Source of the DNA: Verrucomicrobiota bacterium | Lineage (GTDB): Bacteria; Verrucomicrobiota; Verrucomicrobiia; Limisphaerales; Fontisphaeraceae | Assembly: GCA_037139415.1 (NCBI GenBank) | Contig: JBAXGN010000061.1 | Span: 1 to 37,989 of the forward strand | Reading direction: 5' to 3' | DNA length: 37,989 nt | Made by a program: the position numbers and the translations under genes | Part shown: piece by piece, positions 1-37,989 of the stretch | Layout: each line of letters opens with the position of its first letter | Position numbering within the stretch: position 1 is the first letter of the stretch | The notes under the pieces: generated by a model | Databases searched by the model: none | The model's input: only the letters and a program-made list of their open reading frames with translations | What the model was told of the DNA's origin: nothing

Positions 1-716
1 AGGAGTTTTTCCGCAGGTGTGGGCGTGGGCTTGGCCGGCTCGGGATAAGCGCTTTCCAGAATGGGAAACAGGTTGTCCGGTCCCAGCTTGGCCACACGCC
101 CCGGCAGCCAGATATTGGCCAGGCAACGATCCCCCTCGGCCAGCACGGGTGGCAACGGCGCGGCGGGATGCGGCTTACCAGGACGCAAAGCAATTCGGCC
201 AGTGCCATCCATCACGATAGAATCCAATCGCAACAACGCATGGCGATATGTGACATACACCGGTTGGTTTGAGGAAATCCGCCCGCCCGGCAAGCGTCCG
301 ATGGTGCCCCAATCCGGTTCCAAAAGGTAGTCGCTACCCAAATCATATCGCATCGCGTCCGGCGTAGCAGCGGCGCGCAGTTGCACGCTGGCGGGATCCA
401 GCAATCCGCGTGACGTACACTCCTGTGCGCGCACTCCTTGCAGCACCGCGCCTTTGCGCCAGCCAGACGCATTGGTGGCAAACAAAGGTACCGAAGGCAG
501 CTTTTCAGCCGTAACGGTAACCAGTTTCGGCGTGGGGACTTCGATTGTGACCGTAATCGGTTTCCCTCCGGGAGACGTGGCGGTCACCTCAACCTGCCAA
601 TCCCCCAGCAAGCGGAGCCGGGCCGGTTCAGCAGCGATAGCCGGAAGAAAACTATGCGCATAGAGTGCCAAGGCGAAACCCGCACTCATCCCGGTGGTTT
701 CCAACATGTGTTGCAT
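1..716 (-). CDS. Exported protein of unknown function, C-terminus beyond the left edge
   Basis: An uninterrupted frame of about 238 codons runs from an ATG at 716 off the left edge, with an in-frame stop upstream at 765-767. The N-terminus has a hydrophobic stretch (SAGFALALYAHSFLPAIAA) that reads as a signal peptide with a cleavage site after AIAA. In-frame ATGs at 707 and 689 are also possible starts; no Shine-Dalgarno sequence helps to choose. After the signal come beta-rich segments (LLGDWQVEVTA, PKLVTVTAEKLP), then YLLEPDWGTIGRLPGG and VYVTYRHALLRLDS, and a proline-rich stretch (EPAKPTPTPAEK) at the edge that looks like a linker to a second domain. I do not recognise the family. An N-terminal module of a secreted hydrolase is possible but unproven. 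It is divergent from the oxidoreductase at 1014, so the two could share a regulatory region. Confidence 0.7.
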   Translation of the reverse strand, partial: MQHMLETTGMSAGFALALYAHSFLPAIAAEPARLRLLGDWQVEVTATSPGGKPITVTIEVPTPKLVTVTAEKLPSVPLFATNASGWRKGAVLQGVRAQECTSRGLLDPASVQLRAAATPDAMRYDLGSDYLLEPDWGTIGRLPGGRISSNQPVYVTYRHALLRLDSIVMDGTGRIALRPGKPHPAAPLPPVLAEGDRCLANIWLPGRVAKLGPDNLFPILESAYPEPAKPTPTPAEKL

Positions 717-792
717 GGGATTGTTTTTATCGCAACGAAGGGTGTGTGGCAATGCTGCAAGCGCCTAAATTTGGTGATTTTGGGCGTTTGCC

Positions 793-822
793 TTGCCCGC
801 GCCCATCATAAGCCTGCATAAT
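793..822 (+). promoter_or_regulatory. Possible promoter for the oxidoreductase gene
   Basis: A TTGCCC at 793-798 and CATAAT at 817-822 are separated by 18 bases, and TG stands one base before the -10 (extended -10 form). It would give a leader of roughly 185 bases. That leader holds a perfect 6-bp hairpin with a TTT loop (846-860) and a second stem pairing 898-903 with 919-924. It was found by eye against the sigma-70 consensus, so it is weak evidence. Confidence 0.28.
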
Positions 823-1013
823 TTGTGGTAAAATACTGGACAGCCGCGCGGTTTCCGCGCATAAATGCCACTCATGCATACGACCCTTTTAGACATTGGC
901 CAGGGCAGCCCGTTAAGGCTGGCCTTGGAAGGGGTGCATTAAAACGCGATGGACCATTGAATTTTTAGTGGTAGAACAACATCCAATAACAGAACAGTTA
1001 GTATTAACAAAAC

Positions 1014-2405
1014 ATGCAAAATAACATCCTAGATCAGGCGGCGGGTTCCCGCCGGCAATTCCTTAAAAATTCAACCTTGTTGACGGCGGGTGGCGTGATT
1101 GCCGCCAGTTTGCCTTCACCGCTGGCGGTCCACGCGGCCGGTTCCAGCGAATTAAAGGTGGCCGTAATCGGCTGCGGCGGGCGCGGCAGCGGCGCGGCGG
1201 CGGATTGCTTTGCCGCCGGTGGCAATATCAAGATTGTCGCGGTGGCTGACGCCTTTGAAGACAAGGCTAAAGGTGCCGCCAAAAACATCATGGCAAAGTG
1301 CGGACCGAAGGCGGATATCCCCACGGAGCGCATTTTCAGCGGGTTGGACGCGTATCAAAAAGCCATCAACTGCGGCGTGGACATGGTGATTCTGGCCGGA
1401 CCTCCTGGATTCCGCCCGTTGCACTATGAAGCCGCCGTCAAGGCCGGTAAACATGTGTTTATGGAAAAGCCGGTGTGCGTTTGCCCTGGTGGTTTCCGCC
1501 GGGTCATGGCGGCCAATAAGCTGGCGGAAGAAAAGGGTTTAAAGGTCGTGGTAGGTCTGCAACGCCATCACGAAGCCAGCTATCAGGATAGCATCAAGGC
1601 GATCGCCAATGGGGATATTGGCGATATTACGCTGCTGCGCGTGTACTGGAACGGCGCCGGCATCTGGAACCGCGCCCGCAAGGAAGGCATGAGCGAAATG
1701 CAATACCAGGTGAACAACTGGTATCACTTCGCGTGGTTGAGCGGTGACAATATCTGCGAACAGCACGTTCACAACCTGGACATCGGCAACTGGGTGATGT
1801 CCGCTGCGCTGAAGAAGGAAGGCGCGAATTGGGCGCACCCCGTGGAAGCCAACGGCATGGGTGCCAGCCTGACCCGTAGCTACAACGGCAAGGACATTCA
1901 AGGGCAGATCTTTGACGCGCACTTTGTCGAATACACCTATGAAGACGGCACCAAGATGTACAGCCAATGCCGCCATCAACCGGGCACGATGTCAGGGGTA
2001 TCTGAAACCGTTCATTCGACCAAACAGATGAAGGGGATTGGCGTGACTTCAATTGCCAAGGGTGGCAAGTTGAAATTGGGCGCGTATCAGCAGGAGCATC
2101 TTGATTTGCAGGAAGCGATTGTGAACGACAAGAAGCACAACGAAGGCTGGTACGGCGCGATCAGCAGTATGACGGCCGTGTTGGGCCGCATGGCAACCTA
2201 CTCGGGCAAACTCGTGAAATGGGATGAATTGGTCACCAAGGGACCAGACCTGTTCCCGGCGGGCAATCTCACTTGGGATTCACAGCCACCGGTGATGCCT
2301 GACGCGGAAGGGTTCTACCCGATTCCATGCCCGGGCAAGTATGATCCGATGACCGGCCAGGGCAGCAGCGCTCCGACGCCGCGCAAGGCTGTTAAAAAAG
2401 CCTAA
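1014..2405 (+). CDS. Tat-exported Gfo/Idh/MocA family oxidoreductase
   Basis: A 463-residue NAD(P)-dependent oxidoreductase, probably acting on a sugar or cyclitol in the periplasm. The N-terminus carries a twin-arginine signal (SRRQFLKNS, Arg13-Arg14) followed by a hydrophobic stretch and VHAA, so export of the folded cofactor-loaded enzyme by Tat is expected. The Rossmann glycine motif is KVAVIGCGGRGSG (residues 48-60). The family's EKP motif is at 151-153 (MEKPV). A C-terminal-domain motif CEQHVHNLDIGNW gives candidate catalytic residues His251, His253 and Asp256. Length is usual for the exported versions, which are very numerous in Verrucomicrobia and Planctomycetes. The substrate cannot be read from the sequence. 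No Shine-Dalgarno precedes the ATG. Transcription probably ends at the strong hairpin just downstream, which makes this a single-gene unit. Confidence 0.93.
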   Translation: MQNNILDQAAGSRRQFLKNSTLLTAGGVIAASLPSPLAVHAAGSSELKVAVIGCGGRGSGAAADCFAAGGNIKIVAVADAFEDKAKGAAKNIMAKCGPKADIPTERIFSGLDAYQKAINCGVDMVILAGPPGFRPLHYEAAVKAGKHVFMEKPVCVCPGGFRRVMAANKLAEEKGLKVVVGLQRHHEASYQDSIKAIANGDIGDITLLRVYWNGAGIWNRARKEGMSEMQYQVNNWYHFAWLSGDNICEQHVHNLDIGNWVMSAALKKEGANWAHPVEANGMGASLTRSYNGKDIQGQIFDAHFVEYTYEDGTKMYSQCRHQPGTMSGVSETVHSTKQMKGIGVTSIAKGGKLKLGAYQQEHLDLQEAIVNDKKHNEGWYGAISSMTAVLGRMATYSGKLVKWDELVTKGPDLFPAGNLTWDSQPPVMPDAEGFYPIPCPGKYDPMTGQGSSAPTPRKAVKKA

Positions 2406-2429
2406 TCAAATAGTCAGAGCATTTTTCAG

Positions 2430-2465
2430 AGCGCAGCCAGTTCAAAAACTGGCTGCGCTTTTTTT
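2430..2465 (+). terminator. Rho-independent terminator after the oxidoreductase
   Basis: A perfect 13-bp inverted repeat (2430-2442 with 2447-2459) encloses a CAAA loop and is followed by seven T (2459-2465). It lies 25 bases after the stop codon at 2405. Confidence 0.93.
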
Positions 2466-2520
2466 GAGGGTGTCCTGGTATCCGTTACCATTTGGCCAAC
2501 GCTATTTTAATAAAAAAAAC

Positions 2521-2548
2521 TTGCATTAGCTGGATTCGACGGTATTAC
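2521..2548 (+). promoter_or_regulatory. Possible promoter for the DUF4337 gene
   Basis: TTGCAT at 2521-2526 and TATTAC at 2543-2548 are 16 bases apart, just after an A-rich run and 15 bases before the ATG. The location right behind the terminator of the previous gene fits; the match to consensus is modest. Confidence 0.3.
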
Positions 2549-2562
2549 CTCCACACCGATTT

Positions 2563-3174
2563 ATGGCAGACGATAAAAAAACAACTCCGGCGGAAACGAA
2601 TAATACCGCCAAGACCGAAGCGAAGAAAGAAGTATGGCTGAACTGGCTGGCCATCACGACCATCCTGTTTTCCGCGGCGGCGACGCTGGCCACATTCCGT
2701 GGCGGAGGCCTCGCTACGCGTGCGGTGCTGACCCAAAGCACGGCCTCGGATAACTGGGCGTACTACCAATCCAAGAGCGTGAAACAACACACGTACGAAA
2801 TCCAGCGCGAGCTGTTCCAGATCCAGATGATCGGGGCTCCGGCCGATCAGGCGTCCGCCTACAAGAAGCGTCTGGAAAAGTACGAGCAGAACATCGAGCG
2901 CTATAAGAAGGAAAAATTGGTCATTTTCCTGGAGGCGAAGACCCTCGAAGCTGAGCGCCAGCGGTGCCAGGACGTCGGGGCGTATTTCGGTTTGGCGATC
3001 CCGTACCTGCAAGTCGCCATCATGCTCTCGGCGTTGGCAGCCTTGATGAAAAAGAAGCCGGTCTGGATGGCGGGGTGCATTCCGGGAGCCATGGGTATGG
3101 CTTACTTTATCGTTGGCACCATCATCTTCCAGACCTCCCAGCCGCTGGTGTGCCTGCTCGTGGCGAAGCCGTAG
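2563..3174 (+). CDS. DUF4337 family membrane protein
   Basis: 203 residues. A charged, Lys/Thr-rich N-terminus (about 1-24) is followed by a transmembrane helix (WLNWLAITTILFSAAATLA, about 27-45). Next comes the conserved stretch TFRGGGLATRAVLTQSTASD and NWAYYQSKSVKQHTYE, which I recognise as the DUF4337 signature. The middle (about 85-135) is strongly charged and probably helical or coiled. Two more hydrophobic helices close the protein (IPYLQVAIMLSALAALM and MGMAYFIVGTIIF). The fold implies an inner-membrane protein with a coiled middle between the first and second helix. The function of the family is unknown. The start has no Shine-Dalgarno; the ATG is chosen because the Lys-rich N-terminus and DUF4337 core follow directly. 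Confidence 0.87.
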   Translation: MADDKKTTPAETNNTAKTEAKKEVWLNWLAITTILFSAAATLATFRGGGLATRAVLTQSTASDNWAYYQSKSVKQHTYEIQRELFQIQMIGAPADQASAYKKRLEKYEQNIERYKKEKLVIFLEAKTLEAERQRCQDVGAYFGLAIPYLQVAIMLSALAALMKKKPVWMAGCIPGAMGMAYFIVGTIIFQTSQPLVCLLVAKP

Positions 3175-3226
3175 CGCCGTTAAATTAGAGATTGCCAAAC
3201 GCGCCGGGCGCAATACCGTTGCGCCC

Positions 3227-4672
3227 ATGAGCCATCATTTACGCACCGCCGCCGCCCCGCACGCGCCCCGTTTCCCCGCCCGTTGGCGGCGGAAGCTCCG
3301 CACCCTGGCCGGGATCATTCCCGGCCTCGCGCTTTTCCCCCTGCTCGCCGCGGGCGTGGAGCCGTGCCGCATCGAAGTCGTGGAGAAAGACACCGGCTGG
3401 CCCGTCCCCCTCGTCGAACTGCGCACCACCCACGCCGTCCGCTTCATCACCGATAACGCGGGCGTCGTCGCCTTCGACCTCCCGGAACTCATGGGGCGCG
3501 AGACCTGGTTCGATGTCCTCGGCCACGGCTACGAGCGCCCCAAGGACGGCTTCGGCTACCGTGGCGTGCGGCTCACCCCCCAGCCCGGCAAAACCCTGAA
3601 AGTCGAAGTCAACCGCACCATCATCGCGCGGCGGCTCGGGCGCCTCACCGGCGGCGGCCTTTTTGCCGAAAGCCAGAAGACCGGGCGCGACCTGGACTGG
3701 CAGGAAACCGGCGTGCTCGGCTGCGACACCGTCCAGAACGCCGTCCATAACGGCAAAATGTTCTGGCTCTGGGGCGACACCACCCTGGCCCATTACCCGC
3801 TCGGCATCTTCGATAGCTCCAGCGCCACCACCGCCATCCAGCCCCTCAAGACCTTCGAGCCGCCCCTGCGCGTCCAGTTCGACTACTTCCGCGACGCCAA
3901 GGGCAAGCTGCGCGGCGTCGCCAAGATGGCGGGCAGCGGCCCCACCTGGGTGGGCGGCTACCTGACCTTGCCGGATAAGACCGGCCGGCAGCACCTCGTC
4001 GCCACCTACTCCAAGATCAAAGGCTACCTGGACGTTTACGAATACGGCCTCTGCGTCTGGAACGACACTGCCGAAACCTTCGAGCCCCTGCGCGTCCTCT
4101 GGAACAAATCCGCCACCGCCCCCAAACCGCCGCCGCTGCCCGATGGCCATCCCGGCTTCTGGACCGACGCCCAGGGCAAAGCCTGGGTGTACTTTGGCAA
4201 CCCTCTGCCCAAACTCCGCTGCCCCGCCACCTTCGAGGCCTGGCAGGACAGCGCCACCTGGGAAATCCTCAAGCCGCAGGAGACCCTGCCCAACGTCGCG
4301 GACGGCAAGCCCATCAAACCCCACACCGGCTGCATCGCCTATAACCCCTGGCGCAAACGCTGGGTGGCGGTTTACATGCAGGCCTTCGGCAAGCCCTCCG
4401 CCTTTGGCGAACTCTGGTACGCCGAGGCCGACGCCCCCGCCGGCCCCTGGGGCGCCACCATCAAGATTCTGAGCCACGACAACTACACCTTCTACAACCC
4501 CCGCATCCATCCGGAATTCACCCCCGCCAACTCCCCCGTGCTCCTCTTCGAGGGTACCTTCACCGCCGAATTTGCGGACCGCCCCCACCCCACGCCGCGC
4601 TACAACTACAACCAGATGCTCTACCGCCTCGACCTCGACGATCCCCGCCTCAAACCCGCGCAGGGGAAATAA
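3227..4672 (+). CDS. Secreted beta-propeller-like protein, possibly DUF4185-like
   Basis: About 481 residues from the ATG at 3227. The frame is open back to an ATG at 3113, but that start would overlap the previous gene by about 60 bases and would bury the signal peptide. From 3227 the protein has a basic n-region (RWRRKLR), a hydrophobic core (TLAGIIPGLALFPLLAAG) and then mature sequence. Residues about 45-120 (RIEVVEKDTGWPVPLVELRT, then DNAGVVAFDL) resemble a carboxypeptidase-regulatory-like beta-sandwich. The rest has repeated blade-like strands with bound-loop motifs (NGKMFWLWGDTTL, AWVYFGNPLPKL, KRWVAVYMQAFG, ELWYAEADAPAGPWG, NYNQMLYRLDL). This suggests a five-bladed propeller of the glycosidase-like or DUF4185 kind. 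An extracellular carbohydrate role is plausible but inferred. Its third codon positions are overwhelmingly C or G, unlike the neighbours, which points to different origin or selection. Confidence 0.75.
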   Translation: MSHHLRTAAAPHAPRFPARWRRKLRTLAGIIPGLALFPLLAAGVEPCRIEVVEKDTGWPVPLVELRTTHAVRFITDNAGVVAFDLPELMGRETWFDVLGHGYERPKDGFGYRGVRLTPQPGKTLKVEVNRTIIARRLGRLTGGGLFAESQKTGRDLDWQETGVLGCDTVQNAVHNGKMFWLWGDTTLAHYPLGIFDSSSATTAIQPLKTFEPPLRVQFDYFRDAKGKLRGVAKMAGSGPTWVGGYLTLPDKTGRQHLVATYSKIKGYLDVYEYGLCVWNDTAETFEPLRVLWNKSATAPKPPPLPDGHPGFWTDAQGKAWVYFGNPLPKLRCPATFEAWQDSATWEILKPQETLPNVADGKPIKPHTGCIAYNPWRKRWVAVYMQAFGKPSAFGELWYAEADAPAGPWGATIKILSHDNYTFYNPRIHPEFTPANSPVLLFEGTFTAEFADRPHPTPRYNYNQMLYRLDLDDPRLKPAQGK

Positions 4673-4682
4673 GAATCAAATC

Positions 4683-4858
4683 ATGGAGCAAAGCGAAGTG
4701 ACCATCACGATCTGGGGTGGGGCATGCCGTATCGGTATGCGATTGACTTTCCAATAGCACACGCCTACGAACTTCCGACGGAGGCACAATGGATAGCCGC
4801 CAAAACGAAATACCGGCCAGTTCTTATACCCCAGTTGGACGTCCCTGCTACGGGATAG
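4683..4858 (+). pseudogene. Decayed fragment resembling a formylglycine-generating-enzyme (FGE-sulfatase) domain
   Basis: Two adjacent frames together look like scraps of a SUMF1/FGE-sulfatase domain. From 4683, one frame reads MEQSEVTITIW before stopping at 4757, reminiscent of the domain's early EVTIGLW-type strand. Shifted by one frame, 4724-4858 reads MPYRYAIDFPIAHAYELPTEAQW and then unrelated residues to a stop. YELPTEAQW is close to the domain's hallmark YRLPTEAEW. The 100 or more residues that normally separate these two motifs are missing, so a frameshift plus internal deletion is inferred. Nothing downstream continues the domain before the aminotransferase gene on the other strand. 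It could also be chance similarity in a short stretch. Confidence 0.4.
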
Positions 4859-4880
4859 AATCTACCGTATTCAGCGCCTT

Positions 4881-6053
4881 TTACTTCAGGCTGCGCACAA
4901 ACCGATCCACCCGCTCCAAGCCCTTTTGAATGTTCGCCAGGCTGGTTGCGTAGCTGATGCGGAGGTAGTCGTCCGCACCGAAGGCGATACCTGGCACGGC
5001 GGCCACTTTTTCCTGTTCCAGCAGTTTCGCACAGAATTCGGCGGATTTGAGGCCGGTTTTGGAAATGTTCGGGAATAGATAGAATGCGCCCTTGGCGTTC
5101 ACGCAGGAGATGCCGGGAATGCTGTTGAGTTTCTCCCAGGCGAACAGGCGACGTTTGGAGTATTCGGCGAGCCAGGATTTGAGATGCTCCTGGGGACCAT
5201 TGAGGGCGGCTACGCCGCCTTTTTGGGCAAAGGAGGTCGGGTTGCTGGTACTGTGGGATTGCACCGCGTCAATCGCCTTGGCGATGGGGTCGGGGGCGGC
5301 CAGGTAGCCGAGGCGCCAGCCGGTCATTGAGTATGCCTTGGCCAGCCCATGAACGATGATGGTGTGTTCGTAATGCGCCGGGGAGAACGCGGCGACGCTG
5401 GTATGTTCGGCACCATCATAGACGAGCTTTTCATAAATCTCGTCGCTCATGATGAGGACACCCTTTTCCACGCAGATATCGCCCAAGGCCTTGATTTCAT
5501 CCCGCGTGTAAAGGGAGCCAGTGGGGTTGCTGGGGGAGTTGAGGACGAACAGGCGAGTGCGCGGGGTGATGGCGGCGCGCAACTGATCGGGGGTGACTTT
5601 GAATTCGGTTTGGTCGGTAGTTTCGATGATGACCGGCTTGGCCCCGACCAACTTGACCATTTCCGGGTAGCTCAGCCAATAGGGGGAGGGGATGATGACT
5701 TCATCGCCCGCCTGACAGGTGGCCATGATGACGTTGAAACAGGAATGTTTGCCGCCGCAAGAGACAATGACTTGCGAGGGTTTATAGGTCAGTCCGTTGT
5801 CGCGTTTAAACTTGTCGGCGATGGCCTGGCGCAACTCGGGAATGCCGCTACTGGGCGTGTATTTGGTAAAGCCATCCGCAATTGCCTTGATGGCCGCCAT
5901 CTTGATATGGTCCGGGGTGTCAAAATCCGGTTCGCCGGCGCCGAAGCCGACCACGTCCTGGCCTTCGGCCTTCATTTGTTTCGCCTTGGCATCAATGGCC
6001 AAAGTCAACGAAGGGGACAACGATGCTGCGCTTTGTGAAATGCGATAGTTCAT
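4881..6053 (-). CDS. Class I PLP-dependent aminotransferase (aspartate-aminotransferase-like)
   Basis: 390 residues from the ATG at 6053; the frame is open to 6092, but the family N-terminus (NYRISQSAASLSPSLTLAI) begins right at 6053. Family landmarks are in order: GAGEPDFDTPDHI, a substrate/cofactor glycine stretch SCGGKHSCFNV, PSPYWLSYPEM, NSPSNPTG (the Asn that contacts the pyridine ring), SDEIYEKLVYDG (the Asp that binds the PLP nitrogen), AKAYSMTGWRLGY with Lys239 as the Schiff-base lysine, and LRISYATS with the carboxylate-binding Arg. This is the AAT subgroup-Ib pattern. Transfer of the amino group between aspartate (or a related amino acid) and 2-oxoglutarate in the cytoplasm is likely; exact specificity cannot be read. 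It follows the lipoprotein operon on the same strand after 92 bases and may be co-transcribed. Confidence 0.94.
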   Translation of the reverse strand: MNYRISQSAASLSPSLTLAIDAKAKQMKAEGQDVVGFGAGEPDFDTPDHIKMAAIKAIADGFTKYTPSSGIPELRQAIADKFKRDNGLTYKPSQVIVSCGGKHSCFNVIMATCQAGDEVIIPSPYWLSYPEMVKLVGAKPVIIETTDQTEFKVTPDQLRAAITPRTRLFVLNSPSNPTGSLYTRDEIKALGDICVEKGVLIMSDEIYEKLVYDGAEHTSVAAFSPAHYEHTIIVHGLAKAYSMTGWRLGYLAAPDPIAKAIDAVQSHSTSNPTSFAQKGGVAALNGPQEHLKSWLAEYSKRRLFAWEKLNSIPGISCVNAKGAFYLFPNISKTGLKSAEFCAKLLEQEKVAAVPGIAFGADDYLRISYATSLANIQKGLERVDRFVRSLK

Positions 6054-6145
6054 ACGAGCAATACACTTACCGGCAGATGCGCCGGTGTGCAAGTTTGAAA
6101 TGAACGGAATTTTTAACGTCTCATTTCAGTTTGGCTAATAGGGGC

Positions 6146-6748
6146 TCAGAATCCCACGGCGGAGCGGGTACCTTGTTTGACAATCGTTTCCTCGCCTTCC
6201 CAAATGGCCAGGCCATCCGTGGATGTCAACGAAAGCTGGAACACGTAAGCCATTTGCCGCAAGTCACCCACGCGCGTCATCTTATCAATGATTTTTCCGG
6301 AGAGATAGTAATCCGGGCTGCGAGTGGCAGTGGCGTTGCCGGTCAGGGATTGTTCCACCTGGGCTTGGCGGGCCATGGGATCTTCCGCGCCGCCATACTT
6401 GACCGTGGTGGTGGTTACAATCTTGCCGGTCTGGTTGAGGCGGACCCGGATTTTTTTGGTCAATTCATCGGTGTCGAAATGCTGGCCGGTTTTGTTTTCG
6501 ACGCGGCTGATGGCCAGGACCGATTGCTGGCCGGAGGCAGCTTTTAATTTGCCGCCATTAATGACCTCCAGAATCATCGAATTCACCATTTTATCGGCGG
6601 CGCTGGCAAAATCCTGAATATTAATTTGGCCGACCGTCGCAAGGGTGCGTGGGCCGGAGGCTTCCACATAGGTGGCTTGCTGGGTGGCACAGCCGGTGAA
6701 AAGCAGCGGACTCAGACCGGCAATGAGTAAGGTTTTGGATATTTTCAT
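6146..6748 (-). CDS. LpoB-like outer-membrane lipoprotein (penicillin-binding protein activator family)
   Basis: 200 residues with a lipoprotein signal ending in LLFTGC, so Cys20 is the expected lipidated residue. After it come the LpoB-family features: VGQINIQDFASAADKM, then LAISRVENKTGQHFDTDEL, KIRVRLNQTGKIVTT, DYYLSGKIID and AIWEGEETIVKQG near the end. In gammaproteobacteria LpoB reaches through the periplasm to stimulate the peptidoglycan synthase PBP1b. No penicillin-binding protein lies in this window, so the activator role is only a family inference. It is the last gene of the six-gene run, 19 bases after the YcfL-like gene. Its association with CsgG and COG3014-like genes points to a conserved envelope module. 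Confidence 0.85.
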   Translation of the reverse strand: MKISKTLLIAGLSPLLFTGCATQQATYVEASGPRTLATVGQINIQDFASAADKMVNSMILEVINGGKLKAASGQQSVLAISRVENKTGQHFDTDELTKKIRVRLNQTGKIVTTTTVKYGGAEDPMARQAQVEQSLTGNATATRSPDYYLSGKIIDKMTRVGDLRQMAYVFQLSLTSTDGLAIWEGEETIVKQGTRSAVGF

Positions 6749-6767
6749 AGTTCAATAGCAGTTTAGG

Positions 6768-7190
6768 TTAACGAACAACATCAATCAGTTTTAACCGAAA
6801 ATCCTTGGCTTTGGGCGTGGGGGCGACGGCATTGATGAAAATGCTTTCCTTGCCCTCGATCTGGCGCTGGACGTAGGTCGCGGTCGGGGAGCTGATGAGG
6901 ATGCCGTTTTCATCAAACCATTCAAATAGATAACTGAAGGTATGCATGGAACGAGTGGTATTTTGCAGTTCAACGGACACGGACATGTGCTCGTTGTATG
7001 CCGGGGAAACCCCCACGATGCGCACGTGCCGGTTTAAGGCGGCATCCGCGATGATACGCTTATCGCTTACCATCATGCGGGGATGCTCCGGATCGGCACG
7101 TTCCACGGAGTTGACGCTGCTCGTGCAGCCGGTGATCAAGCCGCCCCCGACCACCACCAAACCCAACCAAATAAAAGGTTTCATCGTCAT
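6768..7190 (-). CDS. YcfL-like (DUF1425) lipoprotein
   Basis: 140 residues. The signal ends in GGGLITGC with Cys22 as lipidation site. The mature part has the YcfL/DUF1425 pattern: a segment around VSDKRIIADAALNRHVRIV, then MSVSVELQNTTR, FSYLFEWFDENGILI, and a C-terminal IFINAVAPTPKAKDFRLKLI. This predicts a small beta-sandwich in the periplasm anchored to a membrane. In Escherichia coli, ycfL lies next to lpoB (ycfM), and here the LpoB-like gene is likewise directly downstream, so the pairing is preserved. One base separates its ATG from the stop of the COG3014-like gene, which suggests translational coupling. Function is unknown. Confidence 0.84.
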   Translation of the reverse strand: MTMKPFIWLGLVVVGGGLITGCTSSVNSVERADPEHPRMMVSDKRIIADAALNRHVRIVGVSPAYNEHMSVSVELQNTTRSMHTFSYLFEWFDENGILISSPTATYVQRQIEGKESIFINAVAPTPKAKDFRLKLIDVVR

Positions 7191-7191
7191 A

Positions 7192-8604
7192 TTATTTTAA
7201 TTTAAACTGGGATACCGCCAATGGGCTGCCTGAGCCAACGGCCCGCACACAGACCACGTTCACCATGCCGTCTTGTAGCAGAATGTCCTGTTTTTGCAAG
7301 CCGTTCGGCACGGAAAGTTGCAGCCGGCGATCGGGTGGCGTCGGTACCCGGCAATATTGAAATTCCTTGGGCAGGGTGGTCCAAGTGCGCGTGTCAGCGA
7401 TGTTGACGGCGGCTTGAGCGGCGGCGGTAAGGATGCGTACGCCGAAGGTCAGCATGTCATTGCCACCTTGTTCGGCGGCGGTGTTGACGCCGTAATTCAT
7501 CAATGCTTTCACGACGGTAGAAGCGATGGTTTTGGTGATGATGGTCGGAAGTTCCGCTTTGAAATCAGTGGCGATCACGTTGTCCATGACGCAGACGGGC
7601 TCGGTGTTTTCCCGCGTATTGCCCGCTGTCACCGTCAGGAACGCGGGACGATTTTCGTGATATTTGAGCACTGGAAATGCGGTTCCCACATAAGACACTC
7701 GGGCAACCAGGATGGGCACGTCTATGCGGATTTGATCACGATCCGCCGCCCGCCCGGTTTCAAAAAGCACGTAGGTGGTGGGTTGCGGGTTCGAGCCGGA
7801 CACAGTTTTGAGGGTCTCCGCATCCTGCCGGAGGAATTTGTTATTGCCGGCAAAGGCCACCATCCGTTCCAAGGATTTATTGGCCCGCTCCAAGTCGGAA
7901 CCACCGCTGTTATTGTACATGAAAAAGAGCGCATCCATGAACACGGTGAAGGGGTTCACGTAGTCGCCATAGGCCAGGTGACGGTCCAAATCCTGGTAGG
8001 CGGAATCCAAACGAGCGCGCACCGCCGAATCGCTTTCCGCGTGGTTGATGGCTTTCCGCTCCTGGGTGCTGCGGTGGCGGACTTCCTCCTGCGCTTTCTC
8101 GATGCGCTTGCGGTTTTCCTCCACGGCATCCTGCTGACGTTGGTAGGCCCGAATAAGTTCCACGCGGGCATTATCCGGCTCTCCGAGATTCAAGTAATTC
8201 AACGCCTTGTAGGTGTTGAGCATGATTTTGTCATAGGCCCGTCCTTCGTAGGGCAGGTTGGCCAGGGTGGTCATCATGGCCCCCGCCTCATTGGCCAGTT
8301 TGACTTTGGCGGTGGCTTCATAATGGTTGATGCGATCCTCCGCCTGGCTGAATGCGGCGTTGCTCTCGCGGAATTGACCGAGGCTGCGCAGCGTGGTGGC
8401 GTGTTCGAGCCGCCAAATGATGGCGTCTCTACCGCTGGATTCGGAATTGGCCTTGCTGCCGTATTCGGCAGCCGCCCCGGCGTAATTACCCGATTCCCAC
8501 TTATACGCCATGCTCTCCCCCTGCTGCTGATACGTCCGGCAACCGGTCAGTAGAACTACCGTCAAGGCGAGTGCCATCCCTGCAATTTTGCCTATCCTCT
8601 TCAT
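7192..8604 (-). CDS. COG3014-like lipoprotein with helical repeats
   Basis: 470 residues. The signal ends in VVLLTGCRTY with Cys22 as lipidated residue. The first half is helical and TPR-like: YKWESGNYAGAAAEYGSKA, LEHATTLRSLGQFRESNAAF, NTYKALNYLNLGEPDNARVE and LIRAYQRQQDAVEENRKRI, running into a charged stretch (about 150-185) that may be coiled. The second half is more beta-like and ends with VVCVRAVGSGSPL. I recognise it as the COG3014 type of uncharacterised lipoprotein, which is found beside LpoB-like and YcfL-like genes. It probably acts as a scaffold in the periplasm; that is inferred from the repeats and lipid anchor. It lies between the CsgG-family gene (49 bases) and the YcfL-like gene (1 base). 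Confidence 0.84.
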   Translation of the reverse strand: MKRIGKIAGMALALTVVLLTGCRTYQQQGESMAYKWESGNYAGAAAEYGSKANSESSGRDAIIWRLEHATTLRSLGQFRESNAAFSQAEDRINHYEATAKVKLANEAGAMMTTLANLPYEGRAYDKIMLNTYKALNYLNLGEPDNARVELIRAYQRQQDAVEENRKRIEKAQEEVRHRSTQERKAINHAESDSAVRARLDSAYQDLDRHLAYGDYVNPFTVFMDALFFMYNNSGGSDLERANKSLERMVAFAGNNKFLRQDAETLKTVSGSNPQPTTYVLFETGRAADRDQIRIDVPILVARVSYVGTAFPVLKYHENRPAFLTVTAGNTRENTEPVCVMDNVIATDFKAELPTIITKTIASTVVKALMNYGVNTAAEQGGNDMLTFGVRILTAAAQAAVNIADTRTWTTLPKEFQYCRVPTPPDRRLQLSVPNGLQKQDILLQDGMVNVVCVRAVGSGSPLAVSQFKLK

Positions 8605-8653
8605 TGTCGGTGTCTTGTGTATATGATCCAGGGTTGGTTACGTGGCACTTATT

Positions 8654-9586
8654 TTACGGTTTTTGGGCTTGGGGTATGCGCAGCACCGAACCCACCGTCA
8701 CGCCCCGGTCTTCCAACAACTCCGCCGTAGAGGTCTTGGGTTGCACACTGATGATTTTGGCCTGCCCCATGAGTACTTCCTGGCGACCCAGCACCTCGCC
8801 GGTATCCGGGTCCTTCAATTCTTCGCCCACGGCATAGACATTCCAGAGCTGATCCACGCTCACGCCGCCGCCATCGCCGCGGTTGATGGTGATTTGGCGG
8901 TCAAATTTGGCCAGCACTTTGGCCGGGAAAATTACATCCGCGACCCGGTTGGCAATTTTTTCCGCCAGCGTCCGTGCGAGGTTGACGGATAATTCATCCG
9001 AGAGGGTGCCCTCGACGCGGACTTCATTCAGTATCTGGGTAATATTCGTGAGAGTGGTTTGTAAGTTGGCTGATTCCAGGAGTTTTCCCGAGGTGGTATC
9101 ATAGATTTTCCCGATGGCCGAAATGCGTAGGATGCGCTTATGGATGGTTTTTCCCAAGTCGGCCAGGTTGGCGGACTGCGTCATGTCCTGATAATCATCA
9201 ATGGAAGTGACCAAGAGGTATTTCACACCGGCGAGCTTGAATGACTTGGCTGCGTTGGGGTCGTTTTGATTGACGTTGCCCGAACCCACCAATTGTTGTT
9301 CGCGCAGCAATTTTTCCAGATCGCTGCGGGCGATCACCTGAAATTTCCGGGAGGCGTTAAGGCGGTCAATCAACTGGTTGTCCAACGATTCGAGGGTCCG
9401 CTTCATTTCCGTGGTTTTACCGCGCTTGGCCGCTTCCTGTTCCACGGAGGAATTCACGTCAATGGCGGCCACGCCGATGGTGTCTTTTTGCTGAGCCATG
9501 GTCGGGGTTGCCAGCAGCACCACCAGCCCGGTTTTCAAGATGCCCGTCACAAACTTAATACCTGTCTTCATAATAATTTGCTTCAT
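8654..9586 (-). CDS. CsgG-family secreted or outer-membrane protein
   Basis: 310 residues. The start at 9586 is backed by an AAGGA six bases upstream, the clearest Shine-Dalgarno in the window. A further ATG is at 9571. The signal peptide ends near LLATPTMAQ and has no lipobox cysteine, unlike classical CsgG. The CsgG-like core follows: TIGVAAIDVNSS, a helix to DNQLIDRLNASRKFQVIARS, DLEKLLREQQL, AGVKYLLVTSIDDYQD and KIYDTTSGKLLESANLQTTL. The last 80 residues form an extra beta-rich module (QITINRGDGGGVSVDQLWNV) of unclear role. CsgG makes an outer-membrane nonameric channel for curli subunits; whether this relative forms a pore is unknown. No curli subunit or CsgE/CsgF is nearby. Confidence 0.85.
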   Translation of the reverse strand: MKQIIMKTGIKFVTGILKTGLVVLLATPTMAQQKDTIGVAAIDVNSSVEQEAAKRGKTTEMKRTLESLDNQLIDRLNASRKFQVIARSDLEKLLREQQLVGSGNVNQNDPNAAKSFKLAGVKYLLVTSIDDYQDMTQSANLADLGKTIHKRILRISAIGKIYDTTSGKLLESANLQTTLTNITQILNEVRVEGTLSDELSVNLARTLAEKIANRVADVIFPAKVLAKFDRQITINRGDGGGVSVDQLWNVYAVGEELKDPDTGEVLGRQEVLMGQAKIISVQPKTSTAELLEDRGVTVGSVLRIPQAQKP

Positions 9587-9627
9587 CCAATATCCTTTTG
9601 ATTTTGCGGAGCGCCCGATTTAACTGA

Positions 9628-10839
9628 CTACCTATCAATCGGCCCCTTTAACAGGAAGCCTTTGACGTCTGCCTTGTAATCTTTCTTCACATCTTCTTTG
9701 ATGTTCACTTTGTATCCGCTCTCGCTGAACATCTTCGCAACGCCCTCAATCCGTTTGACTTCAGCGTCCGTGAGTTTGCGATCATTTTCCAGGTCTTGCA
9801 AGTAGCGCAGGTTGTCTTTCCAGCGGCGGTAAGCCTCTTCGGTCATTTGCATGGAGACAATTAGTACCTGTTTATCAAAGCAGTTGACATGCATCTCTTG
9901 CGGCTTGGAACCTTCGCGGCTGAAACGGATTTTATGAATGCCCGGCGTGACATTGAAAACTCCGGGCGCGGAGCCGATGCTTAGGCCATCCAACTCCACC
10001 ACCACATCCAGCGCCTGCACTTCGGATTTGGCATCCAGCATCATGGCCCGTCCATCGGGCGCGATACGCATCAAGGGGACGGTGATCGGCACGTTCACCA
10101 AGTCGTTCATACGGGTTTGGATGGTGATTTCCACCAGCTTCGGCTTATCAGCGGTGACCATTTGGATGTCCGCCTTGCGTTTGCGGATGCCCTCGGCGAC
10201 CAGGGTGGCGGCTTCATCCAGCAATTGGTTGACGGTTTCGTCGTTAAACGAGGTGTGCAAGGTATCGGTGTTCCGGATCGTTTTGGTAACCGTGATGGTG
10301 TCTCCGGTGAACGCGCCGCCTTGCCACGACTCCAGCACTTTATAACTTACACGGAGGGTATGGATGTAGTTGACCGTCTTGAGACGCAATGTCTTGTCCT
10401 CGAAATCGCGCGTTTCCGTGCCAAAGGTGGTCAAAGACACGAATAACACCATGTCCGCGCCCATGTTTTGGGCCAGGCGGGTAGCTGAAGACTGACTGCT
10501 CAACAGGTCATCCACTTGGGAACGAAATGCTTCCAGCGAATGCACTTTAGGATCATTCGGGCTGGCATACGTGTTCATGGCATTTACCACGGTTTCACGA
10601 CTGAGGACGCGAAACCCGGCGTCTGCCACCCGACTGCTGACCAAATCTTCCAACACGGCAACCTTGTCATTCAACCGGGCACCTGCGCGGTTCTCCACGA
10701 TGATGCCCGCTTTCTTTGCGTCTTGCGCTTGCAGTGCGAAGGTCAGGAAGCCAGCCAGGGCCAATCCGAGAATAGTCCAGCCGAGATTTCGGCCCTGGAC
10801 GGCCCAATTGCCAGTTTTCATGGAGAACATGTTCATCAT
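9628..10839 (-). CDS. Exported protein with CsgG-like N-terminal half and PEGA-like domain
   Basis: 403 residues from the ATG at 10839; ATGs at 10830 and 10821 are alternative starts, and the last would leave a tidier signal peptide (core TILGLALAGFLTFALQAQ). Residues about 40-140 follow the CsgG/LpoB pattern: AGIIVENRAGARLNDKVAVL, GFRVLSRETVVNAM, then TRLAQNMGADMVLFVSLTTF. Residues about 265-330 resemble a PEGA surface domain (VVVELDGLSIGSAPGVFNVT then PGIHKIRFSREGSKPQEM). The C-terminus is charged and helical (YRRWKDNLRYLQDLENDRKL). PEGA domains often occur in cell-surface and periplasmic proteins. It probably partners with the CsgG-family protein encoded 41 bases downstream; that is an inference from operon position. 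Confidence 0.75.
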   Translation of the reverse strand: MMNMFSMKTGNWAVQGRNLGWTILGLALAGFLTFALQAQDAKKAGIIVENRAGARLNDKVAVLEDLVSSRVADAGFRVLSRETVVNAMNTYASPNDPKVHSLEAFRSQVDDLLSSQSSATRLAQNMGADMVLFVSLTTFGTETRDFEDKTLRLKTVNYIHTLRVSYKVLESWQGGAFTGDTITVTKTIRNTDTLHTSFNDETVNQLLDEAATLVAEGIRKRKADIQMVTADKPKLVEITIQTRMNDLVNVPITVPLMRIAPDGRAMMLDAKSEVQALDVVVELDGLSIGSAPGVFNVTPGIHKIRFSREGSKPQEMHVNCFDKQVLIVSMQMTEEAYRRWKDNLRYLQDLENDRKLTDAEVKRIEGVAKMFSESGYKVNIKEDVKKDYKADVKGFLLKGPIDR

Positions 10840-10915
10840 TTTATCGAGTCTTGGTTATTGCTTGTGAAACGCTGTTAAGCCATTTAGAAAGATCTGGTTA
10901 CAAGCGCAGTCACCT

Positions 10916-11266
10916 TTATTTCTGGGCGGGTTGGATGGGGCGGCCCTGGGCATCCACGACAATGTCTTCCGGGACCTGGATAGTGCGTCCGTCAGGGGTC
11001 TTCTCCGTGTGCCAACGCCGGACAATCCGTGTTTGGTTGTCAAATGGGGCCGATACGCCTTGCACAAACCCTTCGCCCGTCCCGACTACCGCTCCAGCGA
11101 CATTACCGGTGACGCTGCCAGCCACCACGCCCACGCCGCGTCCAATGGCTGGGCCTGGTTGGCGCGGATTCGTAAGCGCCACGCGATTTGGATCGCTCGC
11201 GCACCCCGTTAAGAGCACTACTCCCAAAATGGGGACCTCAAAAACCGACAGTTTAAACGTTTTCAT
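10916..11266 (-). CDS. Small lipoprotein with glycine-zipper-like segment
   Basis: 116 residues. The signal ends in GVVLLTGC with Cys22 as lipidation site. Residues about 43-70 (GRGVGVVAGSVTGNVAGAV) have small residues every fourth position, like the glycine-zipper segments of outer-membrane lipoproteins that insert in or pack at a membrane. The C-terminal 45 residues are polar (RRWHTEKTPDGRTIQVPED) with no recognised domain. It is the first gene of the six-gene run that continues to the LpoB-like gene. A likely promoter lies upstream. Its job is unknown; the zipper suggests oligomer formation or membrane insertion together with the CsgG-family partner. Confidence 0.78.
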   Translation of the reverse strand: MKTFKLSVFEVPILGVVLLTGCASDPNRVALTNPRQPGPAIGRGVGVVAGSVTGNVAGAVVGTGEGFVQGVSAPFDNQTRIVRRWHTEKTPDGRTIQVPEDIVVDAQGRPIQPAQK

Positions 11267-11305
11267 GTTACTTGTCCGGGCCTTTGCACGGCCAACGCTA
11301 GAAGT

Positions 11306-11334
11306 AGATTACTGCGAACTTGGCCATTTGGCAA
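11306..11334 (-). promoter_or_regulatory. Possible promoter of the lipoprotein operon
   Basis: Read on the minus strand, TTGCCA (11334-11329) and TAATCT (11311-11306) are 17 bases apart, and the -10 lies 39 bases before the ATG at 11266. Spacing and position are good and the gap to the pseudopilin gene is short. It was identified by eye only. Confidence 0.38.
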
Positions 11335-11353
11335 GCCATGCGATGGCGAAGGC

Positions 11354-12127
11354 TTAGGGCTGGATCATCGCCATGTTGATGCGATATAGGTCGGTAACGG
11401 CCCACAGGTTGACCGGATACAGACAGGTGCCGTACCGCAAATAGCGCACGCTGCCATCCACAAAGGCGCAATTGGATCCACCACCTTGATTTTTCACACT
11501 GGTATTATGCCGATGATAGTCCATTTCCTCCAGATCGTTTCCGCCACGCTGGTCAATGTCCATGTGAACGTCGCCCGATTCGGTTAACTTTTCCCCGAAA
11601 ATGATGGTTTCGGTGGGATAGGGAATCCCGTTTTCTGGAATGCCATGCGGCCAGAGATGATCCATGTATTTTTGATAATCTGCAGGAGCCAGATTGGTCT
11701 GGAAATAGTCATTCCACCCGTTGACGAGGTAACTGCGTGGTGCATCAAAGGCCGTGTAATTGGCATTGGTGGCAAAAAATTGTGCCGGCGGCACCGAGTC
11801 ATCCGGGCAGCGTAACAACGTCAGGTTCTGATAATACGGGTACAGATAATTCATCCAGAATGCACCGTAGCGCGGGGTGAACTCCCCCTCGTAATCATCG
11901 GCATACATGCGTTCAGAAAGAGCCAATTGGCGCATGCCGTTGACGCACATGATGCGCCGGGCACTCTCTTTGGCACGCGCCAAAGCCGGCAAGAGCAAAC
12001 TGGCCAGAATGGCGATGATGGCGATTACCACCAATAGTTCGATCAAGGTAAACGCCCGTTTGCCACGGCTAACCGGCGTGGTCACCGAACCACGCTGCCA
12101 AAAATGATATATACCTGCCGGTTTCAT
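11354..12127 (-). CDS. Type II secretion/pilin-like pseudopilin (prepilin with H-X9-DG-type C-terminus)
   Basis: 257 residues. After a 24-residue basic leader ([10 protein letters not shown] to RGKRA) comes the type III signal [20 protein letters not shown] with the usual Phe+1/Glu+5 pattern, so a prepilin peptidase should cut just before the Phe. The helix continues [20 protein letters not shown], the hallmark of the DUF1559-like pseudopilins that are present in many copies in Verrucomicrobia and Planctomycetes. The globular part includes [12 protein letters not shown] and a closing [11 protein letters not shown] motif. It may help to build a pseudopilus, or may be a surface protein using this export route. 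No other secretion genes are near it. It is upstream of the lipoprotein operon with 87 bases between them. Confidence 0.9.
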
Positions 12128-12316
12128 GCTGTTACGGATTGCGGGTTACGCTGGATAGTTTTATTACCCAGCAAATTAACCACCATTGGACGATTCCAAG
12201 GGGAAGGCTGTTCAATCATATTCCCGGATTATTTCAAGGTAGGGCAGGGCCGAGCCATGGGCTATCCACTTTTCAATTTTGTCTCCGAACAAGTTGGTTG
12301 TCAACGCTTCAGGGTG

Positions 12317-15300
12317 TTATGGCAAACGTAGTAGGCGGAAGAAACCGTGGCCGTTGGTGGTGATATTGATGGGCAGATGATACACCCCGCCGGTGGCAAC
12401 AAAGTTATCCAAAACTGTCCAGTTTCCGGAAAGATCATCCAGGAATTGAGCCTGATAGGTGAAGCCTTGGAAAGTACGGCAATTCAAGTTCAGGTTACCA
12501 TTGGTGGCTGTGCTGCTAAAGGAAAGCGGTGGCAGTTTCAGGAAGACACTAAAGGTTTGGGTATCACTGAGCGGCGGCACTCCATTGTCAGTCACTCGCA
12601 CGGTAATCACATTGGTTAAATCCTGTCCCGGTAATGGCGACCAGCTGAACACCCCATTGCTGGCATTGATGGTGGCATTGGTGGGGGCGGATAGCAGGCT
12701 GAAGGTGAGTATATTGGTCGGAATGTCCGGGTCGGTGGCAGTGACTTGCACCATTAAGCTGACGCCTTCCTCTCCGACTTGGTTGGCCAAGTGGGTAAGG
12801 ACTGGTGGCAGGTTGGATTCCAATACATCAATCGTCACCCACTGAGTGGCGCTGAGTGGCGGGATGCCATTATCCGTCACTCGCACACCAACGAGGTAAT
12901 TACCAGGGCCTTGGGCTTCGCTGGGTGTCCAGGCGAAGACACCGTTGGAGGTATTGATGGTGGCGTTGGTAGGGGCGGATAACAGCGAGAATATGAACGA
13001 TTGAGCTGGCAGGTCGGTATCGGTCACCAGGTTAGTGAAGCGCAACACTTGTTCCTCGATGATCACAAAGTAGTTGGTCGGCACGACCAGGATTGGGACG
13101 CTATTGGTCTTCAGTACCATGATATTGAAGGACCGGAAATCACTTAGCGGCGGCAGGCCATTATCCGTTACCCGTACGGTGATGGTATAATTGGTTCCCC
13201 CTTGGATTTCCGTTGGCGTCCAGGTGAATAAGCCGGTATCGGATTGGATTACGGCACCGGTGGGAGCGACTGGGGCCAACGAGAATACCAGATTCTGGGC
13301 GGGAACATCGGCGTCGGTGGCGGTGATCGTCAAATTAAAGGGGAGTTCTTCGATGATGGTTTGATCCGGTATCACGCCAGGTTGCGGCGCATGGTTGGCA
13401 GGAATAACCACCACGTCAATGGTTTGAGTGGCACTCAGACTGGGTATGCCGTCATCATACACCATCACTATAATGGGATTGGTGCTGGTGGCCGTGCCCA
13501 ACGACGGAGTCCAAGTCAGCACTCCTGAGTTGGTGTCCAGCATTACGCCGACTGGGGCGGATAACAATGCGTAGAATCGCTGATTGGGTGGCAGGTCGGG
13601 ATCCATAGCCTGGTTGGTAAAGACCAAGGTCGAAAGTTCCTGGATCACCACATTCGCCAGATTGTTGGTGAAGATTGGGGCGCGGTTGACCTCCAGAACC
13701 ACCACAGTTACGGTTTGAGTGGCGCTTAACGGCTGCACTCCACTATCGGTGACCACAATGCCAAAGACGTTGGTACCCGGTCCCTGGGCTTCGGTGGGGG
13801 TCCAGGTAAAGACCCCGTTCGAGGGATTGATGGAGGCATTTGTAGGGGCGGCGTCCAGAGAGAAAGTCAAAATTTGCGCCGGCAGATCGGAATCCGTGGC
13901 GAAGTTGGTGAAGGTCAACAACTGTTCCTCCGGTGTCACAAAATAGTTGGTCGGGACCGTCAGCACTGGTGTACTATTGGTTTTCATCACCATGAGGTTG
14001 AAAGACTGGGCATCACTCAAAGGCGGTGTTCCATCATCAGTAACCCGCACTCCAATCACATAGTTGCTGCCGCCCTGCGACTTGGTTGGGGTCCAGGAGA
14101 ACAGCCCCGTGTTGGATTGAATGATGGCCCCGGTTGGCGCTCCTGGTTCGAGCGAGAAGGTCAAGGTCTGGGCTGGCAGATCCGGATCGGTTGCGGTAAT
14201 CAACCAATTGAACGGGATGCCTTCAAACGCTGTCCGGTTGTTCAAGTTGGAGAATTTAGGCGGCTGATTCACCTCCCGGACGATGACGACAAAACTTTGA
14301 GTTACGGTAATGGGGGGATAGCCATTGTCCGAAATCGCCACTTGGATAAAATTGGAACTCGGGCCTTGCGCTTCGGTGGGGGTCCACTGAAGCCAGGCCC
14401 CGGCGAATAACGTCATGCCCTCGGGGGCGGATGCCAACTGGAAGGTTAGGATGTCATTCGGATCAGGATCGGTGGCTGAAAGAATCATTTCAAACGGTTT
14501 CAGTTCATCGGTGTACCACACCGGTTGGACAGTGAGCACGGGAGGATAATTGGCGGGTACTACCACCATGGTGATGGACTGCGTGGCACTCTGGGGTGGC
14601 TGGCCGTTATCGGTGACGCGCATGACAATGGTATTGGTGGTGGTTGCCGAACCCAACGCCGGGGTCCACGTCAATACCGCTGAGTTAGCATCCAGTGTCA
14701 CTCCTGATGGCGCAGACAACAGTTCATACGTCAGCGTATTGGTTGGCAGATCGTTATCACTTGCCCGATTGGTAATCGTCAGTGTAGCCAGTTCGCGCAC
14801 GGTCAAGTTGGTCCAGGCATTGGTGAAGTAAGGCGCGCTATTCACTTCATTCACGACGATGACAAAACTCTGGGTGGCGCTTAACGGGGGTGTTCCATCA
14901 TCGGTCACACAGATGCTTATCAGGTTGGTGCTGGGGCCTTGTGCTTCGGTGGGAGTCCACGTAAAGATGCCATTGGTTGAATTGACCACCGCGTTCGTCG
15001 GAGCGGAAACGAGTGTAAATATCAGCTTATTCGCCGGCCAATCCGGATCACTTGCCAGGTTGGTAATCACCAGTGTGGTCAACTCATCCATGACCTGGTC
15101 GGCTATCGGTGTCAGGGTGGGGGCGCGATTCACCTCGTGGACATAGAGCGTGAAGCTCTGGGTGACGCTTAATGGTGGGGTACCGTTATCCGTCACCGCG
15201 ATGGTAATGTGATTCGTGCCGGGGCCTTGCATTTCGGTGGGTGTCCAAGCCATTACGCCGTTATTCGTGTTTAATTGGAATCCCGGCGGCGCTGAAACCA

Positions 15301-18300
15301 GCGAGAATATCAGCGTTTGAACCGGCATATCTGGATCGGAAGCGTAATTGGTGCCTTGCCAGAGCACCATCTCATCTATCGTTTGCGAGGCCGGTACTGA
15401 CAGTTGTGGTGGGTCACTGGCGGCGGTTACAAACACCAGCACAGATTGCGTTGCGCTCAGGCTGGGTTGGCCATCGTCATACACCCGTATCACTACGGTG
15501 TTGCTTGAATTGGCGGCCCCGAGCGGCGGTGTCCAAATGACCACGCCGGTATTGGTATTCAGAGTCATTCCACTGGGAACTGACAACGGCTCGAAGGTCA
15601 GGCGGTTGGTTGGAATATCATCATCCGTGGCGTAGTTCGTAAATGTCAGGGTGGAAAGTTCCTTCACAAACAATACGCCTGGGTTGTTGGTAAAATAGGG
15701 CGTACTGTTCACTTCCCGTACAATGATCTGGAAACTTTGAGTGGCACTGAGCGGGGGTAGCCCATCATCGGTCACAGCGATGCTTACCAGGTTGGTGCTA
15801 GGGCCTTGGGCTTCGGTGGGCAGCCACGAGAACACACCGGTGACTGGATTCAAACTGGTATTCGTGGGGCCACTCAATAGCCTAAAGGTGAGGTTATTGG
15901 CAGGCCAATCCGCATCCGTCGCATGATTGGTGACCCACAGTGTGGTCAACTCATCCATGACGATATTGGTGATGAGTGCCAACGTTGGTGCCTGGTTGAC
16001 TTCATGCACCACCACGGTGAAAGCCTGGGTGGCACTTAAAGCTGGAACACCATTATCCGTCACCATGACAGTGATTGAGTTGGTGGATGGCCCCTGGGTT
16101 TCGGTGGGCGTCCACGACAAGATTCCAGAGTTGGTATTTATTGTGACCCCGGTGGGAACAGCCAACAAGCCATACGTCAATACTTGGGCAGGCAGATCGG
16201 GATCAGTGGCTGGAACGGCAAAGGTCCAGAGCGCGTTCTCATTGATGTATTGAGCGTCAATTGGAGAAATGACTGGTGGTGAATTCGGCGGCAGTACCTT
16301 CACCTGGAAGGTTTTGGCGTCGCTCATCGGTGGTACTCCATTGTCGGTAACCCTGCCTGTAATCGTGTAGGTGATGCCCGCTTGCAAGGGTTGCGGTGTC
16401 CATGAAAAACCCCCGGTTACTGAATCAACCGTAGCACCTGTCGGGGCATTGGTATCCAACGAGAAGGTCAGGGTCTGTGGTGGCCGATCCGTATCCACGG
16501 CAGAGAACGTGCAAGTAATCAAAGCGCCCGCCGAATTGGTGAAGCTCGGGATGGCTGCCAGGGTTGGCTTGGTATTGAGATTTGCGAAGACATTAGCGGT
16601 TCCTGGGGTGGCATTGGTCATGGAGAACACATTGGTGGAACCATCTGGATAGCGTCCTTGGCTGATATCACTGGTTTGTGCACCAAAAGTCACTGTGTCA
16701 ACGGGTGAACCATCTGGAGCAAACAGTCCGATGTAGGCACCGGATTTAGTGAGTTTGAAGTTCGCGTGCAAATTCGGCAGGTTGGTGGAATTTTGGGCGT
16801 CCAATTTATCGGCCCAGACAAGGTAATAGCCGCCAGGGGGTATGGTATAACCATTGGGAATCTTGAATAAGAAATTATTGGTCGTATAACGGGTCAGGTA
16901 ATAACCGCTCAAATCCGCCGTATTAGTACCATAGTTGTATAGTTCAAACCAGTCATCCCACTTGTTGTTTAACGGATTCAGGAGAGTCCGGGTATTGCCA
17001 GCCATCCATTCGTTGATACGCACGGTAAGCGGCAGAAAAGAGCCATTATTATTCGTTCCAGGAGTCACATAATAGAAGGTTTTCCGATCAAATAACTGGC
17101 CATCCGGACAGGAACCAAAGGAATAACGGGGCAACATGTTGGAATAGTTCAGGTAATCCAGAATGCGCTGATCCTGGACGAGCGCAATCGAGCCGTTCGT
17201 GGGATTCAACCGGAAGCTGGTATGCAGCACAGTACCGGTGTTCAATTCAGGATGCCCATCGGCAAAAATGATTTTGAATTCTCCTGGGGCGATGACCGTG
17301 CCGGTAGGGAACGCCCATTCGTTGAGGTTGGTATAACTGTTGGCCAAATAATAGCCATTCAGCGATAAAGTGTTGGTGTCATTGTTGTATAATTCAATCC
17401 AAGGCTGTGGCGTGCCGGTGTTATCTTTGAAACCATCCGGGTTGTTCGGCTGGACTTCGTTGAGCCAAACCAAGGGATAGGGTGCAATGGTTCCCGCCAC
17501 TGAATTCGTGGCACCCGGGGTGAAGCTGGCAATGGCAGCGTCGTCGCTCCAGTTACTAACTCGGGCGGTGTCCTGGGCCGCATCAATCAACTGTAACGCC
17601 TGCCCGGAGCCGGGAGTGGCAGCCATGGATGGCCAAGGGGCGATGGTGTCGTACTTAACTTTATCAATAATCACGTCGAGATTGGTGGTTACCCCCAACT
17701 TGACCAGCGTCAGGGTTTCACCATCTGACTGCAAGGTTCCGGGAAACTGGGCAAAGGGTGTGATATTGGTCCCATAGGCCTGTTGGAAGGCATTGGTGTC
17801 CATGGCCAGCACGAGGAAGCTGCGCGGTCCCAGCAAGGTGCCCGCCGGGAAATCGTACCCCACACCTTTAAGTCGGTGGTTGGATAAATCAAAGCTGGTG
17901 TTGGTGGAGCGGTTGAACAACTCCACATAACTGGCGTTGCTCACGGACGGGTTAAACATGATTTCATTGATCACCAGGAAGCCGGCTTCGGGATCAATAT
18001 TATTCGTCACATTCAAAACCAGACTAACCAGTGCATTGGTTAGCGGATTACCCCATTGGTCATAGCCTTGGATTTTAACCAGGTTGGTACCGCGATTCAG
18101 AACCACGTTCAGGCTCCAGTTGGTATAATTAGTCGCCCAAGTTACCGGATAATCCGTCCCATTGATGTAAATGCCGCGCACATTCACGGGCGCAGCACCG
18201 GTGATGGTAATCAAGTTGTTATTGGTCTCGAGATATAAAGGGGTAGCGACATTGAACGTATTGGTCAGTCCGACTAACTGACTGCGGATATAGGCATTTC

Positions 18301-21300
18301 TGCCAGCCACATATACTTTATTGGTAGTGATGCCGTTTGGGTCATAGCTGACGTTGTTGGCCTGAAACACCGCAATTCTTGCATCCATTTCAGGGTCGAG
18401 ATAGGCATTGTTAAAATAGAGATCAATCAATTCCTGGAGGGCGCGTAGATAGGCACGCCGGAATTCCGGCACATTATATAGCGCGGTGATCCGGGCATCA
18501 GCGGTGTTAAAAAGGGACTGATTAGTGGTGCGACTGCCAAAGCCCAAGGACCAATCCACATCATAGGGAATGACCTCAACCCGATTGAATGCCGGCAGGT
18601 ATAAGGAATTATTTTTGCCGCGCTCAAAACCATACGAGTCGAAGTTCCCTACCACGCGTTGAACGGAGAACTCCCGGGCCCATTGATCCAGGTTGGCCAC
18701 CGAATTGAACAATGGATAGTTGATTGGGGCGGCATCCACTGAGGTTGGGCTGGCGGCGCACAACAAACGGTAGAAATTGGTATAGGATATCACTGAGTCA
18801 CTTGGTCCATAGCCACGCTTTTGCCACTGGTAGCGGTAGCGTGCCGTATCCAGCACGTTGGAAACCCCATTGACCGTAATATACCGGCGGGTTAAATCGG
18901 CGTCGTTATTACTGAACGAGGTGGCGACATCATTGAATTCAAACCAATCATCCAACTTAAATAATTCGCCGCCGGTATCGCCGGAGTACCATTCGCCAAT
19001 CAAATCGCCATCGGGGCGCTGGGTATCTTCCAAAACAAAGTTTCCAGCCACAGCACTAATTGCACTGCGTTGGGTGCCATTCATAAACAAGTGAACATAG
19101 CGCCGCTGGTTATATGAAATTCCGAGCTTCCTAAATAGAATGTGGGGAATTTGCTCCGTGAGCCCCACGGGATCTGATCCACTGCTGCCACTGCCGTTTC
19201 CTGGCAGATCCACGGAAATGCCGCTGGCTCCCATTACCATATCATAATCGGGCAACCCGATGTCATAATCGCACCGACTGGATCCACCCGGCCCGGTGGT
19301 TTGATTGGGCCGGTGAAAAGCACTGCCCGAATAGCGAGGGGTTGCATTGTAAACCACCCGATAGTCGTTGTACACAAAGGTGCCATCCACGCCGCAGTTG
19401 CTGCGGGGTTCGCGACTGGCCCAGCGATTGGAAGAGCTGAGCGTCGCCCACAGATGGTAGGTGGGGAAGGTCCCGCGCATTTGCAACTCGCCCCAGCGCA
19501 CCACGCATTCTCGTGAATACGAATCGTTCGGGAAGCAACGGTCCAGCGGTGGCGTGGGAAAGACATCCTTCGGGAAAACGCTGGCGGCGCCCAGTCCATC
19601 CACCGCTTGCAGGTAAAAGGCGGCCACCGCATTCGTGGCTTGTCCGGGGAGCATGCCGGTATAGATACCGTCGCCTGCCACTGCGTCACCGTTCAATCCA
19701 TTATCGGTCATTGGCACGCTGATGAAATTGGTGGCGGGATCAATGCGATACATCAGGTTCAAAGCGGAAATCCCATCCGGATCACTGACGCGCGCGGTGA
19801 CCAATACGTTTTGATTGGCTGCTGGCAAGACGGGGGCATGCACCACCTGGTAGATGGCCGGACCGGTATTGGGCAACGCGCGGCTGTTGGGGGCGCCCGG
19901 AGATCCAAGGTCCAAGGGCACATCCAGCCTGGCTCCCGCCTCAAGGGTGCCGCCATGAACGCGCAATAAAATTTCCGGCCAACCGTGCAACCACCTTGCT
20001 TTGGCGCGGATGGTAATGGCATTGGTAGAATATGCTTTTGGACTGAAGTTGGGGGATTTGATTTTGTTGGGTCCGGTGTCGCCACGGCAGGCGCCACGAA
20101 TATGGAGACAGTTGCCACCGTCATAGCCGCTACCAACCTCAATGGTGGATTGATCATAGCCGCCCTGATTCATCCAGTAGTTGGTGACGGCATTGATGAA
20201 ACTGGTGTTACCCGATAAGGCCAGCGTGACATTTGTCAACACCACATCCTCAAACGTCCCATACGAGCCCAGTAAATTGTTAGCAGGGTCGTTGGCATTA
20301 TAAACCTCGATCTCATCCACTAGGCACTCACCGGGGTCCAATAAGTACACGTGGAGGTTGTCATTTGTCCATGCGGAGTTTGGTTCGCCCATCGTGGCGG
20401 TGTAATCAATGAAGGTCCATTGGCTCTTGGCGGTTTCATCGCTGTCCGCCCAGTTGGCGGCAAATTGATTATCGCTATGCGGGTCCACCAGTTCCAAGCT
20501 GCTACCGCCACCATTGGCCCAGGTTCCCCAATTTCCGCCACGGCCGTAGGTTAACTCGTTTTCCGCCACCCAGATAACATTGGTTGTCAATTGCCCAAAG
20601 GTATTGGTCTTGATTGCCAAATCAGGCATCAGCAAGGAGACATGTTCCCCACTGCCGGCAAGCGATCCGCTGAAGTCCCCCACCGTGTTAAACGTGTTTA
20701 GGGTGCCAGGATAGTGCGCCAGCAGGTTCGTCAGGTTCTTGGCCACTACCAGGTAGCCATCGGGCTGAATGATCGAGTTGGCCGGGAAGGTGAAACTGAT
20801 GCCGTCGGTTAACTGCCAACCGCTGAGATTCACCGCTGTCGAACCACGATTGTACAATTCCACATACTGATCATCCGAGTTGCCGGAGATGGGTTTGTAC
20901 ATGATTTCGTTGATCACGATGCTTTGCAATAGTGGGCCGGAGTTGTTGGTGCCGGGGGTAGGCGTGGTTAGAATGCGGAAGGAATCGGCGCCATCAGGTG
21001 TGCGCCCGGTGGATATTCCCAGCAACTGTCCGCCGAATGCCATCGCATCCAGAATGCGTGTATGGTTGGAATTGGCAAAATATACGATTTCACCATCCTG
21101 GCTGAGCCCGAATCCGAGCTGGTTGCGATCATACCACAGAAAACCGCCCCCCGGAATAATGGTTGCAGCAGGCAACCGGTAGGCGTTGGTGCTGTCAGGC
21201 AGGAGTAACGCACTGGCGTTGGCGCTGAGAACGCATCCGGAAATATCCACTGGTTGGGCGCTGCGGTTATACAATTCGATGTAGTCCAGATTGGTGCTGT

Positions 21301-24300
21301 CCGGACGCGCCATAATTTCATTAATCACCACTGACTTTTGCGGGTCGAGGCTATACCCATCATAACGCCCCGGCGTGCCGTCAATGCAGTCACTAGCCAT
21401 CCAAGCGCGCGGATCATTTTCTCCGTATGAAGGCCGGGCTAGCACCAGGGAATGACCGACGCCATCAGCCGCCAGAGGCCAGGGCGTTTTGTTGTCATAG
21501 TTGACCTCCAACAAGATTGCATCCGCAGCATTGCGCAAACGGATGGTGCCACCGCCAGATGGCAAACTGTTGGTGTATGGTCCGAGCACGCCGGTGATAC
21601 CGTAATAATTCTGTACTGCAATGGGATAGCGAGCCACCACCAGAAATCCGCCCCCCGGGATGAATGTGCCGGCTGGGAAATTGTAGTCCACACTGCCGCT
21701 TAACCGATAGCCAGTCAGATCTTCGGGCAGAGAGGCGCTATTGAAAATTTCTATAAATTGCAGACCGTTATTAGTCCCGGGTTGAGCAATGGGGCTATAC
21801 ATGATCTCGCTGAACGTCAATCCCGTTCGTCGTGAACTGGCACCCAACGGTTCCATCGGCAGTTTGGTGGAACTGCCCAAGCCGGTTCCCGTTGCATCCG
21901 TCAAATCTCTGAATTTAGCGGTCATCCCGTTGGTGGCGTTACAGCTACTGATCGCCATGCCGACATAGATGGGATTGCCCAAAGCCACGGTGGTGGCGGC
22001 GATCCTGGTCCAGTTCTGGCCGTCATAACTGCCATAGCCCTGGAAAAGGTCATTGGAGCGTTGCAGCCGCAGCCACAGGTAGGGAGAATTCACAGGCATG
22101 CTTCCCGCTTGCGTCGGCGCGGCCGTCGGCGTGGAACGCCATTGCAGGTTGCACCCATTCAGACTCGGGTAAGCCCAGACCGCCACAAACGCGCTGGCAT
22201 CCGCCAGGGCGGTGCGCGCCATCAGGCCGGCGCGCGACCACGGATTGGCAGGATTCAGGGTGTCAATCCGGGTTTTGAAATCGAAATTTCCCTGCCAACG
22301 TTGGGCGCCAAACAGAAATTGATCATTCGTACCCGTGCCCAGGAAACCTGCGCTGGTAATGGCCAAGTCCCAGCCATTGCTGTTCATTGAGTAACGCGCA
22401 TTGGCAGCGCTGCCGATCACAAATGGTGCATAATCCGAAACCAGGAAGGTCACCGCCGTGTTGCTGGCAATGGTATTGGGTGCCAATAAAGCCAAATCCT
22501 GTACACCACTAATCCAAAGCGTGTTGGTGCTACCCCATAGCATCGGGGTGGTTGTCAAAAATACAGTACGCCCATCCACATCAAGCTGGGCACCTACCAC
22601 GGTGACGCCATTATTGGCGACATAGTTTGAAAGGTTGGTTGCGGTCTGCGCGTTGACCGGTTCCGAGTAAATCACGGTGATATGGTTGGTTCCGGCTCCA
22701 AAACCATAGACGACATAAGGCGGAGTGGTGTCTGGCGCAATATTGGTTATCAAAGCGGGTACGGTATTGGAAATCGTATTGAGTGCGGTCAGTTGGCATA
22801 CCCATGGGAGATTTAAATCAGAAAGTTCCAGTGGTGGCGTGGTGAACATCGCATTGGTGGCGCCCGGAATGTTGGTCCCGTTTTCCTGCCACTGGTAGGT
22901 CAGGAAGATGCTGCCATAATTGGTCGTGACGCTCGCCGCGACATTAAAGGTCACCGGGCTGTGTTCTGTCCCGTTGGTATTCACCGGTTGACTGGCAAGG
23001 TTGATTCGCAAGCGCGGTACGTATGTTCCAAAAAGGGCAGGGGACATGGATGGCAGTGATAGTGTGGGAGTCGTATCGCCGGGCACGCGAACCGCCATTA
23101 ACAGGTAATCACTGCCATTGTTTTCTTTGAACAGGGTCTCAAAATAATAGCGATTGCCGGCCGTGAACGTGTTGGTCCACGAACGGACGTCACTATAATA
23201 GGCCTGCGCACCCGTGGCGCTTAATCGTGACTGCAAACCGGCGGGACTCTCGTTGGTACTGAAGAAGAGTTGGGCGTCATCGTCATTCATCAGGTAAACG
23301 ATGTGCGTGCCCGAGTTGGTCGGCACAAAATAGCCGGAGAGGCGCATCCCGTAACTATCCGCAAAACTCCGTGTCCCGCTCTGATTAGTGAACATGGTCT
23401 CGGCGATATTGGTGTAATTGATGAAGTCGGGCGAATAGGGATACTTGGTGCTGCCGGTCAGATTGGCCACTGACCCGCCGGTGATGTTGGTGTAGTATTC
23501 CCGTTTCAAATAGCCTGCCACATAACTGCCGGTGTCAAACGTAAGCACCGTGTTGGCCATGATGGAGTTGCTGGCGTAGGCTTTGTCTTTGACGCCATTG
23601 ATCGTGAACGAATAATTGCTTCCCTCCTGCTGGGGCGAGGTGGTGAGAAATACATTGGTGCCGCTCTTGATGATTGCGCCGGTAATCAAGAATCCATTGG
23701 TGCCCAAGTAATTTGCAAGATTGGTGGCCGTGGCGTCCGAAACCGGTTCGGAATAGGTGAGTAACAACCCATTGGTTCCGTAGGTTGTCCACCCAACGAC
23801 CGTGGGCGGAGTTAAATCCGGCGCGATATTGGTGACATACGCATTGGCCGAATTGGAGGAGCTAAACATCGAACTGACCACACAACGCCAGGCGTTGTTG
23901 GTATCGAAGACCGTCAAATTGGTGACGGTAAAGGTCAGGTTGGTGGCATTGGCGATGTTGGTGCCGTTTTTTTGCCATTGATAGCGGAGGAAAGGTTGTC
24001 CTGCCGATGGCATGGTGGTCGCACTCACAGAGAATGTCACTGAACCTAACTCGTTTCCACTGAGGCTGTATGGGCTGGCGATCACAAATGAATACGGCAT
24101 GGCGTACGTGCCATAAAGTAAATTGGTGATGGATGGCAGGACGGTAGTGTTGGTCGTAACTCCAGGTAGTCGCACGCCCACGCGTAGATAATCGTTGCCG
24201 GTGTTCTCTTTGAGCAACGCCTCAAAATAATAGCGGTTGCTGGCCACCAGGTCATTGGTCCAGCAATACGCGTCCCGGAAGACGGTGGAAGTGCCGAGAC

Positions 24301-26821
24301 TGGTGAAGCGTCTGACCGCGTTACTGGGGTACGAATTGGTCGCAAAATTGAACGCGGCCTCATCATCATTTGCCAGATAAAATACGAACGTGCCCGAGTT
24401 GGTGGGTACAAAGTATCCTGACAACCGCACACCATAGTAATCCGCGTAGTTGCTCACGCTTTCCGCCCAATTGGTATAGTACACCCGGTCGGGAAGATTG
24501 GGATAACGGGTGTTATTGGTGAGGTTGGCCACGGTGCTGCCGGTAATGTTCGTGTAGATTTCGCTCAGCAAAAAACCATTGGTGTAGCGCCATGCTTGAA
24601 AGGCGATGGTGCTGTTGGGCACCATCAGGTTGGTCTGTGCTGTGCTGTCGCGCACGTTGTTCACGGTAATGGTGTAATTGGTACCCTCGGCCTGCGGTGA
24701 CGTAGCCAGGTTTACGTTCGTGGAGAACTCCAACGTGGCCCCCAGAATTTGCAGGCCATTGTCAATCGCGTAATTAGCCAGGTTGGTGGCCGTGGATGCC
24801 AACAGTGCTTTGTTGAATACCAGTCTGGCGCGATAAATCTGGTTGCCCCCCCGTGCCGATAACACCACGGGGCCATCGATCGCCAAATTCACGCTGACCT
24901 GACTGGAATTGGTGCCCTCACCGCCGATGCCCAACCCAGAGACCACATAATAGTAGGTGTTCGAGTTGACCACGTTGGTGTCGGCATAGCTGGTGGTCGT
25001 GAGGTTGCTGACTGTGGTGTAAGGGCCGCCATTCACCAATGAACGCTTCAAATTAAAGCTGGTCGCGTTGGAAACCGTGTTCCAACTCAGGTTGATGACG
25101 TAATCCTTGTTGGTGGCCGTCAGGCCTGAGGGGGCAATCGGTGGGGCCTGCGGCATGGCGCTGGCCTGGCTGGAAATGGCTCCCTCCCCCGCAAGGCCAA
25201 CACCGGACACGACATAGTAGTACGTGACAAAATTAGTGACATCCGTGTCGGTGTAATTCGTGGCAGCCAATGTTGCCACGGTAAGATACGGCCCTCCATT
25301 GGTGATGGAACGCTTCAGATAGTAATTGGTGGCGTTCAGCGAACTGTTCCAAACGAGCGATACTTGTGCGTTGGTGGAAGTGGCGGTGAGTCCCAGCGGA
25401 GCCGGCGGCGGGGAACCGATGACCACCATTACTTCCAAAGAATTCGTCCCTTCACCGCCGATGCCCAGGCCCGATACCACATAGTAATAGGTGGTTCCAT
25501 AGACGGTGCTCACATCCGTAAAATTGGTCGTCGTCACATTGGTGATGACGGTGAACGGGCCATCGGTCACCGTGGCGCGCTTCACATTGTACGTGATGGC
25601 ATTGGTGGCGGTGTTCCAAATCAGCAAGGCACCGCCATTGGTGGAAATTCCAGTCAACCCCAACGGTGCTGGCGGTGGCCCATGAGGGGTGGCGACGGCT
25701 TGCAGAGAATTGGAACCTTCCCCGCCCGAGCCCAACCCGCTCACGACATAATAATAGGTTACGTCGTTGGTGAGGTTGGTGTCCGTGAAACTGGCGGATG
25801 CCAGGGTTTTGATGAGGCTGTAAGGGCCGCCAGTGGTCAGCGCGCGCTTGACGTTATAATTCGTGGCGCCAGTGGTGGTGCTCCACGTCAGGAGGACTTG
25901 CGCATTGGTCGCCGTTGCCACCAGGTTGGTGGGTGCGGCGGGAATCCCCAGCACGTTGAGGCGGGCGTTTAGCGTTACATTCGTTCCAAAACTGTTTGAA
26001 ACAACGCAGCGGTAGTACGTCTGATCATTCGTCATTGGCAGATTGGTCAAAGTCAGCGTCGCGTTAGTTGCGTTGGCGATGTTGTTGCTGTTGCGCTGCC
26101 ATTGATAGGCGGGTGCGAAAATATTGCCCACACTGATCTCGAAACTGGCATTGGAACTGGCCCAAGCCGTTTGGTTGGTCGGGTGGGCCGTGATGATGGG
26201 GGCGTATTGGAAGGTCAAATTGGTGTTGGGTATGGGCGGGGCGCCATTGGCCGGAACGGCATCACCGGGTCGCTGCCAGGTTACGCCCAGGTTGTCGGTG
26301 CCGCCACCGTTTTTCATGAGTGCTTCAAAATAATACAGCTTTCCCGCCGTGAGGGTCCGCCCGGAGGATTTTTGGTTTACTTGCAGCGGAGTGCCGGTAA
26401 CCACCCAATTCCTACTGGAACAATGGGACCATGCATTTGATACAGAGGCGATGATGATCTTATTAGTCGGGTTTTCATCCGTGCTCAGCAAAAAATCTCC
26501 AGAATCATTGGCCGAAAGGTAAAAGACATAACTGCCGCCAATCGGCGCTCGGATCCAGCCACGCAGCCGTACGCCAAACGCGCCTCCGAAATTGGTGACA
26601 TGTTCCAGCCCCCACGTGATGGTATTGGTGATATCAGGCGAATTCGGATATGTCGCCGCACTCGTCAGGTTCGGCACATCGGTGCCGGCAACATTGGTGT
26701 ACACCTCGCGAAAGATGCCATTGGTGGCCTGTCCATGGGTGGATGTGGCCAAGCCAAGGCACAGAAAAACAAAGCCAAAACAACCAGCCGGAAAGCAGGA
26801 TGACAATTTCATTCGTAACAT
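12317..26821 (-). CDS. Giant secreted protein: PA14, Ig, FnIII, lamin-tail, CotH kinase and 14 Ig/cadherin-like repeats
   Basis: 4834 residues in one uninterrupted frame; the ATG at 26812 is an alternative start. A signal peptide ends near THGQ (about 31). Approximate order: PA14 (36-205); Ig (208-292); four FnIII (293-647); then two copies of a block that includes PA14 and Ig (PA14 at 748-904 and 1108-1265), each closed by a Ca-free SwmB/Big5-like strand set; a DUF1349-like lectin fold (1456-1640); three lamin-tail domains (about 1670-1790, 1828-1930, 1964-2040); a CBM-like and Ig-like stretch; a CotH kinase domain (about 2430-2840); three more lamin-tail domains (2948-3018, 3114-3190, 3265-3341); fourteen repeats of about 96 residues (3416-4764); and a 70-residue tail ending in GFFRLLRLP. 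CotH landmarks include HILFRKLGISYNQRRYVHLF, GNFDSYGFERGKNNSLY and IPYDVDWSLGFGSRT, with candidate catalytic Asp residues in GNFD and YDVDW. It is probably a cell-surface or released adhesin or polymer-binding protein. The protein is rich in Thr-Asn pairs. Confidence 0.92.
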   Translation of the reverse strand: MLRMKLSSCFPAGCFGFVFLCLGLATSTHGQATNGIFREVYTNVAGTDVPNLTSAATYPNSPDITNTITWGLEHVTNFGGAFGVRLRGWIRAPIGGSYVFYLSANDSGDFLLSTDENPTNKIIIASVSNAWSHCSSRNWVVTGTPLQVNQKSSGRTLTAGKLYYFEALMKNGGGTDNLGVTWQRPGDAVPANGAPPIPNTNLTFQYAPIITAHPTNQTAWASSNASFEISVGNIFAPAYQWQRNSNNIANATNATLTLTNLPMTNDQTYYRCVVSNSFGTNVTLNARLNVLGIPAAPTNLVATATNAQVLLTWSTTTGATNYNVKRALTTGGPYSLIKTLASASFTDTNLTNDVTYYYVVSGLGSGGEGSNSLQAVATPHGPPPAPLGLTGISTNGGALLIWNTATNAITYNVKRATVTDGPFTVITNVTTTNFTDVSTVYGTTYYYVVSGLGIGGEGTNSLEVMVVIGSPPPAPLGLTATSTNAQVSLVWNSSLNATNYYLKRSITNGGPYLTVATLAATNYTDTDVTNFVTYYYVVSGVGLAGEGAISSQASAMPQAPPIAPSGLTATNKDYVINLSWNTVSNATSFNLKRSLVNGGPYTTVSNLTTTSYADTNVVNSNTYYYVVSGLGIGGEGTNSSQVSVNLAIDGPVVLSARGGNQIYRARLVFNKALLASTATNLANYAIDNGLQILGATLEFSTNVNLATSPQAEGTNYTITVNNVRDSTAQTNLMVPNSTIAFQAWRYTNGFLLSEIYTNITGSTVANLTNNTRYPNLPDRVYYTNWAESVSNYADYYGVRLSGYFVPTNSGTFVFYLANDDEAAFNFATNSYPSNAVRRFTSLGTSTVFRDAYCWTNDLVASNRYYFEALLKENTGNDYLRVGVRLPGVTTNTTVLPSITNLLYGTYAMPYSFVIASPYSLSGNELGSVTFSVSATTMPSAGQPFLRYQWQKNGTNIANATNLTFTVTNLTVFDTNNAWRCVVSSMFSSSNSANAYVTNIAPDLTPPTVVGWTTYGTNGLLLTYSEPVSDATATNLANYLGTNGFLITGAIIKSGTNVFLTTSPQQEGSNYSFTINGVKDKAYASNSIMANTVLTFDTGSYVAGYLKREYYTNITGGSVANLTGSTKYPYSPDFINYTNIAETMFTNQSGTRSFADSYGMRLSGYFVPTNSGTHIVYLMNDDDAQLFFSTNESPAGLQSRLSATGAQAYYSDVRSWTNTFTAGNRYYFETLFKENNGSDYLLMAVRVPGDTTPTLSLPSMSPALFGTYVPRLRINLASQPVNTNGTEHSPVTFNVAASVTTNYGSIFLTYQWQENGTNIPGATNAMFTTPPLELSDLNLPWVCQLTALNTISNTVPALITNIAPDTTPPYVVYGFGAGTNHITVIYSEPVNAQTATNLSNYVANNGVTVVGAQLDVDGRTVFLTTTPMLWGSTNTLWISGVQDLALLAPNTIASNTAVTFLVSDYAPFVIGSAANARYSMNSNGWDLAITSAGFLGTGTNDQFLFGAQRWQGNFDFKTRIDTLNPANPWSRAGLMARTALADASAFVAVWAYPSLNGCNLQWRSTPTAAPTQAGSMPVNSPYLWLRLQRSNDLFQGYGSYDGQNWTRIAATTVALGNPIYVGMAISSCNATNGMTAKFRDLTDATGTGLGSSTKLPMEPLGASSRRTGLTFSEIMYSPIAQPGTNNGLQFIEIFNSASLPEDLTGYRLSGSVDYNFPAGTFIPGGGFLVVARYPIAVQNYYGITGVLGPYTNSLPSGGGTIRLRNAADAILLEVNYDNKTPWPLAADGVGHSLVLARPSYGENDPRAWMASDCIDGTPGRYDGYSLDPQKSVVINEIMARPDSTNLDYIELYNRSAQPVDISGCVLSANASALLLPDSTNAYRLPAATIIPGGGFLWYDRNQLGFGLSQDGEIVYFANSNHTRILDAMAFGGQLLGISTGRTPDGADSFRILTTPTPGTNNSGPLLQSIVINEIMYKPISGNSDDQYVELYNRGSTAVNLSGWQLTDGISFTFPANSIIQPDGYLVVAKNLTNLLAHYPGTLNTFNTVGDFSGSLAGSGEHVSLLMPDLAIKTNTFGQLTTNVIWVAENELTYGRGGNWGTWANGGGSSLELVDPHSDNQFAANWADSDETAKSQWTFIDYTATMGEPNSAWTNDNLHVYLLDPGECLVDEIEVYNANDPANNLLGSYGTFEDVVLTNVTLALSGNTSFINAVTNYWMNQGGYDQSTIEVGSGYDGGNCLHIRGACRGDTGPNKIKSPNFSPKAYSTNAITIRAKARWLHGWPEILLRVHGGTLEAGARLDVPLDLGSPGAPNSRALPNTGPAIYQVVHAPVLPAANQNVLVTARVSDPDGISALNLMYRIDPATNFISVPMTDNGLNGDAVAGDGIYTGMLPGQATNAVAAFYLQAVDGLGAASVFPKDVFPTPPLDRCFPNDSYSRECVVRWGELQMRGTFPTYHLWATLSSSNRWASREPRSNCGVDGTFVYNDYRVVYNATPRYSGSAFHRPNQTTGPGGSSRCDYDIGLPDYDMVMGASGISVDLPGNGSGSSGSDPVGLTEQIPHILFRKLGISYNQRRYVHLFMNGTQRSAISAVAGNFVLEDTQRPDGDLIGEWYSGDTGGELFKLDDWFEFNDVATSFSNNDADLTRRYITVNGVSNVLDTARYRYQWQKRGYGPSDSVISYTNFYRLLCAASPTSVDAAPINYPLFNSVANLDQWAREFSVQRVVGNFDSYGFERGKNNSLYLPAFNRVEVIPYDVDWSLGFGSRTTNQSLFNTADARITALYNVPEFRRAYLRALQELIDLYFNNAYLDPEMDARIAVFQANNVSYDPNGITTNKVYVAGRNAYIRSQLVGLTNTFNVATPLYLETNNNLITITGAAPVNVRGIYINGTDYPVTWATNYTNWSLNVVLNRGTNLVKIQGYDQWGNPLTNALVSLVLNVTNNIDPEAGFLVINEIMFNPSVSNASYVELFNRSTNTSFDLSNHRLKGVGYDFPAGTLLGPRSFLVLAMDTNAFQQAYGTNITPFAQFPGTLQSDGETLTLVKLGVTTNLDVIIDKVKYDTIAPWPSMAATPGSGQALQLIDAAQDTARVSNWSDDAAIASFTPGATNSVAGTIAPYPLVWLNEVQPNNPDGFKDNTGTPQPWIELYNNDTNTLSLNGYYLANSYTNLNEWAFPTGTVIAPGEFKIIFADGHPELNTGTVLHTSFRLNPTNGSIALVQDQRILDYLNYSNMLPRYSFGSCPDGQLFDRKTFYYVTPGTNNNGSFLPLTVRINEWMAGNTRTLLNPLNNKWDDWFELYNYGTNTADLSGYYLTRYTTNNFLFKIPNGYTIPPGGYYLVWADKLDAQNSTNLPNLHANFKLTKSGAYIGLFAPDGSPVDTVTFGAQTSDISQGRYPDGSTNVFSMTNATPGTANVFANLNTKPTLAAIPSFTNSAGALITCTFSAVDTDRPPQTLTFSLDTNAPTGATVDSVTGGFSWTPQPLQAGITYTITGRVTDNGVPPMSDAKTFQVKVLPPNSPPVISPIDAQYINENALWTFAVPATDPDLPAQVLTYGLLAVPTGVTINTNSGILSWTPTETQGPSTNSITVMVTDNGVPALSATQAFTVVVHEVNQAPTLALITNIVMDELTTLWVTNHATDADWPANNLTFRLLSGPTNTSLNPVTGVFSWLPTEAQGPSTNLVSIAVTDDGLPPLSATQSFQIIVREVNSTPYFTNNPGVLFVKELSTLTFTNYATDDDIPTNRLTFEPLSVPSGMTLNTNTGVVIWTPPLGAANSSNTVVIRVYDDGQPSLSATQSVLVFVTAASDPPQLSVPASQTIDEMVLWQGTNYASDPDMPVQTLIFSLVSAPPGFQLNTNNGVMAWTPTEMQGPGTNHITIAVTDNGTPPLSVTQSFTLYVHEVNRAPTLTPIADQVMDELTTLVITNLASDPDWPANKLIFTLVSAPTNAVVNSTNGIFTWTPTEAQGPSTNLISICVTDDGTPPLSATQSFVIVVNEVNSAPYFTNAWTNLTVRELATLTITNRASDNDLPTNTLTYELLSAPSGVTLDANSAVLTWTPALGSATTTNTIVMRVTDNGQPPQSATQSITMVVVPANYPPVLTVQPVWYTDELKPFEMILSATDPDPNDILTFQLASAPEGMTLFAGAWLQWTPTEAQGPSSNFIQVAISDNGYPPITVTQSFVVIVREVNQPPKFSNLNNRTAFEGIPFNWLITATDPDLPAQTLTFSLEPGAPTGAIIQSNTGLFSWTPTKSQGGSNYVIGVRVTDDGTPPLSDAQSFNLMVMKTNSTPVLTVPTNYFVTPEEQLLTFTNFATDSDLPAQILTFSLDAAPTNASINPSNGVFTWTPTEAQGPGTNVFGIVVTDSGVQPLSATQTVTVVVLEVNRAPIFTNNLANVVIQELSTLVFTNQAMDPDLPPNQRFYALLSAPVGVMLDTNSGVLTWTPSLGTATSTNPIIVMVYDDGIPSLSATQTIDVVVIPANHAPQPGVIPDQTIIEELPFNLTITATDADVPAQNLVFSLAPVAPTGAVIQSDTGLFTWTPTEIQGGTNYTITVRVTDNGLPPLSDFRSFNIMVLKTNSVPILVVPTNYFVIIEEQVLRFTNLVTDTDLPAQSFIFSLLSAPTNATINTSNGVFAWTPSEAQGPGNYLVGVRVTDNGIPPLSATQWVTIDVLESNLPPVLTHLANQVGEEGVSLMVQVTATDPDIPTNILTFSLLSAPTNATINASNGVFSWSPLPGQDLTNVITVRVTDNGVPPLSDTQTFSVFLKLPPLSFSSTATNGNLNLNCRTFQGFTYQAQFLDDLSGNWTVLDNFVATGGVYHLPINITTNGHGFFRLLRLP
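12530..16575 (-). repeat. Fourteen tandem ~289-bp repeats encoding Ig/cadherin-like domains
   Basis: Each unit carries a core of the type GVFTWTPTEAQGP, followed by VTDNGxPPLSATQSF and a short linker ending in VNxAP. The motif recurs 14 times at a steady spacing of about 289 bases. Units 4, 7 and 11 share a variant core (WTPPLG, WTPALG, WTPSLG) and units 9 and 12 share QSNTGLFSWTP/QSDTGLFTWTP, so repeats duplicated in blocks. They resemble He_PIG/cadherin-like domains of secreted proteins. Confidence 0.88.
22440..24590 (-). repeat. Duplicated ~1.07-kb PA14-Ig-SwmB block in the giant gene
   Basis: Two successive blocks share the same order and many identical phrases: GYFVPTNSGTFVFYLANDDE and GYFVPTNSGTHIVYLMNDDD; NRYYFEALLKENTGNDYL and NRYYFETLFKENNGSDYL; LRYQWQKNGTNIANATN and LTYQWQENGTNIPGATN; then TIAPDxTPP and TATNLxNY strands. 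An earlier, more diverged PA14-Ig pair begins at residue 36. Confidence 0.8.
24880..25950 (-). repeat. Four tandem ~265-bp fibronectin type III units
   Basis: Four copies of an FnIII-like domain of about 88 residues share TNAQVxLxW, the segment NVKRxxxxGGPY, and YYYVVSGLGxGGEGxNS. They sit between the first Ig domain and the duplicated PA14 block of the giant gene. Confidence 0.85.
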
Positions 26822-27287
26822 CTTCGTAACTTAATAATATAGGAACCTGAGTCCGTACTTAAGAACCCAAGTTGCGCTGCTAATAAGTTGGCAGAAAGTG
26901 GCTTACGTAGCAATCTTTTAATGGTGGTGAAATCGCGTCTGCACGTCCGCTTTTCCGCCCGAGGGGTGAGTGGTTTCATCAAATTCATTTTAACCGGAAG
27001 GACGGGCGGTTGGTGTGGCGTCAGCCGATGGAAATCAATTCCCCGGACGTTACGCGCGGCTTCCCATTGACAAGTGTCCACATTGCTTGTGACCTCAATA
27101 TACAGACGCCAACCGATAGCAGGCAAAATGCCAACTATTTGCGTGGCGAGAAACCGCCGAAAAAGGTGCGGGAAAGTCAGGTTGGCTTCCCAAGCCCGCC
27201 ACGAATCAGATGCCCCCCAATAAGGCGTTCGCTTCGCGAAAGATAGTCTTGGAGTTCACCCGGTGAAGCAGGGGCAGCCAAGGCAGG
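26822..27287. other. 466-base gap between giant gene and endonuclease IV
   Basis: No convincing gene. The largest open frame (26809-27126, minus) has no domain-like sequence and overlaps the start of the giant gene. A small hairpin (27228-27232 with 27236-27240, loop TTC) is present. The stretch before the giant gene's start is AT-rich (TATATT at about 26836-26841 read on the minus strand) and may hold its promoter. Confidence 0.5.
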
Positions 27288-28148
27288 CTAGCTTGCTGCA
27301 GTCGTTTTGAGCAAGGATCGCAGTACCGCCAGGTTCTCAACGTCCTCGTGGAGGTCCTCGGACTTGGGCGTTTCCAGGCAGCCGGGATGGTTTATGAAGC
27401 GCGGATCGTTGACGATGTGGCGGAAGGCTTCCTTGCCGATTTTGCCTTGGCCGATGCCCGCGTGACGATCTACGCGCGAGCCCAAATCGGTCTGGGAATC
27501 GTTCAAATGAAACGCGAGGATTTGTTTCACGCCAATCAGCTTGTCCAATTCCCGGATCGCCTTGGCCCAGCCGTCGGGCGTGCGGAGGTCATGGCCGGCG
27601 GCGAAGAAGTGGGCGGTATCCAGGCAGAGCCCGAGCAGCTGGGGGTGGTCCACGCCATCGAAAATTCCCGCCAAGTGAGTCGCGGTGTAGCCCAGGCAGG
27701 TCCCTTGGCCCGCCGTGTTTTCCAGCGCGATGCGCACCGGGGATTTGGGTGTCAGGCGGACGACTTCGTTCAATCCCGCGATGATTTGTTTTAACCCAAC
27801 CGCCTCACCTTGTCCCAGGTGCGCGCCGGGATGGAGCACCAGGAAGGGCAGGCCGAGCGATTCCGCCAGTTGAATTTCCTGCACCAGGGATTTGATGGAT
27901 TTGTCGCGATTCTCCGAGGGCGGTGCGCCGAGGTTGATCAGGTAACCGGTATGTCCAAAGACGGCGGCCAGCTTGCTCGCGGCCAGTTCGTTGGCGTAGC
28001 GGCTCAGGTCCTCCGGGGCGTACGGCTTGCCGAACCATTGGAGGTTGCTCTTCACGAATATCTGACACACATGACCCATAATCCTTTGGCACCTAACCAG
28101 AGCCATATGAACACCACCAGCAGTAGAACAATGTGCGCCAAAAAGCAT
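27288..28148 (-). CDS. nfo: Endonuclease IV (deoxyribonuclease IV)
   Basis: 286 residues; an AP endonuclease that cuts 5' of abasic sites and some oxidised bases in base-excision repair, with three zinc ions in a TIM barrel. The N-terminus (FGAHCSTAGGVHMAL) and QIFVKSNLQW match the family. All nine metal ligands can be traced: His66 (FGHTGYLINLG), His106 (LVLHPGAH), Glu143 (ALENTAGQG), Asp178 and His181 (CLDTAHFFAAGHD), His215 (AFHLNDS), Asp228 and His230 (DRHAGIGQG), and Glu260 (LETPK). These lie within a few residues of the Escherichia coli positions. Length is typical (about 280-285). It stands alone on its strand, divergent from the sigma-factor operon. Confidence 0.97.
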   Translation of the reverse strand: MLFGAHCSTAGGVHMALVRCQRIMGHVCQIFVKSNLQWFGKPYAPEDLSRYANELAASKLAAVFGHTGYLINLGAPPSENRDKSIKSLVQEIQLAESLGLPFLVLHPGAHLGQGEAVGLKQIIAGLNEVVRLTPKSPVRIALENTAGQGTCLGYTATHLAGIFDGVDHPQLLGLCLDTAHFFAAGHDLRTPDGWAKAIRELDKLIGVKQILAFHLNDSQTDLGSRVDRHAGIGQGKIGKEAFRHIVNDPRFINHPGCLETPKSEDLHEDVENLAVLRSLLKTTAAS

Positions 28149-28551
28149 GCCATCAAACTACCCTTTATCCTTTAATCCGCAAAACTAAATTCTCAGGTAT
28201 AAAATCAAGATCATGAGGGCAAAGAAATACACTTGCCCTCTGTGACAGAAAAATAGTTCAGCAGATTTGGATGAGCTTACTATAGTTTATTGTTGAGACA
28301 TGACTCTAGCGAGACTTCATTGCAATGGCTTGGTTATATCTACTTTGAATAAAGCGAGTTGTGAATAGTAGTCCCTTAAAATCTCCTTGAAACTGTTTGA
28401 GACCTGAGACTACCTGCCACAAAAACTTGTAACAAAACGGCGGCGGTTTGCGATTAGCGATTAGATGAACACCGCGACTGGAATCCGTATAACTGCATTT
28501 TGCCTGCAATCCAACTTGTCAGGCGCGGGGCGTTTTAGTACCTATTGCCTT
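28149..28551. other. 403-base divergent gap upstream of the sigma-factor operon
   Basis: No gene is supported. It contains a perfect 8-bp inverted repeat (28215-28222 with 28233-28240, ten-base loop) without a T-run, so a regulatory site is more likely than a terminator, and a tandem CGATTAG (28450-28463). Promoters for nfo and for the sigma-factor operon should lie here, but no box was clear enough to call. Confidence 0.45.
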
Positions 28552-29160
28552 GTGGAAGTAATTGATCTGAGCGCATTACAGCAGGGTGACGCGGATGCTT
28601 GGCAAGCCGCTTTTCGCTCCTTTTACCCCTATGCCTTTGCGGCGGCGCAACAAAAACTCACCAGTTTTCCCGGCGATGTTGAGGATGTGGCGATTGAAGC
28701 CCTTGAACAACTGGTGGACAAGGTCAAGGAATTGAGTTCTGCGGAGATGCTAAAGCCGATGCTGATCTGTATTGCTGAACGTCTGGCGATCAGTCATATC
28801 CGCGAACAGTTGGCCAAGAAACGCGGCAGCGGAAAGGTTGAATCGTTAAACAAGCCCGATGAAGATGTGATCGATCCACCCGATCCCCTGGATGCTTTGG
28901 ATCGGGTGCATCAATCGGAGTTGGCAGTTGTATTGGCTGGCCTGCAAAAGGATCTCAAGCCGGAATGGAATGATATAATACAGGATTTCTTCTTTGATCG
29001 GTTAAAATACGAAGAGATTGCGGCCAAGCGAAACCTGGCGGTGGGGTCGGTGGGCGTATATTTGAAGCGGGCCTTGGGCGTGCTTCAGAGCAAAATGAGT
29101 CAGCAACCTAAACTGCAAGCGGAACTCTTAACGCTGATCCGCTGCCTATTCTGCCTATGA
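28552..29160 (+). CDS. ECF-type RNA polymerase sigma factor
   Basis: About 202 residues from a GTG at 28552. The frame is open to an ATG at 28465, but those 29 residues are not sigma-like, and the family core starts at VIDLSALQQGDADAWQAAF, so GTG is preferred; neither start has a Shine-Dalgarno. Region 2 is FRSFYPYAFAAAQQKLTSFP and DVEDVAIEALEQLVDKV. Region 4 is WNDIIQDFFFDRLKYEEIAA and KRNLAVGSVGVYLKRALGVL, a helix-turn-helix for the -35 element. The linker (DEDVIDPPDPLDALD) is acidic. The stop overlaps the anti-sigma start by 4 bases (ATGA). It probably directs RNA polymerase to the promoter of this operon and perhaps others, held in check by the next gene's product. Confidence 0.9.
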   Translation: MEVIDLSALQQGDADAWQAAFRSFYPYAFAAAQQKLTSFPGDVEDVAIEALEQLVDKVKELSSAEMLKPMLICIAERLAISHIREQLAKKRGSGKVESLNKPDEDVIDPPDPLDALDRVHQSELAVVLAGLQKDLKPEWNDIIQDFFFDRLKYEEIAAKRNLAVGSVGVYLKRALGVLQSKMSQQPKLQAELLTLIRCLFCL

Positions 29161-29843
29161 ACGAGCAACGATTTTTTGATTTGGTGATGCAGGAAGGCGC
29201 CGGGCAGTTGAATGCGGCGGAACGGGAAGAATTGCAAGCATGGCTCACTACCCAGCCAAATGCCAAAGCGGAATACGCCAAGCTACAGGAACAGGCTCGA
29301 TTGGCTAAACAAGTCAGTCCGATGCTTCACGCCATGAACTACCCTGCTAAAGTTGAACTGCCGTTGTATGCAGAGGAACGGTTGAAGACGAAGGTGGTTC
29401 AGACCTTTGCCAGACCCGAACGACCTAAGCCAACCTGGTCATGGAAAATGTGGTTGGCGATGGCTACGTGCGTGCTCATGGTCGCGATTGTGGCTGTCCG
29501 CCAAGTACAGCCGTCGCAACCAGAAATCCAACTCGCTATGTTAGATACGATTGGTGGTGTGCGTGGGACAGGAGAAGACCCAACCAAAGCCATGACTAAC
29601 GCTGGTTTGGCTTCGACGCTGGTGACGTTCAGTGACAACGCAGCGGCAGCTAAATGGCGTGAACTAGATGCTAAGAAGCTGGTAGTCAAAGTCATATACG
29701 ACCGGGATCACGGTAAAGTAGACGTGCTATATCATGCCAAAGACCAGCCCGTGACCAAGTCGTTTTCCTTAACGGATGAGCAAGAGTTGCCGGGCGTGTT
29801 GCGGGAGGTTGGCAACTGGATTAAACAGCAGGGGCAGCGTTAA
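29157..29843 (+). CDS. Membrane-bound anti-sigma-factor-like protein
   Basis: 228 residues. The N-terminal cytoplasmic part (MNEQRFFDLVMQEGAGQLNA, then AEREELQAWLTTQPNAKAEY) has the helical layout of anti-sigma N-termini. One transmembrane helix follows (WLAMATCVLMVAIVAVR, about 97-113). The extracytoplasmic C-terminus (about 115-228) is a small mixed domain ending in PGVLREVGNWIKQQGQR. No zinc-binding HXXXCXXC motif is seen, so it is not a ZAS-type factor. It overlaps the sigma gene by 4 bases and lies 4 bases before the CHAT-gene start, which supports one operon. It likely binds the sigma factor and releases it on an envelope signal, but that signal is unknown. Confidence 0.82.
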   Translation: MNEQRFFDLVMQEGAGQLNAAEREELQAWLTTQPNAKAEYAKLQEQARLAKQVSPMLHAMNYPAKVELPLYAEERLKTKVVQTFARPERPKPTWSWKMWLAMATCVLMVAIVAVRQVQPSQPEIQLAMLDTIGGVRGTGEDPTKAMTNAGLASTLVTFSDNAAAAKWRELDAKKLVVKVIYDRDHGKVDVLYHAKDQPVTKSFSLTDEQELPGVLREVGNWIKQQGQR

Positions 29844-29847
29844 GGCT

Positions 29848-32800
29848 GTGCTCAATAGATCAGGCATCATTTTTCAGTTGGTCCTATCTTTGGGCATCGC
29901 TTTGGTCACAGGGGCAGCGGAGCTCAATACCGCAGCTTTAATAAGTATCGAGGAGTTGAATGATGCCCAAGCTAAATTCCAACTGTTCCTTCAAGTTGGC
30001 CGGGCTGCTGACGCCTTACCCATTACGAAACAATGGGCGTTGGCCACAGAAACTCGTTACGGTGAATCCACCAATACCGCTACCGCCCTGATGTGGCTGG
30101 CGAATAATTACGCTACCGTGGGAGATTGGAACGGCGCAAAACCTATCTTTGAACGTGCGTTGAAGATGTATGAGAAAATCGTGGGGTCGGAAGCCGTATT
30201 GACGGCGATGGCCATGAACAGATTGGCCTCATTGGAACAGGACATGGGGGATTACGCTGAAGCGTTGGCGCATTATACGCGCAGCTTGGAGATTTTGGAG
30301 AAAGGTTTTGGGGCCAATCATTCCCGCACCCTGAATACGTTGAACAACCTGGCTTCCCTGTACTATGCCCAGAGTGACTATGCGCTGGCGGCCCCGCTGT
30401 TTGAGCGGTGCCTGAAAATACGGGAAGAAACGTTGGGGCCAAGCCATGTCGATACCGCCTATACATTGAATAATTTGGCGATGCTTTACAGTAAGACAGG
30501 TGACTATCGAAAGGCGATTCACTTTTGCGAACGCAGTTTGAAAGCGTTTACGGAGAGTCTGGGGGCGGATCATCCGAACGTAGCTGTGGCACTGGAAAAT
30601 TTGGCGGTTGTCTATCAGACGATGGGGGAATACGCCCGGGCGTCGTCGTTGTTTGAACGCGCTTTGGCGATCAAAGAAAAAGCCTTTGGCCCGGATCATC
30701 CCAGCACCAGCATAGCTTTGAACAACCTGGCTTCCCTGTACTACGAAATGGGTGATTATGCGAAAGCGTTGTTGTGGTTTGAAAGCGGTTTAAAAATTCG
30801 CGAGACGAAGCTTGGGGCGGAGCATCTTGAGACCGCCATCAGCCTGGGTAACCTTGCGCAGGTGTATGAGGACATGAACGATTATGCCAAGGCAGAGGCG
30901 CTTCAACTGCGCGCCCTAAAGATCAGGGAGACTCGTTTGGGAACCAATAATCCGCAAGTGGCGACGACCTTGAATGGTTTGGCTGGGACCTACCAAAGCA
31001 TGGGGGATTACCAGAAAGCGTTGCCGTTGTATCAGCGCAGCCTGGAAATCATGGAACGGGTGTACGGCACGAATCATCTCGATACGGCCAAGGTCCTGAA
31101 CAATCTGGCGTTGTTATTGATTGCCATGCGGGAGCCAACCAAGGCGAAACCATTATTAGCGCGCAGTCTGGCCATACAGGAGCATGTTTTAGGCTCCGAC
31201 CATCGCAATACATTCGCGGCCCTGCAAAACATAAGCTGGTTGCTCTGGATGATGGACTCGACGGTAACACCTGAAATACTGTCCTTGGCTCGGCGGACCG
31301 GCGATGCCGAGGCCAGAAACTTGGGCCAGATTTTGTCATTTACCACCGAAACGCAGCGACTGGCTTATCAAAACATGCACGATCCGTACTCCCTGTTCGC
31401 AAACTTGGGGCAAGCCAAGGAATTGGCGGGAATACTGTTGCATAACAAGGGAATCGTTTTGGAATCGTTACTGGAAGATTGGATCGTGGCTCAATCCTCT
31501 CAGAACCCAGAGATTCAGGCCAAGATTCAACAAATACGAGAACAAGGCCGGCAATTAATTCGGCAGCAGACGGTAACCCAGGACAAAAATGAGGCAGAAC
31601 ACCAACAAAGACTGGTTAACCTTGAAAAGATGGAGGCGGAGTTGGAGTCGCAGCAAAAGGCACTGGCACAAAACGTCGCCCGCAGTGGACAGACCAGAAG
31701 ATCGCTAAAGCTGACGCTGGCGGATGTGCAGGCGCAACTGCCAAAGAATGCCGTATTGATTGAATTCGTTCGGTACCAACAATATTTGGGAACCAATCAT
31801 TTTGTCTGGCATTATGGCGCGGTGTTAATTGGCAGCCATCTTAACGCGACCAATGAGCCGATCTGGGTGGCGCTAGGACGGGCTGATCTGATTGAAACGA
31901 ATCTGAGGGCCTATGCGGTCCAAATGCGTGCCAGGGGTCAAGGCGAGCCAATCTTGCTACGTTCCTTGCATGACCAATTATGGCAGCCGATCCAAAAGAA
32001 CCTGCCCAAGACTATCCGTACGGTGATTCTCTCCCCTGATGCTGAACTCAATTTCTTAAGCTTTGCGACTTTGGTAAACCCTCTTGGTCAGTTTTTGGGG
32101 GAACAATATGCAATTCAATATGTGGCCAGCGGACGGGACCTAGTGGTGGGCAGCAGGGCAAAGCCAGGGCGGGATATGGTTATCTTTGCCAACCCGCTGT
32201 TCAAGGCAATGCCGAAGGCAAATCTGGCCTTAGTCAATCAAGTGCGGTTGGGCATGTCAGACTTGAATCGTGGAGATTACACAAATCTAAACCTATTGCC
32301 CTTGCCGGGAACGGAGCGAGAGGCTGATTTCTTGAAAACCAATGCCGCTCGCTGGCATTTAGAACCACGGATATTGCTTGGTCAAGAAGCGCAGGAAGTG
32401 GAAATTCATCATCTTCAGGCTCCGTATGTGCTGCATCTGGCAACGCATGGCTTTTATCTGCCATCGATAATGTCCACGAATAACCTGCCAGAAACCTTGG
32501 GAGTGAGGCGTCCGGTATCCTTGAAGAATCCGATGCAGCGAAGCGGGTTGGCTTTAGCCGGAGCGCAAGTGACGTTAGATGCTTGGAAGCGCGGTGAAAC
32601 TCCAGATTCCTTGAATGATGGTATTCTAACCGCACAGGAAGTAGGCTTGCTGGATTTGCAAGGAACCTGGCTGGTAGTGCTTTCAGCGTGCGATACCGGC
32701 ACCGGCAAAGCGCAGGCCGGTGAAGGGGTGATGGGCTTGCGCCGTGGTTTTATGCTGGCCGGAGCCCAGAACCTGTTGATGACGCTCTGGCCCATCTCCG

Positions 32801-32994
32801 ACAAATACACGGCGCTGGTCATGAATGATTTCTATGAGGAAGCGATGCAAACTAAGCAAGCGCCCGAATCATTGGCTAAAGTACAGCGCAAGTGGCTGGT
32901 CCAATTGCGTGAACAATATGGCGCGTTGATGGCCGCTCGTTTAGCAGGACCGTTTGTCATGACGTATCAAACGTCCGTGCCGCCTCAGCCCTAG
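29848..32994 (+). CDS. TPR-CHAT protein (caspase-like cysteine protease domain)
   Basis: About 1048 residues from a GTG at 29848, 5 bases after the previous stop; the ATG at 29776 lies inside the anti-sigma gene and is rejected. The N-terminus (SGIIFQLVLSLGIALVTGA) is hydrophobic and may be a signal peptide or anchor. Nine 42-residue TPR repeats (about 75-452), of the kinesin-light-chain type (LNNLASLYYAQSDYALAAPL, FERCLKIREETLG), are followed by a degenerate tenth. A charged coiled linker (553-625) leads to the CHAT domain (about 635-1040). The candidate dyad is His867 in LHLATHGFY and Cys948 in LSACDTG, and the closing GVMGLRRGFMLAGAQNLLMT is typical. CHAT domains are relatives of caspases and separase. 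Substrate and role (programmed death, signalling or a defence response) are not shown. Confidence 0.93.
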   Translation: MLNRSGIIFQLVLSLGIALVTGAAELNTAALISIEELNDAQAKFQLFLQVGRAADALPITKQWALATETRYGESTNTATALMWLANNYATVGDWNGAKPIFERALKMYEKIVGSEAVLTAMAMNRLASLEQDMGDYAEALAHYTRSLEILEKGFGANHSRTLNTLNNLASLYYAQSDYALAAPLFERCLKIREETLGPSHVDTAYTLNNLAMLYSKTGDYRKAIHFCERSLKAFTESLGADHPNVAVALENLAVVYQTMGEYARASSLFERALAIKEKAFGPDHPSTSIALNNLASLYYEMGDYAKALLWFESGLKIRETKLGAEHLETAISLGNLAQVYEDMNDYAKAEALQLRALKIRETRLGTNNPQVATTLNGLAGTYQSMGDYQKALPLYQRSLEIMERVYGTNHLDTAKVLNNLALLLIAMREPTKAKPLLARSLAIQEHVLGSDHRNTFAALQNISWLLWMMDSTVTPEILSLARRTGDAEARNLGQILSFTTETQRLAYQNMHDPYSLFANLGQAKELAGILLHNKGIVLESLLEDWIVAQSSQNPEIQAKIQQIREQGRQLIRQQTVTQDKNEAEHQQRLVNLEKMEAELESQQKALAQNVARSGQTRRSLKLTLADVQAQLPKNAVLIEFVRYQQYLGTNHFVWHYGAVLIGSHLNATNEPIWVALGRADLIETNLRAYAVQMRARGQGEPILLRSLHDQLWQPIQKNLPKTIRTVILSPDAELNFLSFATLVNPLGQFLGEQYAIQYVASGRDLVVGSRAKPGRDMVIFANPLFKAMPKANLALVNQVRLGMSDLNRGDYTNLNLLPLPGTEREADFLKTNAARWHLEPRILLGQEAQEVEIHHLQAPYVLHLATHGFYLPSIMSTNNLPETLGVRRPVSLKNPMQRSGLALAGAQVTLDAWKRGETPDSLNDGILTAQEVGLLDLQGTWLVVLSACDTGTGKAQAGEGVMGLRRGFMLAGAQNLLMTLWPISDKYTALVMNDFYEEAMQTKQAPESLAKVQRKWLVQLREQYGALMAARLAGPFVMTYQTSVPPQP
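30070..31203 (+). repeat. Nine tandem 126-bp TPR units
   Basis: Regular 42-residue repeats with a pattern of xTxALNNLAxLYxxxGDYxK followed by AxxLFERxLKIxExxLGxDH (each shown in two parts). Units 3 to 8 are very similar in sequence; units 1, 2 and 9 are more diverged. Such arrays usually form a superhelix that binds a partner protein or peptide. Confidence 0.9.
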
Positions 32995-33409
32995 TTCAGA
33001 TTTTCTTCATTCAGCACACCTATTCGCTGCGCGTTTTCTATTGCAAGTGCCTTTCCATAAGCATTCTGCCAGTTCGTTATCTTAATTGTAATAAAGTCCC
33101 AACCCTTTGCGATTGGTATTACGTAGGGCGGAACTGAAACTGGTAATGGCCAGTGGAAGGGAACCCCAAGAAAAGACCGAAATAGCGAACGACAAATGCA
33201 GCACAATTTACCAGCCGGTCCGCTCAAACCAAGAATGGAGGTGGTTAACCGATAATGAATGCTTCGTGGCCAGGATCACCAGGCTCCGGTCACCAAAAGC
33301 TTAAGCGAAAGCCGGTAGAGTTGCCTAATTGGCGCGGTACCCACTCTATATTAAACGGTGTACCAATGCGGGTTGCCGCCACCGCACAAAATACAGGCAG
33401 CATCTTATT
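32995..33409. other. 415-base gap after the CHAT gene
   Basis: No gene is firmly supported. A minus-strand frame of 78 codons (32991-33227) ends with protein-like sequence (GWDFITIKITNWQNAYGKAL) and may be a remnant. A TTGCCT (33321-33326) and TATATT (33347-33352) lie 58 bases before the start at 33410 but are 20 bases apart, wider than usual. No terminator hairpin with a T-run was found for the CHAT operon. Confidence 0.4.
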
Positions 33410-33856
33410 ATGACTAATAACTCGAATACGGTTGAAGTTACTAACGATAGTGAATTCCTGACGATTGTTGAAGTGCCGACGCTGGCCCCGGCGGGCCTCC
33501 GGACCGCAACGATCACGGGATTGGTGATGGAAAACGGGAAGAAAGAGGATGGGACGCCGACGAAAGCGCTCAAGCTCACGGGCGAGTTGGAGGACACGGA
33601 CAAGGCCGGCAGCAAGTTCCAGGTGGAGAAGCGCTACAATATGCTGGAAAATGGCCGTGGCAAGGCGCAGTTCCTGAAGGATGCCAGCGCCATTGTAGGC
33701 CGGAAACTGGGTGACAGCGACCTGGTGCGTTTCAACAAGACGGCGCTGGTTGGTCAAAAGGTGTTGTGCGAGATCAAGCACAACAAGAAGGGCAAGCACT
33801 GGGAAATGACGGTGGGTGATTTGCAGGCCATCGCCAAGGCGGCTACCCAGAGCTAG
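33410..33856 (+). CDS. Small protein, possibly OB-fold/ssDNA-binding, upstream of the RepA-like ATPase
   Basis: 148 residues from the ATG at 33410; the frame is open back to 33329, but the earlier residues are not protein-like. A beta-rich core (FLTIVEVPTLAPAGLRTATI, TGLVMEN, KALKLTGELED, AGSKFQVEKRYNML) is followed by a helix (AQFLKDASAIVGRKL) and further strands (LVGQKVLCEIKHNKKGKHW, EMTVGDLQAIAK). Charge and strand layout suggest a small OB-fold nucleic-acid-binding protein such as those encoded beside replication ATPases, but no family is recognised with certainty. It lies 72 bases before the ATPase gene with a terminator between them. I cannot name its activity. Confidence 0.6.
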   Translation: MTNNSNTVEVTNDSEFLTIVEVPTLAPAGLRTATITGLVMENGKKEDGTPTKALKLTGELEDTDKAGSKFQVEKRYNMLENGRGKAQFLKDASAIVGRKLGDSDLVRFNKTALVGQKVLCEIKHNKKGKHWEMTVGDLQAIAKAATQS

Positions 33857-33869
33857 TCAGGCGGCAAAT

Positions 33870-33909
33870 GGGGCGGACCTGGTGCAAGCCATGTCCGCCC
33901 CTCTTTTTT
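33870..33909 (+). terminator. Terminator between the small OB-like gene and the ATPase gene
   Basis: A perfect 9-bp stem (33870-33878 with 33893-33901), with a further short inner pairing (TGG with CCA) in its loop, is followed by TCTTTTTT (33902-33909). It is only 14 bases after the stop of the first gene. It would limit read-through into the ATPase gene. Confidence 0.82.
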
Positions 33910-33927
33910 ATCCAGCACTCTTTCCCT

Positions 33928-34908
33928 ATGAATACATTGAATGATTCGGTGGAGTCGTCCGAAGACTTTATATCCATCGCTTCCGAGGCTTCCAGCGTCA
34001 CGAGTCTTCCCCCTATTCAAACGGCCCGGGAATTGTTGGCCAAGGAACACGCCATGCCCAAGGAACTGATTTGCGGGCTGCTGCATCAGGCGACCAAAGG
34101 CGTGCTGGCCGGCTCCAGCAAAGCGGGTAAGACCTGGTTGCTGTTGGACATGGCCTTGAGCGTGGCGTCGGGCACGGTGTTTCTGAAATGGCCGACCAAA
34201 CCGGCCAGGGTTTTATATGTGAACCTGGAGATTCATCCGGTGTTCATGAAGCAACGGTTGGAAACGATGATGCGCTGCAAGCAGGTGAACTGCGATTTGG
34301 ATATTTGGACGTTGCGCGGGCTGACCTTGGATTCGGCGGCGATGTTGAATGCGATAATTGAACGGGCGCAAACGGGCTATGGACTGATTGTTGTGGATCC
34401 CATCTATAAACTCATGGTGGGACGTTCGGAAAATGTGGCGAGTGGGGTTGGGGTGTTGTGCCATAGCATGGAGCGCTTGATGGTGGAGACGGGCGCGGCG
34501 GTGGTGTATGCCCATCATTTCACCAAAGGCAACCAGTCCAAAAAGAAAGCCATGGACCGCATGAGTGGGTCAGGCGTGTTTGCCAGGGATGCCGATACCA
34601 TTGTGACGGTGACCGAATGCCAGACCGAAGGCTGCTTTGTGGTGGAGACGAAACTGCGTAATTTGGTTGAGGCGGAGCCGTTTGTGGTGCAATGGGATTA
34701 TCCTATGATGAAAGTGCGGGATGATTTGAGCCCGGAGCTGGAGGCGGTAAATATATTGGATTGGTTGACCGAGCCACTGACCACAACTGAATGGGAAACG
34801 GTGGCGCTGCGCAATGGCATATCGCGGGCGACGTTCTACCGTATGAAAGCAAAGGTCGTCTCCCAGCTTGTGCTCGATGGGAAAAAGTGGAAACGGCGTG
34901 AGACGTGA
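33928..34908 (+). CDS. RepA/KaiC-like AAA ATPase
   Basis: 326 residues from the ATG at 33928; a longer frame from 33868 would run through the terminator and is rejected. The Walker A motif is GSSKAGKT (residues 62-69), Walker B is GLIVVDP (152-158), and a VVYAHHFTKG motif (His196-His197, Lys200) matches the RepA/DnaB-like and AAA_25 pattern. LLHQATKGVLAGSSKAGKTW and LYVNLEIHPVFMKQRLETMM are typical of plasmid- and phage-type replicative helicase/ATPases. The C-terminal 40 residues (LTTTEWETVALRNGISRATF) read as a helix-turn-helix. It probably forms a ring on single-stranded DNA, either in replication of a replicon or as part of a regulatory system. The small possible ssDNA-binding protein gene just upstream fits this. 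Confidence 0.85.
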   Translation: MNTLNDSVESSEDFISIASEASSVTSLPPIQTARELLAKEHAMPKELICGLLHQATKGVLAGSSKAGKTWLLLDMALSVASGTVFLKWPTKPARVLYVNLEIHPVFMKQRLETMMRCKQVNCDLDIWTLRGLTLDSAAMLNAIIERAQTGYGLIVVDPIYKLMVGRSENVASGVGVLCHSMERLMVETGAAVVYAHHFTKGNQSKKKAMDRMSGSGVFARDADTIVTVTECQTEGCFVVETKLRNLVEAEPFVVQWDYPMMKVRDDLSPELEAVNILDWLTEPLTTTEWETVALRNGISRATFYRMKAKVVSQLVLDGKKWKRRET

Positions 34909-35331
34909 GACTTTGAGACCTATTACCGGCGACACCTCCGCTGTCATCCACCCTGGTTTCAGTGCCGACGCGTCCTGGGCGGTTTTACGCGTTTTACTGG
35001 CCAAACTTCCGATCCCAGTGATTTAAACTGGGCAGGTGAGGCCAGTTGGGGGCGGGTTACTTAAAGGATTTTGGCCGCCCGCCCGCCAAATTTTCGATTA
35101 GAGCTGCCGATCAGGCACCCCAACCCCATTTTTCATGACCGAAAAAACGCCTGTGCGCCCCAATTCAGCCCGGTTTACAGCGTTTTTTAGGTTAACCGGG
35201 ATGCACTGCAACGGCAGCAGAAACACCAAATTCCGCGCGCACCGTAAATGGAAACTTGCCACGGTTCTATCCTCGAAATAAACTCGTCTCATGAACCGTA
35301 CCGCATCACGTCTGTTTACGCATAACGTCTT
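34909..35331. other. 423-base gap with nested inverted repeats
   Basis: No gene is supported; a 64-codon minus frame (35098-35292) lacks any protein-like pattern. Two structures stand out. An outer 7-bp inverted repeat (34996-35002 with 35040-35046) encloses an inner 6-bp repeat (35014-35019 with 35027-35032). Further along, 35169-35175 pairs perfectly with 35194-35200. Neither has a T-run, so they look more like binding or origin-type sites than terminators. Confidence 0.5.
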
Positions 35332-37443
35332 GTGAACACCCTTGACGCTTCGCTCGCCGTTTACATTGGGCGCGACAAATACTACCAGGAATCCATCGTC
35401 GAGTTGGGTAAACGCCTGCCGCCGGAGGATGAAGCCGTTGCCGCGTTAATCAACAACGCCGCCCAGCAAAGTGATCAGGGACAATTCCTATTCTTGCTTT
35501 ACGCTGCGCTGGCATCCGGGCGCAAGGTGGATGCGCAGCATTTGGTACTTGGCCTTCAATTCTTACCGCAAGAACCGGATGTGATCTGCGTTGCTTTTCG
35601 TTTGGAAGGCAATGTGGCGAAAGCGCTGACCGAAGCGGTGCGCACCGTTACCGTGGCCCCAAACCGTCATGCGCTAGGGTTGCTGGTCGGTGCGATGTGG
35701 TGCCAAACGCGCCAACAGCCCGTGCCTCCAGAATTAATTGCTCAGACGCGTATTCTTGCCCGTAGCCATTGGAAACACGAACATGTTAGCCCCTATCTTT
35801 CCGCGGTAGCAATAATCACCGGTGATCCAACCCTCAAGGTGTTGGTGCGCGAAATGAATGCGGACGTGCCTGCTGAGAATTGGCCCAAGGTGGAAGAAGC
35901 AACCAAAACATTTCGCGATGCCATGTTTAAGCTGGCGGAATTGTCCATCCTGGATTTGGTGCCAAAAGCTGCGGCATCACCATCACGTATCCTGGCGAGC
36001 GGCACGACCATGCGCCGGGCGGTGGCTCGTGTGGGGCGTAATGATCCCTGTCCCTGCGGCAGTGGCAAGAAATACAAGCGCTGCTGTGCGGAAAAGGATA
36101 TCGAACGCCTGCATCATTCCTCGCACGTTGCGGGTAAAACCATCGAAGAAGTCGAACAGGAGCCGGAACCTCATGTCACCGTTGAGCAAATCGAGAAAAT
36201 GTTGCCGTTTCAAATTGCGCGGTTGGATCCGGTAAAGATCAAACCCGACTTATGGCCACACTATTTTGCTCACTTGACTGGCCTGAAAATGTTCGATGTC
36301 GCCATTAGCGGTTATGAAAAACTGGGCTGTCCGGAATCCTTATTTGATGTATGGACCTTTTCGGTGTTTTGGGTGGTATATCAAAGGGATAAGGCTGCGC
36401 TGCAGCGGCTAATGCAATTACCGACCTACCCACCGCTACTCACGAATGAGAACCGTAAATTTTGCGTTGCTCTATTGTTACACGATGATGATCCAGCGGT
36501 GCTTTTAAAGCTGCTTGAGGATAAGGCCTTCAGTCTGCTTGACGAAAAGGATGAGGACGCGCTTTCCACCCTACCGATTTGGATGCTCCGCCACCGGAAA
36601 CTTCAGTGGCTGGGCGTGTTTATCGCCCGTGGGGTGATACCACTTGTATCGGACAGCCAAGCCTCCATGCTGTTGAAGAGCGTAATCGAACTGCGGGATG
36701 AAGCGCACCTCCCACCCGATGATCCCTGTAGTGATCTGCTAGACAAACGCCTTGTGAAAGAGCGGCCGCACGATGACGATGACCAACAGGCAACCACTTA
36801 TCGCAAGGCTCAGCGTAAACTAGAGAATAAAGCCAGGGAAGTGGCCGAACTTAAGGAAACCTTGGCCCGGCTCCAGCGTGATTTGCATTTAAAGGAGAAA
36901 AAGGCCAAGCGCGAAGCCGCCTCACCTGCACCCTTGGTTTCGGCTGAAGAGACCCATCATCTAGCCGAACTGCGTCAACAACTGGAACAAGTGAAGCTCA
37001 CGCTCAAACAGACCCACGCCGAGCGCAATGAATTTCGACGCGACCTGGAGAAGGCACATAGTGAACTGGAAGCCTTGCGCGGCAACCAGGCTGCTTCTCC
37101 AGCTACCGAGACGAAAGATCAGGAGGAAACGTGGTTATTACCGGACGAACCTTCTGGCAGTCAACCTGTTCGTTTGATTGAATTCCCGCGAAAATTCGAG
37201 GAGACCTTGCGGAATCTACCACGCCATATTGCTCGCAAGACCATGGTTACGCTCGGACAGATTGCGGGTGGTGAACCTGCTGGCTTGGCGGGAGCCCGGA
37301 GGTTGATCGAATGCCCTGATATTACCCGCCAGCGGATTGGCACGGATTACCGTCTGCTGTTCCGGCTGTTACCCAATAGCGTCCAGGTAGTGGCCTTGAT
37401 CAACCGTCGTGACTTGGAGCGCACTATCAAGACCTTAGTTTGA
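35332..37443 (+). CDS. SEC-C metal-binding protein with coiled coil and RelE/ParE-like C-terminal domain
   Basis: 703 residues from a GTG at 35332; the ATG at 35291 is in another frame. Residues 1-230 are helical and unrecognised. The SEC-C motif [17 protein letters not shown] (236-252; Cys240, Cys242, Cys251, Cys252) should bind one zinc, as in SecA's C-terminal tail. Residues about 255-480 are helical with no recognised domain. A heptad-like stretch (488-585, broken near 530-545) should form a coiled coil. The last 90 residues (from [20 protein letters not shown], 613) resemble the RelE/ParE toxin fold, with [20 protein letters not shown] and [11 protein letters not shown] near the C-terminus. 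This combination is not one I know. It may be a ribosome- or RNA-associated factor; a toxin without adjacent antitoxin is less likely. Confidence 0.82.
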
Positions 37444-37453
37444 GTGCTTAATT

Positions 37454-37612
37454 ATGCAAGTGGAAGGGAATCGTTCGGAGTCGCTTGTTGCAGGGATATT
37501 TGCAACGAAAACTTACGTTCTTAGGTGTAAGGCTTGCGGAACGTATGCCGAGGTAGTTGCACCTCAACTCACTGAACGGACATATACCGCAACCGGATTT
37601 TCATGCAGCTAG
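37454..37612 (+). CDS. Possible 52-residue zinc-ribbon-like protein
   Basis: An ATG-started frame of 53 codons ends at TAG (37610-37612). It encodes a short protein with YVLRCKACGTYAEV, a CxxC knuckle flanked by strands, and a third cysteine near the end (FSCS). It follows the SEC-C gene after 10 bases and overlaps the end of the convergent gene by 12 bases. A lone CxxC cannot make a full zinc site by itself, so either it dimerises or it is a remnant or spurious frame. Confidence 0.3.
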   Translation: MQVEGNRSESLVAGIFATKTYVLRCKACGTYAEVVAPQLTERTYTATGFSCS

Positions 37613-37989
37613 ATCTTCGGTCTCAATCAATTTCACCCCCTTCCAAGCGTGCTGGTGATGGTTTAGCGCATCTGGCACATCGTTTCGCAGGCACATTCCA
37701 TATCTTTCCTTGATCAGATCGCGCATTGTTTCTCTAAACATCGAGCGTTTTAACTGCCCGAGGTTGCGTTGTTCAGCTAGCCGGCAGAACACTTGATAGG
37801 CTTGGGTAACGGTCAAGCACCCACCTTCACACGGTGCCAGCATCGTTTCTACCAACACCCGCATTAACCGTTCATGCAATTCGACGCCCCGGATTCGTGT
37901 ATTTGGACCGGTGGCACTAAAGAATGACTGGTCGGCCGCTAATATAGATTTGGCCCGTTGCGTTACGAGTTTGGCATGCTTGTCGCTCC
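37601..37989 (-). CDS. C-terminal part of a protein that runs off the right edge, possibly primase-like
   Basis: The frame is open from the stop at 37601-37603 to the right edge, at least 128 codons, with no need for an internal start. The tail has the layout of a winged-helix domain: LTVTQAYQVFCRLAEQRNLG, QLKRSMFRETMRDLI, KERYGMCLRND and a final HAWKGVKLIE. It resembles the C-terminal wing of phage/plasmid P4-type primase-helicases, where the ending reads as W-x-G-V/I-x-L. Upstream of it, residues such as ATGPNTRIRGVELHERLMRV fit a helical linker. The match is by eye and the catalytic part is outside the window. The neighbouring ATPase and possible ssDNA-binding protein make a replication role plausible. 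Confidence 0.55.
   Translation of the reverse strand, partial: SDKHAKLVTQRAKSILAADQSFFSATGPNTRIRGVELHERLMRVLVETMLAPCEGGCLTVTQAYQVFCRLAEQRNLGQLKRSMFRETMRDLIKERYGMCLRNDVPDALNHHQHAWKGVKLIETEDLAA

Follow-up and report, generated by a model that had tools for sequence, protein, structure and literature searches.

Comparison of a giant protein encoded in the genome of a Verrucomicrobiota bacterium (order Limisphaerales) with its relatives in other genomes indicated that its CotH kinase-fold domain and the six lamin-tail domains (LTDs) around it, three on each side, make up one inherited core, and the recognition of that core from sequence comparisons is what is new here. The window, that is, the whole stretch of DNA that was analysed (37,989 nucleotides), holds the gene for this 4834-residue protein. 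A search of the literature found no paper on a six-LTD core and none on LTD-CotH giants in Verrucomicrobiota. The core would represent a combination of LTDs and CotH that has been inherited whole, not reshuffled.

The order of three LTDs, CotH and three further LTDs, which the earlier note on this DNA had read from the single protein, is present in many other genomes. With an LTD model built up from LTD3 of the giant itself, we found exactly three LTDs before CotH in 53 of 54 complete frames and LTDs on both sides of CotH in 49 of the 54, the number after CotH being three in 32 frames, five in seven, two in six and one in four. Independently, Pfam identified six LTDs together with CotH in three relatives, one of which is a Lentisphaerae bin. 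For the 38 proteins with the three-plus-three arrangement, some of which derive from frames cut at a contig end, the nearest relative of each LTD was the LTD at the same position in every case (228/228), and the LTD tree required five changes of position label, which is the minimum for six labels, versus at least 136 when the labels were shuffled. The core of these 38 proteins is 1639–1914 residues long and its domains show similar levels of conservation (mean pairwise identity 0.36–0.51). The sequences flanking the core can be as short as tens of residues or exceed 1,400, and they differ in their modules (PA14, discoidin, LamG); those before it are of sugar-binding types and those after it are Ig/cadherin arrays, both variable, with the protein studied here representing the extreme case, as it has the longest ends in the 38-protein set. 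Based on this positional orthology, the even conservation of the domains and the variability of the flanks, we conclude that the core most likely arose in a single assembly and was then inherited whole while its ends were exchanged. The fixed positions of the LTDs also suggest that each of them makes a particular contact.

Open frame and domain architecture

The giant gene lies on the minus strand as one uninterrupted frame of 4834 codons, read from 26821 down to 12317 (Table 1). The longest other frame wholly within this region encodes at most 202 residues, so the giant frame is not due to chance. The earlier note had given the same coordinates and a single 14.5-kb frame of 4834 residues, and both stood, with the strand, which it had left unstated, now assigned. 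A frameshift or chimaera was considered and rejected, as no stop interrupts the 4834 codons and other studies have yielded many genomes with the same core.

The domain order that had been proposed (PA14, Ig, FnIII, three LTDs, CotH, three LTDs and ~14 cadherin-like repeats) was likewise recovered by Pfam and by repeat analysis within the protein. Pfam matched LTD (PF00932) in six stretches with 264.8 bits (curated cut-off 34.3) and CotH (PF08757) with 38.9 bits (curated cut-off 23.8), as well as PA14, whose best score was on the third unit, Ig_3, and He_PIG with 11 stretches. The repeat analysis resolved three PA14-like units, four FnIII units and ~14 cadherin-like repeats of ~97 residues. Several further elements had been missed previously: the second and third PA14-like units, a weak DUF1349-like stretch (residues 1577–1640, below cut-off), the region between LTD3 and CotH, the Ig domains on both sides of CotH, and the C-terminal domain of ~72 residues. 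Across the 38 proteins, 26 of the 246 columns of the region between LTD3 and CotH are at least 95% invariant, and its counterpart in one relative (L048) has weak, sub-cut-off similarity to CBM_4_9. Judging from its N-terminus, which was read by eye, and its domain content, the protein is predicted to be exported.

Table 1. Features of the giant gene and its product; positions are those of the window.
Feature	Residues	Positions	Strand	Basis
Whole gene (4834 aa)		12317..26821	-	One open frame, ATG start, stop 12317-12319
Putative Sec signal peptide	~1-31	26729..26821	-	N-terminus read by eye
PA14-like unit 1	38-211	26189..26710	-	Self-similarity to unit 3, E 6.9e-78
Ig domain	208-289	25955..26200	-	Pfam Ig_3 2.0e-9
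Four FnIII-like repeats	294-645	24887..25942	-	Within-protein repeat analysis
PA14-like unit 2	754-924	24050..24562	-	Within-protein repeat analysis
PA14-like unit 3 (then Ig-like, residues 1301-1389)	1107-1286	22964..23503	-	Pfam PA14/GLEYA and repeat analysis
LTD1	1662-1766	21524..21838	-	Pfam, LTD survey, positional orthology
LTD2	1825-1919	21065..21349	-	Pfam, LTD survey, positional orthology
LTD3 (Pfam best stretch 1967-2063)	1965-2067	20621..20929	-	Pfam, LTD survey, positional orthology
Conserved region between LTD3 and CotH	2070-2315	19877..20614	-	Conservation across 38 proteins
Ig-like domain directly before CotH	2316-2444	19490..19876	-	Model residues 70-198; Z 12.7 to Ig-like part of PPAD
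CotH kinase-fold domain	2450-2851	18269..19474	-	Pfam PF08757; profile vs 5jd9 E 1.4e-11; structure Z 33.8
Catalytic-loop motif GNFDSYGFERGKN	2725-2737	18611..18649	-	D2728 and N2737 invariant
YDVD	2753-2756	18554..18565	-	D2754 invariant, D2756 not
Ig-like spacer after CotH	2852-2945	17987..18268	-	Read from sequence; aligned in relatives
LTD4	2948-3042	17696..17980	-	Pfam, LTD survey, positional orthology
LTD5	3113-3218	17168..17485	-	Pfam, LTD survey, positional orthology
LTD6	3266-3371	16709..17026	-	Pfam, LTD survey, positional orthology
~14 cadherin/He_PIG-type repeats, period ~97 aa	3412-4762	12536..16588	-	Pfam and repeat analysis
C-terminal beta-sandwich domain, candidate sorting domain	4763-4834	12320..12535	-	Alignment A3, genome matches, model

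The CotH domain and its counterparts

An AlphaFold model of the CotH region (pLDDT 87.5, pTM 0.87) had as its best structural match the Bacillus CotH kinase (5jd9/5jda, Z 33.8/33.7), with 340 of the 358 residues of 5jd9 aligned over both lobes at an rmsd of 3.1 and 16% identity. The next PDB entry, with a Z of 12.7, matched the separate Ig domain only. That Ig domain also filled the 50 best rows when Foldseek was used alone, CotH not being among them; structural re-alignment of the Foldseek candidates ranked CotH first. When a profile of the relatives (A1) was compared with the PDB, the sole match was CotH (5jd9; E 1.4e-11), again across both lobes (chain 7–355).

The residues D2728, N2737, D2754 and K2622 are identical in 81 of 81 sequences, although for D2728 and K2622 this invariance is partly recruitment-biased, since the 80 loci behind the counts were gathered with two search patterns, one containing D2728 and the other K2622. 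The same residues were invariant in 20 of 20 sequences gathered by whole-domain similarity, without motif patterns. Profile alignment placed D2728 and D2754 against the Asp residues of QNFD and PWD in 5jd9, which are 23 residues apart there and 26 here owing to three extra residues. Two Asp residues with a spacing of 23, D228 and D251, are each needed for the activity of B. subtilis CotH (PMC7821199), and we infer that D2728 and D2754 are their counterparts from the motif and the 23-residue spacing in 5jd9, the B. subtilis sequence not itself being part of the alignment. Candidate catalytic Asp residues had earlier been sought in GNFD and YDVDW; the right ones are D2728 and the first Asp of YDVD, D2754, whereas the second, D2756, is kept in 55 of 81 sequences and replaced in 26, and is therefore unlikely to be essential.

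The possibility that alignment would find the catalytic residues of CotH missing had also been raised; the domain proved to have the fold in full, and its catalytic residues are conserved. A degenerate pseudokinase, suggested by the low Pfam score, was rejected because the relatives have the same divergence and keep the catalytic residues, and all 16 relatives that were scanned or aligned match Pfam CotH. Based on sequence and model, the domain appears to be a complete atypical kinase in its fold and has most likely kept the ability to transfer phosphate. Our literature search found no report on the activity of any CotH from Verrucomicrobiota. Three phage-encoded proteins in BFVD (A0A8S5SI55, A0A8S5P140 and G3MA94) have the fold of the model, and two of them are annotated as CotH kinase.

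An extracellular CotH with LTDs had been thought unusual by the earlier note, a view that our results do not support. CotH is common in the order, occurring in 33 of 39 related genomes with up to 45 matches each, and the secreted combination of LTD and CotH is already known from Cthe_0239 of the C. thermocellum cellulosome, which is listed as LTD, LTD, Fn3, CotH (PMC6083626). Cthe_0239 resembles the giant in being an extracellular (in the giant, predicted) protein with LTDs and CotH. It is, however, a 117 kDa component of a clostridial cellulosome with no LTDs listed after CotH, whereas the giant has six LTDs, a core of ~1,700 residues and, among its Pfam matches, no dockerin. The Bacillus CotH family (PF08757; 5jd9/5jda) shares with the giant the two-lobe fold, the catalytic Asp, the loop Asn and the second Asp, and has a role in spore-coat assembly with CotB and CotG as substrates; in the giant, by comparison, the domain is embedded between the LTDs of a predicted secreted protein. 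Fuma_00096 of the planctomycete Fuerstia is, like the giant, a very large protein of a PVC bacterium with LTD and Ig-like domains, but no CotH was reported for it (PMC5177795).

A 605-residue query around the CotH domain found relatives in 46 of 58 related genomes and, among the matches listed, ~100 had 34–51% identity across the greater part of the query. The subfamily of LTD3-type CotH domains occurs chiefly in the order of the source genome and, at a strict threshold, was found in 8 of 115 genomes across the phylum (own included). The named relatives are mostly Verrucomicrobiota bins, several of them labelled Limisphaerales, Pedosphaera or subdivision 3. Two bins with a six-LTD core (L079, L081) are labelled Akkermansia muciniphila, labels and binning being taken as given. 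The source genome itself has 12 Pfam CotH matches. Four of its paralogues (L013, L014, L015 and L016) are like the giant in having an LTD, CotH, several LTDs and an Ig array, but differ in having one or few LTDs before CotH and not three, in being closer to the canonical Pfam CotH model and in carrying Ig_3/I-set arrays in place of cadherin-like repeats. Two further giants of this genome, L159 (G000:C8:20076-21725) and L158 (G000:C23:17270-18679), were not listed by the Pfam CotH search and were found by the A2 profile; both keep the D..N..D residues.

Proposed role and rival explanations

We propose, with a probability of roughly one half, that the giant is a very large exported protein of the cell surface or matrix, with a central LTD-CotH core in which CotH is probably a working phosphotransferase, and with flanks that serve for binding, as a stalk and as a tag. 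Its functional heart would be the fixed core of ~1,700 residues (LTD1-LTD2-LTD3-spacer-Ig-CotH-Ig-LTD4-LTD5-LTD6), in which CotH would transfer phosphate and the six position-specific LTDs would hold or present it. Potentially, the protein is bound to surfaces or glycans by its variable N-terminal modules, PA14 and FnIII in this case and discoidin or LamG in relatives, and the Ig/cadherin array forms a stalk, while the C-terminal sandwich probably serves as a tag for sorting or anchoring. The export, catalytic activity and substrate of the protein, and the roles of its LTDs and C-terminal domain, are what we infer in this proposal. That the core is shared by many related bacteria would suggest an extracellular enzyme made for phosphate transfer. 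The ideas put forward in the earlier note, namely phosphorylation of surface proteins, LTDs as scaffold and an adhesin, are all plausible. A more far-reaching version, which we hold to be rather unlikely, is that LTD3-CotH-LTD3 represents a machine dedicated to phosphate transfer outside the cell and occurring mainly in one Verrucomicrobiota branch, in which a fixed frame of six position-specific LTDs surrounds an active CotH that phosphorylates surface proteins or glycans; its placement there would depend on a C-terminal sorting domain, so far undescribed, that dozens of proteins in each genome use.

That the catalytic residues are so strictly conserved speaks for catalysis. Little free ATP is present outside cells, which poses an energy problem for a secreted kinase, and this lack of ATP, together with there being no conserved partner gene, calls for caution and leaves non-catalytic ligand binding as a serious, if somewhat unlikely, rival. 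CotH would then be an extracellular ligand-binding or adhesive module, much as Mucorales fungi are proposed to use their CotH invasins, and its acidic residues would hold a ligand or metal ion without transferring phosphate. The adhesin-like nature of the host protein (PA14, Ig, FnIII and cadherin-like arrays), the lack of a conserved substrate gene nearby and the presence of CotH folds in phage-encoded proteins would all agree with such a role. A mere binder, however, need not keep all four of the invariant residues, two of which are Asp residues at sites whose loss inactivates B. subtilis CotH (PMC7821199). Possibly, the energy problem is solved by CotH acting before or during export, either in the cytoplasm or in a periplasm supplied by the cell, on itself or on co-exported proteins, and being inert outside. 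A Sec-type substrate, however, normally folds only after export. We consider this explanation improbable, even with the precedent of B. subtilis CotH, which phosphorylates itself and works while the spore coat is being assembled (PMC7821199).

More improbable still is a place for the giant in a cellulosome-like assembly that degrades or binds polysaccharides, in which CotH and the LTDs would be accessories. Both Cthe_0239 and CseP, which is also a CotH protein, are cellulosomal (PMC6083626), and the sugar-binding types among the N-terminal modules of the relatives would fit such an assembly, but dockerin, cohesin and glycoside hydrolase domains are absent from the giant (P0001; Pfam) and no neighbour family is conserved. 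Should the preferred reading of CotH as a working phosphotransferase be correct, a large environmental group would phosphorylate its cell surface or matrix. Little is known about kinases outside bacterial cells, and bacterial LTDs are without a settled function, theirs being under discussion (PMC6085458). Six LTDs that each keep their position around one CotH across many genomes offer a well-defined unit for expression, structure determination and assays.

C-terminal domain and neighbouring genes

The last ~72 residues of the giant form a separate domain of ~70 aa with the motif ..GxxYRVEYxDxL....W.....RFYRV.., which was modelled as a six-stranded sandwich of the common Ig/Fn3-like type. This domain had 76 matches in its own genome (E 0.01), and 29 of the best 30 of these end no more than six residues from the stop codon. 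It was found in 19 of 20 genomes (own included) in 18–94 copies each. From its position and abundance it looks like a sorting domain and, if it is a sorting signal, it would identify, in each genome, dozens of exported proteins to which current libraries give no label. Assignment to a known sorting family was rejected, as Pfam had no match for five of the C-terminal domains, NCBIfam searched with alignment A3 had only one, sub-cut-off match, to choice_anch_C, and the fold reached a Z of 7.5 at best, which is too weak to name a relative. PF14349 (SprA of the type IX translocon) had no match in the 20 genomes, but it had none in any control genome either.

Clustering of the 416 flanking ORFs of the 80 loci gave no conserved neighbour family beyond pilin-like genes, which were present at 10 of the 80 loci with neither side nor strand fixed. 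A pseudopilin partner was rejected, since pilin motifs are not enriched close to the giants, with 3 in 284 kb there and 8 in 311 kb at greater distances, which argues against a link between them. In the window, a type IV-pilin-like (N_methyl/DUF1559) protein is encoded right downstream of the giant gene (11354-12127, minus strand). A cluster on the minus strand at 6146-9586 comprises genes for an LpoB-like protein (6146-6748), a DUF1425 protein (6768-7190), an unassigned 470-aa protein (7192-8604) and a CsgG-like protein (8654-9586), with another unassigned protein encoded beside it at 9628-10839. On the other side of the giant gene, positions 28465-32994 of the plus strand hold an ECF sigma factor gene, a small gene of unassigned product and then the gene for a TPR-CHAT (caspase-like peptidase fold) protein of 1072 aa.
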